Shown: one piece after another, positions 1 through 64,000 of the stretch
How the letters are laid out: every line of letters begins with the position of its first letter
Numbering within the stretch: position 1 is the stretch's first letter
Notes under the pieces: generated by a model
What the model was told of the DNA's origin: nothing
Database searches by the model: none
The model's input: the letters and a program-made list of their open reading frames with translations, nothing else
NCBI GenBank assembly: GCA_021413865.1
Contig: JAIOPN010000042.1
Span: forward strand, 1 to 64,000
Direction of reading: 5' to 3'
Length of the DNA: 64,000 bases
Source: Planctomycetota bacterium
GTDB taxonomy: Bacteria > Planctomycetota > Phycisphaerae > Phycisphaerales > Phycisphaeraceae
Position numbers and translations under genes: made by a program

Positions 1-77
1 CTTCCACTGTGGCGGGCTGAGTTTGTATCCAGAGCCATCAGGTGGCGGATAGAACCCTTCCGCGGGGGAGCCGGGGG

Positions 78-103
78 TTGGGGGCTGACGGCGAAGCCCC
101 CAA
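78..103. repeat. Hairpin-forming inverted repeat at the window edge
   Basis: TTGGGGGCT at 78-86 is matched by AGCCCCCAA at 95-103 across an 8-nt loop, giving a perfect 9-bp stem. It lies just beyond the 3' end of the serine-recombinase remnant, so it could be a factor-independent terminator without a good T-run or part of a mobile-element end. The rest of 1-115 contains no gene I can support. Confidence 0.45.
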
Positions 104-115
104 TTCGGTCAAACA

Positions 116-433
116 TCACCCACGGAAATCCCAAAAGGACCTGTTTTTCTTGCCGATGAGGCCCAAGCCGTTGACGGCCTCCTGCACCTGTCGGAAGGTA
201 TAGTCGCCGGTGCCGTACATCTCGAAGGCCTTGCGGATGAGCGGGGCCTTCACCCCGTCGAGGATGATGGTCTTGGTCGCATGGTCATTGCGGTAGCCCA
301 TAGGTGCCCACTGCGGGAAGATGCCGTTCTTGAGCTTCTGCCGTTGCCCGCGTTTAATGTTCTCCGAGAGGTTGTCCACGTAATACTTGCTCATGCCGAA
401 GGCGATGGCGAGCATGAGCTTTCCTTTGCACGT
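116..433 (-). pseudogene. Serine recombinase remnant (Recombinase domain)
   Basis: The minus-strand frame reads through GKLMLAIAFGMSKYY, then VDNLSENIKRG and APMGYRND, and ends near KAFEMYGTGDYTFRQV. This is the linker and the start of the Recombinase domain of large serine recombinases, whose full length is usually 450-550 residues. The N-terminal catalytic domain with its nucleophilic Ser is missing: the frame hits a stop at about 440. The DNA-binding C-terminal domain is also missing. An ATG occurs at 415, but this is a decayed fragment and not a functional gene. It abuts the start of the zinc-ribbon gene at 435, which suggests an old deletion junction there. Confidence 0.75.
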
Positions 434-532
434 GATGTTTCACTGTCCGCATTGTGGCAAAGCAATTTCTACCAGCGTGCGTTGGGTTTGTGGATTCTGC
501 GATCACACACTTAGAATAGTACATAATAATCG

Positions 533-1328
533 GGCTGTTCGGCACGCCAAGGGGCATCGTTACGCGACGCTTGTCTACCAGCTCGACGAGGGTCGGCGGC
601 GTTTGCTGCACGTCAGCGAGGGGCGGAGCGTCAAGAGTCTGCTGCGATTCTTTCTGATGCTCAAGAAGGAGGGGAAGAAGCGCGGGCGGGACCTGATCGG
701 CGGCATCGGCTTCGTGTGCTCGGACATGTGGCGGCCGTACCTGAAGGTGATCGCCAAGAAGCTGCCCCTGGCGTTGCACATTTTGGACCGCTACCACATC
801 GTGGCCAATCTGAACAAAGCGTTGGACCAGGTGCGGGCCGAGGAAGCGCGGAAACTGGCGGCGCGGGGCTGGGACGTGCTCAAGCGCTCGCGTTGGCTGT
901 TGCTGCGGCGACGCAAACGGCTCAGCGGCAAACAGCGATTGAAGCTGCGGCAGATCCTGCAATGGAACCTCAAGACGGTGCGGGCCTACCTGCTGGAGGA
1001 GGGATTGCAGGCGTTGTGGGAGTACCGCTCGCCGACGCACGCCGGCCGGTTCCTGGACGCCTGGTGCCGGCAGGCCATGCGCAGTCGGATCGAGCCGATC
1101 AAGAAAGTGGCCCGCAGCCTGCGTGGTCATCGCGAGCCGATCCTCAACTGGTTCCGGGCCAAGAAGCTCTACAACAGCGGGATTGTCGAGGGCCTCAACG
1201 GGCTGGTGAAACTGCGCTTCAGAAAAGCGTTCGGCTTCCGCACCTTCGGGGCTATCGAAGTGGCCTTGTATCACGAGCTTGGCCGATTACCCGAGCCGAA
1301 AGTCGCCCACAGATTCTGCTGAGGAGGC
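533..1328 (+). mobile_element. Internally deleted ISL3-family insertion sequence
   Basis: This 796-bp element is flanked by direct repeats AATAATCG at 525-532 and 1329-1336; 8-bp duplications are typical of ISL3-family elements. The left end GGCTGTTCGGCA and the reverse complement of the right end (GCCTCCTCAGCA) match at 8 of 12 positions. The left end passes directly into the middle of the transposase, so the N-terminal zinc-finger/HTH region of the transposase gene has been lost. The element is therefore probably non-autonomous. It inserted in frame into the zinc-ribbon gene. Confidence 0.7.
543..1322 (+). pseudogene. ISL3-family transposase, N-terminally truncated
   Basis: The frame encodes most of the DDE_Tnp_ISL3 catalytic domain: KGHRYATLVYQLDEG, CSDMWRPY, HILDRYHIVANLNKAL and the late NSGIVEGLNGLVK block, which carries the conserved Glu. 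Family members are about 400 residues and begin with a zinc finger and HTH. Here about 260 residues remain and the DNA-binding part is missing. An ATG at 387 lies in the same frame, but it belongs to flanking DNA (recombinase remnant and zinc-ribbon gene) and is not the native start. The stop is TGA 1320-1322, 6 bp inside the right IS end. Confidence 0.8.
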
Positions 1329-1890
1329 AATAATCGAAGGTGGAACTCATTCATTGACCAATGCGAGAAATGCAACTCCATCCCGAAGTCGTATCTATGC
1401 GATCATTGTGATGGCGTCATATATCTGGATGATGATTTGGATGCCCGACATGCTGCTAGCCAACCGCTTATACGTCGGGAAGGAAGCACTAAAGAACAAA
1501 CTGTTGCGGAGCGTCAATTAGCTGAACAGCTTGAAAATGAGGCAGCGAGAAAGAGACAATTGGCGACAACTTTATTTGACACTGAATTGCTCAGAGCAGA
1601 AGCAGAACGACTTGCCGCCAAGAAAAAAGTTGATCAATTTGTATCACCCGCAAAACCGGCACCAGATGCCGATCCCCACGAAGAACAGATACAAATCAAA
1701 GTACAGGAAATCAAAAATAATATAAAGATGAGATTAACACTCGTAGTACTTAGAGATACAATACGTGATGAGGTTTCTAAAGAACCTGGATTTCACAAAC
1801 TATCTCCTGAAGCTCAAGAAGATTTTATTACCTATTACCAAAATAAAATCGATCCAGATAATGAGATGTTATCCTATGATGACTATAAAA

Positions 1891-1917
1891 AACGCTGAAC
1901 CGTAGTGGTTCAGCGTT
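1891..1917. terminator. Bidirectional rho-independent terminator
   Basis: AACGCTGAACC (1891-1901) pairs perfectly with GGTTCAGCGTT (1907-1917) over a 5-nt loop. On the plus strand it is followed by TCTATT. On the minus strand the stem is followed by a run of six or more T. The plus-strand zinc-ribbon gene stops inside the left arm, and the minus-strand remnant gene ends just beyond, so the hairpin would serve both convergent units. Confidence 0.75.
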
Positions 1918-1921
1918 TCTA

Positions 1922-2108
1922 TTAGCGTACCTTGTCACGGTGGTAATAGTTGAATAAGACTTTTGTTTTTTGCATGCACCCCTTAAGATACTCGATTCGA
2001 TCAGATAAGGTTGGGATACTTTTACGGTCGTTGGCACTCGTCAATCCCTGCACTTGAAGGTGCAGACCGAAAAGGATTGCCTGCATCCGTTGCGAAAGAA
2101 CAAAGAGG
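1922..2108 (-). pseudogene. C-terminal remnant of an unknown AT-rich gene
   Basis: The minus-strand frame ending at 1922 gives an open, AT-rich reading with plausible protein composition (DRKSIPTLSDRIEYLKG, then TKVLFNYYHRDKVR), and its stop sits directly before the T-rich side of the terminator. Upstream, the frame runs into IS3 DNA at about 2109, so the 5' end is missing. I do not recognise the family. It could equally be fortuitous, but the convergent layout and terminator position favour a real truncated gene that arrived with the zinc-ribbon gene. Confidence 0.3.
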
Positions 2109-2545
2109 ATAGCGTTGGGTCGTCCTTGGTTGACCCAACGCCTTACAGGCTCGACGCTCGGAGACCTTCTCATGCCCCAGGCGGCGGCGGACCTTCTCCA
2201 CCGTCCTCCTCCGCCGCTCGGGGCTCATCAGTTTGGGCGGGCCGCCTCCTTCAAGATCAACATGTCCAACGCCTGGTCCGCCACCAGACGCTTGAGCCGC
2301 GCGTTCTCCTTCTGCAGTTCCTGCATCTGCCTGGCCATCTGCGGGTCCATCCCCCCGTACTTGGTCCGCCAACGGTAGTACGTCACCTCGCTGATCCCAA
2401 GCTGACGGCAGACATCCGGGACCTTCTGGCCCTTGCCTAACTCCACGTCCGCCTGCCGAAGCATCCCCACGATCTGTTCCGCGCTGAATCGCTTCTTCAT
2501 CTCCAATCCTTTCCGGCCCCTTTGGGCCGTCGGGATTCTCTCACA
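2109..2545 (-). mobile_element. IS3-family element, truncated in orfB
   Basis: This minus-strand remnant contains a complete orfA (2228-2506) and the first 40 or so codons of orfB, from the ATG at 2228 (MSPERRRRTVEKVRR) to QPRTTQRY at 2109. The DDE integrase core of orfB is missing. The upstream end reads TGTGAGAGAATCCCG on the minus strand starting at 2545. That looks like an IS3 terminal inverted repeat beginning with TG; the other terminus is lost. Confidence 0.7.
2228..2506 (-). CDS. IS3-family transposase OrfA (HTH_Tnp_1)
   Basis: This 92-residue protein has the standard OrfA layout: an N-terminal helix-turn-helix (KKRFSAEQIVGMLRQ, then CRQLGISEVTYYRWR) followed by a leucine-zipper-like helix (MQELQKENARLKRLVADQALD) that mediates multimerisation. 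Length matches the family. OrfB would normally be made by frameshifting near its 3' end, but only the beginning of orfB survives downstream, so this OrfA has no working partner here. Confidence 0.8.
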   Translation of the reverse strand: MEMKKRFSAEQIVGMLRQADVELGKGQKVPDVCRQLGISEVTYYRWRTKYGGMDPQMARQMQELQKENARLKRLVADQALDMLILKEAARPN

Positions 2546-2697
2546 TCACCTGGATCAGATTTCGGGGAGGGCGCCACATCCGGTTGCTCTACGATGTCGA
2601 GGAGCACTGCCGGTGATCGGATCGTCCTCGATGCGCCCCCATCACATCGACACCTGGCCGGAGTCGGGCACAATGGCCGATCTGACTTGTGGGTAAT

Positions 2698-2889
2698 CCA
2701 AAGCTTCACTGGACGCATGCGCTGCTTGAAATTATCCCGGGGGTGGGACCGCGGTTGGCGGTAGTGATAGCGGCGACGATCGACGTCCCCCCCCGGAGAT
2801 TCAAGAACCGGAAACAGATGGACGCGTGCGCGGGGCTGACATCCAAGCAGTTCGAGTCGGGCACGAGGAGCCAGCAGGGTGGGATCAGC
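2698..2889 (+). pseudogene. IS110/IS116-family transposase, C-terminal fragment
   Basis: A plus-strand frame reads LLEIIPGVGPRLAVVIAATI, then FKNRKQMDACAGLTSKQFESGT. This is the helix-hairpin-helix-like GVGP motif and the RRFKNRKQ..AGLTPKQFESG block of the Transposase_20 domain of IS110-family enzymes. Only about 60 residues of a protein of about 340 remain. The fragment runs directly into the 3' end of the PEP-CTERM protease gene. An inserted proline (VPPRRF) and other changes indicate decay. Confidence 0.65.
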
Positions 2890-3946
2890 GGCGGTGCTGG
2901 CGACGGATAAGCATCCCGGCACCGGCGATGAGGAGCGCGACCGAGGACGGCTCGGGGATTGTCGGCGGAACGAACTGGTCAATCCACGAAGCTCTGGCGG
3001 AAATGCGTGAGTCATAGGACGCGGTGGGGATGTTGCCGGCGATGGAAGGGAGGACATCCTGGGTCAAGTAATAAAAAACCCCGTCCGTGACATACAGATC
3101 GCGGATGTCGAAAAGAGTGCCGGCACCGGGAATTGTGCCGCCCACAGGAACACCCGGGCTGGTATACAGCGCCGGCATGCCGTCATAAATCTCGATAAAA
3201 TCGGGCGAGGTGAATGATGCGAAGTTGATGCCCGCGAGCTTCCAGATGCCACCGTCTTTGATGAAAAGCCCGCCGCCGGAATCGAAGCCGGTCGTCATGG
3301 CCTCATTCGTCACACCCGATTCATCAAAATTGAAGTAAAGCAGGTTGGAATTACCCGCCGTTGCGGTGCTCAAGATGCTGCCGCCGCTATAACCCTGAGC
3401 GCCGCTGACAATATTCTTACCCCAGGTGACCGCGCCAGTTCCACCCACATTGCTCACGTCCCAGCCCTTGGCATCACCCGGGTTTGGGCTTCCCGCGCTC
3501 GCAACCACCGCGGTGCCTCGCTGAAACCGGTTTAGCCCTGTAACCGTCATGGCCTTGCCGACTTCATCGTTCGAGCGGTAGAGCTGAGTCCACGTGGGGA
3601 AACTGCCGGAGACCTGAACGATGCGCAGGTCGCTGTTGGTATCGTTGATGAACGAACCAATGGAAGTGTAATCGACGCCCTGAAACGTGAAGATGTCACC
3701 AACGCTGGCGCCGATGTGCCGCGCGGTGAGGAAATAATGTTCACCGATCGGTACGCCCGCGCCGGAATATGTCCCTCCGCCTTTGCGCCATTGCCCGGTC
3801 AAATCAAAGGGGCTCGGGTTACCCGGATCGTCGTCGGTGGTATTCGTGGTAGCGCTGGAGTAGAGAATGACTGCGTGGCTGGGGGTGGGTATCGCGAGTG
3901 CCGCAGCAGCAGCCACCAGCAACCCACCCAGATATCGGATTCTCAT
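2885..3946 (-). CDS. PEP-CTERM sorted trypsin-like serine protease
   Basis: The 353-residue protein begins with a Sec signal peptide (hydrophobic run at about 8-20, AxA-like site SHA near 25). It ends with IPEPSSVALLIAGAGM plus a basic tail, the PEP-CTERM signal recognised by exosortase. A chymotrypsin-like triad can be placed: His77 in LTARHIG, Asp106 in TNSDLRIV and Ser223 in GFDSGGGLF. The usual TAAHC and GDSGGP motifs are slightly changed. It is therefore probably exported, processed by exosortase and surface-attached. The exosortase gene in this window at 21.8 kb would serve it. A sigma70-type promoter and a hairpin lie upstream. Confidence 0.8.
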   Translation of the reverse strand: MRIRYLGGLLVAAAAALAIPTPSHAVILYSSATTNTTDDDPGNPSPFDLTGQWRKGGGTYSGAGVPIGEHYFLTARHIGASVGDIFTFQGVDYTSIGSFINDTNSDLRIVQVSGSFPTWTQLYRSNDEVGKAMTVTGLNRFQRGTAVVASAGSPNPGDAKGWDVSNVGGTGAVTWGKNIVSGAQGYSGGSILSTATAGNSNLLYFNFDESGVTNEAMTTGFDSGGGLFIKDGGIWKLAGINFASFTSPDFIEIYDGMPALYTSPGVPVGGTIPGAGTLFDIRDLYVTDGVFYYLTQDVLPSIAGNIPTASYDSRISARASWIDQFVPPTIPEPSSVALLIAGAGMLIRRQHRR

Positions 3947-3980
3947 GGCCTAGGCTCCTTCTCCCAAGCGGCAAGGATCG

Positions 3981-4001
3981 CCACCGTGTCTCGCACGGTG
4001 G
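3981..4001 (-). promoter_or_regulatory. Hairpin in the leader of the PEP-CTERM protease
   Basis: CCACCGTG (3981-3988) and CACGGTGG (3994-4001) form a perfect 8-bp stem with a TCTCG loop. It lies about 35-55 nt before the start codon of the protease gene and downstream of its predicted promoter. It could stabilise the mRNA or be an operator; no T-run follows. Confidence 0.4.
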
Positions 4002-4020
4002 TGCCTCTAGACATGCATAA

Positions 4021-4048
4021 GTTATAACTCGTAATTGGACTATTGCAA
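4021..4048 (-). promoter_or_regulatory. Sigma70-type promoter for the PEP-CTERM protease
   Basis: On the minus strand TTGCAA (4043-4048) is followed after 16 bp by TATAAC (4021-4026). Both are close to the consensus, and the surrounding DNA is locally AT-rich. The element lies about 75 bp upstream of the protease start. Confidence 0.5.
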
Positions 4049-4084
4049 GAGAAAAAGGCTGTCCGTCGAGGCAGGATTGCCTGC

Positions 4085-4591
4085 TCAGCCCTTGTTTTCA
4101 GGCACCGGCACGGAATGGCCGGCCTTGTGAAGACGCTTGATCAGGTCCACGATCTGGGCCACCTCACTGAGGGTCGCGGGGGTCCACATCGCCCAGTGGA
4201 TCGCGACGGCGAACTTGGCGAGTTTGATGCCGTCACGGACAAACTTGGTCAAACGCTGGATGGGCAGCACGTCCAGCGAGCCGTCATTGAGCGGCACGCA
4301 GACCAGCGGGCCGTCCACTTTGGGCACGATGTAGCACAGAACGTGGGGGTCCACCAGCTTGGTGCTACGGCTGGTAGTAGCGGGCTTGATGGTGTAAGCG
4401 ATCGTCCACTTCCACGCCGGACCGTACCAGATGATCGACTGCTCAACGCCGCTCAACTGCGCCAACTGCTCCATCAACGAATTGACCAGGCGGGTGTGCT
4501 GGGCGTTGAGGGGACGGAGGAGTTGGTCCAGCGACGGCTGTGACCAGCGGTCCTGCCAGGCGAGACGCGATGAAAGAGCTTGACGGCTCAT
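4085..4591 (-). CDS. Hypothetical protein, possibly YdhG/DUF1801-like fold
   Basis: The 168-residue ORF has no signal peptide or membrane segment. The pattern (helical start, then SIIWYGPAWKWTIAYTI, LCYIVPKVDGPLVCVPL, and C-terminal basic helices VDLIKRLHKAG) vaguely resembles small DUF1801/YdhG-type proteins, where a strand with a W/Y-rich motif precedes a short barrel. That is a guess about the fold and gives no function. It is transcribed toward the protease gene. The ATG at 4589-4591 is the only sensible start, as upstream DNA is non-coding. Confidence 0.55.
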   Translation of the reverse strand: MSRQALSSRLAWQDRWSQPSLDQLLRPLNAQHTRLVNSLMEQLAQLSGVEQSIIWYGPAWKWTIAYTIKPATTSRSTKLVDPHVLCYIVPKVDGPLVCVPLNDGSLDVLPIQRLTKFVRDGIKLAKFAVAIHWAMWTPATLSEVAQIVDLIKRLHKAGHSVPVPENKG

Positions 4592-5139
4592 GGTAAATCC
4601 AATGCAATTCGGTGGTCAGAACACTAAGACCCGCGTAAGATCACCCCGCATTTTAGCGGATCACGACCGATTTTCGTGCCGTGGACGCAGTTCATCCTAA
4701 TTTACGCAGCACGACGAGGAAAAGTTCATATCGCGTGTAATACCACGGGTTTGACACGTCTTACCGCGCTACATGCACAAACCACCCCTGCCATCACAGG
4801 TCGAGGGATCGAATCAGGTGAAATTGAGAGTCCCCCACGACAGATTCACCGGAATGGGGCTCATCCGAACGGCTGGTATTTTACCATGTTATGAGCTGAC
4901 CGCAACCTCGTCGGGCCACCTACATCATAAATCCATGGGCATCGGATACTCCGGCCGAATGCCATTTATTATCGTAAAACATTTATGCAAAATACTTTAT
5001 AGATAAAACTTGGGTCGTGTTTCGCGGCCGATTGCCGCATGAGCGAATCGGGGGATCGACGCAAACGCGTCGACCGGGTACGATCTGGTCATCGGATCGC
5101 CGAACGATTCGATCTGCGGATCACCACCCGGAAGCCCCC
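4592..5139. other. Long intergenic region upstream of the response regulator
   Basis: Roughly 550 bp carry no ORF with coding character on either strand. The right half (4960-5005) is AT-rich, ending in a TATAGAT-like -10 near 5000, and probably contains the promoter of the response-regulator gene. An inverted repeat TCGACGC-aaac-GCGTCGA lies at 5056-5073 in the presumed leader. I see no riboswitch or tRNA. Confidence 0.5.
5056..5073 (+). promoter_or_regulatory. Inverted repeat in the response-regulator leader
   Basis: TCGACGC (5056-5062) and GCGTCGA (5067-5073) are perfect complements around AAAC. The repeat sits about 70 bp before the start codon at 5140. It is either an operator or an mRNA hairpin; the sequence alone does not say which. 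Confidence 0.35.
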
Positions 5140-5802
5140 ATGAGCGCCCGAATCTCAAAAACAACCCTTGCCCCAGGTAACCCGGCCGCCCCCGCCGCTC
5201 CGCACGTCCCCGGGGCAGACCCCGCCGGCAACCCCGAGGCCGCCGAGACCCACAACCTCAGCCAGTCCACCATCCTGATCGTGGACGACAACGCACAGAA
5301 CGTCGAACTGCTCCAGGCCTATCTCGAAGCGCTCCCCTGCCGCACCATCACCGCGACCGACGGCATCGAGGCCATCAAACTCATCGACGCCGCCCTCGCC
5401 GCCCCCACACCCGCGGGCCAGGCCAAGCCGCTGCCCGACCTGATCCTCCTCGACGTCATGATGCCGCGTATGTCCGGCTTCGAGGTCTGCAAAAAGCTCA
5501 AGGACGACCCGGCCACGCGCTCGGTCCCCATCATCATGGTCACGGCGCTCAACGAGTTGGGCGACATCGAACGCGGCGTCGAGTCCGGCACGGACGACTT
5601 CATCTCCAAGCCCGTCGATAAGCTCACGCTCCTCACCCGCGTGAAATCACTGCTCCGCGTCCGCCACCTCAAGCGCGAACTCGACCGCACCATGGCGTAC
5701 ATCGAGGACATCCAGACGCGCCCGCACATCCCCCACGCCGGCATGACCGGCGGCTCCCCCGCCATCACCCCCGCCGACGTCCCGCTCGATGACGAGGAAT
5801 AA
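5140..5802 (+). CDS. Single-domain response regulator (CheY-like receiver)
   Basis: The protein is 220 residues from ATG 5140, chosen because the earlier in-frame ATG at 5017 would add a low-complexity, non-coding-looking extension. After an Ala/Pro-rich N-terminal tail of about 42 residues comes a receiver domain: acidic pocket D49-D50 (IVDD), phospho-acceptor Asp105 (LLDVMMPRMSG), Thr135 (VTAL) and Lys157 (SKPVD). No output domain follows, only a short acidic tail. It resembles the receiver of PleD/DivK-type regulators and presumably acts by protein contact. No histidine kinase is adjacent, so it is an orphan. Confidence 0.9.
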   Translation: MSARISKTTLAPGNPAAPAAPHVPGADPAGNPEAAETHNLSQSTILIVDDNAQNVELLQAYLEALPCRTITATDGIEAIKLIDAALAAPTPAGQAKPLPDLILLDVMMPRMSGFEVCKKLKDDPATRSVPIIMVTALNELGDIERGVESGTDDFISKPVDKLTLLTRVKSLLRVRHLKRELDRTMAYIEDIQTRPHIPHAGMTGGSPAITPADVPLDDEE

Positions 5803-5932
5803 TCGCCGCCGCTATTCAAGGCCATGGAGACAAGACTTTTCACCGTACGGCTGGGGCTTTCGAGGACATCATCAGCAGAGCAATTGCACAAGGGCATCCA
5901 CGGAGGCCGAGTTGCAATCCATGATGAACAGG

Positions 5933-7660
5933 TCAGGGCTCCGCAAGCCAGTAGAGGTCCGACTCCATGTCGTCCAAGTCGTTGAGCGACTGGAGGCGTT
6001 CCGCTTCGGGATGTTTCTGCGCGTAACCGGCGTAGGGGATAAGGACGAGGGTAACTTCTTCCCCCGCACGCCACTTCGCGGGCGGGAGAATACGGCGTCC
6101 GCGCATCGACATCGCGGCGACGCGGAAAATCCCGGATGGGGGCGCCCCCGCCTCCGTCCGAATGAGTCTAAAACCCGTGTAGCTGACGGCATCGGTGTAA
6201 GGGGCGTTGGTGTCGGGCTGGCGTGACACCTCTTCAACGCGAGCCAGCACTCGGATCGGGGCTGCGGCAGGCTCGGGAGAAGAAGATTTCGCGATGGCGA
6301 CCGACGGCGCGGGAAGGGCGATGAGTTTCCAATTGCCTGAGGCCAAATCTCGAGCGGCGAATTCCCATATCACCAGGCGCTTGCCCGCGAGGCGGTCGCG
6401 CCCGACGTGCATCATTTCAACGAGCATCTCGCGCGAGGCATAGGAGCCGCCCGCATTGCGGATGATTGCATCCAGTGGACGCCCGAGTGACGCGCTGACG
6501 TGTTCGGCGAGGCCTGCACTCGATCCCCACTTCATGTCGGCGAAAGAAAATATGTTGGCGAAGCTATCGCCCAGCAGCAGCACGTCGGCATTCTCGCTGG
6601 CTGTCCACGGCCTGCCGTCGGGCGTGAGGACCTGTAGCACCTCGACCGTCTGGACGTTGTAGGCCCGGGAGCCCGGCGGCAGCTTGAGCATGCCCGCGAT
6701 GTCGCCGAGGCTGGTGACGGATAGCGGCCGCGTCGTGTATGCCACGGGTTGCCTGTCGGGCAGCGTACACCGCTCACGGATGAACTCCGAGAGGCCCATG
6801 GCCGCCAGGCGCATGCCCTGCGGCGTCCAGTGCGTGTCCGTCTCGAGATAAAGCGGGGAAGGAGAGGTTTGCTTGGCCCGAGCCAGAAGCGGCGCGGGGT
6901 CGAATATCTTTACGCCCTCCTTTTCCATCCGGGCGATGAACGCCGAATACGAAGGGTTCTGGAGCGGCGACGCGTCGGGCCGGCACCGCAGCGTGAATCG
7001 CTCCGGGTGAATCATCGGCTTCACCGGCGCGGGCATTAGCACGAGGTCGATATCCCTGGCCCGGAGCTGGTCGCGGAACTCAACGATCGCCCGCACCGGG
7101 TCGGGTTGGGGAGGTGTCTTCCATTCGTTCCCGCCTGACGCCCGGCTGGCGATCACGGCCGGCTCGAGGAACCCGCCGCCGGTCAGGTAGTCCAGGTCGG
7201 CGCGATAGAACAGCCAGCCATCCCGGCCACAGTAAGCGTCTTCGTTCCCGCTCTTGAGGACGCCGGTCAGCACCGCTTGGACGCGCGGGACCGCCGCGCG
7301 CGTCAGCCAGGACTGATTCTTGAGTTCATCCTCGTAGCTGTTGATGTCGCGCAAGATCCGTGCATTGGTTTTCTTCAAGATGGCGAAGGCCTCGGCGACA
7401 CTGCGCGCGCCCGCGAGTTCGCTCCACTCGACACGGCGGGGCGCAAGGCCCACCACGTCGAAGCACTGTGGCCAGTGACGTGTCCCTTCCGCGCGGCCGG
7501 CGCGGATCGCAAGGAAATCTTCCGTCGTCTGCACCAGCGGCACGGCGAGGATGATCGCCAAGAACGTGAGCGTCAGAAACCATGCGACGCCGGGCGCAAA
7601 ATCGGTGTGACCGATCTCGATCTTGGCTATCTCTTCGCGGCTGTGGTGGTGGTGGGACAT
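5933..7660 (-). CDS. AlgJ-like polysaccharide O-acetyltransferase (SGNH)
   Basis: The 575-residue protein has a natural HHHH near the start, one membrane segment at about 25-45 and a large periplasmic SGNH/AlgX-AlgJ-type domain. The catalytic Asp-x-His is seen as DTHW (Asp275, His277), and the nucleophile block as LLGDSFANIF near residue 365. Such proteins transfer acetyl groups to exported polysaccharides such as alginate, using acetyl relayed by the MBOAT partner. The C-terminal 110 residues form an extra beta-rich region absent from AlgJ. It is the last gene of a four-gene minus-strand operon, 12 bp after the MBOAT gene. Confidence 0.8.
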   Translation of the reverse strand: MSHHHHSREEIAKIEIGHTDFAPGVAWFLTLTFLAIILAVPLVQTTEDFLAIRAGRAEGTRHWPQCFDVVGLAPRRVEWSELAGARSVAEAFAILKKTNARILRDINSYEDELKNQSWLTRAAVPRVQAVLTGVLKSGNEDAYCGRDGWLFYRADLDYLTGGGFLEPAVIASRASGGNEWKTPPQPDPVRAIVEFRDQLRARDIDLVLMPAPVKPMIHPERFTLRCRPDASPLQNPSYSAFIARMEKEGVKIFDPAPLLARAKQTSPSPLYLETDTHWTPQGMRLAAMGLSEFIRERCTLPDRQPVAYTTRPLSVTSLGDIAGMLKLPPGSRAYNVQTVEVLQVLTPDGRPWTASENADVLLLGDSFANIFSFADMKWGSSAGLAEHVSASLGRPLDAIIRNAGGSYASREMLVEMMHVGRDRLAGKRLVIWEFAARDLASGNWKLIALPAPSVAIAKSSSPEPAAAPIRVLARVEEVSRQPDTNAPYTDAVSYTGFRLIRTEAGAPPSGIFRVAAMSMRGRRILPPAKWRAGEEVTLVLIPYAGYAQKHPEAERLQSLNDLDDMESDLYWLAEP

Positions 7661-7672
7661 GCGAGGCGTCCG

Positions 7673-9130
7673 TCAGAAGATGAAGTAGATGAACGGATTG
7701 AATGCTTGCGTCTCCATCACAAGCAGGGAGACGCACAGAGCAACGACGCAGAACACGGCCTTGGGCCAGGTCAGCCTTCGGGTGAAGTCCCACGTCTGCG
7801 GGCAGAACCACGTGATCACCGCGGCCAACAGGACGCAGCACAGGTAATAGGGATGATAGATCAGCCCATCAATCAGCGCCGTCCCATCCTGCCTCGCGCC
7901 GACTCCGAGCATGCTCTGGAGATAGCGCACCGAGGAGGTCAGGTTCTTGGCGCGGAAGAAGACCCACGTCAAGAGGATGATGACGAAGGTGATGGCGGTC
8001 TTCACGGGGGATGGCAGGCGTCGGTAGAGGCTGTCCTTGCCCTGTAGCCGCTCGAAGCCGAGCACGCCGCCGTGGATGCCGCCCCAGATGACGAAATTCC
8101 ACGAGGCGCCGTGCCACAGCCCCCCCAGCAGCATGGTGGCCGCGAGGTTGAAGTAGGTCCGAACGGAGCCGTGTCGGTTTCCACCCAAGGGGATGTAAAG
8201 GTTGTCGCGCAGCCACGTCGAGAGCGAGAGGTGCCATCGCCGCCAGAACTCGGTCATGGACTGGCTGAGGTAGGGCGAATCGAAGTTTTTCGCGAACACA
8301 AACCCGGTCATGAGCCCCAGGCCGATTGCCATGTCGGAGTAGGCGCTGAAATCAAAGTATATCTGGAAGGCGTACGCGGTTACCCCGTACCAGGCATCGG
8401 CGGCGGAGGTGGTGGCGGCGTCAAAGACGGTGTCGGCGACCTTGCCGCAGGGATTCGCCAGAAGGATTTTTTTTGCAATCCCAAGCGAGAGGAAGGAGAC
8501 GCCGCGGGCGAACTTCTCCACGGTGTGCGTGCGCACAAGGAACTGGTCCGCGACGTCCTGGAAGCGGATAATGGGCCCGGCGACAAGCTGCGGAAACATG
8601 GCGACATAGCACATGTAGTCGAGGATGCTGCGGATCGCCCTGGCGTCACCACGGTACACATCGATGGTGTAGCTCATAGACTGGAAGGTGTAGAAGCTGA
8701 TGCCCAGCGGCAGCGTGACGCGCAGAACGGTGTCCCACCGTGCGGCGTCGAGGCCCATCGAGCTGGCCAAGCTGTTGTAGGTGTCCACGCCGAAGTTGAA
8801 GTACTTGAAAAACCCAAGAAGCGCCAAGTTGGAGATCAGGGCGATAGCCAGAGCGGCCTTTTGTGTGCGTGACCGTGGGCCGTTCATGGACAGAAGCTCA
8901 ACGGGCGCGTCGCTGGGCAGGCCCCATTGCCCGGCAATCATCATGCCCGCGACATAATCTACGACCGTCTGGAACAGCATCAGCGTCGCGAACCACGGGT
9001 TGGCCCAACCGTAGAAGACGTAACTGAAAAGGGTCAGGCTGACGTGCTTGCCGCGCATCGGCAGCACGTAATAAACCGCAAGTGCCAGCGGCAGAAAATA
9101 AAAGAAAAAGATGTGCGAACTGAAAACCAT
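7673..9130 (-). CDS. AlgI-type MBOAT acyltransferase
   Basis: The 485-residue multi-pass membrane protein has hallmark AlgI motifs: MVFSSHIFFFYFLPL start, FYTFQSMSYTIDVYRG, YFDFSAYSDMAIG, EFWRRWHLSLSTWLRDN, and the catalytic His in GLWHGASWNFVIWGG. Members move acetyl groups across the inner membrane to periplasmic SGNH transferases. Length matches the family (460-520). It lies between two SGNH-type genes, an arrangement like algI-algJ-algX. No polymerase or glycosyltransferase is in the operon, so the polymer acetylated is unknown. Confidence 0.92.
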   Translation of the reverse strand: MVFSSHIFFFYFLPLALAVYYVLPMRGKHVSLTLFSYVFYGWANPWFATLMLFQTVVDYVAGMMIAGQWGLPSDAPVELLSMNGPRSRTQKAALAIALISNLALLGFFKYFNFGVDTYNSLASSMGLDAARWDTVLRVTLPLGISFYTFQSMSYTIDVYRGDARAIRSILDYMCYVAMFPQLVAGPIIRFQDVADQFLVRTHTVEKFARGVSFLSLGIAKKILLANPCGKVADTVFDAATTSAADAWYGVTAYAFQIYFDFSAYSDMAIGLGLMTGFVFAKNFDSPYLSQSMTEFWRRWHLSLSTWLRDNLYIPLGGNRHGSVRTYFNLAATMLLGGLWHGASWNFVIWGGIHGGVLGFERLQGKDSLYRRLPSPVKTAITFVIILLTWVFFRAKNLTSSVRYLQSMLGVGARQDGTALIDGLIYHPYYLCCVLLAAVITWFCPQTWDFTRRLTWPKAVFCVVALCVSLLVMETQAFNPFIYFIF

Positions 9131-9192
9131 GCCTGCTCCTGCCGCAGGGGTGGGTGCGGCATGCGGTCGGTTGCGGTGTCACCCGAGAGGGT

Positions 9193-10263
9193 TCATCGAA
9201 CGACGTTGATGGTCCTCCAGTTCTCGACCGCGCGTGTGAACGAGCGGGCGGAGAACACCCAGACGACGCACCGTTTGCCGGCCATCTTGTCCTTGCGGTT
9301 CAGGAGCGTGATGCGCGGCGCGTTCACACCACTGCCCTTGTTTGCGACCACGTCCACCAACAGGGCGGTTTCGGCGGTCAGCTGCGCCCCCAGGTCGGCG
9401 TTGTCCGCCAGCAGGTCAACACGGTCGCCGTAAACGAGGCAATGGCTGTCGCCGATCAGGACCAACGGCGACGCACGTCGGGGGCCATCCAGCTCCGGGT
9501 CGTTGATGAACGCCCCGCCCACCTTCACCTGCCGCACCGTGAGCCGCTCTTTGGGCACGTCGGCCTTCGCGAGCAGCGCGAGGTCGCCGGTCACTTCAAC
9601 CCCCAGATCGCTGGTGCCTACCGTGACCTTAGCGGCGCCCGCGTACCAGGGCCTGCCCCTTATCAGGGCCGCGATCGTCCGGGCGACAGCCTGCTGTCCA
9701 GCGGGAGAGTAGTGGCTGTCCTGACGGCAGAAGGGGGCAACACCCTTTGCTTTCAGCTCCATGAATTCCGGCGTCATATCCACCACCGTCACGCCGCGAG
9801 CCGCGAGCGCGTCGTAGAAGCGGCGCTCCATCGCATCAAGGCGGGTTCCGCTGGGCGCAGCGAGGGGAGGCACCAACCGCTCAGAATAGATCACCACTTT
9901 CCCCGGGACCGGTACAAGGATCAGCTCGACCCCGGCCATTGCGAGGTTGTCCTTGAAGGCCACGATGGCGTCCATCGGATTGACCTGCTTGGGATTGGGT
10001 GGTTTGACGGTCCAGAAGTCGGTCTCGCAGCCGTAGTGCGCGAGTTCGTGCGGCAAAAACAACCAGTCGTCCTGCCCCCGCGTCACAGCCGCCTGCTGCT
10101 TTTCGAGCTCGGCGGCCCGCGCAGCCAGTTCTGCACGTGCCGAGCGATCACGGGTGGTTTCCTCGCCGCGTGTTCCGGTAGCTAGGACGATCAAGATCGC
10201 CAGCACTGCCCAGGCGGCGAGCGGGCGGCGGATACGCATAGAATTCGGGTAGATGTGCGGCAT
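9193..10263 (-). CDS. AlgX/AlgJ-like secreted SGNH acetyltransferase
   Basis: This exported protein of about 356 residues starts with an N-terminal hydrophobic helix (WAVLAILIVLATG). The SGNH domain shows the Asp-x-His signature DSH in CRQDSHYSPAG and a second block LIGDSHCLVYGD that holds the nucleophilic Ser. The family acetylates periplasmic polysaccharide. The start is uncertain: ATGs at 10299, 10263 and 10239 are in frame, and I prefer 10263. It is 62 bp upstream of the MBOAT gene and is probably its partner, working with the AlgJ-like protein at the operon end. Confidence 0.8.
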   Translation of the reverse strand: MPHIYPNSMRIRRPLAAWAVLAILIVLATGTRGEETTRDRSARAELAARAAELEKQQAAVTRGQDDWLFLPHELAHYGCETDFWTVKPPNPKQVNPMDAIVAFKDNLAMAGVELILVPVPGKVVIYSERLVPPLAAPSGTRLDAMERRFYDALAARGVTVVDMTPEFMELKAKGVAPFCRQDSHYSPAGQQAVARTIAALIRGRPWYAGAAKVTVGTSDLGVEVTGDLALLAKADVPKERLTVRQVKVGGAFINDPELDGPRRASPLVLIGDSHCLVYGDRVDLLADNADLGAQLTAETALLVDVVANKGSGVNAPRITLLNRKDKMAGKRCVVWVFSARSFTRAVENWRTINVVR

Positions 10264-10355
10264 GGGGACTTCTTGATCCACCACACGATGGCCGGTCATG
10301 CCCGGGTTGTGATAGGAGAGGGGTGCGGCGCGTCTTCTGACGACGACGGGTTACG

Positions 10356-12578
10356 TCAGGAGCCGATATCCAGGTAGAGGGTGTGATTGAGTTCGATGTC
10401 CTCGCCTTCAAGCGTATTAGATTGACAATCCCGCTGGAGCTGCGGGTGGTCCTCGAATGGCTCCAGAACGAGGTCGCAGACCTCGCCGATGGGCCGCTGG
10501 ACGATGGGCAGGAGGTGCTTGTCCATCAGAACCCAGTGGTAGACGTAGATTTTCTTTTCCGTGTATTGGCCCTCAATGACCTGCTGGACCTCGTACTCGT
10601 AAAGAGCCAGGCCCCGGGAGTAGGTCATAACCTCGGGCTTGATGATCTCCGAACGCTGGGTGAGGCGGGCCCTGACGCGGACGCGGGGAACTTCTTTCTG
10701 CGCGGCGATCCGTGCCCTCGCGGCGTCACAGAGCTTGACGGCTTCGCTGGCGTCGATGGGCCGGCTGGTCAGGACGATGGACTCGATTTCCCCCTGCCAT
10801 GGCTGGGTGACCTCGGTGCCGTGGCCGAAGACTATGGCGTCGCCGCTCCAATCGCCGGCCTGACGCGCGGCCTTCTGTGCGTCACGGACCGGCAGGCTTG
10901 CCGCCTTCTTGCCGTCCACAAAAGCGACCACCTCGCCGGGCACGGCACTGACCGCCAGATGCATGGGGCTGCTACCGGACAGCCGTACGCGGATGGGAAC
11001 GGCCTTCCCGTCTTTTGTGCGGTAGGTGATGCGGAGGCTGTCCTTATCCTGCTCTATCACGAAACATTTTTTGCCGGCGTCGCCGAGTGAGAAGACTTGG
11101 CGGAGGCCCGGGGTTTCGGAACGATCGGGCGTGAGCATCATCGCGAGGCCGAAGTTCCCGGAGGCGTTCACCTGAGCGGTCGCATATTTCGCGGCACCCG
11201 GCGCGAGGAACGCGCCGTGGCGAATGACCATCTGGTAGCGTCGGCCCAAGTGGGCGTAGCCCTGCTCGGTGAGCATGTAGTCCTTGATTTGCTTGCCGTC
11301 AGGATCGAAGGCGATGGCGGGTGTTTCCTTCCAGTTGCCGTGGGGCCAATTGAAGAGAGTACCGGCCTCAGTGGGGGTATCCGTCTTGGTGGTGGCTACG
11401 GCCGGGGGCGTAACAGGCGCCGGGCTATGGGTGTCGGGGGCGGCCGTGTTCACGGGGGCCTGGGCTGGCGCGGGCGCGACCCACATGTAGGGTTCGGCAT
11501 CGAGAAAGTCTGGCGTGTTGGTGAGCGTGACCCACGCCTCGAAAGCCGTGAAATCGGCGTTAAAGCGGCCCAACTGGACGTTGGCTGGCGCCCAGTTGGT
11601 GTGCTGTGCCCACGGACCGCTGACGCTGACGAACCGGACGTCGGTCGACCAGCGGATCGGCCATGCCTCGTTGCCGCGCATCCCGTTCTTCGGAAAGTTC
11701 AGTGGAATCGTGCGAAGGTTTTTCTTCCCGGCCTCCAGGAATTCGATGCTCGCGTGACTACCCACGAAATAGAAAAACCTGCCGCTATCATCGGGTGCAA
11801 AGTTTGGGACGCACCCGATACCGTATTTTTCCAGTTCACCGGTCTTCAGGTTGGCAACCTGGCAATTCGGCCAGGTTTCAAAGGCTCCACCCGCGCGGGT
11901 CCCGTCGGCGGAGAGGCTGAATTCATACCAGCAGTTGCTCTGGTCCCAGACAGTTTCGTAGTCGCCCTTGCCATCGAGCCGGCGTCGGACGATGCACGGG
12001 TCGCCCTTCTTGGTCCACACCGCCGAGGGATCGCACACCGCCATCTGGCCGTCGTGCCCGCCGGTCTGTATGTAGTGGAGGTTGTAATAGACCCACTCCG
12101 TCCCGTTGGAGGGATCACGCCAATAGGCCGCCGCAAATCGGTACTTACCCGTGCCAAGGACCCGCTTGCCGGTGCCGTCCCAGTTCACGACGTAACAGGT
12201 GTTCTCACTGAAATCGGTGTAGATCACCTTCGAGCCGTCGTATGTGATCAACGGCGTATTGCAGCCCGTGGGCGCCTCGACGATCACGCGCTCGACGCCC
12301 TCGTTGGTGTCGAATCCGACGATGCTGATGGCGAGCTTTTCCTTGGTCGCCTTGTCTTTCAACCAGTAACCGGAAACAAACTCGACGCGGCTACCTCCGG
12401 GTGGGATGCGTGCCCACACGATTTTCGCACGGCGTCCACCCGTGAGCGCGAGCACCTCCTCCTTGAGCTTTGAAGCGTCGTCCTGCGCGAGACACGTCGG
12501 CGCGGCGTGAAGAAGCAGGGCTGTCAGAATCAGAACGGAAACGACAGTGGGCGTTCGAATGATCAATCGGGACTCCAC
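10356..12578 (-). CDS. Secreted beta-propeller protein with a LamG-like domain
   Basis: The 740-residue protein has a Sec signal peptide (TALLLHAAPTCLA, cleavage near 32). Residues 40-370 look like a TolB-type propeller with repeated strand pairs (LITYDGSKVIYTDF, WYEFSLSADGTRAGG, FAPDDSGRFFYFVG). A Pro/Thr-rich linker at about 375-400 leads to a concanavalin/LamG-type domain at about 430-610 (NFGLAMMLTPDRS, MHLAVSAVPGEVVAFVDGK). A C-terminal domain with many aromatic residues follows. As first gene of the O-acetylation operon it may bind or present the polymer; that role is inferred only from position. Confidence 0.65.
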   Translation of the reverse strand: MESRLIIRTPTVVSVLILTALLLHAAPTCLAQDDASKLKEEVLALTGGRRAKIVWARIPPGGSRVEFVSGYWLKDKATKEKLAISIVGFDTNEGVERVIVEAPTGCNTPLITYDGSKVIYTDFSENTCYVVNWDGTGKRVLGTGKYRFAAAYWRDPSNGTEWVYYNLHYIQTGGHDGQMAVCDPSAVWTKKGDPCIVRRRLDGKGDYETVWDQSNCWYEFSLSADGTRAGGAFETWPNCQVANLKTGELEKYGIGCVPNFAPDDSGRFFYFVGSHASIEFLEAGKKNLRTIPLNFPKNGMRGNEAWPIRWSTDVRFVSVSGPWAQHTNWAPANVQLGRFNADFTAFEAWVTLTNTPDFLDAEPYMWVAPAPAQAPVNTAAPDTHSPAPVTPPAVATTKTDTPTEAGTLFNWPHGNWKETPAIAFDPDGKQIKDYMLTEQGYAHLGRRYQMVIRHGAFLAPGAAKYATAQVNASGNFGLAMMLTPDRSETPGLRQVFSLGDAGKKCFVIEQDKDSLRITYRTKDGKAVPIRVRLSGSSPMHLAVSAVPGEVVAFVDGKKAASLPVRDAQKAARQAGDWSGDAIVFGHGTEVTQPWQGEIESIVLTSRPIDASEAVKLCDAARARIAAQKEVPRVRVRARLTQRSEIIKPEVMTYSRGLALYEYEVQQVIEGQYTEKKIYVYHWVLMDKHLLPIVQRPIGEVCDLVLEPFEDHPQLQRDCQSNTLEGEDIELNHTLYLDIGS

Positions 12579-12702
12579 GCAGGGTTATTGCTTACGAACG
12601 CCGCCGCCGTCTTAAACTTATAGTCTCAGATGCGCGCCGGTTAATCAAACCGAAACCCTCATCTGGGGAATGTACACTTGTTCTACACCGCCTCGAGCCC
12701 GC

Positions 12703-13689
12703 TCACCCCTTCACCCGCACCACAGTCTTCCCGATCGTCCGCCCCGTCTCCTGCTCGCGGTGCGCCTGCGGCAGGTCTTTCAACTCCATCACCTTCCCGA
12801 CGTGGGGCGCGAGACGCCCGGCGTCCACCAGCTCCGCGACCGTGCGCAGAATTTCGCCCTGCGACTCGGGGTTCACGCCGTACACCGTCGGCACGCCCAT
12901 GAACTCGCAGTGCAGCGTCGCGTTTTTCCTGAACAGCAACGGCACGATCTTCGCCGACTCGTTGTACACGATCGTCACGATGCGCCCGTTGAGCCCGACA
13001 CACTCCAGCGAACGGTCGAACACCTCGCCACCAACCGTGTCGAACACGACCGGGCAGCCCGCGGTTGCCGTCTCCTCGCTCACGCGCTTCACGAAGTCTT
13101 CCTTCGTGTGATTGATGACAACGTCCGCCCCGAGCTCGCGGCAGAGGTCGATCGTCTCGGGCATCCCCGCCGTTGTGATGACGCGGCAGCCGTGCAGCTT
13201 CGCCAACTGCACCGCCAGGTGGCCCACGCCGCCGGCCCCGGCGTGGATGAGCACCGTCTGCCCCGGGTGGATGCCGGCACGCTTGTGCAGCGACTCCCAC
13301 GCGGTGAGCACCGCCAGCGGAAGCGCGGCAGCATTCACATGGTCCAGGGTGCGCGGCGTGTGCGCCACCGTCCGCCAGTCCACCGCGACCAGTTCGGCAT
13401 CCGCGCCGTTGCGGGCCAGGCTCGGCGAGGCGAAAACCGAATCGCCAACCTTGAGGTGCCTCGCGTTTCTACCCAGCGCGCGGATGACGCCGCTGACGTC
13501 GAACCCCAGGATGCAGGGTAAGTCCCGCGGCCCGCCGTAGGGCTTGGCGCGGACCTTGTAGTCGATCGGGTTCATCGCCGTCGCGTGGACCTCGATAAGC
13601 ACGTCGTCGTCGCGCAGCACCGGCTCGGGCATCTCCCGAAACTGAAGGACTTCCGGGGCCCCGTAGGCCGTCATCACCATCGCACGCAT
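12703..13689 (-). CDS. MDR-family quinone oxidoreductase / alcohol dehydrogenase
   Basis: The 328-residue protein has an N-terminal GroES-like domain (PILGFDVSG-type block, here PCILGFDVSGVI) and a Rossmann domain with HAGAGGVGHLAVQLAK. The structural and catalytic zinc cysteines are absent, as in the zinc-independent quinone reductase (QOR) branch, so it probably reduces quinones or enones with NAD(P)H. Its 3' flank is separated from the acetylation operon by about 120 bp. Length is normal for the family. Confidence 0.88.
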   Translation of the reverse strand: MRAMVMTAYGAPEVLQFREMPEPVLRDDDVLIEVHATAMNPIDYKVRAKPYGGPRDLPCILGFDVSGVIRALGRNARHLKVGDSVFASPSLARNGADAELVAVDWRTVAHTPRTLDHVNAAALPLAVLTAWESLHKRAGIHPGQTVLIHAGAGGVGHLAVQLAKLHGCRVITTAGMPETIDLCRELGADVVINHTKEDFVKRVSEETATAGCPVVFDTVGGEVFDRSLECVGLNGRIVTIVYNESAKIVPLLFRKNATLHCEFMGVPTVYGVNPESQGEILRTVAELVDAGRLAPHVGKVMELKDLPQAHREQETGRTIGKTVVRVKG

Positions 13690-13717
13690 CGCTCGATCCT
13701 TTCACGCCGCTCGCGGC

Positions 13718-16700
13718 TTAGCGTCCTGTCCACTCGTACCCCTGCTCGGTCACCACATCGCCCGGCGCGTACTCCAGCAGGTCCACCCATTCACCGACCG
13801 TGAACCCCGCCCGCTGCTCCGGCGTCGTCGGCCCGTCGATCATCGCAAAACTATATTGCCGATCCTCGCGCATGCGAACATCGAGCACGTCAATCATTGC
13901 GCCGGTCTTCCGGCTCCGCGCCGTGCAATGCCTGAAATACCCCGCCCACGCCAGGTGCAGCGGCGAGCCGAGCCGGAGCTGTTCCTCTTCAAACCCCTGA
14001 AATGGGGCCGACGAGATGATCGCGGTCAGGTCGAGCGTCAGCCGCTGCATTCCCTGCCCGGCTTCTTCGGCGTGTGCCACCGTGTACCAGTGCCCGCGCC
14101 GGCGGAACCGCACCCGTGCCCCGGCACGGAACAACTCATCGCCCGTCAACCGCACGGTCAACGAACACGATTCCAGTTCCACTTCCACGACACGCCCAAC
14201 CGCCGCCCCGCGCGACGCCCTGCGCGTCTCGCCGTTCACCGTCGCCGATCCGCCCAACTGCACCGACACCGCCCGTAATTTCCCCGCCGGATCCAGCCGC
14301 GCGACCGAGAGCGGACCCGTGACCGACAGCCCGCCCTCGAAGCCGGCTGTCGGAAGCGGCGAAGGGTTCCACATCACCACAGCCCTCGCCCCGTCGGACA
14401 GGTGCAGCGTCACGGCCACCGCCTCCGCCGCGGCCGCGTCGAGCGGCGCGTGGCGCTCCACGCGCGTCACCGTGCATTTCCCCTGGTTCGGTTCCAGCAC
14501 CCAGTCGAAACAGGACAACCCCTCGTCCGCCACGTCGTGACACAGGACGATCGGGCTAAAACGGTACGGCGACTCCTCCGGCTTGGTGAGCGGGTGGCCG
14601 GCACGCCCCACCATCAGCCGCGTCCCACCCGGCGTGCCCAGCGCGTGAAGCGTCACGCGCCACGGTTCGTCGCCGGCGTAACGCATCTGCGCCACCCAAT
14701 CGCCTGAGCCATCACCCTCCTTGATCTCGTCGATGTGCGCCAGCCCCGCCCGCGCCTCACCGACCGCCCGCGCATCGGCGCGCGTCACATCGACACCCGC
14801 CGCGCTGCCGCCACGCGGCGTGAGTTTGACGCCCTCGATCTCCGTCTCGCCCAGCGGGCCGCGGTACGTCCGCCAGTGTTCGCGTCCGCCGCGCAGCCGC
14901 ATGAGGTCCACCACCGCCAGCCCCTCGCCCACCGTCGGCACGAGCACCACCAACCTCCGGTGCTCCCGCGACGGGTCGGGCTGGAAGAGCCGCCAATCCA
15001 TGTAATGACCCTGGAAGCCCCCCGCATCGATGGCAACGGCGTGCTCCCCGTCGAGAAAAGTGTTGCAATGCCCCGTGGCTATCATGTCGGCGTCACGGCC
15101 GTTCAGAATCTGCCCGCGGTTGTGCGCCGCCCAGTTGCCCTCCCAAATGGAGCAGGTCTCGTGCGTCGCGGGATAGCCCAGGCAGGCATGCCAGGCGCGG
15201 TCGAAGGCGACGATGGAGGTGTCGAGGAAGTCGTCGTGACGATGGAACGGCTGGCAGAGGTAGTGCACGAAGACGGCCGCGCGGTCCGTGCCGTCGGCGC
15301 GGTGGAGGCGGAGGACGCCGATCCCGCCGTGGTCCATGTGGAGCGTCGGGTGCTGCTGCGCCGGGCCGTGCTGTTTCACCATCTCGGCGGCGCGGGGGTC
15401 GGCGTCACCGCATCCGCAGGCGTGCATGAAGCGCGCCAGGGTGAGGTTGGGCGAGCGCTGGAAGACATCGACGAAGAGGTCACGGCGGAGACCCCAGAAA
15501 CAGGCCGCGCTGACGGTGTCGGTCAGCTTGTGCGAGTGGCTCGTGCCCTCGGCCTGGGAGCCCGGTGCGCGGTCGTCGCCATAGGCGGCCCACGTCTTGC
15601 CACACAGCACCGTCTGCACCTGAGGCAGCGTCATCAGACTGTATCGCGGATCGGAATCCATCGCCGGAAAACGCTCGTTCGACATGGCGTCGGGCCGCTG
15701 GGCGCGCAGCGCCTCGAGCTGCCGGTGCGCCTCGATCGCCCCCATGATGTGCATGCCGTTGTACCCGCCGGAGGCCTCGTAGCAGACGCCGTCGGGGTAG
15801 AAACCGTTGCTGACGAAGGTGCGGAGTTGATCCTTCGAGTCGTCGTAGATGTGGGTAAGCAGGTCGTCGAACTCTGGCGGGTCGAGCGCCCGGAGACAGC
15901 CGATGAGGCCCAGCGACGTGCCTGGGTGGTTGGAGTGGCCCACACCGTCCATCATGCCCTGGATGTGGACGGCGATCATGTCCTCAATGAGCCGGCGCAC
16001 GTCCGCCGCCGACGCGACGGCCACGCCCATGGCGCGCACCATCGCGGCGAGCTGGGCGTCGTCCTTGATGATCGGCCAGATGGCGTCATATGCCAGCGCG
16101 GCGTCCTTCGCGCAGTAGGGGAAGCTCACGCTGTAGTAAACCGTGCCGCACTGAACGGTGTGGTCCTCCATCATCTCGGGATGGCCGGCGACGTCTGGCG
16201 GGCCCCAGAGGTTTTTCTCCAGCGCCTGGAAGTGGCTGCCGTAGCGGAACTGCGGGGCGGCGGCGAGGTAGAGCTCCTCCACAGCCAGCCGTGCGAGCAT
16301 AAGGCCCGCGCGGCGCGCCAGGCGGAGCCGTTGCGCGTCCTCCGTCGCCAGCAGCGCGGCCCGCGCCAGCAGGACCATCTCGCCGTGGAACGCGTAGTTC
16401 TGCGTCCAGCGGTAGTAGGCGACGGCGTGGAAGGCGTGGCCCTGCGCGTCGACGTAGCCAAAGCCGTCGTCGGGGTAATCACCGGAGAGGTAATCGCCGT
16501 TCTGGATCGGGTTGGAAGGGAAGGTCTCGTTGCCGATGGGGCAGATGCACTTGTAGTCGGGCGGCGTGTGGTTGTGCTTCCACGGGTAGAACCCCCCGTG
16601 CGCAAAGATGGCGGTGCCGTGAACTGGGCAGCCCTCGATTTTGTTGACGCTGTAGGCGATGGGCCACTCGGCGGGCGGCAGGAGGTTCCACGCCTGCGCG

Positions 16701-17131
16701 TCGCTGAGGGAGAGGTGCCAATCGGTCAGGCCCCGGCTGGTTTCGTCGAGGGGGTTGCCCCAGCCCAGGTCGGCGCGGGCGGCGTCGAGGGTCTGCCGCG
16801 ACTTGAAGGGGACGGGGCGGCGGTCCATGGGCCAACGGCGCGGCCAGTCGTGGCCGTGCTCGCTCAGGTCGGCGCGGAGCTGGTCGAGCGTGCGGACGCG
16901 CACGGTGACGGGCGCCGATTTACCCGCGGCATCGGTGGCGGTGATGACGGCGTCGCAGCCGGTATCGGGCGCGGTGAGGAAGAAGCGCGTCACGCCGTCG
17001 CACGGGGCGGATGTTTGATGGATACGCAGCGGCCCGGGGTCGAGGCGGATCGCCCCCTCACCGCGCACGGGGAGGCGGAAGGTTCGGCCGGCCAGGATGA
17101 CGCGCGGGGACCAGAGGATGGTGGCGGACAT
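13718..17131 (-). CDS. Very large heparinase II/III-like protein
   Basis: The protein is 1137 residues from ATG at 17129-17131, chosen over the upstream ATG at 17221 because that one would overlap the fae-like leader. The middle (about 150-540) has the look of an alpha/alpha toroid (YYRWTQNYAFHGEMVLLARAAL, VGHSNHPGTSLGLIG, ASGGYNGMHIMG). The part after 590 resembles the beta-sandwich of uronate lyases (HMDHGGIGVLRL, VHYLCQPFHRHDD). It probably acts on acidic polysaccharides. No signal peptide is evident, so it may be cytoplasmic or misannotated at the 5' end. It is far longer than typical heparinases (600-750), mostly because of an extra C-terminal beta-rich region. Confidence 0.65.
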   Translation of the reverse strand: MSATILWSPRVILAGRTFRLPVRGEGAIRLDPGPLRIHQTSAPCDGVTRFFLTAPDTGCDAVITATDAAGKSAPVTVRVRTLDQLRADLSEHGHDWPRRWPMDRRPVPFKSRQTLDAARADLGWGNPLDETSRGLTDWHLSLSDAQAWNLLPPAEWPIAYSVNKIEGCPVHGTAIFAHGGFYPWKHNHTPPDYKCICPIGNETFPSNPIQNGDYLSGDYPDDGFGYVDAQGHAFHAVAYYRWTQNYAFHGEMVLLARAALLATEDAQRLRLARRAGLMLARLAVEELYLAAAPQFRYGSHFQALEKNLWGPPDVAGHPEMMEDHTVQCGTVYYSVSFPYCAKDAALAYDAIWPIIKDDAQLAAMVRAMGVAVASAADVRRLIEDMIAVHIQGMMDGVGHSNHPGTSLGLIGCLRALDPPEFDDLLTHIYDDSKDQLRTFVSNGFYPDGVCYEASGGYNGMHIMGAIEAHRQLEALRAQRPDAMSNERFPAMDSDPRYSLMTLPQVQTVLCGKTWAAYGDDRAPGSQAEGTSHSHKLTDTVSAACFWGLRRDLFVDVFQRSPNLTLARFMHACGCGDADPRAAEMVKQHGPAQQHPTLHMDHGGIGVLRLHRADGTDRAAVFVHYLCQPFHRHDDFLDTSIVAFDRAWHACLGYPATHETCSIWEGNWAAHNRGQILNGRDADMIATGHCNTFLDGEHAVAIDAGGFQGHYMDWRLFQPDPSREHRRLVVLVPTVGEGLAVVDLMRLRGGREHWRTYRGPLGETEIEGVKLTPRGGSAAGVDVTRADARAVGEARAGLAHIDEIKEGDGSGDWVAQMRYAGDEPWRVTLHALGTPGGTRLMVGRAGHPLTKPEESPYRFSPIVLCHDVADEGLSCFDWVLEPNQGKCTVTRVERHAPLDAAAAEAVAVTLHLSDGARAVVMWNPSPLPTAGFEGGLSVTGPLSVARLDPAGKLRAVSVQLGGSATVNGETRRASRGAAVGRVVEVELESCSLTVRLTGDELFRAGARVRFRRRGHWYTVAHAEEAGQGMQRLTLDLTAIISSAPFQGFEEEQLRLGSPLHLAWAGYFRHCTARSRKTGAMIDVLDVRMREDRQYSFAMIDGPTTPEQRAGFTVGEWVDLLEYAPGDVVTEQGYEWTGR

Positions 17132-17223
17132 GGGGTAGTGCCTCGCAAATGAGGCGGGCATTGTACGGCGGCGCGGGAACCACCGGCTGGTATCATCGCG
17201 CCACACATTTGAAAGGATCAACC

Positions 17224-17772
17224 GTGGCCAAAAAGATCGTGATGCGGACGGGCGAGGCGTTGGTGGAGAGCGAGCCGGCCTATTGCTGCGCGGAGCCGGA
17301 GGTCGTCATCGGCGAGTTGGACGGGCCGGTGGGCTACGCCATCGCCAACCTGATCGGCGACCAGGTCAAGGGCCACACGCGCGTCTGGGCGATCCTCAAC
17401 TCCGACGTGCAGGTCCGGCCGGCGACGCTCATGGTGAGCAAGGTCACCGTCGCCAGCGCCAAATACACCAACATCCTCATGGGCACCGTGCAGGCGGGCA
17501 TCGCCCACGGCGTGCTCGACGCGGTGCGGAATAAAGACATCCCCAAGAGCAAAGTGAACGACATCGGCATCATCGTCTCGGTCTGGCTCGACCCGAGCGT
17601 GCTCGAGGCGGAGAAGGTCGAGCACGAGACGCTCTTCAACGTCAACCGCGAGGCCACCGCCAAGGCGATCGGCAAGGCGATGCGCAACGAGCCGACGATC
17701 GACTGGCTGCTGAAGAACCAGAACAAGGTGCAACACTACTTCCACCAGCTCGGGGTGGATGGACAGCTCTGA
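17224..17772 (+). CDS. Formaldehyde-activating enzyme (Fae) family protein
   Basis: The protein is 182 residues from GTG 17224, preceded by AAAGGA. Family blocks are clear: TGEALVES, PATLMVSKVTVASAKY, the glycine/alanine helix QAGIAHGVLDAV and FNVNREATAKAIGKAM. Fae condenses formaldehyde with H4MPT to methylene-H4MPT. By hand alignment, the residue at the position of the catalytic His of Methylobacterium Fae (VAHIDLIIG) is not His here (CCAEPEVVIG). It may therefore be a paralogue with another role. It lies about 29 kb from the C1 cluster, divergent from the heparinase-like gene, with a TATCAT -10-like box at 17191. Confidence 0.8.
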   Translation: MAKKIVMRTGEALVESEPAYCCAEPEVVIGELDGPVGYAIANLIGDQVKGHTRVWAILNSDVQVRPATLMVSKVTVASAKYTNILMGTVQAGIAHGVLDAVRNKDIPKSKVNDIGIIVSVWLDPSVLEAEKVEHETLFNVNREATAKAIGKAMRNEPTIDWLLKNQNKVQHYFHQLGVDGQL

Positions 17773-17776
17773 AGAT

Positions 17777-18775
17777 TTACTTGTTCAGCCGCGCCATCTG
17801 TTCGGGCATGAGTTTGATGTCGATGGCGGCCATGTTCATCGCGAGCTGGGCGTCGGAGCTGGCGCCAAAGAGCGGGACGACGGGTGGGGTGGAGTTGACC
17901 ATCCAGGCGAGGACGAGTTGGGAGTTGGTGACGCCGATCTCCTTCGCGACGGATTCAAGGGTGGCGAGGCGTGCGTCGGCGTCGGGGCCGCCGTAGGCGC
18001 GCTCCCGGTCCGGTGAGGGAAGCCAGCCGACGCCCCAGCGGCGCTCGGGGCGGTCGTAACCGCCCATCAATAATGGTGAGTAGGCCACGATGGTGACGCG
18101 CTCGGACTTGCAGAAATCGGTGAGTTCCTCGCTGCCGGGGAGGTTGTGGAGCCAGTCGATGCCGGGGTTAGGCCGCAGGTAGGTCTGGTGCTGCTGCACG
18201 GCGACGTAGCGTGGGAAGGCGCGGGTGCGGGCCACGGCGTTGGACTGTGCGATGCGCCAGGCCGCGAAGTTGCTCACCGCGATCTGGCGCACCTTGCCGG
18301 TGCGCACCACGACCTCGAAGCCGGCCATCGTCTCCTCGATCGGCGTCGTGCGGTCGTCGGCATGGGTGTAATACAGATCAATGTGGTCCGTCTGCAAACG
18401 GCGAAGGCTCTTGTCGCACTCCTCGATGATCTGGGCGCGGCGCAGCCCCTTCTCGACGGCGGCGGTCGGCGCGTTCATCGCGCTGCCAGCGAACGCGGGG
18501 TGCGGCATGCCCATCTTGGTGGCGACGACGACCTTGTCGCGGTTGCCGCGTGCCTTCATCCACCGGCCCAGGCTCGACTCGGAACAGCCCGCGCCGGCGG
18601 TCTTCACCCACCAGCTATACATGTTGGCGCTGTCCACGAACGTGCCGCCCAGCTCGAAGAACTTGTCGAGCTGGTGGAACGTCGGTTCGTCGGTCGCCTG
18701 CGTGCCGAAGCCGGCGCCGCCCAGGCAGGCGGCGGAGACGCGGAGATCGGAGTCGCCTAAAGTGACGTATTTCAT
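17777..18775 (-). CDS. Aldo/keto reductase
   Basis: The 332-residue (beta/alpha)8 oxidoreductase shows the AKR tetrad: Asp and Tyr in FVDSANMYSWW, Lys in VVVATKMG and His in LYYTHADD. A late nucleotide-binding block (VVPLFGASSDAQL) is also present. It would reduce sugar or other carbonyls with NADPH; the substrate is unknown. It is convergent with the fae-like gene, the stop codons only 4 bp apart with no terminator between, and is directly downstream of gpsA on the same strand. Confidence 0.9.
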   Translation of the reverse strand: MKYVTLGDSDLRVSAACLGGAGFGTQATDEPTFHQLDKFFELGGTFVDSANMYSWWVKTAGAGCSESSLGRWMKARGNRDKVVVATKMGMPHPAFAGSAMNAPTAAVEKGLRRAQIIEECDKSLRRLQTDHIDLYYTHADDRTTPIEETMAGFEVVVRTGKVRQIAVSNFAAWRIAQSNAVARTRAFPRYVAVQQHQTYLRPNPGIDWLHNLPGSEELTDFCKSERVTIVAYSPLLMGGYDRPERRWGVGWLPSPDRERAYGGPDADARLATLESVAKEIGVTNSQLVLAWMVNSTPPVVPLFGASSDAQLAMNMAAIDIKLMPEQMARLNK

Positions 18776-18795
18776 GTTGCGGGATCGCTGGTTAT

Positions 18796-19827
18796 TTAGC
18801 GCTCGGCTTTGGGTTCGCGGGTCATCAGCCGGCTGATGCCGTCAATCGGGTTGAGGCCCTCGAAGAGAACCTGCGAGACCGCCTCGGTGATGGGCATCTC
18901 GACGCGGTACTTCTTGGCGAGCGCCACGACGGCCTTGGTGGTGGGCACACCCTCGACAACGCCGGTCATATTGGCGAGCACCTCGTCGAGCTTGTGGCCC
19001 TTGCCCAGTTGCTCGCCGCAGGAGCGGTTGCGGCCGGTGGGCGAGAAGCAGGTGGTCGCCAGGTCGCCGACGCCGGCGATGCCGAAGAAGGTTTCGCGTG
19101 CAGCGCCCATGGCGACGCCCAGGCGGGTGATCTCCGCCAAGCCGCGCGAGAGCAGCGCCGACTTTGCGTTGTTGCCCGCCTGGAGTCCGTCGAGGATGCC
19201 CGCGGCCAGGGCGATGACGTTCTTGGTCGCGCCGGCGAGCTCGACGCCGAGTAAATCCTGGTTCGTATAGACGCGGAACCAGTGCGTGGTGAAGGTCTGC
19301 TGGATAAGGCGGGCGAGTTCGTCGTCATCGGAGGCGGCGCAGACGGTCGCGGGCAGGCAGCGCGCCAGTTCGGAGGCGACGGACGGCCCGGAGAGCGCCG
19401 CGAGGGGCCGACCGGGTTTGTCGGGGTGGTCCGGCGCCCCGGCGGTGTGCTGGAGGACGTCGGCGATGATCTGCGTGGGCCGTAGAAGCGTGGTGGTCTC
19501 GACGCCCTTGGAGACGGAGACGATGGGGACCGAGACCGGTGCGTGGCGGGCCAAACGCTGCCAGACCGGGCGCATGAACTGGGTGGGGACGGCCGAGACG
19601 ATGAGCTGCGCGTTGCGGAATGCGGAGGCGTCGTCGGCGGTGAGGCGGACGGACTCGGGCAGGCGGTAGCCGGGCAGGTGACGCCTGTTCTCGCGGGTCT
19701 GGATGAGGTTGGCGACGTGCTCGGGGTGGGCCCCCCATATGGATACGTGGTGCCCCCTGCTTTCAAGGAGCAGGGCGCAGACGGTGGCCATCGAGCCGTC
19801 GCCGATGATGGAAATGTTCAGTGGCAT
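18796..19827 (-). CDS. gpsA: Glycerol-3-phosphate dehydrogenase [NAD(P)+]
   Basis: The protein is 343 residues from ATG at 19827 (MPLNISIIGDGSMAT); the longer frame to 19866 adds a poor proline-rich tail. It shows the N-terminal Rossmann motif GDGSMA, the VSVSKGVE block, the catalytic region ELAGATKNVIALAAG with its Lys, and NAKSALLSRGLAE. It makes sn-glycerol-3-phosphate for phospholipid synthesis in the cytoplasm. It is upstream of and co-directional with the aldo/keto reductase, 20 bp apart, so they are probably cotranscribed. Confidence 0.93.
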   Translation of the reverse strand: MPLNISIIGDGSMATVCALLLESRGHHVSIWGAHPEHVANLIQTRENRRHLPGYRLPESVRLTADDASAFRNAQLIVSAVPTQFMRPVWQRLARHAPVSVPIVSVSKGVETTTLLRPTQIIADVLQHTAGAPDHPDKPGRPLAALSGPSVASELARCLPATVCAASDDDELARLIQQTFTTHWFRVYTNQDLLGVELAGATKNVIALAAGILDGLQAGNNAKSALLSRGLAEITRLGVAMGAARETFFGIAGVGDLATTCFSPTGRNRSCGEQLGKGHKLDEVLANMTGVVEGVPTTKAVVALAKKYRVEMPITEAVSQVLFEGLNPIDGISRLMTREPKAER

Positions 19828-20108
19828 GGGTGGTGGCATTGTGGGGCGGGAGGCGTGGCGGAGCAAACGGGGCGGCGTCGCGGGGCGGCCGGCGTGCTAA
19901 GGGCGGCGTCACAATGGGCCGATGCATAGTTACCGGCCTCCGGGGCGGTTGAACCAGCGGGTGAAGGGATTCACTGTTGGGCAAGCGGGCCGGACGGCGA
20001 TAAGATGGGGAAGCCATGGCGGCTCCCCGCTTTGCGGTATCTGGGGAGCGATGCCGGTCGGGCCACGGACGGAACCATCTATCGCTTGATTTGGCGGGAA
20101 CCAGACGC

Positions 20109-21584
20109 ATGTTGAAGCAGAAGCACACGGACCGGGGACGATCGGGCCGACACTCGAAGTGGGTGTTGAGCGTGGCGAGTCTCTTGGCGCTGGGGTTGGC
20201 CGGGTGTGAAATGGACTCGTGGTTCAACCAAGCGACGCTGGGTCGCTGGGAAGCCACGCCCGTGGTGCTGCCCATCCTTGACCAGATCGACCTGATCGAC
20301 GAGCTGCCCGCCAAGGTCGAGGGTTATTCCGAAGTGCTCCCCGAAGACCTGATCCCCGACGTCGCGGAATACGTGATCGGCGTGGGTGACATGGTGTCGA
20401 TCTCCGTGTTCGAGCTGCGTGCCCCCGGTTCGGATGCGGTCGAGACCCGCCGCGTGGACGAGTTGGGCATGGTTCGCCTGCCGGTAATCGGGCCGATGAA
20501 GATCACCGGCAAGACGCCCAGCCAGTTGGAAACCGAAATCGCGGCGAGCCTCAGCGAGCGGAACATCCTCAAGGATGCCACCGTCAGTGTGATCGTGCAG
20601 GAAGGTCGTCAGAAGACCTACTCGGTGATCGGCGAGGCGCAGGGCTCGGAGGCGAGCAACGTCGGCGTGTTCCAGATCCCCAAGAATGACTTCCGGATGC
20701 TCGAGGCCATCGCGCAGGCGCGCGGTGTGCCCGGCTCGACCAAGCGCATCTACGTCATCCGCGAAGTGCGACTGGATCAACCCAGGGCGACGCACGGCCC
20801 GGCCGCGGCGGGCAAGACCACAGCCGAGACGACCCCGACCGAACCGGTGAAGCTCCTTGAAGAGATCATGAAGGGCCTGGACACCGAGCCCGCGCCGATG
20901 GACGGGGCGAAGCCCGACGAAAACAAGACCAAGGCGCCCACCGCACCTGAGGCCCCACCGGGCTTGAACTCGGGGTTGGATGACGAAGATTCCCCGTGGG
21001 CTTACGTGGACGGCAAGTGGGTGCGTGTGGAACAGGGCCATGCAGCGGCGGCGACCCAGCCCGGCTCGAACCGCGTGCGGGGCGGCGCGGTGCAGCGCGT
21101 GATCGAAGTGCCCTACTCCCGCCTCATCGAAGGCGACCTGAAATACAACATCGTGATCCGCCCCGGGGACGTGATCCGCGTCCCGGCGCCGGTGGCCGGC
21201 AACGTGTTCCTCGGCGGGCAGATCGCCCGGCCCGGAACCTACGCCCTGCCCGGCGGCAGAGAGTTGACGCTCAAGCAATTGATCTTCGCCGCCGGCGGCC
21301 TCCAGGGCCTTGCTGAACCCGGCCGCATCGACCTGATCCGCCGCATCGACGACAGCCACGAGGCGACCATCCGCCTGAGCGTTAAGGCGATCTTCGACGG
21401 CACTCAGCCTGACTTTTTCCTCAAGCCTAACGATTCGCTCAATTTCGGTACGAGCTTCATCGCGTACCCCATCAGCGTGATCCGCGAAGGGTTCCGCTAT
21501 TCGTTCGGCTTCGGTTTCGTGCTCGACAAAAACTTCAGCAGCGACGTGTTCGGCAATGACAACAGTAACAACAACAACCCGTGA
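20109..21584 (+). CDS. Wza-type polysaccharide export lipoprotein
   Basis: The protein is 491 residues from ATG 20109, chosen because it places a lipoprotein signal (LLALGLAGC) near the N-terminus. A Poly_export domain follows at about 90-200 (YVIGVGDMVSISVFELR, LGMVRLPVIGPMKI), then a Pro/Lys-rich linker at about 255-340. SLBB-type beta-grasp repeats come after (YNIVIRPGDVIRVPAPV, then VFLGGQIARPGTYALPGG). This class forms the outer-membrane pore for capsule or exopolysaccharide. It is the first gene of a long plus-strand export/sorting locus. Confidence 0.87.
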   Translation: MLKQKHTDRGRSGRHSKWVLSVASLLALGLAGCEMDSWFNQATLGRWEATPVVLPILDQIDLIDELPAKVEGYSEVLPEDLIPDVAEYVIGVGDMVSISVFELRAPGSDAVETRRVDELGMVRLPVIGPMKITGKTPSQLETEIAASLSERNILKDATVSVIVQEGRQKTYSVIGEAQGSEASNVGVFQIPKNDFRMLEAIAQARGVPGSTKRIYVIREVRLDQPRATHGPAAAGKTTAETTPTEPVKLLEEIMKGLDTEPAPMDGAKPDENKTKAPTAPEAPPGLNSGLDDEDSPWAYVDGKWVRVEQGHAAAATQPGSNRVRGGAVQRVIEVPYSRLIEGDLKYNIVIRPGDVIRVPAPVAGNVFLGGQIARPGTYALPGGRELTLKQLIFAAGGLQGLAEPGRIDLIRRIDDSHEATIRLSVKAIFDGTQPDFFLKPNDSLNFGTSFIAYPISVIREGFRYSFGFGFVLDKNFSSDVFGNDNSNNNNP

Positions 21585-21805
21585 GGACACCGCCCGCCGA
21601 GATCGGTCCCTTGGGTCTGTTGGATAGCGTTCCTTGATGAGTCCCCGCTCCACGCTGAGCGTTCGGAAGTGGTTTTACCAACCGGAATGATCCGGTATGG
21701 GGTACGGCGTTCCCGGTTTATCACAGAACCACCCCGCGGGACGGCTCGTATTATTTAGTCCGTGTCCCCGGGTGTCGGCATATCGGGATAAGAGAGTCGC
21801 CGCTG

Positions 21806-23815
21806 ATGACCAGCACGTCCACGTCCAGCGCGCCAATCATGAGCCCTCGCTCAGGCGTTGGCCCCCTTGTGTCGCGCCGGGGATGGGTGTGGATCGCCCT
21901 GCTCGCCGCCGCCTTCATCGCCCTGCACTGGAACTTTGTCCTGCGCACCTACTTCATCGCGATCGGTCAATGGGGCGGCGACTGGTCGCACGCCTTGGCT
22001 GTCCCGTTCATCGCGATCTACTACATCTGCCTGAAGCGTGACGACTTGGCCGCCCTGCAACGGCGGACCTGCTGGCCCGGCCTGGCGATCCTCTTCCTGG
22101 GCATCTTCAGCTACACCTTCTGGATCGCCCCCGGCCGCAACGACATGCTCCAGGGCTATAGCATGATCCTGGGCCTCTTTGGGCTGGTGCTGTTCCTCCT
22201 GGGCCCGTCGATGATGCGCGTGCTCTGGTTCCCGATCCTCTACCTGAGCCTGGGCGTCAAAATCTCCGACCGCATCTGGGAGAACATCGCCGCCAAGCTG
22301 CAGGCCCTGGCCGCACAGACCGCCACGCTGCTACTCAACATCCTCGGTAAGGACGCGGAAGTCCACGGCACCATCATCACCCTCTACCGCGCGGCCCAGC
22401 GCGTCGGCGACCTCAACGTCGAGGAGGCCTGCGCGGGGCTCCGCATGCTCATGGCGTTCATCGCCCTGGGCGTCGCCGTCGCCTTCCTCTTTGACCGCGA
22501 GTGGTGGCAGCGGCTGACCATGGTCCTCTTCACCGTGCCCATCGCCATCGGCATCAACGTCGGCCGCGTCACCATCATGGGCCTGCTCTACTACATCAAC
22601 CCCTCGCTCTCGATGGGTGATTTCCACAAGTTCGTCGGCCTGCTCATGCTCATCCCCGCCCTGTTGCTGTTCATGTTCCTGGGATGGGTCCTCGATCGCA
22701 TCTTCATCAACGACACCCCGCCTCGCCGCGCCCAGGCAAACATCCCCGCCCCGCCAACAACCGCCGAAACCCCTGCGCGACCCGACTGGATCATCGCCGG
22801 CCTGGCGTGCGGATCGGGGCTCACACTGCTGATAGGCGGGTGCTACTTCTTGTTCCTCGCCTCCGTCAAGCCCGGATTTATGGGCGCGGCCATCTCGCTG
22901 ACCACCTCCCGTGTCGCGCTGGGCGTCGCGATTGCGGCCACGATCGCCGCCGTCGTTTTCATCCGCAGGTTCACACGGTCAGGCGACGGCTCCATGCCGG
23001 CGCCGACATCCTTTTCAGGTCGCTCGTCCGTCATCTCGACCGCCTTGGTCGGCGGGGTGCTGTTTACGAGTGTCCTGGGAATCTACGGTGTGCTGTGGGC
23101 CAACGACGTCATCCTCCACAAAGACCCGCTGCCCCTGCGCAAACAACTCTTCATGATCCCTGAGCAACTGGGCACTTGGAAGATGGTCAGCCAGGACCCG
23201 CCGCTCAGCGCCGAGACGATCGAGACTCTGGGCACCAACGAATACATCGCCCGGACCTATAACGACACCTCGCGCTCGGGTGCCGGCAGCACGGTTAAAC
23301 TGCACCTGGCTTACTACACCGGCACGCCGGACACCGTGCCCCACGTCCCCGACCGCTGCTGGGTCGCCGGCGGGATGCAGCACATGGGCCTCAGCTTCCT
23401 TCCCCTTCCCCTGCCCGCCGCCATGCTCCGCGGCGAACCCGACGGATCGATCACCGCCAATTCCAAACTCGCCGGCCCCGTACATGTCCCCTCCCGCAAC
23501 ATCGACGCCACCATCTTCACCTACGCGAGCCCGCAACACGGCGACAAACCCTCCAACGTCGTCTATTTCTTCGTCGCTAACGGCAAGTTCCTCGCCTCGC
23601 CCGATGCGGTGCGCTACGGGGGCTTCAACCCGCGCGATAAGTATGCGTTTTATTGCAAGGTCGAGATCGGCATGGCCGACGTGCCCGACCGCGACGACGC
23701 CGTCAAACACGCCGCCGCGTTCCTCTCGGCGGCGCTACCGGATATTCTGGCCTGCCTGCCCGATTGGCACGAGGTCGAAACCGGGCAGTGGCCCGTCGCC
23801 CCCGGAAAGAAATAA
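21806..23815 (+). CDS. Exosortase fused to an EpsI-like domain
   Basis: The 669-residue protein has about eight membrane segments in the first 300 residues. The exosortase triad is visible: Cys209 in VEEACAGLRML, Arg254 in INVGRVTIMG and His274 in MGDFHKFVG. Another membrane pair follows, then a soluble C-terminal region from about 440 with the EpsI/DUF3485 pattern (LGTWKMVSQDPPL, LHLAYYTGTPDTVPHVPDRCW). It would cleave the PEP-CTERM tail of exported proteins. The EpsI part is fused here; in many loci it is a separate gene. A 221-bp gap precedes it, so it may have its own promoter. Confidence 0.9.
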   Translation: MTSTSTSSAPIMSPRSGVGPLVSRRGWVWIALLAAAFIALHWNFVLRTYFIAIGQWGGDWSHALAVPFIAIYYICLKRDDLAALQRRTCWPGLAILFLGIFSYTFWIAPGRNDMLQGYSMILGLFGLVLFLLGPSMMRVLWFPILYLSLGVKISDRIWENIAAKLQALAAQTATLLLNILGKDAEVHGTIITLYRAAQRVGDLNVEEACAGLRMLMAFIALGVAVAFLFDREWWQRLTMVLFTVPIAIGINVGRVTIMGLLYYINPSLSMGDFHKFVGLLMLIPALLLFMFLGWVLDRIFINDTPPRRAQANIPAPPTTAETPARPDWIIAGLACGSGLTLLIGGCYFLFLASVKPGFMGAAISLTTSRVALGVAIAATIAAVVFIRRFTRSGDGSMPAPTSFSGRSSVISTALVGGVLFTSVLGIYGVLWANDVILHKDPLPLRKQLFMIPEQLGTWKMVSQDPPLSAETIETLGTNEYIARTYNDTSRSGAGSTVKLHLAYYTGTPDTVPHVPDRCWVAGGMQHMGLSFLPLPLPAAMLRGEPDGSITANSKLAGPVHVPSRNIDATIFTYASPQHGDKPSNVVYFFVANGKFLASPDAVRYGGFNPRDKYAFYCKVEIGMADVPDRDDAVKHAAAFLSAALPDILACLPDWHEVETGQWPVAPGKK

Positions 23816-23946
23816 CCCCAGAACGGACCATGACCGCTCACGTCACGCTTCATCATGTCCGATCCCTTCCCAACCCGGTGCGCCGCGCCAAACGTGGATG
23901 TCCGCGCCGGGCCGTTTGCTCGGGTCGATGCTAAGGAGCCTCCGTT

Positions 23947-26900
23947 ATGCCACGCCGCGTAAACACCGCCTTCGTCTTCGTGGTCTTCACCGTTATCGTT
24001 CTGCTCACGGCGGCGGCGGTGGGGTACTGGTATTTCAAGGTGCGGAGCAACGTCACCGAGGTGATCGCGCGCGCCGAGATGCTTGCGGCCGAGGGCAACT
24101 GGGCGCAAGCGTCGCGTGAGTACCAGCGCGCGGTGGCCAAGCGCCAGAACGACGTGGACCTCATCCTGAAATACACCGACTCCCTGGGCAAGATCACCGT
24201 GTCCGATGCGGCGACGGCGCGCGACTACTTCATCCAGATGATCAATAATTACCGTGCCGCCTCCAACGCGGACCCGTCGAATCAGGAGCCCCTCTCCAGG
24301 CTGCTGGCGCTCTACAACACCGCCGGCGAAGAACTGGGGATCAATGACGCGTGGGACAACATGTACCAACTTGCCCAGAACACTCTCGAACGGCTTCCCA
24401 ACAACCCGCTGGCGATCCGCTACCGTGGCATCGCCCAGGCCAACCGCATGCGGAAAATCGAGATCTCACCCGACGACGTCGCCCAAGCCGGCACCGATCT
24501 TGAGACCTCCCTGCAAAGCAATCCCGATGACCGCACCCTGATCATCTCCAAGGCACAGTGGAACATCATGGAGGCCACCCGCCTGGACCGGATCGGCGGG
24601 GATCCACAGCGTGCCCAACTGTTGCGCAACGAAGCCCGCAAACTCGTCACCGACGCCGTCGAAAAACACCCCGGCGATCTCCAGCGCCAAGTGGACCGCC
24701 TAGCCATCCTCCGCAACCTGCGCGACATGGACGAGGTCCGCAAGACCGCCGCAGCGATGGAAAAAGAGCTGCTTGCCAAGCCCAACCCTGAATACGTTAT
24801 CTCCGTCGCCGAAGCCCTGGTGGATACCGATCGTGACGAGACCAAGCAGGCGGTCAGCCCCAACTCCGCCGTCCTGCAACGCGTCGAAAAGCTCATCCGC
24901 GCCACCCTTGACGCGAATCCCAATGACGTCCGGCTCCAGGTCGTGCTTGCGCAACTGATCGCCCGGACCAATCCCAAGGACTCGCTGGCGATGCTGAAGA
25001 CCGCCAGCGAAGCCAAAGTGAGCGGCACCGTTATTGAATACATGCGCATCGCCAATATCACGACCGCCGCGAACTTGCGGTACTGCGAGCAGTTGGTCTC
25101 CCAAGCCGAACTCACCACCAACCCGTCCGAGCAGGCCAACATCGTCAATCTCGCCCGTGAACGTGTAAACCGGCTGGCCACAGGGCTGGGCGACGTCGCC
25201 CCTGTCTTCCTGCTCCAAGGCCGCATCCTGCTCCTCAACAAAAAACCACTGGAGGCGTTGGACAAGCTCGATAAGGCCAGCAACCTGTACCGTGACAACT
25301 CGCCCGAGGCTCTCTTTTTCTCCGCCAGGGCACGGGCAATGCTTAACGAGCAAGGAGCCGCCGCCGACCGGCTCAAACGACTGATCGAGTTGCGGCCTAA
25401 CTTCAAGCCGGCGTATTACGAGTTGGCCCGCATCTACCTGGCCATGAAACAGAACGACGATGCCCGCCGCATCATTAACTCGCTCTTGCTCGATAACCCC
25501 GATGACACCGACGCCCAACGGCTCCACGCCCTCTGGCTGACCCAGACCGACCAGAAAGAGCGCGCGCTGCAGGTCTTCAAGGACAAACTCAACCCCAAGG
25601 ACAACCCCGAGATCACTGTAGCGATGGCGCGGCTCTACGCCGAGACTCACAGACCGGCGGAAGCCATCGCCCTGCTCGAAGAGCAGATGAAACACTCGCC
25701 AACCGATCTCATGGTGCTACAGGAACTGGTTCACCTCACAGACGATGTGAAAAAACGCAAGGAGTACGTCGCCTCGGCGCGCAAAGCGGGTGCAACAGGT
25801 CAGGAACTGGACCTGATTGAGTCCCAGTTAGATAACAACAAGGACGCCCCTATCGCTGTTGTCAAACGCATGATCGAACAAGAAAAAGACCCGGTCCGCC
25901 GCGCGATGAGCCTCTACTCGTTTTATATGCAGGTGGATCGCGTCGCCGAGGCTCGTGCACAACTCGCCGAGGCCGCCAAACTCAACCCCGATGATCAGCA
26001 GGTTCTCGACACACAATTCCAGATCGCGATCCAGGAAAACGACTTGAACACGGCTGACGCCTTGGCGTCCAAGGCCGCCAAGCTCAACCTCGATCAGGCT
26101 CAAGGCTTGTTCTATCAGGGCCGACTAGAAATGGCCCGTCGCCGACCCGAGCAGGCCGCGGCCGTGTTCCGCCGAGCCACCACTGCACGCCCTATTTACT
26201 CCGACGGCTGGCGATTGCTGGCGGACGCTTTAGCGATGAGCGGAGACGCCGGCGGCGCCATCGCGGCGTATGAGAACGCCATCAAACAGCGTCCCGACAA
26301 CGCCGACGCCTACCGGGGCCGCGCCGCCTGCTTTGACTTCCAAGGGCAACACGCCAAAGCTCTGGCCGACCTCCAGCGTGCCTACGACCTCAGCCCCGGA
26401 AACGCCGCCATTGCGACTATTTATCTTACCTATGAAGAGAACCACGGCGATAAACAACGGGCCTTGGCGATCCGCCAGGAAATTGCCAAGTCCAACCCTG
26501 AGAACCTGACCAACCGTCGCATCCTGGCGTCGTTGCTGGCCAAGCTCAAGCGCACGGATGAGGCCGACGCGATCATCACCGCGCTCCTCAAGGAGAAACC
26601 GGACGACCTGGCCAATGTCGCCGCCGCTGCCGCAGTCAAACGTGACGAGGGCAAGACCAAAGAAGGCCGCGACATCATCCAGAACTACGTCAACGCCAAG
26701 GGTGACAAAGCCACCACCGACGATTGGGTTCTCCTGGCACGCTACCTGCGTGATCTCGGGGAATGGGACTCTTCACTGGCGGCATACCGACAGGCCACGG
26801 CCATCGAAGACCCCAAACAACGCCCCGCGTCGCGAGAGATGGCGGACCTGCTCTTCGATCTCCGCAAGTTCCCCGAAGCGATCGAAAGCTACAAGAAGCT

Positions 26901-28413
26901 CTATGAGCAGAACCCCTACGACAAACGCACCGCTTTGCGCCTCGTGGATTCGTTGCTCCAGAACGGACAGGTTGACCCCGCGAAGGAGACATTGACCCGC
27001 ATCAACCGGGACTTCAAACCCGACGCCAGTTCACTCCTGCTGGAAGCCGTCATCGCCCGTCTCAAGCACGACGTCAACGTCGCGATGGAGAAACTGGCTG
27101 AAGCCGAGAAGATACAGCCCAACCTCGCATCGATCTTTCTCGAGCGTGCAACCCTCCTGTCCACCGACCCGTCCCACGACAACGAGGTGTTCAAGAACCT
27201 GCAGAAGGCACTTGAACTTCAACCATCATTCACCCAGGCCCGTCTTGCGCTGGCGGCCGCCTACTCCCGCCGCGGCGACACCAACGAGGCCATCCACGAG
27301 TTGAGCGTCCTGATCGACCGCGAACCGCGCAACACCCAGGCACGCCTCCAACTGGTGGACCTCTACATGTCCACGGGGCAGTTCACACCTCTTCGCGGAC
27401 TCCTGGAGGAATCCATCGCCCTGTTCCCACGCGAAGCCATGTGGTTACAACTCCAGGCCAATCTCGCCTTCAAGCAGAACAAGCCGGACCTAGGCCAACA
27501 AAAGCTCCGCGAGGCGTACGCACTCTCCAAGGCGCCCCAGTTGCTTGCGCAACTGGCGACGTCCTACATCGAGGCCAAGAAATACCGCGACGCGATCAAC
27601 ACCATCAACACCGACCCCGATGCGCTCTCGAAGTACGCGTTGATGCAGGCAATCCTTGGTCGAGCGCTGTGGGGCAATAATCAGATCCCGGAAGCCAAGG
27701 CCGCATTCACACGTGCCATCGAGATCAGCCGCGGCCCCAACGATGTCTTCGTGATCTCCACGCAAATCGCCAAGACCCAAGGTACCCAGGCGACCATCGA
27801 ACTGCTCGAGCCGCTGGCCACCGGTGAGCGACGCGACACGGTGCAGCTCGCAATCGCCGGAATGTGGCTGGATCTCAAGACGACCGATAAGGCGCTGGCG
27901 ATCCTCCGCCAACTCGACGCCCGCATGGCCAAAAATGATCCGCTCCGTGAATTAGTGGACCGGCAATTGGCCGTGGCCTTGCAGCTCAATTCCTCCCCCG
28001 AGGAAGCTCGCGTTGTTTATCAGCGCATGGTCGACCGTAACCCCAATGACGTCGAAGCGCTGAATAACCTGGCCTACACACTTGCCGAAGACCTGAATAA
28101 CGCCAAAGATGCCTTGCCTTTGGCCCAACGCGCGGTCAAACTAAGTGGAGACAGCGCCCCAGTCCTCGACACCTTAGGCTGGGTGCAGTTCCGCGCCGGC
28201 CAAAAAGACGAGGCCTACGATACGTTGAGAAAGAGCGTGGACCGTAAACCATTGGCAATCAACACTTACCACTTGGCGATGGTTCACTTCGCACGCGGAG
28301 ATTCGATTCCAGGCCGTAAGATGTTGGATTCAGCCAAGCGTTTGGCCGAACAGAATAACGAGACCGACCTGCTCCAAAAGATCAACGGAAAGTTGAAGGA
28401 GTTGGGACCCTGA
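23947..28413 (+). CDS. Giant TPR-repeat protein (PrsT-like)
   Basis: The 1488-residue protein has one N-terminal membrane anchor (FVFVVFTVIVLLTAAAVG) and then tandem TPR-like helices almost to the end, with repeats such as FKPAYYELARIYLAMKQ and PDNADAYRGRAACFDFQ. PEP-CTERM/exosortase loci often carry a large TPR lipoprotein called PrsT. This one is similar in position and architecture but lacks a lipobox. It probably scaffolds the export or sorting machinery on the periplasmic side. It lies 131 bp after the exosortase gene and 19 bp before the Wzz/kinase gene. Confidence 0.8.
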   Translation: MPRRVNTAFVFVVFTVIVLLTAAAVGYWYFKVRSNVTEVIARAEMLAAEGNWAQASREYQRAVAKRQNDVDLILKYTDSLGKITVSDAATARDYFIQMINNYRAASNADPSNQEPLSRLLALYNTAGEELGINDAWDNMYQLAQNTLERLPNNPLAIRYRGIAQANRMRKIEISPDDVAQAGTDLETSLQSNPDDRTLIISKAQWNIMEATRLDRIGGDPQRAQLLRNEARKLVTDAVEKHPGDLQRQVDRLAILRNLRDMDEVRKTAAAMEKELLAKPNPEYVISVAEALVDTDRDETKQAVSPNSAVLQRVEKLIRATLDANPNDVRLQVVLAQLIARTNPKDSLAMLKTASEAKVSGTVIEYMRIANITTAANLRYCEQLVSQAELTTNPSEQANIVNLARERVNRLATGLGDVAPVFLLQGRILLLNKKPLEALDKLDKASNLYRDNSPEALFFSARARAMLNEQGAAADRLKRLIELRPNFKPAYYELARIYLAMKQNDDARRIINSLLLDNPDDTDAQRLHALWLTQTDQKERALQVFKDKLNPKDNPEITVAMARLYAETHRPAEAIALLEEQMKHSPTDLMVLQELVHLTDDVKKRKEYVASARKAGATGQELDLIESQLDNNKDAPIAVVKRMIEQEKDPVRRAMSLYSFYMQVDRVAEARAQLAEAAKLNPDDQQVLDTQFQIAIQENDLNTADALASKAAKLNLDQAQGLFYQGRLEMARRRPEQAAAVFRRATTARPIYSDGWRLLADALAMSGDAGGAIAAYENAIKQRPDNADAYRGRAACFDFQGQHAKALADLQRAYDLSPGNAAIATIYLTYEENHGDKQRALAIRQEIAKSNPENLTNRRILASLLAKLKRTDEADAIITALLKEKPDDLANVAAAAAVKRDEGKTKEGRDIIQNYVNAKGDKATTDDWVLLARYLRDLGEWDSSLAAYRQATAIEDPKQRPASREMADLLFDLRKFPEAIESYKKLYEQNPYDKRTALRLVDSLLQNGQVDPAKETLTRINRDFKPDASSLLLEAVIARLKHDVNVAMEKLAEAEKIQPNLASIFLERATLLSTDPSHDNEVFKNLQKALELQPSFTQARLALAAAYSRRGDTNEAIHELSVLIDREPRNTQARLQLVDLYMSTGQFTPLRGLLEESIALFPREAMWLQLQANLAFKQNKPDLGQQKLREAYALSKAPQLLAQLATSYIEAKKYRDAINTINTDPDALSKYALMQAILGRALWGNNQIPEAKAAFTRAIEISRGPNDVFVISTQIAKTQGTQATIELLEPLATGERRDTVQLAIAGMWLDLKTTDKALAILRQLDARMAKNDPLRELVDRQLAVALQLNSSPEEARVVYQRMVDRNPNDVEALNNLAYTLAEDLNNAKDALPLAQRAVKLSGDSAPVLDTLGWVQFRAGQKDEAYDTLRKSVDRKPLAINTYHLAMVHFARGDSIPGRKMLDSAKRLAEQNNETDLLQKINGKLKELGP

Positions 28414-28432
28414 TACGCACGAGGACCGGAAC

Positions 28433-30688
28433 ATGACAGCCAATCCCCTGACCCCCATGACGATGGGCGGCGGCGCGGTTAGTACCGTGCACGTACCGTC
28501 CACCGCCCCCAGCCGGTTTACGCCGCTGGACCCGTTCCGCGTCCTGCGACAGTACGCACGACTCCTGATCCTCGCCGCCGTGGTTGGCGTTGCGCTGGGC
28601 CTGGGTATCTATTTCCTCCTGCTCCGCCACGCACCCGAGTTCACCTCCACCGCTCAGATCCTGGTCACGCCTCCGCCGACCAGGCCCGAGGACATGCCCG
28701 ATCCCTTCGCCGTGCGCGGCGACCTGGGCACCATGATCCAGAACCAGCTCGTCATGATCCGCTCAGACGACCTGCTCCAGGAAGCGCTCAAGCGCGACGT
28801 GGTGCGCCAAACCAAATGGTTCTCCTCGTTCGAGGACGTCCGCGGCCGCACCTTGAACCTGCGCGAGAACCTCTCCGCCTTCCAACTCCGCGGCACGACG
28901 ATCATCGCCGTCACCCTCACCGGCCGTCACAAGGCGGACCTGCAGAACATCCTTGACACCATTGTCGATATCTACCTGACGCAGACCCGCCTGCGTGAAG
29001 ACCTGCGCGGCGGCGACATCCGCCGCGTGTTTCTCGAAGAACGCAATCGTGCCGACATCGAAATCGCCCGCATCCAGGAACAGCTCAAACAGTTCCGGTC
29101 GGAAAACGACCTGTCGAGCGTTTTCGCCTCCAACAACGACGCGGCGATCACCTATGAAAACCTAGCGCGTCAGCGCCCCAACGTCGAGCAGGCCGCCATG
29201 CAGGCCCGCGACATGTACCAGAGCCTGCTGCAGGCCCAGCGCGAGGGCCGCATCAACGCCAGCCCCGCCGATACTGCCGCCGCCCAGGCCGACCCAAGCG
29301 TCGCCGGGCGCGACGAGCGGCTCCGCACCATGCGCGAGAGCCGCAAGTTCATGCTCAACCACTTGGGTGAACGGCACAACACCATCCGCGACCTCGACGA
29401 GCAGATCGCCATCGTGGAACAGGAGCGTGGCCGCGAACTCGACCGCATCCTGCGCGCCCGCCAGGCCGTCCAGCTCGAAGAATCCAAGAAGGCGCTGGAC
29501 GCCATCGAGAGCCAGTTGGCGTCGTTCCAGGCGAAGTTCGACGAGGCCCGCACGCGTATGCGCGACCTCACGCAGAAGCTCGAGGAAGCCAAACGCATCG
29601 AGACCCTGGTTGACACCAGCACCAAGCGCCGCGAGCGTTACGACGACCTGCTCAACAACCTGCGCATCAAGTCCACCCGCCCCGACAGCCTGGGTGTAAC
29701 CCGCCAGCTCAGCGCCACGCAGCCCGAAATGACCTCGCCCAAGCTCGGCGGTATCCTCTCGATGTCCACCATGATCGTCATGGGCATCACGTTCTTCCTG
29801 GTGTTCCTCAAGGAGCTCCTGGACCAGCGCATCAAGAGCCCCGCTGACATCCGCCTCCTGCCCGGAGCCGTGCTGCTGGGCGTCCTCCCCGACGCCGGTG
29901 AAGACCCCTCAGGCCCGACCAAGGTCGAACGCGTCGTCGCCGCCCACCCCATGGGCCTGCTCGCCGAGTCAATCCGCCAGATCCGCACCGTCCTGCTCTC
30001 CAAGGCCGACCCACGCGGCTACAAGACCCTCATGATCGTCGGCGCCACTCCCGAGTCCGGCGTCTCCGCCATCACCAGCAACCTGGCCATCAGCCTCGCC
30101 CTCAACCAGCGCGAGGTCCTCGTCATCGACGCCAACTACCGCCGCCCCAACCAGCACCGCCTCTTCAACACGCCCAACCGCCCCGGCCTGATCGAGGTGC
30201 TCAACGGCAGCGCCACCGCCGAGGAAGCCCTCTTCCACAACAAAGACCTCAACGTGGACGTGCTGCCCGCCGGCAACACCCCCGACGCACCGCCCGAGCT
30301 GCTCGAAGGCACCGCCTTCCGCAACCTGCTCACCGAGTTCGAGCGCCGCTACGACTTCATCCTCATCGACGCACCGCCGATCCTCGTCGCCGCCGACAGC
30401 CTCCTGCTCGCCAAGCGCGTTGACGCCACCGTCGTCGTCGCCCGGGCCATGGTCGACAAGCGCGGCATCGTCGCCCGCCTCCTGCGCCAGCTCGACGGCC
30501 ACCGCGCCGAAACACTGGGCCTGGTCCTCAACGGCGTCCGCGCCTCGGTCGGCGGGTACTTCCGCGAGAACTACCAGTCGTTCTACCGCTACCGCAAGGC
30601 CAGCATCGACGCCGCCGCCCGCAAGGCCTCCATGGACCGCGGCGCGTCCCGCGACGAGTCACGCGACCTCAAGCCCGACGAGATCTAA
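28433..30688 (+). CDS. Wzz/BY-kinase-like fusion with a degenerate Walker A
   Basis: The 751-residue protein has Wzz-type membrane segments at about 45-65 and 445-465 flanking a coiled-coil periplasmic domain (ERNRADIEIARIQEQLKQF, RMRDLTQKLEEAKRIE), then a cytosolic ATPase domain like Wzc/CapB kinases. The P-loop reads GATPESGVSAITS (537-549). The conserved Lys is replaced by Val544, and Walker A' is DAN (Asp566, Asn568) instead of DxD. Walker B (FILIDAPP) is intact, and a C-terminal tyrosine cluster (YFRENYQSFYRYR) is kept. It regulates chain length, but ATP-dependent autophosphorylation may be lost. Confidence 0.85.
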   Translation: MTANPLTPMTMGGGAVSTVHVPSTAPSRFTPLDPFRVLRQYARLLILAAVVGVALGLGIYFLLLRHAPEFTSTAQILVTPPPTRPEDMPDPFAVRGDLGTMIQNQLVMIRSDDLLQEALKRDVVRQTKWFSSFEDVRGRTLNLRENLSAFQLRGTTIIAVTLTGRHKADLQNILDTIVDIYLTQTRLREDLRGGDIRRVFLEERNRADIEIARIQEQLKQFRSENDLSSVFASNNDAAITYENLARQRPNVEQAAMQARDMYQSLLQAQREGRINASPADTAAAQADPSVAGRDERLRTMRESRKFMLNHLGERHNTIRDLDEQIAIVEQERGRELDRILRARQAVQLEESKKALDAIESQLASFQAKFDEARTRMRDLTQKLEEAKRIETLVDTSTKRRERYDDLLNNLRIKSTRPDSLGVTRQLSATQPEMTSPKLGGILSMSTMIVMGITFFLVFLKELLDQRIKSPADIRLLPGAVLLGVLPDAGEDPSGPTKVERVVAAHPMGLLAESIRQIRTVLLSKADPRGYKTLMIVGATPESGVSAITSNLAISLALNQREVLVIDANYRRPNQHRLFNTPNRPGLIEVLNGSATAEEALFHNKDLNVDVLPAGNTPDAPPELLEGTAFRNLLTEFERRYDFILIDAPPILVAADSLLLAKRVDATVVVARAMVDKRGIVARLLRQLDGHRAETLGLVLNGVRASVGGYFRENYQSFYRYRKASIDAAARKASMDRGASRDESRDLKPDEI

Positions 30689-30718
30689 CCACCAGGCCGC
30701 GACGCCGCGCAGGAAGGA

Positions 30719-31720
30719 ATGCAGTGCTTGCCGCCCACGACGCTCATCACCGGTGGCGCGGGTTTCATCGGCTCGCACCTCGCGCAGCTCCTCGCCTCGC
30801 AGGGCCAACGCCTCCTCATCATTGACGACCTCTCCACGGGCCGCACCGCCAACCTCACCGCCCTCCCCGCCGGATCGGCCACGTTCATCCACGCACGCCT
30901 CTCCGACGCGCTCACCCGGCAGCCAAGCCTGCTGGACGGCGTCCGCGAGGTCTACCACCTGGCCGCCACCGTCGGCGTCGGCCGCGTCATCGACGACCCG
31001 GCCGCGATGATCCGCAACAACATCCACGAGACCGCCTCCCTCCTCGACGCCTGCGATGGCCGCGGCGTCACCCTCCTGCTCGCCTCCTCCAGCGAGGTGT
31101 ACGGCCCCTCCGAGGCCATGCCCCTCTCCGAAGAGGCCCAACTCCTCTTCGGCCCCACGACCTCGCCACGCTGGAGCTACGGCATGACCAAGGCGCTCGA
31201 CGAGCACCTCGCCCTGGCGCACCACGCCCGCGGCGGCCTCCGTGCCGTCGTCGCCCGCCTCTTCAACACCATCGGACCCCGCCAAGTCGGGCAGTACGGC
31301 ATGGTGGTGCCGCGGTTTGTCCGGGCCGCGGTGGAGGGCCGCGACATCGAGGTCCACGGCGACGGCCAACAGACCCGCTCCTTCTGCGACGTGCGCGACG
31401 TGACCGCCGCGATGACCGCGCTCGTCGGCGGCGCCCGCTGCCACGGCAAGGTCTTCAACGTCGGCTCCGACGACGAGATCACCATCGACGAGCTGGCCGA
31501 CCGCGTCATCGCCCTGGCCGCGAGCCCGTCCCGCAAGCGCCACGTGCCCTACGAGCAGGTGTACGGCCCGGCGTTCGAGGACCCGCGCCGCCGCGTGCCC
31601 GACCTCTCCCGCATCCGCCGCGCGATCGGATATTCTCCACGCCACACGCTCTCGGATACCCTGACCGAACTCGTCGCCCTGGCCCGCCGCGAAAAACCCG
31701 TCGCCATACCCAACGCATGA
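30719..31720 (+). CDS. NAD-dependent sugar-nucleotide epimerase/dehydratase
   Basis: The 333-residue extended SDR has GGAGFIGSHLA at the N-terminus, a Ser in LLASSSEVYG and YGMTK as the catalytic Tyr-xxx-Lys. The pattern FNTIGPRQVGQYGMVVPRFV is typical of UDP-glucuronate decarboxylase/UDP-glucose epimerase-type enzymes. It presumably makes a precursor for the exopolysaccharide. A good Shine-Dalgarno (AGGAAGG) lies just before the ATG at 30719. Its stop overlaps the next start by 4 bp (ATGA). Confidence 0.88.
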   Translation: MQCLPPTTLITGGAGFIGSHLAQLLASQGQRLLIIDDLSTGRTANLTALPAGSATFIHARLSDALTRQPSLLDGVREVYHLAATVGVGRVIDDPAAMIRNNIHETASLLDACDGRGVTLLLASSSEVYGPSEAMPLSEEAQLLFGPTTSPRWSYGMTKALDEHLALAHHARGGLRAVVARLFNTIGPRQVGQYGMVVPRFVRAAVEGRDIEVHGDGQQTRSFCDVRDVTAAMTALVGGARCHGKVFNVGSDDEITIDELADRVIALAASPSRKRHVPYEQVYGPAFEDPRRRVPDLSRIRRAIGYSPRHTLSDTLTELVALARREKPVAIPNA

Positions 31721-33036
31721 CGCCCACCACGACCCAACCCGCCGCGGAGCTCGGACTGGCGAACGTCGTCTCGCCGCTGATGGGCGTCTTCTTCGTCGCC
31801 TTCTTCTGCTCCCTCCTGCTCACGCCCCTCATGCGCTGGCTGGCCATCCGCAACGGCATCGTCGATTGGCCCGACTTCAAGCGCAAGAGCCACGTCGAGC
31901 CCATCGCCTACCTGGGCGGTCTGGCGATCTTCGTCAGTTGGCTCGCCGGCGTCTTCCTCTGCTACTTCATCAAGCCCCACTTCATCGGCACCGCGTTGGG
32001 GCACATGGACCACATCAGCTTTCCCATCACCGTCGCCCTGGGCGCCGCGGTCATCACCCTCACCGGCCTGTTTGACGACGTCTATGGCCTGAGCCCGCGC
32101 GTCAAGATTGGCGGCCAGTTCATCACCGCTGCCATGCTCGTGTACCAATCCGACCTGGGCCCACGCCTGGCGCGCGACCTGCTCTCGGGCGTCGGCCTCG
32201 ACGTGCCCCCGCACCTGCAATGGGTCCCCTACACCCTGGGCGCCATCCTCGTCGCTATCTTCGTCGTCGGCGGGTGCAACTGCCTCAACCTCATGGACGG
32301 CTTGGACGGCCTGGCCGCCGGCGTCAGCGGCATCGCCGCCATGGGCTTCCTCGCCATCGCCACTCTCCTGGCCTTCGACTGCCTCGACCCCGCCAACGCG
32401 AGCAGCCCCACCGACCTCCTGGCTAACCCCGTCCGCATCGTCATGTGCCTGGCCATCCTCGGGGCCGTGCTCGGGTTCCTCCCCTACAACTTCAACCCCG
32501 CCAACATCTTCATGGGTGACGCCGGCTCGCTCCTCCTGGGCTACCTGAGCGTCTCGACCATCCTGATGTTCGCCGAGACCCACGGCCGCGGGCCGCTCAT
32601 GGTCATGGCCGCACTCATCGTCTTCGCGCTCCCCATCGCCGATACCACCCTCGCCATCTTCCGCCGCAAGATCCGCGGCATGCCCATCTTCAGCCCCGAC
32701 AACCAGCACCTGCACCACCAGCTCCGCCGCGTGGGCCTCTCGGTCAAACGCTCCGTGCTCGTCCTCTACGCCATGGCCGCCGGCTTCGCCGTCATCGGCA
32801 TCGTCGTCTCCCGCCTCCAGTGGCGCTACGTCATCGCCGTCTTCCTGGTCATCTTCGGCTTCATCCTCGTCACCGCCTACAAGGCCGCCCACCGCATCGC
32901 CATCACCGAACGCCTCCGCGAGACCCTCGACAAAGACAAACCCGTCGCCATGTCCGCTCCCGCCAATTCCAACGGCAACGGCCACACCGATGCCGCGACG
33001 CCCGCCACGCAGACACAGCCCGGCCCCGATCGGTAG
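31717..33036 (+). CDS. WecA/MraY-like undecaprenyl-P sugar-1-P transferase
   Basis: The 439-residue polytopic membrane protein has about ten segments. Conserved cytoplasmic motifs are GLFDDVYGL (DD pair), NLMDGLDGLAAG, FNPANIFMGDAGS and the His-rich FSPDNQHLHHQLRR loop of WecA relatives. It transfers a sugar-1-phosphate from UDP-sugar to undecaprenyl phosphate, starting repeat-unit synthesis. Translation is coupled to the epimerase by a 4-bp overlap. A hydrophilic Asn/Thr-rich tail of about 35 residues is unusual but not disabling. Confidence 0.9.
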   Translation: MTPTTTQPAAELGLANVVSPLMGVFFVAFFCSLLLTPLMRWLAIRNGIVDWPDFKRKSHVEPIAYLGGLAIFVSWLAGVFLCYFIKPHFIGTALGHMDHISFPITVALGAAVITLTGLFDDVYGLSPRVKIGGQFITAAMLVYQSDLGPRLARDLLSGVGLDVPPHLQWVPYTLGAILVAIFVVGGCNCLNLMDGLDGLAAGVSGIAAMGFLAIATLLAFDCLDPANASSPTDLLANPVRIVMCLAILGAVLGFLPYNFNPANIFMGDAGSLLLGYLSVSTILMFAETHGRGPLMVMAALIVFALPIADTTLAIFRRKIRGMPIFSPDNQHLHHQLRRVGLSVKRSVLVLYAMAAGFAVIGIVVSRLQWRYVIAVFLVIFGFILVTAYKAAHRIAITERLRETLDKDKPVAMSAPANSNGNGHTDAATPATQTQPGPDR

Positions 33037-33114
33037 CCGTCGGGCTCGCACGACGCTGCATCCGAACCTGTTAGGCACCTTATCCGTAGCCCAGCCACTA
33101 TCAGGCGTAGAACT

Positions 33115-33501
33115 ATGCGCGTTGCTCAATCACTGCTGTGCCTGATCTGCTGCGCTCTCATCGTCGGCTGCACGCAGCGGAGCGAGAACGCCGGCCTGTT
33201 GCTCGACAATCACGGCGGCATTTCGCACTCCGGCCGCTGGATCGAACTACGCGCGGACGGCAGCTATACAGACACCGCCTACACCGATGTCCCGGGGGAT
33301 CAGCACTCGGCGACCGGGCGCTACACATTCAACGCCGATAGGACGCTTTTGACCATGACGCCCGAGCGTGGCGAAACAGAGCACCTCTATCGTATTGACT
33401 ACCGTGCACAGCAGTATTGGGTCCACGACGATGAGCGAGAGCGCATCACCCGGCCCGGTGAGACGTGGCTAAGACAGGTTTCACTCAGGGTAGTTCCATG
33501 A
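33115..33501 (+). CDS. Small putative lipoprotein
   Basis: The 128-residue protein begins with a lipoprotein signal peptide and lipobox (LICCALIVGC, Cys at about 19). The mature part is short and beta-rich (GRWIELRADGSYTDTAY, ATGRYTFNADRTLLTM), resembling small lipocalin-like or heme-binding-like domains in shape only. It may end the exopolysaccharide operon (78 bp after the WecA-like gene). I do not recognise the family. Confidence 0.6.
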   Translation: MRVAQSLLCLICCALIVGCTQRSENAGLLLDNHGGISHSGRWIELRADGSYTDTAYTDVPGDQHSATGRYTFNADRTLLTMTPERGETEHLYRIDYRAQQYWVHDDERERITRPGETWLRQVSLRVVP

Positions 33502-33583
33502 AAATCACGCCGCGTAACCTCGCCCCATCGCCCGAGCATGAACCGGGATTATGTGCGGAAATAAGCTGCAACAATCCCCCCGT

Positions 33584-33611
33584 TTGCATCACGCCGTTCC
33601 CGTGATAAAAT
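33584..33611 (+). promoter_or_regulatory. Sigma70-type promoter for rpsB
   Basis: TTGCAT (33584-33589) and TAAAAT (33606-33611) are separated by 16 bp. The promoter lies in the 304-bp gap before rpsB, leaving a leader of about 190 nt. The rest of that gap holds no ORF I can support. Confidence 0.6.
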
Positions 33612-33686
33612 ACCCCGTTGCGGGTGAAGGTCAGCCACCCCCTCACGGTGCCCTGTCCGTCTTGTGACGGCAACACCGCTAACCCA

Positions 33687-33707
33687 GGCCCCGGCGTCGC
33701 CGGGGCC
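33687..33707 (+). promoter_or_regulatory. Strong hairpin in the rpsB leader
   Basis: GGCCCCGGCG (33687-33696) and CGCCGGGGCC (33698-33707) are perfect complements about one central base. It sits in the untranslated leader between the promoter and rpsB. It may be part of an S2 autoregulatory leader; I cannot confirm a known motif. Confidence 0.45.
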
Positions 33708-33805
33708 GTGTTCGGCTCAATCAAGCGCCCTTTGGCGTGGACATCCCCAGAACGGGGCTGACCAGTCCACCGCCGGTGTCGCTGCCGCCCCTCAGGAGTT
33801 TGCCT

Positions 33806-34645
33806 ATGGCCTCTCTCGTGAAAGACCTCGTCGAAGCGGGCATCCATTTTGGTCACCGCACGACCAACTGGAACCCGAAGATGGCCCCCTACATCTTCGA
33901 CAAGAAGAACAAGATCCACATCATCGACATCAAGGCCACCATCAAGGGCCTGCTCCTGGCCCGTAAGTTCGTCACCCGCACCGTCGCGGGCGGCAAGGAC
34001 GTCCTCTTCGTCGGCACCAAGCGCCAGGCGCGGGCCTGCATCGAGAAGTACGTCAAAGACACCAACATGCCCTGGGTCACCGAGCGCTGGCTCGGCGGCA
34101 CCCTCACCAACTTCCGCACCATCCGCGAGCGCCTCAAGCGGCTCGAAGAGCTCGAGGGCCTGGAGACCACCGGCGCCATCAACAGCTACTCCAAGAAGAT
34201 GGAGTCCCAGATCCGCCGCGAGAAGAATAAGATCCTGCGCAACCTCGACGGCCTGCGCGTGATGACCAAGCTCCCCGGGGCGATGGTCGTCATCGACGTC
34301 AACCGCGAGGTCAACGCCGTCAAGGAAGCCCGCAAGCTGGGTATCCCGACGGTCTGCCTGATCGACACCGACTCCGACCCCGACTACGCCGACATCCCCA
34401 TCCCCGGCAACGACGACGCGATGCGCGCCATCGAGGTCGTGGTGCAGCAGCTCTGCGCCGCCGTGATGGAGGGCAAGTCGGCCCGCGCCGCCGCGACCGG
34501 TGAGAACAAGGACGACAACCTCGCCGCCGGCGACAAGTCGGACCGCCAGCGTCGCAGCAGCCGCGCCCGCTTCCGCGCCGACGACGCCACCCCGGTCGCC
34601 GACGAGGCGCCCGCCGCCGCGGCCGCCGAAGGGGGCAAGGCCTGA
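33806..34645 (+). CDS. rpsB: 30S ribosomal protein S2
   Basis: The protein is 279 residues from ATG 33806, preceded by CAGGAG at a good distance; the ORF upstream to 33737 is leader. Family motifs are clear: VEAGIHFGHRTTNWNPKM, PWVTERWLGGTLTNF, GAMVVIDVNRE and VCLIDTDSDPDYADIPIPGND. The core ends near residue 230. A further 45 or so residues form an Ala/Asp/Arg-rich tail (AAATGENKDDNLAAG) typical of high-GC bacteria. It is followed by tsf, the common rpsB-tsf order. Confidence 0.97.
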   Translation: MASLVKDLVEAGIHFGHRTTNWNPKMAPYIFDKKNKIHIIDIKATIKGLLLARKFVTRTVAGGKDVLFVGTKRQARACIEKYVKDTNMPWVTERWLGGTLTNFRTIRERLKRLEELEGLETTGAINSYSKKMESQIRREKNKILRNLDGLRVMTKLPGAMVVIDVNREVNAVKEARKLGIPTVCLIDTDSDPDYADIPIPGNDDAMRAIEVVVQQLCAAVMEGKSARAAATGENKDDNLAAGDKSDRQRRSSRARFRADDATPVADEAPAAAAAEGGKA

Positions 34646-34659
34646 GGCGCACGCGCCTC
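34644..34659 (+). terminator. Intercistronic hairpin between rpsB and tsf
   Basis: GAGGCGC (34644-34650) and GCGCCTC (34653-34659) form a 7-bp stem starting within the rpsB stop codon. No T-run follows, so it may attenuate or stabilise the transcript and is unlikely to end it. Confidence 0.3.
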
Positions 34660-34787
34660 GCCCAACCACCCGGACCCAGCCCCCGCATCCGCGCGGTCGG
34701 TCCCTGTCATCCATCAACCGTTCCGTTGTTTTAGACGCTTCGTTTTTGACCAACCGCTGATTCCCCCGCTTCCACAGGAGTTTTCCC

Positions 34788-35603
34788 ATGGCGATCACCG
34801 CCAAGGACGTGAATGACCTTCGCCAGCGCACCGGCCTGGGCATGATGGAGTGCAAGCAGGCGCTCTCCGAGGCCAACGGCGACATGCAGGCCGCCATCGA
34901 CCTCATCCGCACCAAGGGCCTGGCCAAGATGGACGGCCGGACCGACCGCGCCTCCGCCGAGGGCCGCGTCGCCGCCGCCGTCACCCCCGACGGCTCCAAG
35001 GGCGTCCTCGTCGAGGTCAACACCGAGACGGACTTCACCGCCAAGACCGATTCCTTCCTGGCCATGGTCGCCAAGGTCGCCGCCGAGGCCCTCAAGCAGC
35101 CCGCCGGCGACGCCCAGAAGACCGACGCCATGCAGCACGCCATCGACGACGTCCGCCTGACCACCAAGGAGAACGTCCAGTTCGCCCGCGGCAGGGTCGC
35201 CGGCGGCCCCGGCCGGAAAATCGGCTCCTACGTCCACCACAACGGCAAGCTCGGCGTCGTCATTGAGATCGAGGGCGACGCCCCGCCCGAACTGCTCAAG
35301 GAACTCTGCCAGCACATCGCCGCCGCCTCGCCCGTGCCCCTGGGCGTGAGCGAAGCGGATGTCCCCGCCGACGTCGTCGCCAAGGAGCGTGAGATCGCCA
35401 AGGCCCAAGCCATCGAGCAGGGCAAGCCCGCCGCCATCGCCGAGAAGATGGTCGAAGGCAAGATCCGCAAGTTCTACGAGGAGACCGTCCTCACCCAACA
35501 GCTCCTGGTCACCCGGGCCGAAGAAAAGAAGAAGGTCAAGGACGCCCTTCCCAAAGGCGCGACGATCAAGTCCTTCATCCGATATCAGCTCGGCGCGAAG
35601 TAA
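34788..35603 (+). CDS. tsf: Elongation factor Ts
   Basis: This 271-residue protein has the N-terminal UBA-type domain (LRQRTGLGMMECKQAL), the conserved TDFTAKTD region (VEVNTETDFTAKTD) and dimerisation-domain blocks GKIGS-like (GRKIGSYVHHNGKLGVV) and EKMVEGKIRKFYEE. It is the guanine-nucleotide exchange factor of EF-Tu. A Shine-Dalgarno CACAGGAG precedes the ATG. It is cotranscribed with rpsB and followed by a good terminator. Confidence 0.97.
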   Translation: MAITAKDVNDLRQRTGLGMMECKQALSEANGDMQAAIDLIRTKGLAKMDGRTDRASAEGRVAAAVTPDGSKGVLVEVNTETDFTAKTDSFLAMVAKVAAEALKQPAGDAQKTDAMQHAIDDVRLTTKENVQFARGRVAGGPGRKIGSYVHHNGKLGVVIEIEGDAPPELLKELCQHIAAASPVPLGVSEADVPADVVAKEREIAKAQAIEQGKPAAIAEKMVEGKIRKFYEETVLTQQLLVTRAEEKKKVKDALPKGATIKSFIRYQLGAK

Positions 35604-35635
35604 CCGACGCCGCAACATCCCTATTGCCAATCTCA

Positions 35636-35663
35636 AAAGCCGCCCCACCTGGGGCGGTTTTTG
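35636..35663 (+). terminator. Rho-independent terminator after tsf
   Basis: CCGCCCC (35640-35646) and GGGGCGG (35651-35657) form a GC-rich stem over ACCT, followed by TTTTT. It lies about 35 bp after the tsf stop and also faces the convergent DUF1653 gene; AAAA on the left gives some activity in the other direction. Confidence 0.85.
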
Positions 35664-35698
35664 TTTGCGTTCCGGCCGCTCGCGGCTTAGCGCGTTCC

Positions 35699-35935
35699 CT
35701 ACTCCTCCCCCACATACCGAAACCGCGGCACCCGCTTCCCCTCCACCGTCACCTCCTCCACAAACATCGGCAGCGGCCGCACCCACAACCCACGTTCCCC
35801 GTAGAGCGCCCGGTACACCACCAGCGACTCCATCGTCTCGCTGTGCCGTGCCACGCCCACGACCTCGTAAGGCTTGCCCTTGTAATGCTCGTACCGCCCC
35901 GTTTTCAATTCCACGTGCTGCTCCTCATCTTCCAT
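35699..35935 (-). CDS. DUF1653 family small protein
   Basis: The 78-residue protein matches the DUF1653 pattern: GRYEHYKGKPYEVVGVARHSETMESLVVYR in order, then LWVRPLPMFVEEV. The family is small, soluble and widespread, usually 65-80 residues; its function is unknown. It is a single gene between the tsf terminator and the amidohydrolase gene, both codirectional on the minus strand with about 55 bp between them. Confidence 0.85.
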   Translation of the reverse strand: MEDEEQHVELKTGRYEHYKGKPYEVVGVARHSETMESLVVYRALYGERGLWVRPLPMFVEEVTVEGKRVPRFRYVGEE

Positions 35936-35989
35936 CCAAGCCCGGGGGGCGAGTCCGCGAGTCCCCGGGGTCGTCTCCTGTCTTCTTTC

Positions 35990-36823
35990 TCATCCGCCAA
36001 AAAACACCCGTTCCGCCGTCTCCTCCAAAATCTTCCCACGCTCAGCCTCACTCAAAAAAACCAACCGGTCCCGCACCAGCCCCACCGCGTCCGCATACGA
36101 CCCGCGCGTCATCCCGTACGGACCGTCCGACGCCCACATCAACCGCCCGGCCCCGAACGCATCCCGCAGCGACCGGATCAGCGTGGCAAGATCGTCGTAG
36201 GGCGGCGCCGCTTTACCCAGCGCCCAGAACCCCGACACCTTCACGAACACGTTCGCGTGCCCCGCCATGGCCGTCAGCGCCGCGACGTCACCTTGCTTCA
36301 CCGCGCCCACCGCTCCGATACGGCACATGTGGTCAATCACCACCCGCGTGCGTGGAAACCTCTCGCACATCGCCGACAGCCCCGGCAGCGCCGCGACATC
36401 CATCAGCGGGCAGATGACAAGCCCATCGTCCGCCGCACAGCGAAACATCTCCGCAACGCCGGGCAATTCAAACTTCCGCAGATCCACCGGGTTCAGATGC
36501 ACGATGCGGAAACCACGCACGCCCGCCTTCGCGAGTTCCCGCATCCGCCCCGCCACATCTCTCGCCTCTGGATCGATCGCCGCGATCCCACGAAACTTCC
36601 CGGGAAAGACCGCGATAGTGTCCGTCAGACAACGGTGGTCCTCGCCGTACCAGCTCGACTGCACGAGCACCGCACGATCAAACCCGTGCGGGGCCATCAT
36701 CGCCGTCACGTCGTCGCCATTGAAGCGCGGCAGGTCCATGTGGCCCACGTCCGCGCCGGGCGTGTGCGGGTACCGCGCCCGGTCGTCGCTCCAGACATGC
36801 ACATGTGCGTCGATGTATCCCAT
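35990..36823 (-). CDS. Amidohydrolase-2 family metal-dependent hydrolase
   Basis: The protein is 277 residues from ATG at 36823; the longer frame to 36946 overlaps the upstream AstE-like gene. The N-terminal metal motif is DAHVHVW. A later His/Asp pair is seen in VIDHMCRIG and MWASDGPYGM. It fits TIM-barrel L-fuconolactone hydrolase/2-pyrone dicarboxylate lactonase-type enzymes that hydrolyse lactones. It is the last gene of a four-gene minus-strand operon (enolase-superfamily, creatininase-like, AstE-like, this), suggesting lactone or amide catabolism. Confidence 0.8.
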   Translation of the reverse strand: MGYIDAHVHVWSDDRARYPHTPGADVGHMDLPRFNGDDVTAMMAPHGFDRAVLVQSSWYGEDHRCLTDTIAVFPGKFRGIAAIDPEARDVAGRMRELAKAGVRGFRIVHLNPVDLRKFELPGVAEMFRCAADDGLVICPLMDVAALPGLSAMCERFPRTRVVIDHMCRIGAVGAVKQGDVAALTAMAGHANVFVKVSGFWALGKAAPPYDDLATLIRSLRDAFGAGRLMWASDGPYGMTRGSYADAVGLVRDRLVFLSEAERGKILEETAERVFFGG

Positions 36824-36845
36824 GTCCTGCGGTCCGCTCCCCCGC

Positions 36846-37709
36846 TCACTCCGGCACGCCGATCCCCACGAGCAGGTCCCCCGGCTGCGCCGACGCAACG
36901 CGGCGGAACGCCAGCACTCGCCCAGCGATTGGGCTGCGGATTTCACTAATCAACGTGCCGTCGAGTCTGTGCATCACGCCGACAACGTCCCCCTTCTTGA
37001 TCTCCTGCCCGCGCCGGCAGCGCGACGACCACTCACCGCCGTGCAGCGCGGAAATGTCGTGGTTGCTGTAGATCGGCCCGTGCACCGGCGCTGTTTCGCC
37101 GCGCACCAGGCGGACGATCGCCCGGTGAGCCGTGTCGGTGAGTTTTTCGTCCCGCGTCCCGCCGAACCCGAGCTCCAGCCCAAACGCCGACCCGCGCCGC
37201 TGCCGAAACTCGTGGCTGAACACCCCCGGTGTCGGCGGGGCGCGCCAGAGCGTGAACCCGAACACCGCCGCCATCGGCGCGTCCACGTCCTCGTAAAACC
37301 CGGCCACCGGGTCGAACTCAAAGAACGCCCCGCCCGCGTGCAGGTCGATCAGCCGATCGGCCCGCGCCGCGAACGTGCGCCAGAGCCAGTCTGCCCATTG
37401 CGGCGTGACCGAGCCGTTCGCGTCGCCGGGGAACACCCGATTGAGGTTGCCCCGGTCTTCGGGGGTGCAGCGCACGCCGGCGGCGTACGCCATTGGGTTC
37501 GCCACCGGCAGCGCGATCACCCGGCCGGGGAATTTCATCCCGCTCAATTCACGCACCGCCCGACGGATCGCCTCCGGGCCTTCGTATTCGTCGCCGTGGA
37601 TTGCGGCGGATAGCAGCCACGTCGGCCCCGGCGAGCCGCCGTCGATCTCGCAGACCGGCGTCGCCGCGCCGCCCGGGCCACGCTCTTGCCGCCACGCCGC
37701 GTCGCTCAC
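36846..37709 (-). CDS. Succinylglutamate desuccinylase/aspartoacylase family
   Basis: The 287-residue zinc carboxypeptidase-like protein has ligand motif HGDEYEGPEA, NLNRVFPGD, and DLHAGG for the second His. The C-terminal barrel contains RRGQEIKKGDVVGVM and SPIAGRVLAFRR, as in AstE/AspA-like amidases. It would remove an acyl group from an amine. Its start overlaps the stop of the creatininase-like gene by 4 bp, so it is translationally coupled. Confidence 0.85.
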   Translation of the reverse strand: MSDAAWRQERGPGGAATPVCEIDGGSPGPTWLLSAAIHGDEYEGPEAIRRAVRELSGMKFPGRVIALPVANPMAYAAGVRCTPEDRGNLNRVFPGDANGSVTPQWADWLWRTFAARADRLIDLHAGGAFFEFDPVAGFYEDVDAPMAAVFGFTLWRAPPTPGVFSHEFRQRRGSAFGLELGFGGTRDEKLTDTAHRAIVRLVRGETAPVHGPIYSNHDISALHGGEWSSRCRRGQEIKKGDVVGVMHRLDGTLISEIRSPIAGRVLAFRRVASAQPGDLLVGIGVPE

Positions 37710-38536
37710 GCCTTGGGCCCCCCCGGGTCCGTCGGCACAAAATTGAAATTCCGCCGCGGTTTTACGGGGTATTGGCGGTAATCATCCATGAACGAGATCA
37801 ACCGCTCGATCGTCGCCTCCGACCAGATACGGCCCTTCTCGGCGGTGGACTTCATCGGGTCGCCCTCCACCCCCGTCGCGTTCACGCGCGACCAGTCGTC
37901 GATCATCGCCACCGGCCCGCACGACTCCAAATCCACCCACACCTGCTCCGACCATTTAGCCGCGATGTCCGCCACCGCCCGCTCCATCCGCACCCGCTCG
38001 GGGCAGATGTGCAGGTACATCGACGTCTCCAACTCGCACGCGTGCGCCATCCCTCCGAGTTTCGTCTCGCGGTGCTTCTTGATCACGTCGGGGATGAACG
38101 ACCACCAGTTCACCGTGGACACGTGCGCCTCGGAGTTGTTCACGACCTTCCGGCTGGCGATCTGCAGGAACGACGGGTTGGACCCGTGCCCGTTGATGAA
38201 GAGCACCTTGCGGAAACCCATGCGCACGAAGCTCATCGCCACGTCGGCGTACATGTCGATGAGCGTGTGCTCCTGGATGTGGATGCAGCCGGGGAAGCCC
38301 ATGTTGTGCTCGTTGAACCCGAAGGGGATCAGCGGCGCGACCGTGGACAAATCCGGCCTGCGCTTGGCGGCCTCGTCGCAGATGTGCTGCACGATCAGGT
38401 TGTCCACGTCGCACGGCAGGTGTGGCCCGTGCTGCTCCACCGTCGCGGCGGGGATCAGCACGACCATGTTGGCCGCGGCCATCTCCTTGACCTCGTGCCA
38501 GTCGTGGTGCTCGAAGCGTGGGGAACGTGGTTTCAT
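37706..38536 (-). CDS. Creatininase-family amidohydrolase
   Basis: The protein is 276 residues from ATG at 38536; the frame to 38950 covers the neighbouring gene. Metal-site motifs are visible: TVEQHGPHLPCDVDN (Glu, His, Asp) and INGHGSN. Family members hydrolyse creatinine, formamides (FAPy) or mycofactocin precursors. The substrate here is unknown. It lies 23 bp after the enolase-superfamily gene and overlaps the AstE-like gene by 4 bp. Confidence 0.87.
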   Translation of the reverse strand: MKPRSPRFEHHDWHEVKEMAAANMVVLIPAATVEQHGPHLPCDVDNLIVQHICDEAAKRRPDLSTVAPLIPFGFNEHNMGFPGCIHIQEHTLIDMYADVAMSFVRMGFRKVLFINGHGSNPSFLQIASRKVVNNSEAHVSTVNWWSFIPDVIKKHRETKLGGMAHACELETSMYLHICPERVRMERAVADIAAKWSEQVWVDLESCGPVAMIDDWSRVNATGVEGDPMKSTAEKGRIWSEATIERLISFMDDYRQYPVKPRRNFNFVPTDPGGPKA

Positions 38537-38559
38537 GGGTGATTTCCTGTAAGTCAAAC

Positions 38560-39741
38560 TCAAAGCACGAGCGGCTTGGTCTTGTATTTTCTCAACGCTT
38601 CCTTGTTCAGCACCACGCCCAGTCCCGGCCGCGTCGGCGGGAGCAGCACGCCGTTCTTGAACACAAGGCCGTCGTCGCACAAATCCCGCCGCAGCCCCGA
38701 GTCGGTGAGCTGCGCGGGGAGGTACTCGATGAACGGGCAGTGCGGCACGGCGAAGGCCATGTGGGCGCTGGCCGCGATGCCGATGCCGGTCTTCCAGCAG
38801 TGCGGCACGATCAGCCGCCCGCGGTCCTCGGCCATGTGGCAGACGCGCATCGCCTCGGTGAACCCGCCGACGCGGCCGATGTCCGGCTGCGCCACGTCGA
38901 TCTTGCCCACGTCCATCAGTTCGCGGAACTCGTGCCGCGTGTTGAGCCATTCGCCGGCGGCGATCCGCATCGGCGCCTCGCGCGCCAGGATCGCGTAGCC
39001 CTCCAGGTTATCCACCAGCAGCGGCGTCTCGAGGAAGAAAATATCCAGGTCCGCCCACTTACTCACCGTGCGCAGACAGCTCTTGGCGTCACGCCAGAGG
39101 TACTGCACGTCCACCATCAGCGTGAAATCTTTTCCCACCGCCTCGCGCACGGCCGTCACGATCTCCGTCGCCTGCTCGTCCGTCCCGCGCAGGCTCTGGT
39201 GGCGGTACGGCCCGGCGAGCGTGCACTCCATCTTGCCCGCGCGGAATCCCGCCTTCTTGGCCTTCTTCGCCCAGTCGATCAGCGTCTGCGTGTACCGCTT
39301 GACCGTCGTGCCCTCGGGCTGGAGCGAGGCGTAGGGCGTGATGTGTTCAACGTGCGCCCCGCCGAGCAGCTTGTAGATCGGCTGATTGAGCGCCTTGCCC
39401 TTGATGTCCCAGAGCGCCATGTCGATCGCCCCCATGGCGCAGATCACCGCGCCGCGGCGCCCGCTCATCGCTGTGAACGTGTAGAGCCGGTCCCACAGCG
39501 CGGCGGTGTCGAGCGGGTCCTGTCCGATGAGCAGGTCCTTCATCCCCATCGCCATGCTGTGGCTGCCCGGCGAGTCGATCGCGGCCTTGGCGATCCATGG
39601 CCCGGTGTCCGTCTCGCCCACGCCGGTGATACCCTCGTCCGTGTGCACCACGACGACGATGTTGTCCTGTGACGACGATGTCGCGTCCTGCTTCAGGTTG
39701 GGCACGACCAGCACATAACTCTCGATGGCGGTGATCTTCAT
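38560..39741 (-). CDS. Mandelate racemase/muconate-lactonizing family enzyme
   Basis: The 393-residue enolase-superfamily protein has an N-terminal capping domain (MKITAIESYVLVVP) and barrel motifs: catalytic Lys region RAGKMECTL, metal Asp in MVDVQYLW, Glu in FFLETPL, Glu in AAGEWLN and His in VPHCWKTG. It is likely an acid-sugar dehydratase or epimerase. It opens the minus-strand operon 39741-35990 and is divergent from the ThiS-like gene, 93 bp away. Confidence 0.9.
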   Translation of the reverse strand: MKITAIESYVLVVPNLKQDATSSSQDNIVVVVHTDEGITGVGETDTGPWIAKAAIDSPGSHSMAMGMKDLLIGQDPLDTAALWDRLYTFTAMSGRRGAVICAMGAIDMALWDIKGKALNQPIYKLLGGAHVEHITPYASLQPEGTTVKRYTQTLIDWAKKAKKAGFRAGKMECTLAGPYRHQSLRGTDEQATEIVTAVREAVGKDFTLMVDVQYLWRDAKSCLRTVSKWADLDIFFLETPLLVDNLEGYAILAREAPMRIAAGEWLNTRHEFRELMDVGKIDVAQPDIGRVGGFTEAMRVCHMAEDRGRLIVPHCWKTGIGIAASAHMAFAVPHCPFIEYLPAQLTDSGLRRDLCDDGLVFKNGVLLPPTRPGLGVVLNKEALRKYKTKPLVL

Positions 39742-39834
39742 GGGGTAGAATCTTCGACCAAAACCACGCTCCGGGCAAACGCCCCGCCGACCCCGCCCGC
39801 GTTTCCTTTATCTGAAGCGTGAGGATCGACCCGC

Positions 39835-40104
39835 ATGACACATGTCCGGTTCACCCAGAACATCCAGCGCCACGTCGCCTGCCCGCCGTGCGACGTGGAG
39901 GGCTCCACCGTCCGCCAGGTGCTCGACGCCGTCTTCGCAACCAACCCCAGGGCACGCGGCTATTTCCTCGACGACCGCGGCGCTCTGCGTAAACACGTCA
40001 ACGTCTTCCTCGACGGCCTGCCCATCCGCGACCGCACCAACCTCTCCGACGCTGTCGCCGATAAATCCGAGATCGACGTGATGCAGGCATTGTCCGGCGG
40101 CTAA
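39835..40104 (+). CDS. ThiS/MoaD-like ubiquitin-fold sulfur carrier
   Basis: The 89-residue protein has the beta-grasp pattern (MTHVRFTQNIQ, GSTVRQVLDAVF, KHVNVFLDGLPIRD, SEIDVMQALSGG) and ends in Gly-Gly, required for thiocarboxylate formation by a MoeB/ThiF-type enzyme. No such activating enzyme is in this window. The next gene (37 bp later, same strand) encodes a BNR-repeat protein. A MoaD-like gene next to a BNR-protein gene recurs in bacterial genomes, to my recollection, with unknown purpose. Confidence 0.82.
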   Translation: MTHVRFTQNIQRHVACPPCDVEGSTVRQVLDAVFATNPRARGYFLDDRGALRKHVNVFLDGLPIRDRTNLSDAVADKSEIDVMQALSGG

Positions 40105-40141
40105 ACAAATAAGAGAATCATCGAATCACGGGAATCCAACC

Positions 40142-41263
40142 ATGAGCGACCGCATCTACGTCGGCACACGCAAGGGCCTTTTCACCATCGAGCGGCGCGG
40201 CGGCGCAAAACCGACGTGGGAGATTTCGCAACCCTCGTTCCTGGGCGACAACATCCCCATGCTTCTCCCCGACCGGCGCGACGGCACGATCTACGCCGCG
40301 ATCAGCCTGGGCCACTTTGGTCAAAAACTCCACCGCTCCACCGACGGCGGAAAAACGTGGGAAGAAATCGCCGTGCCCGTTTATCCGCCGCTGCCCGAGG
40401 GGGCGTCGCCCGACCTCTGCCCGATGCGGAAGGTGCCGATCCCCTGGAGCCTGGAGCTCATCTGGTCGCTCGAGGCCGGCGGCGCGAACGAACCCGGCAC
40501 GCTCTGGTGCGGCACCAACCCCGGCGGCCTCTTCCGCTCGCGCGACCGCGGCGCATCCTGGGAAATCATCCGCCCGCTCTGGGACATGCCCGAACGCAAG
40601 CTCTGGTTCGGCGGCGGCATGGACACGCCGGGGATTCACTCCGTCTGCGTCAACCCGAAAAACCCCGCGCACGTCTCCGTCGGTATCTCCTGCGGCGGCG
40701 TCTGGGCCACGCGCGACGCCGGCGCGACCTGGGCCTGCAAGGCCAGCGGCATGCGCAACGCCTACACGCCCCCCGGCCAGGCCGAGGACCCCAATACGCA
40801 GGACGTCCACCGCATCACCCAGAGCCCGTCGAACCCCGACCTCCTCTGGGCGCAGCACCACAACGGCATCTTCCGCTCCACCGACGGCTCCAATTCCTGG
40901 CAGGAAATCCCCACGGCCGGCCCCTCGACCTTCGGCTTCGCCGTCGCCGTCCACCCCAAAGACGGCAACACCGCCTGGTTCGTCCCCGCCATGATCGACC
41001 AGCGCCGCGTCCCCGTGGACGGCAAGGTCGTCGTCACCCGCACCCGCGACGGCGGGAAAACCTTCGACGTGCTCTCCAACGGCCTGCCGCAGCAGAACGC
41101 CTACGACATCGCCTTCCGCCACGCCCTCGACGTGGACCCCACCGGCACCCGCTTGGCGATGGGCAGCACCACCGGCTCGCTCTGGGTCAGCGAAAACCAG
41201 GGGGATTCGTGGACGAATGTTTCGGAGCACCTGCCGCCGGTGTATTGCGTGCGGTTCGGGTAA
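40142..41263 (+). CDS. BNR/sialidase-like beta-propeller protein
   Basis: The 373-residue protein has repeated Asp-box motifs: STDGGKTWEE, SRDRGASWEI, TRDAGATWAC, STDGSNSWQE, TRDGGKTFDV and SENQGDSWTN. These are spaced as in a six- or seven-bladed propeller of the sialidase/VPS10 type. There is no signal peptide and no sialidase FRIP motif, so enzymatic activity is doubtful. It follows the ThiS-like gene and is convergent with the amidohydrolase at 41275. Confidence 0.85.
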   Translation: MSDRIYVGTRKGLFTIERRGGAKPTWEISQPSFLGDNIPMLLPDRRDGTIYAAISLGHFGQKLHRSTDGGKTWEEIAVPVYPPLPEGASPDLCPMRKVPIPWSLELIWSLEAGGANEPGTLWCGTNPGGLFRSRDRGASWEIIRPLWDMPERKLWFGGGMDTPGIHSVCVNPKNPAHVSVGISCGGVWATRDAGATWACKASGMRNAYTPPGQAEDPNTQDVHRITQSPSNPDLLWAQHHNGIFRSTDGSNSWQEIPTAGPSTFGFAVAVHPKDGNTAWFVPAMIDQRRVPVDGKVVVTRTRDGGKTFDVLSNGLPQQNAYDIAFRHALDVDPTGTRLAMGSTTGSLWVSENQGDSWTNVSEHLPPVYCVRFG

Positions 41264-41274
41264 CTCAATTGCCA

Positions 41275-42093
41275 TCACCCGCGCCCGGCGAACAGCCGTT
41301 TCGCGTTCAACCCCAAAATGTTCTGCCGGTCCGCGTCGCTCACCCGCGCCGTCACCACGCGGGCGACCTGCTGGGCCGCGCTGAAGAGCGCCGCGTCGGA
41401 ACCGAACATCAGCTTCGTGCTGCCGATGGTGCGGACGACCTCCTCGATCAGGCCGCGCGGGCCGCGAGAGAAGGCGGTGTCGATGTAGAGGTTGTCGATG
41501 CTCCTCGCCAAATCCATGTAGACGTTCAGGTCGGCGCTGCCTGTGTGGGCGGCGATGAAGTTGATGTTCGGAAACTTCTTCGCCGCCTTCGACAGGCTGG
41601 TGATGTCTCCGCCGCCCCAGCAGTGGGCGAGCACCGGCATCCGGCGTGCGTTGAACACCTCGAAAACCGGGTCGTACCGCGCGTCCTCATACGGCACGTT
41701 CCACCGCGTGTAGACCTTGCCGCCGGAGAAACCCGCGGCGAGGTAGCGGTCGATGTCGGTGAGCAGTGTCTTGCCGTGGCGGATGTCGATGCCGACGTAG
41801 GCCGCGATGCGGTTGCGTAGCTTGGTGATGTCGTGGGCGAGGCTGTTGTTGGCACGCGTGAAATCGACGCCCGAGATCGCGCAGACGGCGGAGACCGCCA
41901 TGCCGGTGAAGCCCAGGGCGTCCATCTCGCGGTGGAGGCCCTCGGAGGAGCCGTCGTAGATCGTGCCGTAAGCCCAGCCGTGGCAGGTGTGGGCGTGGAC
42001 GTCGAAAATGTATTCGCCCAGCACCTGCCCGCGCACGATGCGGGCGAGCAACTCGCGCTGGGCGGGCGTGGTTTCGTGGGTCTGGTGCATCAT
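41275..42093 (-). CDS. Amidohydrolase-2 family protein (copy A)
   Basis: The 272-residue TIM-barrel hydrolase has metal motifs FDVHAHTCHGW, PVLAHCWGGGD, IAAHTGSADLN and LMFGSDAALF. It is related to lactonase/decarboxylase-type amidohydrolases. Its start overlaps the end of the next upstream gene (42090) by 4 bp, and both are related in sequence style, so they may be products of a duplication acting in one pathway or as partners. Confidence 0.83.
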   Translation of the reverse strand: MMHQTHETTPAQRELLARIVRGQVLGEYIFDVHAHTCHGWAYGTIYDGSSEGLHREMDALGFTGMAVSAVCAISGVDFTRANNSLAHDITKLRNRIAAYVGIDIRHGKTLLTDIDRYLAAGFSGGKVYTRWNVPYEDARYDPVFEVFNARRMPVLAHCWGGGDITSLSKAAKKFPNINFIAAHTGSADLNVYMDLARSIDNLYIDTAFSRGPRGLIEEVVRTIGSTKLMFGSDAALFSAAQQVARVVTARVSDADRQNILGLNAKRLFAGRG

Positions 42094-42833
42094 CGGATGG
42101 CCCCCAGCAGGCGGAGCAGGTTGCCGCCGGCGATCTGCGCTTTTTTCGCGTCGCTCAGCCCGGAATACGCGACCTGCGCCGCGGCGGGCGATACGTCGAA
42201 CCGGAAAAGACCCGAGCCGAAGAGCAGGCGGTCGCAGCCGAGGAAACGGTCGAGTTGATCCAGCACGCTCCCGCCGACGAACGGCGGCGAGGTGCAGAGG
42301 TGCAGGTTCGGGCAGATTTTCATCAGGGCGAAGGCCTTGCGGAAATCACCGTAGGTCACGCGCTGGAGCACGAGGACCAGCTTCGGGAAGGCCTTGAGCA
42401 CGTCGTGCACGTTCGTCCAACTCGCCTGGTCCGAGTGCAGGAAGAGCGGCAGTTGCCGGTCCGAGAGCGCCGCGAGGAGGTCCGGGCACTGCCAGGGGGT
42501 GAACTCGGCGAACGACATCCCCGGCCAGAGCTGCACGCCGGCGGCGTTCATCTTGATGAGTCGATCGATGGCCTGATCCGGCGGCGGGTTGTCCCGGTCC
42601 TGAAGCAGCCACGTCCCGAACACGCCGCGCAGCCGTGCGTGCGGCGTGATGTCCCGCGCCAGGTCTTCGTTCCCCCAGTCCGGGTTCGACAGCGCGATCT
42701 TCTGATTCGTCACCAGCGACCGCGCGATCAATGAACGATCCATCTCGGCGATGAGATCGTCCACGGTCGGCGCGTCGGCGTCCTCCTGGTCGATGGCCCT
42801 GCCGATGATGGTGTCCGCGTCAAAGAATTCCAT
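42090..42833 (-). CDS. Amidohydrolase-2 family protein (copy B)
   Basis: The protein is 247 residues from ATG at 42833 (MEFFDADTIIG). It resembles the preceding one but is weaker: the N-terminal HxH motif is replaced (FDADTIIGRA). His in PLFLHSDQASW and Asp-less LLFGSGLFRF suggest loss of metal ligands. It may be a non-catalytic partner of copy A, to which it is coupled by a 4-bp overlap. The isomerase-like gene is 24 bp upstream. Confidence 0.65.
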   Translation of the reverse strand: MEFFDADTIIGRAIDQEDADAPTVDDLIAEMDRSLIARSLVTNQKIALSNPDWGNEDLARDITPHARLRGVFGTWLLQDRDNPPPDQAIDRLIKMNAAGVQLWPGMSFAEFTPWQCPDLLAALSDRQLPLFLHSDQASWTNVHDVLKAFPKLVLVLQRVTYGDFRKAFALMKICPNLHLCTSPPFVGGSVLDQLDRFLGCDRLLFGSGLFRFDVSPAAAQVAYSGLSDAKKAQIAGGNLLRLLGAIR

Positions 42834-42857
42834 GTTCGTTCTCACCGGCGCCGCCTG

Positions 42858-43667
42858 TTATTTACCGATCGTCACGCCGTGCTTGTCCGCCAGGCTCTGC
42901 ATGTCGTCGCGGAATTGTTTGAGCGAGGCGTCGGCTGTCGCTCCGTACATATCGCCGAACCATTCGCCGCTGAGGTAGCCGGTGTAGCCCATGTTTTTGA
43001 GGGCCAGGAACATCTCGTCCATGGGCAGCTCGCCCTGGCCCAGCGGCTTGATCATGACGACGTCGGGATTTTTAAGGGCGTCGTGGAAGTGCGTGTGGCG
43101 CACGAGCGACCCGAGCGCGGCGACGGTCGTCTCCAGGTCCTCACCCATGCGGAAGGGGTGCATGTTGTCGTAGTTGATGCCGACATAGGGGTGGTCAACG
43201 AAGCGCACGGCGGCGGCGGCGTCGGCGGCCTTGGACATCGTGTCGTGCGTCTCGAGCCAGAGTTGCACCTCGACCTCTTCCGCCAGGTGCGCGGCGGTGC
43301 GGAGCTGCCGGCCGACCTTGTCGATCACGTCGGGCATCTTCGCGCCGGGGGGCATGGGGCCGCAGAAGACACGCACGCCCGGGCAGCCCAGGTCGTGCGC
43401 CAGCGAGAGCTTGGGCCGCAGCTCGTCGAGCACGCTGGCGGTGGCGAACTGGAGGCTCGAGGCGATGCAGCAGGGCTCGATCTCGTTTTTTTCGAGCAAC
43501 CGGCGGATGCGTTTGCGTTCCGCCTTGTCGGCGACGACCTCAACGCCGTGCGAGTGGTTGGCGTCGATGCGGAACTCGATGCCGTGGTACCCCAGGCGGA
43601 GCGCGGTATCGACAACCTGCTCGATGGAGTAGGAAGGGCAGGCGAAGGTCATGAACGAGAGCTTCAT
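42858..43667 (-). CDS. Sugar phosphate isomerase/epimerase-like TIM barrel
   Basis: The protein is 269 residues from ATG at 43667 (MKLSFMTFACP), with AP_endonuc_2-type motifs: YHGIEFRIDAN, LWLETHD with a metal Glu, GINYDNMHPF with an Asp, VRHTHFHDA with a His, and YLSGEWFG with a final Glu. It would isomerise a sugar or inositol derivative. First gene of the minus-strand operon with the two amidohydrolases, so it probably feeds the same catabolic route. Confidence 0.85.
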   Translation of the reverse strand: MKLSFMTFACPSYSIEQVVDTALRLGYHGIEFRIDANHSHGVEVVADKAERKRIRRLLEKNEIEPCCIASSLQFATASVLDELRPKLSLAHDLGCPGVRVFCGPMPPGAKMPDVIDKVGRQLRTAAHLAEEVEVQLWLETHDTMSKAADAAAAVRFVDHPYVGINYDNMHPFRMGEDLETTVAALGSLVRHTHFHDALKNPDVVMIKPLGQGELPMDEMFLALKNMGYTGYLSGEWFGDMYGATADASLKQFRDDMQSLADKHGVTIGK

Positions 43668-43757
43668 CGCGGCGGTCCCGGTGGGAAGCACGAGAATAAC
43701 GCGGCCGGCGGGGTGACGCCATCAGGTCCGTGCGCGGCGTCAAAACCCGACATCCGA

Positions 43758-43763
43758 TATAAT
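43758..43763 (+). promoter_or_regulatory. -10 box upstream of the aminotransferase
   Basis: A perfect TATAAT lies 30 bp before the GTG start at 43794; a recognisable -35 is not obvious. The gap is shared with the divergent isomerase gene. Confidence 0.45.
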
Positions 43764-43793
43764 TCGGGACTCAACCGACCGAAAGGACCCCGC

Positions 43794-44702
43794 GTGGCCC
43801 CGCAAGCGATCTGGCTCAACGGAAATCTCGTGCCGCCCCAGCAGGCGACCGTCAGCGTCTATGACCACGGCCTGCTCTACGGCGACGGCTGCTTCGAGGG
43901 TATCCGCATCTACGGCGGCCGCATCTTCAAGTGCGCCACACACCTCCGCAGGCTCTTCGACTCCGCCAAGGCGATCCGCCTGACCATCCCCTACACCCCC
44001 GCCCAGCTCACGCAGGCGATCAAGGAGACCTGCAAGGCCAACGCCCGCACGGACGGCTACATCCGCCTCTGCGTCACCCGCGGCGCCGGCCCGCTGGGCC
44101 TCAACCCTTTCACCTGCGAAAAGCCTAACGTCTTCATCATCGTCGAGAGCCTCCTGCTCTACCCGCAGGAGATGTACGACAACGGCATGGCGGTGGTGAC
44201 GGCCTCCACGATCCGCAACCACCCGGCCGCGCTCTCCCCCCGCATCAAGAGCCTGAACTATCTCAACAACATCCTCGCCAAGATCGAGGCGATCGACGCC
44301 GGCGTGCCCGAGGCGATCATGCTCAACCACATGGGCTTCGTCGCCGAGTGCACCGCCGACAACCTCTTCCTCGTCAAGACCCGCGGCGGAGAGAGCATGG
44401 GCCTCTCCGGCATGCCCCGCCTGCTCACCCCCCCACTCCACGCCGGCGCGCTCGAGGGCGTCACGATGAATGCAGTGATCGACCTGGCGGTGAAGTCCGG
44501 CCTGACCGTTGAGCGGCTCGACCTGACCAAGCACGACCTCTACACCGCCGACGAGATCTTCCTCACCGGCACCGGCGCCGAAGTCATTGCCGTCACCAAG
44601 GTGGACGGCCGGACCATCGGCGAGGGCAAGCCCGGGCCCGTGACGCAAAAACTCATCGCCGCGTTCCGTGCGCTCGTCGCCAAAAACGCCCCGGAAGATT
44701 GA
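43794..44702 (+). CDS. ilvE: Branched-chain amino-acid aminotransferase
   Basis: The protein is 302 residues from GTG 43794, preceded by GAAAGGA; ATG starts further upstream are inside antisense DNA of the isomerase gene. Class IV fold motifs: VSVYDHGLLYGDGCFEG, YIRLCVTRGAG, PLP Lys in RIKSLNYLNNI and EIFLTGTGAEV. It transfers amino groups between branched-chain amino acids and 2-oxoglutarate. D-amino-acid or ADC-lyase specificity cannot be excluded from sequence alone. Confidence 0.9.
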   Translation: MAPQAIWLNGNLVPPQQATVSVYDHGLLYGDGCFEGIRIYGGRIFKCATHLRRLFDSAKAIRLTIPYTPAQLTQAIKETCKANARTDGYIRLCVTRGAGPLGLNPFTCEKPNVFIIVESLLLYPQEMYDNGMAVVTASTIRNHPAALSPRIKSLNYLNNILAKIEAIDAGVPEAIMLNHMGFVAECTADNLFLVKTRGGESMGLSGMPRLLTPPLHAGALEGVTMNAVIDLAVKSGLTVERLDLTKHDLYTADEIFLTGTGAEVIAVTKVDGRTIGEGKPGPVTQKLIAAFRALVAKNAPED

Positions 44703-44851
44703 CGCGATCCGAAGCCGCGCCCGATGCTGAGGTCTTCCGAAACGTCGGGGTTCGGACTTGCGTAAAGGTTTCCCAAGACCCCGACGACTCGCGGACTCGT
44801 CATCGGGCGTGGCCGGAATCGATTAGAAACTGCCGATCCACCATCGCACCC

Positions 44852-46159
44852 ATGATCGCCTCACCCACCGACTCCCTCGCCTACCTCACGCCCGACCTGC
44901 CCGGCGTCGGCGGTGTCATCAAGCAGCGGCCCGAAGACTTCCTCGTCGAGGAGCAGCCGCTCTACGAGCCCTCCGGCGAGGGCGAGCATCTCATGCTCTT
45001 CATCGAGAAGCGCGAGCTGACCACCTCCGAGGCGGTCGGCCGCATCGTCAAGGCGTTCCGCGTCGGCCGCGCCGACGTGGGCTACGCCGGCCTCAAGGAC
45101 AAGCACGCCGTCACCCGCCAGCACCTGACCGTCCGCGTCACCGACGCCGACGACACCGAGGTTTCCCTCGGCCGGATCGAGCAATACTCCGCCGACCGCC
45201 TCAAAATCCTCTGGCACCATCGGCACGGCAACAAGCTCCGCCGCGGCCACCTCGCCGCCAACCGCTTCGTCATCCGCATCCGCAACGTCGAGCCCACCGC
45301 CGTCGTGCGTGCCAAGAAGAGCCTCGACCGCATGGTCGCCGTCGGCGCCCCCAATTATGTCGGCGAGCAGCGGTTCGGCTATCTCCAGCTCAACCACGAG
45401 CTGGGTCGCCTGCTCCTCCTGAAAAAATGGCCCGAGTTCCTCGACGTGATGCTCGGCCATTCCACCGGCGTGGACGCCATCGGCACCCGCGAGGGCCGCG
45501 AGGCCTACGACAAGCGTGACTACGCCGCCGCGCTCGATCTCTGGCCCCGACACCTCAAGCACGACCGCCAGGCGCTCGACAAACTACGCCAGGGCAAGCC
45601 GCCCGAGATGGCGGTGCTCAACATCAGCACCGACCAGCGCGAGTTCCTCGTCAGCGCCTACCAGAGCGACGTGTTCAACCGCGTGCTCGACCGCCGCATC
45701 CGCATGGGGCTGTTCGATCGGCTGGTGGTCGGCGACCTGGCGTGCAAGCACGACAACCGCGCCGTCTTCGCCGTGGACGAAGCCGTCGCCGCCGAGGAAA
45801 ACGGCCCCGCCGGCCGCGTGCCGTCGCTTGCAGTCTCCCCCAGCGGGCCGATGTGGGGCGACTCGATGACACGCCCCGCCAACGAGCCCCTGCAATGGGA
45901 GCTCGACGCGCTGCGCGAGACCGGCCTGACCGAGGCCGACCTCACCGGGGGCCCCCACGCCCGCGCAGAGGGCGGACGCAGGCCCATGCGGACCATCATC
46001 CAGAACGCCGACATCGAGGGCGGCGTGGACGAGTTCGGCCCGTACATCCGCCTCTCCTTCGAGCTGGGTCGCGGTTCGTTCGCCACCTCCATCCTCCGCG
46101 AGATCATGAAGGTCCCGCCGGGCATCCCCGAGGACGAGGAGCAGGAGCTCCACGCGTGA
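44852..46159 (+). CDS. truD: tRNA pseudouridine(13) synthase TruD
   Basis: The protein is 435 residues from ATG 44852. TruD signature motifs: KQRPEDFLVEE, VGYAGLKDKHAVT with catalytic Asp83, and GHAN-like ANRFVIRIRNV. The middle TRUD insertion domain spans the NYVGEQRFG to NKAF-like region (FNRVLDRRIRMG). It modifies U13 in tRNA-Glu; a tRNA-Glu gene is in this window. Its stop overlaps the GTG start of mfnB by 4 bp. Confidence 0.93.
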   Translation: MIASPTDSLAYLTPDLPGVGGVIKQRPEDFLVEEQPLYEPSGEGEHLMLFIEKRELTTSEAVGRIVKAFRVGRADVGYAGLKDKHAVTRQHLTVRVTDADDTEVSLGRIEQYSADRLKILWHHRHGNKLRRGHLAANRFVIRIRNVEPTAVVRAKKSLDRMVAVGAPNYVGEQRFGYLQLNHELGRLLLLKKWPEFLDVMLGHSTGVDAIGTREGREAYDKRDYAAALDLWPRHLKHDRQALDKLRQGKPPEMAVLNISTDQREFLVSAYQSDVFNRVLDRRIRMGLFDRLVVGDLACKHDNRAVFAVDEAVAAEENGPAGRVPSLAVSPSGPMWGDSMTRPANEPLQWELDALRETGLTEADLTGGPHARAEGGRRPMRTIIQNADIEGGVDEFGPYIRLSFELGRGSFATSILREIMKVPPGIPEDEEQELHA

Positions 46160-46899
46160 AGACGATCCCCCTCGACGGCCGGATGCGGCTGCTGGTCAGC
46201 GTGCGCAACGCCGACGAGGCCCGCGCCGCGCTCGACGGCGGCGCGGACATCATCGACATCAAGGAACCGTCGCGCGGCCCGCTGGGGATGGCGGACATCC
46301 GCGTGATGGAAGAGGTCGTCGCGGCGGTTGGCGGGCGCCAGCCCGTCAGCACCGCGCTGGGAGAGCTGCGAGACAATCCGGACCCGACCGCCCTGCCGTC
46401 GGGGATCGCCTTTGCAAAAATCGGACTCCACGATGCGCCTGGATCGTGGCGGGAAAAACTCGCGGCCACGTTCACCCAAATCCCGCACATCAAACCCGTT
46501 GCCGTGGCCTATGCGGTCATTGACGCGCTCGAAGAGCAGCACATCCGACGGGACCAGATCAGCGACGTGATCCGGTGGGCGATCGATCACCACGCGACCG
46601 GTGTTCTGATCGACACCCATCTCAAGGATGGTCGGAACCTGTTCGACACCCCAACGGGCGAACGCGCCGCCGAATACATCCGCCGCTGCCGGACCGCGGG
46701 ATTGTGGATCGCCCTCGCCGGGTCTCTGTCCGGTGCATCGCTGGAGCGTGCCGCGTCGTTCGGGCCGGACATCATCGCCGTCCGCGGCGCGGCCTGCACC
46801 GGAAATGATCGCAACGCCCAAGTCGATGCCAGGCGCGTCGCCTCACTACGCGATCTCATCGCAAAATACACCGCCCAGCCGGCGATGAGCGCAGATTGA
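46156..46899 (+). CDS. mfnB: (5-formylfuran-3-yl)methyl phosphate synthase
   Basis: The protein is 247 residues from GTG 46156, in a GTGA overlap with truD and preceded by an AGGAG. It matches MfnB (former DUF556): RLLVSVRNADEARAALDGGADIIDIKEP, with Lys36 corresponding to the Schiff-base Lys of MJ1099, and IDTHLKDG. It condenses two glyceraldehyde-3-phosphate into the furan of methanofuran/methylofuran. It is separate from the minus-strand cofactor operon and convergent with mfnE; their 3' ends overlap by 44 bp. Confidence 0.9.
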   Translation: MKTIPLDGRMRLLVSVRNADEARAALDGGADIIDIKEPSRGPLGMADIRVMEEVVAAVGGRQPVSTALGELRDNPDPTALPSGIAFAKIGLHDAPGSWREKLAATFTQIPHIKPVAVAYAVIDALEEQHIRRDQISDVIRWAIDHHATGVLIDTHLKDGRNLFDTPTGERAAEYIRRCRTAGLWIALAGSLSGASLERAASFGPDIIAVRGAACTGNDRNAQVDARRVASLRDLIAKYTAQPAMSAD

Positions 46900-47458
46900 C
46901 CAGCACCACGCTCGGCACGCCTTCACACGCCGCAGGGAACTCCTCGTCCACGATGCCCAACCCCGCGGCGCACGCGGGCCCGCAATCGCCCTTGGGTAAC
47001 GTAGATTTCAACAATGTCAGCCGTTCCGAGCCCAACCGCACGGCCAGGTGCGCCGCGATCGAATCGCTCGTGAACGACCAGCAGTGCGGGATCGTCACGC
47101 CCTCCGTGTGCTCCCGTTCCATCCACGCCAGCGGCTCGATCACCGCGAGATCACCGGCACGCCAGGCGATTTCGCAACCCATCGCGCTCGACGCCAGTCG
47201 CGAGCGCGGAAGCACCGCGGCGACGCAGTGCGTGTTGAGCTGCATCGCGCGGATGGCGAGCCAGTGTGCCCGCTCCTGATCCAGCCTGAACGCCTTATCG
47301 AAACCACGCACGACGTCGGCCGCGTCGCCCCCGCCCACCACCAGCACACCGCGCGGCCCCATCTCTTCCCAGCGCCAAGCCTCGAACCGCCCCAGCAGGT
47401 CCGGCAGGTCGAGCAGGCTCCCGCCGAGCTTCACGACATGTACGCCGTCACCGCTCAC
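46856..47458 (-). CDS. mfnE: MfnE-like amino acid kinase-fold kinase
   Basis: The 200-residue small amino-acid-kinase protein has VVKLGGSLLD at the N-terminus, VLVVGGGDAADVV, and FTSDSIAAHLAVRLG. MfnE phosphorylates the aminomethylfuran phosphate to the diphosphate in methanofuran synthesis. The C1 cluster context supports this. Last gene of the minus-strand operon; start overlaps mfnF stop by 4 bp, end overlaps convergent mfnB. Confidence 0.85.
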   Translation of the reverse strand: MSGDGVHVVKLGGSLLDLPDLLGRFEAWRWEEMGPRGVLVVGGGDAADVVRGFDKAFRLDQERAHWLAIRAMQLNTHCVAAVLPRSRLASSAMGCEIAWRAGDLAVIEPLAWMEREHTEGVTIPHCWSFTSDSIAAHLAVRLGSERLTLLKSTLPKGDCGPACAAGLGIVDEEFPAACEGVPSVVLVNLRSSPAGRCILR

Positions 47459-48450
47459 GCGGCCTCCTCCAGTTGCAGCAACGCCGCAGCGCAGGCGGCG
47501 GATGAAGCATCTTTCCCGATGTCCGCGCTGAGCGGCACTATCTCAACACCCGGCAGCGCCCGCCCCGCGGCGCGGGCCGCGAGGAACTCGCCGCTACCCG
47601 CCACGATCACCCGCTTCACAACCCGCCGCGACGCGACGCGTTTCGCCGCCGTACAAACCCGCTCCGCCTGAATCTCCGTGAAAGCCCGCGCCAAGCGCAC
47701 CGCGGCGCTCTCGTTCATCATCTCCAGGTCCGCCCCGATCATCCGCAGCACCCGCGCCGCGGCGAACCCGCGCGTCAGCGCCCGACCATCAGCTGTATCG
47801 ATGTCATCCGCATTTTCCGGTAGGTCGCCGGTGAGCACATGCACGTCCGCGGTGGTCGCGAAATACTCCGCCATCACGCCATAAGTTCGACCGTCGAGCG
47901 TGACGGCCGGCCCCAGTGCCATCAATGGCGTCCGCCTCGCGCCACTGTAAACCAGTTCGCCCGACTCGAGCCTTGCCGTATCCGTCAGCCCACTCGCCTC
48001 CACTCGTCCGCCACGGAGCGGGATGATGTCGGTCGTCGTCGAGCCGGTGTCCACCAGGAGGCTTTCACCGGCGGGGTATCGCCGCGCCATCCACGTCGCC
48101 AGCGCGTGCCAGTTCGCGGCGGCGCACCCCAGCGGATCGTTCATCGCCTCGGCGGCCGACACGAATCGGCCATTCGTCATCCAAACGCGCACGGCCGCGC
48201 TCCCCGCGACGGCCTCCACCGATCGCAGGATGCGTTCCACGCCCTCGCGCTTGGTCGCGAAGCAGTCGCACAACTCGGCCGTCATCGTCACCCGCCAGAC
48301 CGCGACCGGGCCGATGCCCCCCGCCACCTGCGCCAGGTGTTCCGCCAGCCGGTCGGGGGCACGCCACAGCGCGAACGGCACGCCCAGCGTACCGCCCGGG
48401 TAGGCCGCTTTGATGTTCGCTCCGCCGATGTCCAGGGCGAGCACCGTCAT
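47455..48450 (-). CDS. mfnF: MfnF-like hydantoinase/oxoprolinase-family protein
   Basis: The 331-residue ASKHA-fold protein has LALDIGGANIKAA, VDTGSTTTDIIPL (phosphate-binding motif) and VIVAGSGEFLAAR. In archaea MfnF couples the aminomethylfuran diphosphate to glutamyl-tyramine. In bacteria the product is part of methylofuran. It is translationally coupled to mfnD and mfnE by 4-bp overlaps. Confidence 0.87.
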   Translation of the reverse strand: MTVLALDIGGANIKAAYPGGTLGVPFALWRAPDRLAEHLAQVAGGIGPVAVWRVTMTAELCDCFATKREGVERILRSVEAVAGSAAVRVWMTNGRFVSAAEAMNDPLGCAAANWHALATWMARRYPAGESLLVDTGSTTTDIIPLRGGRVEASGLTDTARLESGELVYSGARRTPLMALGPAVTLDGRTYGVMAEYFATTADVHVLTGDLPENADDIDTADGRALTRGFAAARVLRMIGADLEMMNESAAVRLARAFTEIQAERVCTAAKRVASRRVVKRVIVAGSGEFLAARAAGRALPGVEIVPLSADIGKDASSAACAAALLQLEEAA

Positions 48451-49433
48451 CCCGTCCGCTCCCGCGCCATGCCGGCGCTGTCGTACTCAACGGTCGTTGC
48501 TTCGCCACGCCACGTGATCGGCTCCCGCGGATTCATCATCGCACGCACGAGGTTTGTCGCGCAGAGACGACGTGCGCCGACGTAAGAAACCGTCATGCGT
48601 GGGTTGATCTCGATCACGCGGTCATCAAGTTCGTGCTCGCCGAGCACGAGGTCCACGCCGACGTATCCATGCAGACCCCGCACGCTCTCCACCGCACGCC
48701 TGCCGAGTTCCATCGCTCGCCGCGCCGCGTCAGCCCGGAGCGGGATGCGCCCGCCGCGGTAGGCGAGCTTTCCATCACCCTCGACGCGCTGCTCGCCGGC
48801 GCGCAGCGGCGTGACCTTCTCTCCGTGCGCGAGAAACGCCGCGCTCGCCGCCGTGCCGGCCGCGAACTCCTGCGTGATCCAGTCCACCCGATCGGGCAGT
48901 GTGCCCGGTGCTCGTAACGGTCGAAGAATGAACGTGTCCTCGCAGCCCGCGCCCCAGCGCGGCTTGGCGACCACCGCGCTGGGACCCGGCAAATGCAGGC
49001 CGAGCCATGTCGGCGGCGTCGGTACGCCGTGCTTCAATAGATGCTGCGCCGTCGCGAGTTTGTCGCCGCATAGGTCGATCGCCGCCGGGGTGCAGCCCAA
49101 CGAACGAACCCCGAGCGCCTCCAATCTCCTCGCATAGCCCGTGAGCAGCCCGTCAAACTCCGGCGCAATGACCAGGGCGGTGCCCGCCTCGCCGGCCAGA
49201 CGATCGAATACAGGTTGTAGCGATTCGCCCGTCTCGATCAACGTCACCCGCGTGCCGGGCAGCTCCATCTTCACGCGTCGGTCGAGCGTCGTCGTCACCT
49301 CCAACCCCGCCGCCACCGCGTCCTCCACCGCTGCGGCGAGCATCGCGCCCCCCTCGCGCGTCAGGCCCGTGTCCAACGGCCCGTGGGACAGCCCGCCCCC
49401 GCAGATGAACTCGAAGACAAACAGCTTCGTCAC
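48447..49433 (-). CDS. mfnD: MfnD-like ATP-grasp ligase
   Basis: The protein is 328 residues from GTG at 49433, which forms a GTGA overlap with the citG-like gene; an ATG at 49451 is in frame but less likely. ATP-grasp motifs: VVAKPRWGAGCEDTF and VIEINPRMTVSYVG. MfnD adds glutamate to tyramine in methanofuran synthesis. Bacterial methylofuran is reported to contain tyrosine instead of tyramine, so the substrate could differ. No tyrosine decarboxylase (mfnA) is in the window. Confidence 0.82.
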   Translation of the reverse strand: MTKLFVFEFICGGGLSHGPLDTGLTREGGAMLAAAVEDAVAAGLEVTTTLDRRVKMELPGTRVTLIETGESLQPVFDRLAGEAGTALVIAPEFDGLLTGYARRLEALGVRSLGCTPAAIDLCGDKLATAQHLLKHGVPTPPTWLGLHLPGPSAVVAKPRWGAGCEDTFILRPLRAPGTLPDRVDWITQEFAAGTAASAAFLAHGEKVTPLRAGEQRVEGDGKLAYRGGRIPLRADAARRAMELGRRAVESVRGLHGYVGVDLVLGEHELDDRVIEINPRMTVSYVGARRLCATNLVRAMMNPREPITWRGEATTVEYDSAGMARERTG

Positions 49434-50308
49434 GACAACGCTCCCGCCCACGGATCGCCCGCACCGGCCGACCGCTCGATCAGATTGTCACGCAACGCCA
49501 CGTACAAGCCCGCCGCAATCAGGTCGGCGGACGTGCCCGGATTCCTGCGGTTCCCGTCGCCGCGCAGCCACGCGTCGAATTCGTCGAACGCCGCCCGCGA
49601 CCCGGCGGTGTGCGGCCAGCTCGCGTCGAGCACCGCCCGGGCACGATGCGATGATTCCACCGCCAGTGCGTCACCGCATTTGCGCCGTATCAGACTGTCC
49701 GGCTCGCGCGCCATCTGCTGCAGGTGCGCCCGCACAATCGCGTCGCCCATGCCTAAACCATCGCGCACCGCCGCGACCAGCGACGGCGTGACACGATTAA
49801 ACACATCCTCGAAGCCGTTGACGTATTGCCGCGCCACTGCGTCGCGGTCGGCCGCGAGCTTCATCGCCTCCAATAGCGGCAACGGCGGGGCCTCGCTCAC
49901 GTCGCCCTTCTCGGCTTTGCCAAGCCCCCCCGGCTTCGCGAGGCGGATCGCTTCATACACGCATGCTGCGTCGTCCATGCTCATCGACGAGAGCACACGC
50001 CGCACGCCGTCGCGCAGGTTCCCCTCCAGGCCGGCCGCGCAGAGCGGCGCGAGCAGCAGGAGCATCCCCAGGTTTGTGTTTTTCTTTACCGCCTCCTGCG
50101 TCGCACGGACCGCTTCCAGCACCGCACGACCGACGCCCGCCTCGGCGGCGCGCTCCATCGCCGGCGCGATCGCCACGGCGCTGACCGCGAAATCCATCAG
50201 CCCGGTGTCGGCAAACTCCTTGCCGGGGTGCACATTCCCCGCCTTCGCCGCTCCCACTTCCAAGAGGCACGCCATGGCCGCCAGTTCCCCTGTACCGACC
50301 GTCTTCAC
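49430..50308 (-). CDS. CitG-like triphosphoribosyl-dephospho-CoA synthase family
   Basis: The 292-residue all-helical protein has the CitG/MdcB-type signature: ACLLEVGAAKAGNVHPGKEF at the start and KKNTNLGMLLLLAPLC. The true CitG makes the prosthetic group of citrate lyase, but no citrate lyase or malonate decarboxylase genes are here. Its position inside the H4MPT/MYFR operon, coupled by 4-bp overlaps on both sides, points to a role in cofactor synthesis, perhaps a ribosyl transfer. That role is inference. Confidence 0.8.
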   Translation of the reverse strand: MKTVGTGELAAMACLLEVGAAKAGNVHPGKEFADTGLMDFAVSAVAIAPAMERAAEAGVGRAVLEAVRATQEAVKKNTNLGMLLLLAPLCAAGLEGNLRDGVRRVLSSMSMDDAACVYEAIRLAKPGGLGKAEKGDVSEAPPLPLLEAMKLAADRDAVARQYVNGFEDVFNRVTPSLVAAVRDGLGMGDAIVRAHLQQMAREPDSLIRRKCGDALAVESSHRARAVLDASWPHTAGSRAAFDEFDAWLRGDGNRRNPGTSADLIAAGLYVALRDNLIERSAGAGDPWAGALS

Positions 50309-51189
50309 GCCGCACCCCCCGCTAACTCACGCAGCAGGAGCGCCGCGATATCGATGCCCGTCACGCGCGTCAGCTCCCGCCACCCCGGCACGGCATTGAC
50401 CTCGATCACAACGGGTTTACCCCCGTCGATCACCACGTCAATCCCCGCGACGATCGCCCCGCACGCCGCCGCCGAGCGCACCGCCAGATCGATCATCACC
50501 GGGTCGGGCGTGATCGCCTCGCCGCACCCGCCGCGCGCAACATTGGTACGCCAATCCTTCCTGTTGATACGCCGCATCGCCGCAATCACACGGCCGTTGA
50601 GCACAAACAAGCGGAAATCCTCCCCGCCGTGGTCGATGAAGCGTTGGAGGTAGATCACGCTACCCGTACGGTCGAGCGTGGCGAAGACGCGCGCCGCTAA
50701 GTCGGGGTCGGTGAGGCGGAGCATGCCGAACCCCTCGGAACCAAACATCGGCTTGACGACCACGTCGCCGCCCAACGCATGCAACGCGTCGATCGCCTCG
50801 GTGAAGCGCTGGCAGGCGATCGTCTGCGGCACGGGCACGCCGGCGTCGCGCAGGCGGGCGAGGGTGAGGTACTTGTCCACCGCCGCCTCGATGGCCGCGG
50901 GCGGGTTCACCACGCGCACGCCGCTAAGCGCCAGGCGGTGGACCAGGTCCATGCGGAACACGATCTGCTCGAGCGTGCCCGGCGGCATGGTGCGCATGAG
51001 GAGGAGGTCGGCCTCCGCGAGGGGCGTGTCACCGGCCATGATCACATCGCGGGTGTCGTCGATCCGGGCGTGCAACGATCGCCAACCCACGGCCGTGACC
51101 GTGTGCCCCACCAGTGTTGCCGCGCGAGCCAGGTCGCTCACGTGCCAGCCCCCCGCGCCCGTGTTTCCCGACAAGGCGACGATCCGCAT
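50305..51189 (-). CDS. RimK/MptN-like ATP-grasp glutamate ligase
   Basis: The 294-residue ATP-grasp enzyme has VVVKPMFGSEGFGM and VVIEVNAVPGW. Relatives include RimK and MptN, which adds glutamate to tetrahydrosarcinapterin. In this operon it may glutamylate H4MPT or build the polyglutamate tail of methylofuran. It is 9 bp after mch. The length fits the family. Confidence 0.82.
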   Translation of the reverse strand: MRIVALSGNTGAGGWHVSDLARAATLVGHTVTAVGWRSLHARIDDTRDVIMAGDTPLAEADLLLMRTMPPGTLEQIVFRMDLVHRLALSGVRVVNPPAAIEAAVDKYLTLARLRDAGVPVPQTIACQRFTEAIDALHALGGDVVVKPMFGSEGFGMLRLTDPDLAARVFATLDRTGSVIYLQRFIDHGGEDFRLFVLNGRVIAAMRRINRKDWRTNVARGGCGEAITPDPVMIDLAVRSAAACGAIVAGIDVVIDGGKPVVIEVNAVPGWRELTRVTGIDIAALLLRELAGGAA

Positions 51190-51198
51190 GGTGGAGGT

Positions 51199-52155
51199 TC
51201 ATCCAAAAAAAGAGGCGGCGAGTACGTCGTGGTTCAGCGCACCGAAGGTCTGCACACGCCCTGTCTGGACGTTCTGGAAGCTTACGACCGCCGGGCTGAA
51301 GAGCATCGGATCAACCTTGTAGAAATCGTTGCCGTAGCCCTTGAACACCTCAGCGAACGGCCGGCCGTAATCGCGTGAGGAGGAGGACGGTACCTGCGGG
51401 CCGAGCTGTGAGATCGAGTCGTCGTCGCCGGTAACGTAGAGCGTCACCTCGCCGCCGTAGAGCACGGAATCGTTCGTCCGGCCGATCGCCTTGAGGTCGC
51501 TTTTCGCCACGGGCGGCACGGGCGCGGCGCCGAACCCTCCGACAACGCGGTCAAGGGCGAAGCCGAGCGTGTGCAGCTTGTGCATGGCCGTCTCCACCGA
51601 ACGCGCGACGACCTGCGTCCCGCCAGCGAGACTCGCGGTGCGCGCCACGAGCAGCGTGACGCGGTCGGGCGAGAGGTTGCACTTCGACGCGATGTAGTCG
51701 AACACCTCTTCGCCGGGCAGTTTGTCGGACTCGAGAACACCCACCACGCGGCGTGCCCGCTGGCGATAACCGATGTCGTTGTAGAGATCCTCGCCGCCGT
51801 ACGCGGCGCGCATCGGCCCGGAGCCCATGGCGAAGTAGTCACCGACCTTGATCTGCCAGCCGGCGTACTGGCACGCCATGCAGGCCGCGACGGGGATCCC
51901 GACGTTCACCGACACGACCGAGAGCGGGACCTCCTTGACGTGGCCGGGCACCAGTCGGACGCGTGCCAGGTTGGCCATGCAGATGCGCGCCAATAGCACA
52001 CCCGCCGCCACGCTGCCGATCACGTTCACGCCGCAGTCGATGACCTGCGACCGCCCGACGGGCACGACCTCGACGCCCATCTCATGGATGCGGAACGTCA
52101 GCTCGTCCACGACGTCCATCGCCCGGTCGTTGAAACTCAGCTCCGAATTTGCCAT
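51199..52155 (-). CDS. mch: Methenyl-H4MPT cyclohydrolase
   Basis: The 318-residue protein has the Mch pattern: NDRAMDVVDEL start, CMACQYAGWQI, AMGSGPMRAA and SDKLPGEEVFDYIA. It interconverts methenyl-H4MPT and formyl-H4MPT in the cytosol. It sits between fhcC (19-bp overlap with its 3' end) and the ATP-grasp gene, as in other bacterial H4MPT clusters. Confidence 0.95.
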   Translation of the reverse strand: MANSELSFNDRAMDVVDELTFRIHEMGVEVVPVGRSQVIDCGVNVIGSVAAGVLLARICMANLARVRLVPGHVKEVPLSVVSVNVGIPVAACMACQYAGWQIKVGDYFAMGSGPMRAAYGGEDLYNDIGYRQRARRVVGVLESDKLPGEEVFDYIASKCNLSPDRVTLLVARTASLAGGTQVVARSVETAMHKLHTLGFALDRVVGGFGAAPVPPVAKSDLKAIGRTNDSVLYGGEVTLYVTGDDDSISQLGPQVPSSSSRDYGRPFAEVFKGYGNDFYKVDPMLFSPAVVSFQNVQTGRVQTFGALNHDVLAASFFG

Positions 52156-52910
52156 AGCTCTCCTTTGCCAAGCCCGAAGCGGTCCCCGCTCGAGAGGTTC
52201 ACGACGGCGTTGGCCGCGACCGATCCGTTGGTGGCTTTCAATTCAGCCAGCCGTCGCACCAACAGGAGCGCCGCGGGCATGGAGGTGAGTGGGAACTCGC
52301 CCTCGCACTGAAACCAAGCGTGCCGCGCCGGGGTGACGGATGAATCAAGCGCGACTACCGTGCCTCGCTGCATCTCCAATCCCGGTGAATCCAGTGCCCC
52401 GCGTGCGACCACGACGGTGCCCGCGAGCATGCGGAAGCCCGGGCTGCGCGCCGCCGCACCGCCGATGGCGATCAAACCGCGCCGCATCCTCAGGCCCGCG
52501 TAATCCCCCGCGTCACCCGACACGACGATCTCGCCGCCGGTCATGCCGCGGTCGCTCGTGTAATCAGGCCCGCCGACACGGTGGCCGGCACGGCCGCGCA
52601 CGCGGATGACCCCGCCGCGCATCGAGGCGCCCAGGTCGTCGCCCGTATTACCCTCGATGATGAGTTCACCACTCACCATCTTCGCCCCCATGCGTGGCAG
52701 CGGCGGCACACCGCGCAGCGTGAGCGTCGGCCCGGATTCACCCGACACGTCGAACAGATCACCCAGCGGCACGCTATCGCGGCCAACTTTCAACGCCACC
52801 GCGCGCAGAGCGTCGGGAGCCAGAGCGCCCAACACGTCGGGCCGCAGCGCCGCTCCGTCGGCGAGCGCCGGCGGGCCGTGCGGTTTCCATGTCAGGGTGT
52901 AGCCGCTCAC
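52137..52910 (-). CDS. fhcC: Formyltransferase/hydrolase complex subunit C
   Basis: The protein is 257 residues from GTG at 52910, in a 4-bp overlap with fhcD. It has a GXGXG-type repetitive beta-helix (GSRP-like motifs RVGGPDYTSDRGMTGGEIV, DYAGLRMRRGLIAIGG), as in FwdC/FhcC and glutamate synthase C-terminal domains. It is a subunit of the formyltransferase/hydrolase complex that releases formate through methylofuran. FhcA and FhcB are not in the window. Confidence 0.9.
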   Translation of the reverse strand: MSGYTLTWKPHGPPALADGAALRPDVLGALAPDALRAVALKVGRDSVPLGDLFDVSGESGPTLTLRGVPPLPRMGAKMVSGELIIEGNTGDDLGASMRGGVIRVRGRAGHRVGGPDYTSDRGMTGGEIVVSGDAGDYAGLRMRRGLIAIGGAAARSPGFRMLAGTVVVARGALDSPGLEMQRGTVVALDSSVTPARHAWFQCEGEFPLTSMPAALLLVRRLAELKATNGSVAANAVVNLSSGDRFGLGKGELWQIRS

Positions 52911-53821
52911 GCCCCGCCCTCCGCGAGAACCTCGTGCAGCTTGAAGTGAAACTTGCCGAGCTTCCCGCCGTAGTTCCCCGCACTGATCGCGACCGTGCCC
53001 GGCCCGCACGCGGCGCGGATGCCTACGGCCATCGCCCGCACGATCGCTTCTTTGCTCAGCCCATTGAGAACGATCTCATACACGCACCCGACGCCGTCGT
53101 GCAGCTTGGTTTTGCCCCTCGAACGCAGCGTGGGGCAGTATTCATCGTTCGTGGAGGCGAACATGGCCTTGTAGCGCGAGCCGACCTTCGACCCGCTGCG
53201 GACGATGCCGCCGGGGAAGGGCGTGATGACATCGGGCAGCGGCGCGATGGCGTCCACGGCACGGCGCGTCGCCGCGAGCGTCGTAGCCTGATCGGGACCG
53301 CACACCAAAAAATTTCCGCCCGCGATCGCCTTGACCGCGCCGACGCTCTCCTCGACGACGAACTCTCCGTCCATCACCGGGACGCGCCAGTAGCGACGCC
53401 CCGCGATGGCTTTGCTCTTCTGGTGGCCGTCGCCGAAGAAGCGGATCTTCGCGCCGACAGAAATCCGCGCAGAGTCCTCGGTCACTTTCACGTCCGGCAG
53501 GCCGTCGTACACGGCCGTGGTCGGGCAGGTCATCAGGCACTGGCCCACGCGATTGGGCAATGCCTTGGCGAGCTTGTCGGCGTTGAAGGCGAAGAAGAGA
53601 AGCGCTGCCCCGGGCCGACCGTCGGGGGTTTCGCTTGCCGGGATCATCCGCTCCAGCGCGGCCTCGGCGTCGCAGCCGATCACGCTCGTGGCGTAACCCG
53701 TGACGGTGCGGACGGCCGTCTCCAGCCACGCAGCGTCAATCGCCGTGACCACCAGCCGCGCCGCCCACATCCGGAACGCCTCCGCGAACGTGTCATCAAT
53801 GATCGTGCCCTGGATACGCAT
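52907..53821 (-). CDS. fhcD: Formylmethanofuran:H4MPT formyltransferase subunit D
   Basis: The 304-residue protein matches Ftr/FhcD: start GTIIDDTFAEAF, TSVIGCDAEAALER, CLMTCPTTAVYDG and the C-terminal LPDVITPFPGGIVRSGSKVGS. It transfers formyl from formyl-H4MPT to methylofuran. It is the first gene of the minus-strand operon, and its start is 72 bp from the divergent PCD-like gene. Confidence 0.95.
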   Translation of the reverse strand: MRIQGTIIDDTFAEAFRMWAARLVVTAIDAAWLETAVRTVTGYATSVIGCDAEAALERMIPASETPDGRPGAALLFFAFNADKLAKALPNRVGQCLMTCPTTAVYDGLPDVKVTEDSARISVGAKIRFFGDGHQKSKAIAGRRYWRVPVMDGEFVVEESVGAVKAIAGGNFLVCGPDQATTLAATRRAVDAIAPLPDVITPFPGGIVRSGSKVGSRYKAMFASTNDEYCPTLRSRGKTKLHDGVGCVYEIVLNGLSKEAIVRAMAVGIRAACGPGTVAISAGNYGGKLGKFHFKLHEVLAEGGA

Positions 53822-53893
53822 GAGCCGGCGATTCTAACGCTCCCCCGTCCACCCCGCTAAACTAAGAGCGGAGAAACAGAAGGGAGGCCCGTT
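53822..53893. promoter_or_regulatory. Divergent promoter region of the C1 cofactor operons
   Basis: This 72-bp gap separates fhcD (minus) and the PCD-like gene (plus). It contains an inverted repeat CCGCT-aaactaag-AGCGG at 53854-53871 enclosing a TAAACT that could be a plus-strand -10. AGGGAGG at about 53881 is the ribosome binding site of the PCD-like gene. It would be a good place for an operator controlling both operons. Confidence 0.45.
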
Positions 53894-54256
53894 ATGCCCG
53901 ATGAACCCGCGGTCATCGACGACGACAAAGTCAAGTCCCGCCTGACGGCGGAACTGCCCCAGTGGGAGCTACGCGAGGGTTGGATTCGGCGTAAATTCAA
54001 GACCGGCGGCTGGCCGCACACCCTCATGCTCGTCAACGCGATCGGCTACATCGCCGAGGCGGCGTGGCACCACCCTGACCTGAACGTCTCCTGGGCGGAA
54101 GTGCACGTGAAACTCATGACGCACTCCGCCAAGGGGATCACGGAGAAGGACTTCGCCCTGGCGAAGAAGATCGAAGAGGCTGCGGTCTGGCTCCCGGAAA
54201 AGGGCGGACCGCTGGATGGGTTCGAGGAGGGATTCAAGAAAAAGTGGACCCGATGA
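53894..54256 (+). CDS. Pterin-4a-carbinolamine dehydratase (PCD/DCoH)-like protein
   Basis: The 120-residue protein has the PCD core: WELREGWIRRKFKT, AEAAWHHPDLNVSW with the conserved His-His-Pro, and THSAKGITEKDFALAKKIE. In other bacteria it recycles biopterin for phenylalanine hydroxylase. Here, at the head of the H4MPT operon, it probably acts on a methanopterin derivative. The end is extended by 25 residues (PEKGGPLDGFEEG). Overlaps the next gene by 4 bp. Confidence 0.85.
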   Translation: MPDEPAVIDDDKVKSRLTAELPQWELREGWIRRKFKTGGWPHTLMLVNAIGYIAEAAWHHPDLNVSWAEVHVKLMTHSAKGITEKDFALAKKIEEAAVWLPEKGGPLDGFEEGFKKKWTR

Positions 54257-55713
54257 CGCAAGAGCAGACGGTCGCCTTGGTGACGGGGAAGCTCGCCGAG
54301 CCGGCGCTGCGGCGCGTCGCTTCAAAGATGGAAGCGGACGGTCGAGTTCGCGGCCGGGTGGTGGTGCTGAACATCCAGGTGGCGGCGCTGATGAGCGCCG
54401 AGTGGGTGACGCGGAAACTGGAATTGCCCGTCGGCGAAAAGATCGACCGCGTGATCCTGCCGGGGCACTGCCGCGGCGATCTCGGTCCGCTGTCGGAAAA
54501 GCTGGGCGTGCCGGTGGAGCGTGGGCCGCTGGACCTGCACGATTTACCGGAGATGTTTGGCGGCAAACCGCGGCGGGCCGAAAAACCGGATGCGTACACC
54601 ATTCAGATCATCGCCGAGATCAACCACGCCGCACGGACGCCGATGGAGGCGATCCTCGCCCAAGCGGAGGCGTACCGTGCTGATGGGGCGGACGTGATCG
54701 ACATCGGGTGCGACCCGCAGGCGGATCGTGCGCCGTGGATGGGGGTGGCGGATGTGGTGCGCGAGCTGCACGCGAGGGATTTTCGTGTGTCGGTCGATAG
54801 CTTTCACCCGGCCGAGGTGGCGGCGGCGTGCGCGGCCGGGGCAGAGCTGGTGCTGAGCGTGAACACGACCAACGCCGAGCGTGCCGCGGAGTGGGGCACA
54901 GAGGTCGTGGCCATCCCCGACGACCCGCGTGACCTGGATTCATTGGATCCCACGATCGCCATCCTGGAGAAGCGCGGCGTGAAATACCGCCTCGACCCGG
55001 TCATCGAGCCGATCGGGATGGGCTTCGCCGATTCGCTGGGGCGGTACATCGAGACGCGACGCCGATACCCCGACGCGGCGATCATGATGGGGATCGGCAA
55101 CATGACGGAGATGACGGAGGTGGACTCGGCGGGGGTCAACGCGCTGCTCATCGGGTTCTGCGAGGAATTAGGCATCGGCAGCGTGCTGACCACGCAGGTG
55201 ATTAACTGGTCGCGGACGGCGGTGCGCGAGATCGACGCGGCGCGGCGGCTGATGCACCACGCCGTATTGAACCGCACGCCGCCCAAACACGCCGACGACC
55301 GGCTCGTGATGCTGCGCGACGCGAAGCTGCGCGGGTTCGACGCGGCGGCGCTGGGCGACCTGGCGCGGGGGCTGACGGACCGGAACATCCGCGTCTTCGT
55401 CGAGCACGCGGAGGGCTTGATCCACGTGATGAACAAGGATTTCCACCTCACGGGCGACGACCCGGCGCTGCTGTTCGACCAGATGCAGGAGGCCGGCGCC
55501 GACCTCGATCCTTCCCATGCGTTCTACATCGGCCACGAGTTGTCGAAGGCCCTGACCGCGCTGACGCTGGGTAAGAGCTACACGCAGGACCGCGCCCTCT
55601 CCTGGGGGATGCTCACACGCGACGAGGTGAGCGGCCACGAGCGCCGCAAGGGCAGCGGGAAATCGCGCCGGGGTAAAAATGCCGAGCCCCATCAAGGGGA
55701 CGAGAAGATATGA
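54253..55713 (+). CDS. Dihydropteroate synthase-like protein (DHPS-related)
   Basis: The protein is 486 residues from ATG 54253 (ATGA overlap; GTG 54244 is possible). An N-terminal domain of about 130 residues is followed by a pterin-binding TIM barrel: IIAEINHAARTP, ADVIDIGCDPQ, RVSVDSFHP, LVLSVNTTNAE and GIGNMTEMTEVDSAG. This architecture is found in archaea and bacterial H4MPT clusters and is thought to act in H4MPT synthesis; the exact reaction is unsettled. The C-terminal 40 residues are Lys/Arg-rich. Confidence 0.83.
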   Translation: MTQEQTVALVTGKLAEPALRRVASKMEADGRVRGRVVVLNIQVAALMSAEWVTRKLELPVGEKIDRVILPGHCRGDLGPLSEKLGVPVERGPLDLHDLPEMFGGKPRRAEKPDAYTIQIIAEINHAARTPMEAILAQAEAYRADGADVIDIGCDPQADRAPWMGVADVVRELHARDFRVSVDSFHPAEVAAACAAGAELVLSVNTTNAERAAEWGTEVVAIPDDPRDLDSLDPTIAILEKRGVKYRLDPVIEPIGMGFADSLGRYIETRRRYPDAAIMMGIGNMTEMTEVDSAGVNALLIGFCEELGIGSVLTTQVINWSRTAVREIDAARRLMHHAVLNRTPPKHADDRLVMLRDAKLRGFDAAALGDLARGLTDRNIRVFVEHAEGLIHVMNKDFHLTGDDPALLFDQMQEAGADLDPSHAFYIGHELSKALTALTLGKSYTQDRALSWGMLTRDEVSGHERRKGSGKSRRGKNAEPHQGDEKI

Positions 55714-56345
55714 AACCGCCCTACCCGCCGGACTGGATGATCATCGAGGGGATGATGACGACGATGTCGCCCCTCGCGACCGACGGTCCGACGGACCACC
55801 GGCTGAACATCGCGCCGATGGGGCCGGTCGTCGATCCGACCTTCCATCACTTCGTCTTCCGGCCATTCAAGACCTCAACGACCTACCGCAACCTCAAGGG
55901 CACGGGCGAGGGGGTGTTCCACATCATGGACGACGCGCTGCTGATCGCGCGGGCGGCGGTCGGGACGGTTGCGCCGGGGCCGGACATGCCGATCATGCCG
56001 TCGCACCGGGTACGTGGCGTGGTCCTGGCCAACGCGTGCCGATACTATGAACTGAAGGTAACGGGGGTGGAGGATCACGAGGAGCGGACCACCATCCGGG
56101 CCGTCGCGGTCGGGCGTGAGACGCTGCGGGATTTCGTGGGCTTCAACCGGGCGCGGCACGCGGTGCTGGAGGCGGCGATCATGGCGACGCGGCTGCACCT
56201 GACCGGGGCGGCGGCTGTGCTGGCGGAGATCACGAGGCTGCGCGTGATCGTCGATAAGACAGGGACGGACGCCGAGCACCTGGCGATGGATGAACTGCAG
56301 AAATACGTCGAGGCCCACTCGAAGCGGGCCGGCGACGAAAAGTGA
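55710..56345 (+). CDS. DUF447 family flavin-reductase-like protein
   Basis: The 211-residue protein matches DUF447: MIIEGMMTTMSP at the start, LNIAPMGPVVD, and KTSTTYRNLKGTGEGVFHI, resembling the split beta-barrel of FMN-binding flavin reductases. It occurs in archaea and bacterial H4MPT clusters without a defined reaction. It is coupled to the DHPS-like gene by a 4-bp overlap and followed by mptG. Confidence 0.82.
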   Translation: MKPPYPPDWMIIEGMMTTMSPLATDGPTDHRLNIAPMGPVVDPTFHHFVFRPFKTSTTYRNLKGTGEGVFHIMDDALLIARAAVGTVAPGPDMPIMPSHRVRGVVLANACRYYELKVTGVEDHEERTTIRAVAVGRETLRDFVGFNRARHAVLEAAIMATRLHLTGAAAVLAEITRLRVIVDKTGTDAEHLAMDELQKYVEAHSKRAGDEK

Positions 56346-56363
56346 CGGGCATGATTGTTTCCC

Positions 56364-57377
56364 ATGATTGAAGTCCACACACCAAGCCGGCTGCACTTCG
56401 GGCTCCTGGCGTTGAGCCGGAACGGCCGGCGTCAATTCGGCGGCGCGGGGCTGATGGTGCGCCGGCCGGACGTGGCGGTGCGCGTGCGGCGCACGCCGGA
56501 CAACCCCGGCCTGACGGCGACGGGCCGCATGGCGGACCGCGCCCTGGAGTTCGCCACGCGGTTCTTCGACACCGCCCTCGAACGCGGCTGGACCGCCCCG
56601 CCGCGTGGCGTTGCCATCGATGTGATGCGTGTCCCCCGGCCGCACACCGGGCTGGGCAGCGGCACGCAGCTCGGCATGGCGATCGCCAAATGCCTGTCGC
56701 TCCTGATCGAGCGCGACGGCCTCACGGTGGCGGAGCTGGCGGCGATCGTCGGCCGCGGCAGGCGGTCGGCCATCGGGGCGCACGGATTCGCCTGCGGCGG
56801 CTTCCTCGTGGACGGCGGGAAATTCCCGAGCGACGACAACACCCCCGCGCTCGCCCCGATCGTGATGCGTCACCCCTTCCCCGAGGAGTGGCGGATCGTG
56901 CTGATCCGGCCGCGCGCCCTCGAAGGCATCGCGGGCAAGCGCGAGGCGCAGGCCTTCGCCGACATGCCCGCGATCCCCGACGAGGTCACGCAGCGTATGA
57001 GCCGCCTCGTGCTCCTGGGCCTCGCCCCCGCGCTGGTCGAGCGCGACATCGCGGCGTTCGGCGAGTCGCTCTTCGAGCTGCAACGCGAGGTGGGTTCCTG
57101 TTTCGCCGGCCACCAGGGCGGCATCTACGCCGACCCGCAGCTCGACGCGATCGTGAACTTCATCCGTGGGCTGGGCATCCACGGCGTGGGGCAGAGCTCG
57201 TGGGGACCGACGCTTTATGCCATCACGCCCGACGAGCCCAGCGCCGACCACGTCGCCACCGCGGTCGAGGAGCAATTCGGCCTGCAATCCAAGGGCGAGG
57301 TGATCGTCACCACCGGCGATAACGACGGCTGCACCGTTCGCAGGGCCGGCGCCCCCTCGCCGCGCGACATCAACTGA
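56364..57377 (+). CDS. mptG: Beta-ribofuranosylaminobenzene 5'-phosphate synthase
   Basis: The protein is 337 residues from ATG 56364. GHMP-kinase-fold motifs: HTPSRLHFGLL, PRPHTGLGSGTQLGMAIA, GRRSAIGAHGFACGGFL, and the late LGIHGVGQSSWGPTLY. It condenses 4-hydroxybenzoate/PABA with PRPP, the first committed step of H4MPT synthesis. Last gene of the plus-strand operon. The convergent zinc-ribbon protein gene ends 3 bp away. Confidence 0.92.
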   Translation: MIEVHTPSRLHFGLLALSRNGRRQFGGAGLMVRRPDVAVRVRRTPDNPGLTATGRMADRALEFATRFFDTALERGWTAPPRGVAIDVMRVPRPHTGLGSGTQLGMAIAKCLSLLIERDGLTVAELAAIVGRGRRSAIGAHGFACGGFLVDGGKFPSDDNTPALAPIVMRHPFPEEWRIVLIRPRALEGIAGKREAQAFADMPAIPDEVTQRMSRLVLLGLAPALVERDIAAFGESLFELQREVGSCFAGHQGGIYADPQLDAIVNFIRGLGIHGVGQSSWGPTLYAITPDEPSADHVATAVEEQFGLQSKGEVIVTTGDNDGCTVRRAGAPSPRDIN

Positions 57378-57379
57378 TC

Positions 57380-58159
57380 TCAGGGATGCCTCGGCTTGTG
57401 TGGGGTCGGCGGCGTCAAGCCGTCCGTGGTCCACAGGTATGAGAACGATCCCCAAAGGGTGGGCGGGACGAGCCAGCGCACCTGCAGGCGCGCGAACCTG
57501 CGTCCCAGCATGACGCCCACGACGCCTCCGAGCAGGTAGGCCGTAACCGGGATCAGCCCCACCCGGAAAAACACCGGCGCCATGCCCTGCATGGTCCAGT
57601 TGACGTAGGCGAAATAGAACCAGATGAGGATCGCCGAGATGATCGGCCAGAGCGCGGCGGCGATGGCGTAGGACCATCGCTTCCAGTGTGTGAAGACCAT
57701 CGCGCAGACGGAGACGGTGGCAAAACCCAGGACCACCGACAGCGCACAGGCGGAGCCGATGATCTGCGTCCAGACGCGGGCGAGCGGGTGGGTCTCGGGA
57801 TTGTTCGAGATCAGCATGGGGCGGAGGAGGTCAACCATCGAGAGCGTGACCGCGACCTGCACCATCATCACACCGACGGCGGCGGACCAGGCGGTGAATA
57901 CCCACGTGACCAGAAGGATGCGCCCCGCGCGGTAGAGCCAGAGCCGGCCCGCGGTGGTCATGTCCCCGGCGGCGTGGAACGTCCCGCACTCCGGGCAGCG
58001 GCAGAGGAGCACGCCGGTCGTCGGGTCGCGCCGCACCGCCTGGGTGTTGAGGTTGTACCCGCAACTGTCGCAAAACCGGTCGCCCTCGACGCGAGACACC
58101 ACGGGCAGGCTCTCGAAATCCGACATCCGTTCCTGCGGGGGGCTGGTCATGGTCGTCAT
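57380..58159 (-). CDS. Zinc-ribbon membrane protein, unknown function
   Basis: The protein is 259 residues from ATG at 58159 (MTTMTSPPQERM); the longer frame to 58252 is Arg/Pro-rich leader. A zinc ribbon with CDSCGYNL and CRCPECGTFH is followed by five membrane segments (ILLVTWVFTAWSAAVGVMM, SACALSVVLGFATVSVCAMV, WPIISAILIWFYFAYV). Similar zinc-ribbon membrane proteins are common in planctomycetes; function unknown. Confidence 0.7.
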   Translation of the reverse strand: MTTMTSPPQERMSDFESLPVVSRVEGDRFCDSCGYNLNTQAVRRDPTTGVLLCRCPECGTFHAAGDMTTAGRLWLYRAGRILLVTWVFTAWSAAVGVMMVQVAVTLSMVDLLRPMLISNNPETHPLARVWTQIIGSACALSVVLGFATVSVCAMVFTHWKRWSYAIAAALWPIISAILIWFYFAYVNWTMQGMAPVFFRVGLIPVTAYLLGGVVGVMLGRRFARLQVRWLVPPTLWGSFSYLWTTDGLTPPTPHKPRHP

Positions 58160-58226
58160 CGGTGAACCTCCGAGGGGATGGGCGGGAGGCCTTCGTCTGA
58201 TGTTACGCCGACGGCCGGTCCCGGGT

Positions 58227-58255
58227 TTGTCGCCCGGGCGATTCCGTGGCATAAT
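58227..58255 (+). promoter_or_regulatory. Sigma70-type promoter for efp
   Basis: TTGTCG (58227-58232) and CATAAT (58250-58255) are separated by 17 bp, 50 bp before the GTG start of efp. Confidence 0.55.
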
Positions 58256-58305
58256 ACCGGGCTCGAAACCCGCCCGTTTTCCGTCTAACCCGCAAGGAGC
58301 GCCCC

Positions 58306-58869
58306 GTGAAGTCCCAGGATATCCGCAAGGGCCAAGCGATCGTTCTCGACGGCACCGTTTTCATGGTCACCCAGGCCGACTACCGCACCCCCGGCAACCT
58401 CCGCGCCTTCATGCAGGTCAAGATCAAGAACGTCAAGACCGGCGTCATCCTCGAGAAGCGCCTCAACAGCGGCGAGGACATCAACGAGGTCAGCCTCGAC
58501 CGCCGCGACCTCGAATACCTCTACTCCGACAACACCGGCGCGGTCTTCATGGACATCAAGTCCTACGACCAGCTCACCATCGACCCCCAGGTTCTGGGCG
58601 ACAGCCTGCTCTACATCAAGCCCAACAACCAAGTGACCGGCCTGGTCGTCGATGAGAAGGTCGTCAGCATCGAGCTCCCCAAGGTCGTCGAGCTGAAGAT
58701 CACCGACACCCCCCCGGGCATCAAGGGCGCCACTGCCACCAATCAGCTCAAGGAAGCCACGTGCGAGACCGGCCTCAAGACCCGCGTCCCGGGCTTCATC
58801 GGCACCGGCGAGGTCATCCGCATCTCCACCGAGTCCGGCGAGTACCTCAGCCGCGCGACCGAGAACTGA
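58306..58869 (+). CDS. efp: Elongation factor P
   Basis: The protein is 187 residues from GTG 58306, preceded by AAGGAG. Domain I KOW-like fold begins at IRKGQAIVLDG. The tip loop reads TPGNLRAF: the position of the modified Lys34 (or Arg32) of other bacteria is Asn31, followed by Leu32 and Arg33. Domains II and III follow, ending GTGEVIRISTESGEYLSRA. It relieves polyproline stalling. The unmodified-looking tip may be a lineage trait. Confidence 0.95.
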   Translation: MKSQDIRKGQAIVLDGTVFMVTQADYRTPGNLRAFMQVKIKNVKTGVILEKRLNSGEDINEVSLDRRDLEYLYSDNTGAVFMDIKSYDQLTIDPQVLGDSLLYIKPNNQVTGLVVDEKVVSIELPKVVELKITDTPPGIKGATATNQLKEATCETGLKTRVPGFIGTGEVIRISTESGEYLSRATEN

Positions 58870-58991
58870 TCGGGCTTTTCTGTTCTTCATTGCGTGCAAT
58901 TCAAGAGAAGACCGCTCCCTGACGGTCGCGGCTCGTCCATCAATCACCACCACGCCTGTCACGCCCGTATCTTCACGGGTACGATCTGGGC

Positions 58992-60404
58992 ATGACTACC
59001 CCGTACATCAAACGTCCCATTCGCCTGCGTTTCACGGCACTTGCCGCGCTGTCGTTGATGACATCAACGGCACTCCCCTGCGCCGCCCAACCGGCCCCCG
59101 CGCCCACTAATAAAACCGTCTCCCGCGTCTCATACGGCGACGAGGCCCCCCAGGCGCGGCGTTACATGGACTGGGTGTTCCACTGCGTCACGCGCATCCA
59201 GGAAAACATGCCCGCGATCTCCGCCGCCGCGGAGTTGGCCGCCGACCCCTACATCCACGGCGGCAAGCTGTCGGTCCAGGCCGGCACGAACAACGGCCTC
59301 AACGAGGAACTCATGAGCCGGTCCGGTGGTTTCTGCGCCATGGATCAGCGTGAAACCAACGCGGCCAAGGAGACACCCGACGTGGTCCTCTTCGCGCTGG
59401 GCGTCACCCCCGCCGGCAACGCCAAGCCCGTTGACGTGCTCACCGCCGACATCGACGCCGCCGCGAAGCTCAAGGCCCAGGGCGTGCGCGTCATCGCCAT
59501 CGCCTCCTTCGAGGATCTGAATAAATACAAGCTGCTCGATCGCGCGAAGGAGTCCTGCGACGCACTGCTCGATAACTACGCCGCTGCCGACGACGGCCTC
59601 TTCACGGGCACGGACAGCCGGGCGATCGTCCCCACCTGCACCGTCGCCAACGCCGCCGTCGCCTGGACCTGGGCCGCCGAGCTCTTCGCCGCCTGCACGC
59701 GCAAGGGCTACACACCCGTCATGTACCGCAGCATCCTGCTCGACCGCAAGAGCGAGCGGTTCAACAAGTACAAGGGCCTGCGATTCCACGAGGACCTCAA
59801 GGCCAAGCCCGCCGACCCGGGCGTGCTGGGCCGGGAGTATCTCGCCCGGCTGCGGGCCGTGATGCGAGACGTCTCCACCACGAGCTGGCCGGCGATCGTC
59901 CGCACCTCACGCGCCGCGACCGACACGCTGATCGGCGGCGGAAATGTGTACGTCTGGACGCTCACGCACTACACGCAGTACCACCACGGCGGGAAGCTTG
60001 CGGCCGACCCGGGCTATTTCAAAGCGCTCAACAACACCTACGAGTTCCTTGCCCAACCGACCGGCAACGACATGGTCATCGGTCTGGGCTACTGCTTCCC
60101 CCCCGGCGCACCGGGGCCTTACGTCAAGGACGCCTGGGGCGATACGCGCATCATCCGCCGCGCCGGCCACGTCGCATGGGTCATCAGCGGCTTCCTCACC
60201 AGCGACAAAGACCTGGACGCCAACGAGTGGCTCGTCGATCAACGCTGGCCCGAAGGCGACGCCGAGGTGAAGCCCGACGGCTACGACATCCCGATCTTCC
60301 CCGTCAGCGGCGTCGTCGCGGAAGCGATGATCTGGTCGATCAACGCGCAGACGGCGGCGGACTACCAGGACCACCTGGCTCACGTTGTCAAGAAAAAGAA
60401 GTGA
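58992..60404 (+). CDS. Exported protein with a SIS-like domain
   Basis: The 470-residue protein has a Sec signal peptide (LTALAALSLMTSTALPCAAQ-like run, cleavage after about 34). Residues 50-230 resemble a sugar isomerase (SIS) fold: GGKLSVQAGTNNGLNEEL, DVVLFALGV, and VRVIAIASFEDL. The second half is unassigned but conserved-looking (WVISGFLTSDKDLDANEW). SIS domains are normally cytosolic, so an exported one is unusual. It stands alone between efp and the palindromic repeat. Confidence 0.55.
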   Translation: MTTPYIKRPIRLRFTALAALSLMTSTALPCAAQPAPAPTNKTVSRVSYGDEAPQARRYMDWVFHCVTRIQENMPAISAAAELAADPYIHGGKLSVQAGTNNGLNEELMSRSGGFCAMDQRETNAAKETPDVVLFALGVTPAGNAKPVDVLTADIDAAAKLKAQGVRVIAIASFEDLNKYKLLDRAKESCDALLDNYAAADDGLFTGTDSRAIVPTCTVANAAVAWTWAAELFAACTRKGYTPVMYRSILLDRKSERFNKYKGLRFHEDLKAKPADPGVLGREYLARLRAVMRDVSTTSWPAIVRTSRAATDTLIGGGNVYVWTLTHYTQYHHGGKLAADPGYFKALNNTYEFLAQPTGNDMVIGLGYCFPPGAPGPYVKDAWGDTRIIRRAGHVAWVISGFLTSDKDLDANEWLVDQRWPEGDAEVKPDGYDIPIFPVSGVVAEAMIWSINAQTAADYQDHLAHVVKKKK

Positions 60405-60453
60405 TGTATCGGGCCGTATAAACCAGGATTACGAGAGGAAGTCTCGTAGGGTA

Positions 60454-60523
60454 GGCTGAGTCCGCGAAACCCACCGTTCTTCGGCGACCGAATACAAAGA
60501 TGGTGGGCTTCGCGGACTCAGCC
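60454..60523. repeat. Long imperfect palindrome (dispersed-repeat-like)
   Basis: A 22-nt arm starting GGCTGAGTCCGCGAA (60454-60475) is matched by its reverse complement, with one mismatch, at 60502-60523; the loop is 26 nt. It lies in the 169-bp gap between the SIS-like and the GH43-like genes, whose 3' ends converge here. It may act as a terminator or be a copy of a REP-like dispersed repeat. I saw no second copy in this window. Confidence 0.7.
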
Positions 60524-60573
60524 CATCTATCGGCGTTGCATGTGCCGATCGGTAATTTCGCCGTCGATCGAAC

Positions 60574-62025
60574 CTAATACAACTGGTTCGGGATAAACTC
60601 ACCCGCGAGATTTTTTTCGGGCACCCAGCCGAACAGGATGTCCGCCTCCAGCCGCAGCGCGTAGAGCCGGCTCTGCTCCGCCTCGATGTAGATGCGGAAC
60701 GGCCGCCCGGCGAGGCTGTCGATCGTGTCGAGCGCCGCCCCGCTCTCGCTCTTCCAGCGGAATTGCAGGAACTGCCCGTCGCCGGTGAGGGGGACGCAAT
60801 TTTTCAGCTCGAAGCCGGGGAGCGGTGCGTTATCCATCCCGCGCAGCTCCGCCCGGAGCCGCCCGAACCGCGCCACCGTCGCATTGATGAGGATCGGCCC
60901 GCTCCCGTGCACGAAGTTACGCGTCAGCAGGGAGCCGACACCCGTCGCGGTATCCAAAGCGCAGAACCCGTCACGGCGATAACGGTGGACCGTCAACTGT
61001 GTGATGGGTTCACCCGGCCCGCCCTTCTCGACATCCGCGTGCTCGCCGACATAGGCCGCCGTATAGACCCGCAGCCAGCCGTCGTCGTCGGCCACCATGC
61101 TCGTTGGGTATTGCGAACCGAATGGATGGAATCCGCCTGCCCGCGGCGCGAGCATCGGTTCACGGCTCGTGCGGTTCCACGACAGCCCGCTCACGCTGTA
61201 AACCAACTCGGCGTCCACCAGCCCCTTCATCCGCGTCGTGCCGTAGAGGTCGTCCGACGTGCCCCACATCCTCCAGAGGAAGCCGACGAAATAGCCCTCG
61301 TAGAGAAAATGCGGCATGCCATAGAACTCGACCTGCGGCGGGTCCGTCGGGTCCGGGTGCAACGCGACAAACGGCCGCTCGAATGATTTCCAGTCCGCGG
61401 TCTGGTCGATCGCCACGCGCCGATCGCCGACGACCGGCCGGCCCGTCCACTGGTATTTCCCCGTGTAAGGGTTGTCGCAGATGGTGAACATCGTGTCCGT
61501 GTGCTGCGTCCGCCAGACGGCGGAGCGGTCGATGGTCCAGCGAATCCCGTCGGGCGAAAAGGCGGCGCGGCAGGTGCCCAGTTTGGCGTTCACCGGCTTG
61601 GGGTCCAGGTCGCAATAGACCAGCTTGTAACGCCGCCGCGGGTCCGGCTCGCGTGGGTCGTACATCGGGCACGCCCCCACCGACGAGTGGTCCCCGCTGA
61701 AGACGAGGTGCGATGTGGCCTCCGTCGCGCGGGGATCAACGAGCGGCTTTTGCTTCGCGGGCGTCCAGTGCAGGCCGTCCTGCGAGTCGTAGAGATAGAC
61801 CCCCGAGCCGGCATCGCCGAGCGACATGTCGCTGATGCCCAGCGCCCACATGCGCCACGTCCGAGTGAGCGGGTCACGGATGACAACGGGCGACCCGAAG
61901 GAGAGCCGCAGGGTCGGGTCGGTCATCGGTTCAAGACCGGGCCACGGCTCGGCCGCGGGCCAACGACGGACCATGCCGGTGCTCGCGTACAGGGCCCAGT
62001 CATCGAAAAAGAGGATCGTGCGCAT
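60574..62025 (-). CDS. GH43/GH130-like five-bladed propeller protein
   Basis: The 483-residue protein has propeller-type motifs: SFGSPVVIRDPLTRTWRMW, YDSQDGLHWTP, YKLVYCDLD, FSPDGIRWTI and GFLWRMWGTSDDLYG. No signal peptide is apparent. It resembles the glycoside hydrolase superfamily of GH32/43/68/130, though catalytic acids cannot be assigned with confidence. Last-minute strand HGSGPILINATV and a beta-sandwich follow. A carbohydrate-active role is inferred. The tRNA-Glu gene is just upstream, on the same strand. Confidence 0.65.
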   Translation of the reverse strand: MRTILFFDDWALYASTGMVRRWPAAEPWPGLEPMTDPTLRLSFGSPVVIRDPLTRTWRMWALGISDMSLGDAGSGVYLYDSQDGLHWTPAKQKPLVDPRATEATSHLVFSGDHSSVGACPMYDPREPDPRRRYKLVYCDLDPKPVNAKLGTCRAAFSPDGIRWTIDRSAVWRTQHTDTMFTICDNPYTGKYQWTGRPVVGDRRVAIDQTADWKSFERPFVALHPDPTDPPQVEFYGMPHFLYEGYFVGFLWRMWGTSDDLYGTTRMKGLVDAELVYSVSGLSWNRTSREPMLAPRAGGFHPFGSQYPTSMVADDDGWLRVYTAAYVGEHADVEKGGPGEPITQLTVHRYRRDGFCALDTATGVGSLLTRNFVHGSGPILINATVARFGRLRAELRGMDNAPLPGFELKNCVPLTGDGQFLQFRWKSESGAALDTIDSLAGRPFRIYIEAEQSRLYALRLEADILFGWVPEKNLAGEFIPNQLY

Positions 62026-62073
62026 GAATCCGATTGTCCCCGACTACAGCGAGACATGTCTGACCAGTAAAAA

Positions 62074-62148
62074 TGACCCCGACGGGATTTGAACCCGTGT
62101 TACCAGGATGAAAACCTGGTGTCCTAGACCGGGCTAGACGACGGGGCC
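62074..62148 (-). tRNA. tRNA-Glu (anticodon TTC)
   Basis: The 75-nt minus-strand sequence folds as a tRNA: acceptor GGCCCCG with CGGGGTC, discriminator A, anticodon stem CCAGG/CCTGG around TTTTCAT (anticodon TTC), and T-arm with GGTTCAAAT. No CCA is encoded. It decodes GAA/GAG and is a substrate for the TruD encoded in this window. Confidence 0.97.
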
Positions 62149-62164
62149 GGGCTGAGGGCGGAAG

Positions 62165-62170
62165 ATTGTA
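62165..62170 (-). promoter_or_regulatory. -10 box of the tRNA-Glu promoter
   Basis: On the minus strand TACAAT (62165-62170) lies 16 bp before the tRNA 5' end, a normal spacing. No good -35 is seen 17 bp upstream (TGGTGC). Confidence 0.4.
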
Positions 62171-62322
62171 GCGGAAGCCGGGCGCGGGCACCACGCGGCG
62201 GTCGCGCAAACGCCGTTCCGGGCCCGCCGGTGGGTCCGAGAGCCTTCTTGCCCGCCTTAACGCATGGCCTGCGCCATCCGATACACTAATACCCCTTACA
62301 CACTCCTAGGAGGGAGAAAACG

Positions 62323-63306
62323 ATGCCATTGGGTTACAACCGCGTTCTGGGTGATCCGAACCTGCCCGCCGAGGCGCGGCCGCACCGTGTCGCCATCGCG
62401 ACCTGGCCGACCATGATGGGCGGCAACGACCCGCGCAACGCCACGCTGCCCGCGCTGCTGGGTCACCTCAAAACCGCCGGCTACGAGGGCGTCGAGTTCG
62501 CGTACCACGGCTACGCCAGGTATTTCCCCGGCGACTCGCCCTCCGTTATCACCAAGAAGGCCCGCGCCGAGGTCGAGAAGGCCGGCCTGAAAAACTTCGG
62601 CGGCACGCTCCACCTGGGCGATGCACAGCTCCGCAAGATGCACTGGCTGCAGAACATCATCGACGAGATGAAGCTCCTGCAGGACCTTGGCTCCGAGTTC
62701 GCCAGCTTTCAGTTTGAGATCGCGCCCGAGTACTACTACACGGCCGGGGCCTACCGCGAGGACGAGGAATACCTCAAGTGGTGCGCCGACGCCGTGACGC
62801 AGCTCCGCGACAACGCGTGGAAGCTCGGGCTGAACTTCTACCTCGAGATCCACGTGGACCGCATCACGGAAGACCCGGCGGCGCTCTGCCGGATCCTGGA
62901 GCTGGCGACCTGTGAGCTCAACGGCGACATCTCGCACCTGCTGGCCCGCGGCATGACCAAGGGGAAGTACGTCGAGAAGTGCCTCGCGCACATGGGGCAC
63001 ACGCACGTCCGCATGGCGCGGCTATACGGCGACCTCTCCGCGCCGGTGACCGACCCCAAGGCCGACTGGGAGGCCAAGGGCATCACATGGGGCATGTTCC
63101 AGTTCATGAAGGGCGGCCTGAAGGACGGGCTTTCCTCGCGCACGATCAGCGGCGAGACCGGGCCGTTCCAGACGGTGAAGGACTCGCTCACGCAGGACGC
63201 GGCGCTGGTGCCGCTCTACCGCGCGATGGCGCTCTACGCCGACGCCTCGGCGAAGGGCATCGCGATGAAGGTAGAGGAGCCGGGCGATCTCAAGCCGTGG
63301 GGTTGA
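62323..63306 (+). CDS. Sugar phosphate isomerase/epimerase-like TIM barrel
   Basis: The 327-residue protein has xylose-isomerase-like TIM-barrel motifs: AGYEGVEFAYHGYA, FQFEIAPEYYY with a possible metal Glu, FYLEIHVDRIT, GDISHLL and VRMARLYGDL. A strong Shine-Dalgarno (AGGAGG at 62308-62313) precedes ATG 62323. Substrate unknown. The gene is alone; a pair of GC-rich palindromes follows. Confidence 0.8.
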   Translation: MPLGYNRVLGDPNLPAEARPHRVAIATWPTMMGGNDPRNATLPALLGHLKTAGYEGVEFAYHGYARYFPGDSPSVITKKARAEVEKAGLKNFGGTLHLGDAQLRKMHWLQNIIDEMKLLQDLGSEFASFQFEIAPEYYYTAGAYREDEEYLKWCADAVTQLRDNAWKLGLNFYLEIHVDRITEDPAALCRILELATCELNGDISHLLARGMTKGKYVEKCLAHMGHTHVRMARLYGDLSAPVTDPKADWEAKGITWGMFQFMKGGLKDGLSSRTISGETGPFQTVKDSLTQDAALVPLYRAMALYADASAKGIAMKVEEPGDLKPWG

Positions 63307-63312
63307 GGCTTA

Positions 63313-63450
63313 CCCCTCTCCCCCGGGAGAGGGTGACGGCGTCTTCGCCGCCGGGTGAAGGGACGTACGGCCGGAAAGAGCTCGCGTAATCACATGGGCC
63401 AACCGGCCGGTGATCCCCTCACCCCGGCCCTCTCCCGGAGGGAGAGGGGG
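63313..63450. repeat. Pair of CCCTCTCCC palindromes
   Basis: Two palindromes, CCCTCTCCC-cc-GGGAGAGGG (63314-63333) and CCCTCTCCC-gga-GGGAGAGGG (63428-63448), are about 95 bp apart in the gap between two convergent genes. Such GGGAGAGGG-type repeats are dispersed in many high-GC genomes. They may terminate transcription from both sides. Confidence 0.65.
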
Positions 63451-63451
63451 A

Positions 63452-64000
63452 TCAATCCGCAATCAACTGTCGGCGCAGGATTTTTCCCGTGGCGTTGCGC
63501 GGCAGCGTTTCGACGTGCAGGAAATCGCGCGGGATTTTGTACTGGGCGAGCTTCTCACGGCACCAGTCGCGCAGGGCACGCTCGTCGAACACCTGCCCCT
63601 CGTGTATCTCCACAAACGCCACCGGCACCTCGCCGCGCAGGTCGTCGCGCTTGCCGATGACCGCGGAGGCCTTCACCGACGGGTGGTGGTTCAGGTGTTC
63701 CTCGATCTCGCGCGGCTGGACGATCTCGCCGGCGACCTTGAGCATCTCCTTTTTCCGGCCGGTGATGTAGAGGAACCCGTCGTCGTCGAGCCGGCCGATG
63801 TCGCCCGTGCGGAACCCGCGGAAGAGCCCCCCCGCCGTGGTGACGCACGCGGTGACGGCGGCGGTCGTCTGGGGCTGGCGGTAGTAGCCCTTCATAATGC
63901 CCGGCCCGCTCACGAGGATTTCGCCGTCGTGGTGGGTCGGCAGCGGATTGTCGTGGTCATCGACGATGAGGATGTCCACGCCGGGCAGCGCCGTGCCGAC
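63452..64000 (-). CDS. AMP-dependent acyl-CoA synthetase/ligase, 5' end beyond window
   Basis: The open frame continues past the window end (VGTALPGVDI is readable up to 64000), so only the C-terminal 182 or so codons are here. Adenylate-forming motifs are present: GEILVSGPGIMKGYY, RTGDIGRLDDDGFLYITGRKKE with the hinge Lys region, VQPREIEEHL, and the catalytic A10 motif LPRNATGKILRR. It would activate a carboxylic acid with ATP and CoA; the substrate cannot be read from this part. Confidence 0.9.
   Translation of the reverse strand, partial: VGTALPGVDILIVDDHDNPLPTHHDGEILVSGPGIMKGYYRQPQTTAAVTACVTTAGGLFRGFRTGDIGRLDDDGFLYITGRKKEMLKVAGEIVQPREIEEHLNHHPSVKASAVIGKRDDLRGEVPVAFVEIHEGQVFDERALRDWCREKLAQYKIPRDFLHVETLPRNATGKILRRQLIAD

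Follow-up and report, generated by a model that had tools for sequence, protein, structure and literature searches.

Gene content of the locus

The window, by which we mean the whole stretch of 64,000 nucleotides that was analysed, carries on its plus strand a run of genes among which lies the one studied here, which encodes a Wzz/BY-pseudokinase fusion. The genes of this run and the features within the fusion protein are as follows, with counts given for orthologs in the window's order unless stated otherwise.

20016-21584, plus strand: OPX/Wza-like exporter (Poly_export + SLBB, by family search), upstream of the other genes
21806-23815, plus strand: exosortase with an EpsI-like (DUF3485) C-terminal part (PF09721, E = 3.7e-48; PF11984; TIGR02602, 116.5 bits, over cut-off)
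23947-28413, plus strand: PrsT-like TPR protein (TIGR02917, 268.5 bits, below the cut-off of 312.2)
28433-30688, plus strand: Wzz/BY-pseudokinase fusion (PCP-2a, Wzc-like), an open frame of 751 aa (TIGR01007; Wzc structure 7nhr)
28568-28624, plus strand: first membrane helix of the fusion protein, residues 46-64 (hydropathy peak)
29753-29809, plus strand: second membrane helix, residues 441-459 (hydropathy peak)
29966-29986, plus strand: EX2RX2R ring-interface motif, E512/R515/R518 (E in 88/88, first R in 88/88, second R in 68/88)
30038-30088, plus strand: Walker A loop VGATPESGVSAITSNLA, read from the sequence, with V544 instead of Lys at 30062-30064
30116-30148, plus strand: Walker A' VLVIDANYRRP, from the sequence, with N568 (AAC) instead of the second Asp at 30134-30136
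30350-30382, plus strand: Walker B YDFILIDAPPI, from the sequence, with D646 kept at 30368-30370
30551-30595, plus strand: tail GGYFRENYQSFYRYR, residues 707-721 (Gly708 in 147/147, Y709 in 145/147 and Y720 in 147/147 orthologs of the order and class)
30719-31720, plus strand: NAD-dependent sugar epimerase/dehydratase (PF01370, E = 2.4e-52)
31717-33036, plus strand: WecA-like undecaprenyl-phosphate sugar-phosphate transferase (PF00953, E = 2.7e-32; TIGR02380 below cut-off)

Judged by gene order and family matches, the pseudokinase gene sits in an exosortase operon, and the window's genome has 21 PEP-CTERM matches. The scan took in frames of 150 aa or longer, and a minus-strand frame at 20079-21653 was set aside as a gene, having no family match and lying where the OPX gene runs on the plus strand (20016-21584). 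Scanning genome contigs with the pseudokinase protein as query gave one relative. Genes read by eye as rpsB and tsf come after the operon (33737-35603), and the window's rpsB and tsf find matches near the ortholog in 10/58 and 8/58 loci of the order, respectively. A minus-strand cluster (5933-10299), some 10 kb away from this operon, consists of two AlgX-like SGNH proteins (5933-7660 and 9193-10299) and an MBOAT protein (7673-9130) and resembles polysaccharide O-acetylation genes.

A Wzc-like fusion with a changed catalytic site

With a P-loop domain fused to a Wzz part that is flanked by two membrane helices, the protein has the architecture of a PCP-2a. It is Wzc homology that carries the case for this assignment, since the Pfam Wzz score is below its cut-off (19.8 vs 25.5 bits). 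Wzc structures are the best solved relatives (7nhr, E = 9.4e-33 over residues 364-717, phmmer), and the homology includes a further, weak stretch at residues 150-228. The C-terminal domain scores 123.5 bits against TIGR01007, 'polysaccharide biosynthesis tyrosine autokinase' (cut-off 108.05), and the protein stays well under the curated cut-off of TIGR03018, the XrtA-associated tyrosine autokinase (114.1 vs 230.65 bits), and under that of TIGR03029, EpsG (114.8 vs 313.8 bits). An AlphaFold2 model of the domain, built from a two-row alignment (the window protein and the ortholog L040), reached a pLDDT of 52.2 and a pTM of 0.53 and was too poor for use.

The catalytic site differs from that of an active BY-kinase at two positions, both of which had been pointed out in a sequence-only reading of the window and both of which hold in the sequence and in the phmmer alignment with 7nhr. 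In Walker A, G543 (30059-30061) is followed by V544 (GTC, 30062-30064) and S545 (30065-30067), and V544 aligns with the mutated Lys position (Met) of 7nhr, a K540M mutant. In Walker A', N568 aligns with the second Asp of the 7nhr motif IDADLRK, which is D564 by alignment numbering. The window protein is without the Walker A Lys and has DAN in Walker A' where an active BY-kinase has two Asp (DxD), and it retains the Walker B Asp. Homologous to BY-kinases and lacking catalytic residues, it classes by sequence as a BY pseudokinase, although not a stand-alone one of the EcpK/HfsB kind, its domain being fused in one 751-aa chain.

Conservation in the order, the class and the phylum

Comparison across planctomycetes, which had been proposed together with these substitutions, was run and shows the change to be conserved. 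Searching 151 genomes (the window's own, the same family and the same order) with the window protein gave a match at E <= 1e-10 in 145, and motifs were read in the orthologs of 88 of these, made up of the top 30 matches and then chosen sets, with 56 matching genomes left out; two duplicates (L002, the same gene as L010, and L042, the same as L040) were removed before counting. Lys is absent from the Walker A site in 88/88, where the residue is T in 32, A in 23, V in 18, S in 8, C in 4, G in 2 and I in 1. In Walker A', Asn occupies the second position in 88/88, and at the first position 83 orthologs have Asp, 4 have Glu and one has Gly; the Walker B Asp is kept throughout (88/88). Because no Lys occurs within two columns of the site in any of the 88 (window included), a sequencing error at 30059-30067, on which the substitution might have been blamed, is excluded. 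In one further genome (G063, L058), the match read is a canonical kinase that has the Lys, the Asp and a tail rich in Tyr, and no pseudokinase ortholog was seen there. Genomes of the order also contain a second, more divergent Wzc-like set (L222-L229; frames of 749-882 aa), in which Lys and DxD are present in 8/8 read.

In other orders of the class, 59 orthologs were read among the best-scoring matches. All 59 have Asn at the second Walker A' position, and their Lys site holds K in 39, R in 13, A in 5 and T in 2. Since these were the best scorers, 28 further class genomes, mostly of lower-scoring families, were taken. A match at E <= 1e-90 was obtained in 27, and the top-ranking one carries Asn in 27/27, with K (17) or R (10) at the Lys site. 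For the other orders combined, the Lys site is thus K in 56, R in 23, A in 5 and T in 2 (n = 86), and Asn is found in 174/174 orthologs read in the class. In the remaining genome (G178), there was no match at E <= 1e-90 (the best profile match being 2.3e-41) and no pseudokinase ortholog was seen, and three extra matches in two of the 27 genomes keep K and D and resemble canonical paralogs. K and D are likewise kept in 40/40 relatives read from other classes of the phylum (20/20 + 20/20 among the matches listed), with Asn at Walker B in one of the first 20. As read in these sequences, the Asn is class-wide and the intermediates at the Lys site are still living, with Lys kept, replaced by Arg, or lost.

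The genomic setting is conserved as well. Neighbours were counted by running the window's proteins in tblastn against those loci that have longer flanks, 58 of the order's 88 and 59 of the class. An exosortase match is present in 56/58 order loci, 52/59 class loci and 0/20 canonical-kinase loci. The query was the exosortase of the window itself (E <= 1e-5), and 6/20 canonical loci are shorter than 13 kb, so that divergent or distant exosortases could escape there. The nine loci without a match have at most ~5.3 kb upstream of the gene, and the usual midpoint distance is 6-8 kb; by these distances, the orthologs are exosortase-linked wherever the upstream flank is long enough. Near the ortholog lie a PrsT-like gene (57/58 order and 49/59 class loci), a WecA-like gene (51/58 and 0/59) and the epimerase (33/58 and 9/59). 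Seven class loci (L085, L090, L146, L147, L148, L172 and L174) are rearranged, with the exosortase directly upstream and midpoints 1.4-1.6 kb apart, and tblastn with the window's query left the PrsT-like gene unmatched in these seven.

Kept residues and a reshaped tail

Several features around the changed positions are kept. The EX2RX2R motif is complete in the window protein, and its second Arg, variable in the order, is present in 53/59 orthologs of other orders. G543 and D646 are invariant in 147/147 orthologs (88 from the order and 59 from the class), which bears out the earlier statement that Walker B is retained, and the Lys site is followed by Ser or Thr in 147/147. The 27 further class orthologs have E512 in 26 (Asp in 1), R515 in 27, G543 in 27, Ser/Thr after the Lys site in 26 (Gly in 1) and D646 in 25 (Asn in 1, a gap or not readable in 1). 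Two orthologs depart from the kept features, namely L242 (Walker B Asn, and Gly after its Arg) and L266 (Asp in place of E512). N700, which aligns with an Asn of Wzc, is kept in 84/88 order, 49/59 class and 16/27 lower-scoring orthologs; we take it as the putative counterpart of Asn719 of BceF, which is reported to contact ADP (PMC8394532), a correspondence that runs through the Wzc alignment.

The tyrosine tail had been described as kept, which holds in part. Y709 and Y720 are nearly fixed, also in the 27 further class orthologs (25 each, gap 2 each; Gly708 in 24, with Asn in 1 and a gap in 2). Of the four tyrosines in the tail of the window protein (709, 714, 718 and 720), Y714 and Y718 vary among orthologs, and the median number of tail tyrosines is 3 in the order (n = 88) and 4 in the class vs 7 in other classes (20 Lys-bearing relatives). 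On this comparison, the tail has been remodelled, being thinned to a few fixed tyrosines, and not just retained.

Order of the losses

Before a tree was made from 124 rows (39 from the order, 59 from the class, 20 from other classes and 6 paralogs), the core columns of Walker A and A' were removed. The order sample is 39 of the 88 rows, and paralogs from the window's own genome were used in the tree only, with L007 (= L004) left out. All 98 rows with Asn fall into a single clade (SH-aLRT 99), and the window's order likewise makes up a single clade (SH-aLRT 100). The tree was built quickly, its support values are limited to SH-aLRT, its outgroup is not cleanly one-sided and some rows are long; the changes it requires (one for Asp/Asn, seven for the Lys/Arg/other state) are parsimony counts, which give no direction. 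Since Asp is found in every non-class row read, Asn-first is the simplest reading: the Asn probably arose first and once, and the Lys was relaxed later and repeatedly.

Other kinases and phosphatases in the genomes

Besides the pseudokinase, the window's genome has two more BY-kinases over the TIGR01007 cut-off, both Lys-bearing, on contigs C10 and C66, each of them ~3.2-3.7 kb from a separate OPX match. These two kinases (L001 and L003) have Glu for the first Walker A' Asp (IEADLRK and IEADLRL), and a Wzc-like paralog on C30 of the same genome (L004) has Lys and DCE in Walker A'. Three LMW-PTP matches were found in the genome, none on C47, the window's contig. Among 11 genomes, the pseudokinase is the only profile match at E <= 1e-8 in four (G061, G065, G069 and G101), which belong to families f2 and f3, none to the window's family f1; the four f1 genomes searched have 5-9 profile matches each, MinD-like proteins among them. 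A TIGR01007 single-match count at E <= 1e-20 was dropped, as that threshold misses weaker Wzc-like paralogs, for example the one on C30 of the window's genome (G000).

What the fusion protein may do

The fact that the gene is kept intact despite its changed catalytic site suggests that the protein works there without being a kinase. The idea that BY-kinases need the Walker A Lys for ATP binding is too strong, since CapA1B2(K55M) is reported to have crystallised with ADP-Mg with no nucleotide added (PMC3795738) and Wzc K540M to have been solved as a homogeneous octamer with ADP and Mg (PMC8285477). The Lys is, by these reports, dispensable for the ring and for ADP; it is needed for autophosphorylation, and not strictly for ADP binding. 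Wzc octamers are said to form unphosphorylated and to be destabilised by the phosphorylated tail, with cycling held to be required (PMC11986026, PMC8285477). Both phosphorylation and dephosphorylation are reported as required for E. coli Wzc, and E. coli phosphatase-null mutants, whose capsule is drastically reduced, phenocopy kinase-null ones (PMC11986026). A dead Wzc must therefore be somehow compensated.

We favour, with a probability of roughly 0.68, the reading of a Wzc-type polysaccharide co-polymerase in which the BY-kinase part of the fusion is now a structural pseudokinase and acts as a phosphorylation-independent ring scaffold. Behind it stand the fused architecture, the clade-fixed losses, the kept Walker B Asp, the E and first R of the ring motif, the near-fixed tail and the operon, together with the four genomes that gave no second profile match at E <= 1e-8 and the reported precedent of EcpK. 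As for the earlier suggestion of a pseudokinase, it gains from an old and fixed loss of Lys in the order and from a fixed Asn in the class, and the lack of kinase activity is what we infer from these. In mechanistic terms, the protein (i) would no longer autophosphorylate, (ii) would still form, through its P-loop domain, a ring base holding the Wzz part in an oligomer, (iii) would contact the neighbouring subunit by a tail that is fixed in sequence and no longer rich in Tyr and (iv) would let the polysaccharide of the exosortase locus be polymerised and exported with the OPX protein (20016) without a tyrosine phosphorylation cycle. A role in chain length, also proposed earlier, and in export would fit such a scaffold. 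Several points run counter to the scaffold: cycling is reported as required in E. coli, the second Arg of EX2RX2R is variable (see the list above), the two near-fixed tail tyrosines also fit phosphorylation by another enzyme, 79/86 orthologs of other orders have a basic residue at the Lys site, single orthologs (L242 and L266) depart from the kept features, and the pseudokinase precedents EcpK and HfsB are separate proteins.

A more specific and tentative version is that a single Asp to Asn change made the kinase a self-clasping ring, in which Tyr720 would be a permanent, unphosphorylated plug at the neighbour's Asn568, the unneeded Lys then being lost several times. The octamer would thereby be held without a phosphate cycle through a putative Tyr720-Asn568 docking. 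What points that way is Asn568 in every class ortholog read, Tyr720 in 172/172 readable ones (two being gapped) and the order of losses in the tree. If true, a Wzc-type co-polymerase could be operated independently of phosphorylation, and this mode would be linked to exosortase loci.

The alternatives to a structural pseudokinase differ in what they make of the kept residues. Phosphorylation in trans, by a Lys-bearing BY-kinase of the genome or by another kinase, would let the cycle survive via an outside enzyme, and the near-fixed Y709 and Y720, the Lys-bearing kinases on C10 and C66, the three LMW-PTP matches and the further profile matches in the four f1 genomes would all fit. We nevertheless regard it as unlikely: the C10 and C66 kinases are each near their own OPX match, as if serving other pathways, no LMW-PTP match lies on the window's contig, and four of 11 genomes are without a second match at E <= 1e-8, although none of these is of family f1 and the search was made with a BY-kinase profile. 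On the latter evidence, the need for a separate kinase, which the sequence-only reading had offered as its other option, is not a general one; in family f1, whose four searched genomes have further matches and where the window's own genome has two Lys-bearing BY-kinases, it may apply. Distinctly improbable, to our mind, is a MinD-like nucleotide-binding switch, in which ATP would be bound or slowly hydrolysed via the remaining loop and Walker B, with no tyrosine phosphorylation. G543, the Ser/Thr after the Lys site and D646 never vary among the 147 orthologs, N700 is frequent in the order and among the 59, CapB2 K55M and Wzc K540M are reported to bind ADP, and the Lys site is basic in 79/86 orthologs of other orders, so that those may still handle nucleotide. 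Against this, the site is never basic in the window's order (0/88), which would be costly for a hydrolytic switch, and N700 falls away in many of the lower-scoring orthologs.

A kinase that is atypical yet still active, relying on some other Lys or Arg, would find candidates in the Walker A' Arg residues (R570 in 87/88 and R571 in 79/88 in the order), and yet it is hard to credit: the position of D564, reported as an active-site reference in Wzc dynamics (PMC11986026), is Asn in 174/174 orthologs read in the class, and no Lys lies within two columns of the site in the order (88/88). Finally, a sequencing error or a decaying pseudogene in one genome has next to no chance. Nothing was found in its favour (the assembly is in 67 contigs), and it is ruled out by the same losses in orthologs of 87 other genomes, with conserved surroundings.

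In the current model, Wzc-type proteins act by tyrosine phosphorylation cycles, and here is a bacterial class that keeps one with a changed catalytic site. The series in which Lys is kept, is Arg or is lost represents natural material for asking what a kinase domain does other than phosphorylate. There is also a warning about misannotation, as the domain passes the threshold of TIGR01007, a 'tyrosine autokinase' model, and automatic pipelines are likely to label this pseudokinase a kinase.

Comparison with known systems

BY pseudokinases, fused ones included, are already known from published reports, and the protein of this clade is therefore a variant. In the titles and abstract openings on BY-kinases, Wzc, PCP-2, exosortases and planctomycetes among the matches listed, this clade's pseudokinase is undescribed, and a text search of one review (PMC12220298) did not find the word 'pseudokinase'.

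The closest solved system is E. coli Wzc (K540M; 7NHR and 7NIH), with which the window protein shares the Wzz part, the two membrane helices, the fused P-loop domain, the Walker B Asp and the ring motif, and the engineered K540M octamer resembles at the Lys site what is the natural state here. Wzc, however, has the Lys, the DxD, a Tyr-rich tail and phosphorylation cycling, whereas the window protein is without the Lys and the second Asp, and its tail tyrosines are few and nearly fixed. TIGR03018 and EpsG (TIGR03029) are BY-kinase domain families named for exosortase/EPS systems, but they are named as kinases and the window protein is far below both cut-offs.

Among pseudokinases, EcpK of Myxococcus xanthus, which is reported to matter for the synthesis of EPS and has been proposed as a scaffold, and HfsB of Caulobacter belong to polysaccharide pathways, are homologous to kinases but lack catalytic residues, and are proposed to act by contact (PMC12004946). 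Both are stand-alone, and the reports are that EcpK has none of the three Walker motifs and no tail tyrosines and that HfsB lacks the catalytic residues and the Tyr-rich tail (PMC12004946), whereas the window's domain is fused and changed at only two of the catalytic positions examined. Nearer in design are the fused PCP-2/BY pseudokinases (SMc01795 and others, Cuthbertson et al. via PMC12004946; PssP2 of Rhizobium, PMC4182512), which join a PCP part and a dead kinase in one polypeptide. In PssP2, the Walker A, A' and B motifs and the Y-cluster are reported to be missing (PMC4182512); the window protein, compared with PssP2 and SMc01795 by description only, keeps Walker B and most of the P-loop, and differs from such fused proteins in an Asn fixed in the class as read and in a locus that encodes an exosortase. 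What is new here, as far as the sequences read extend, is a fused BY pseudokinase that is class-wide and exosortase-linked, with two catalytic positions changed, a fixed Asn and living intermediates.
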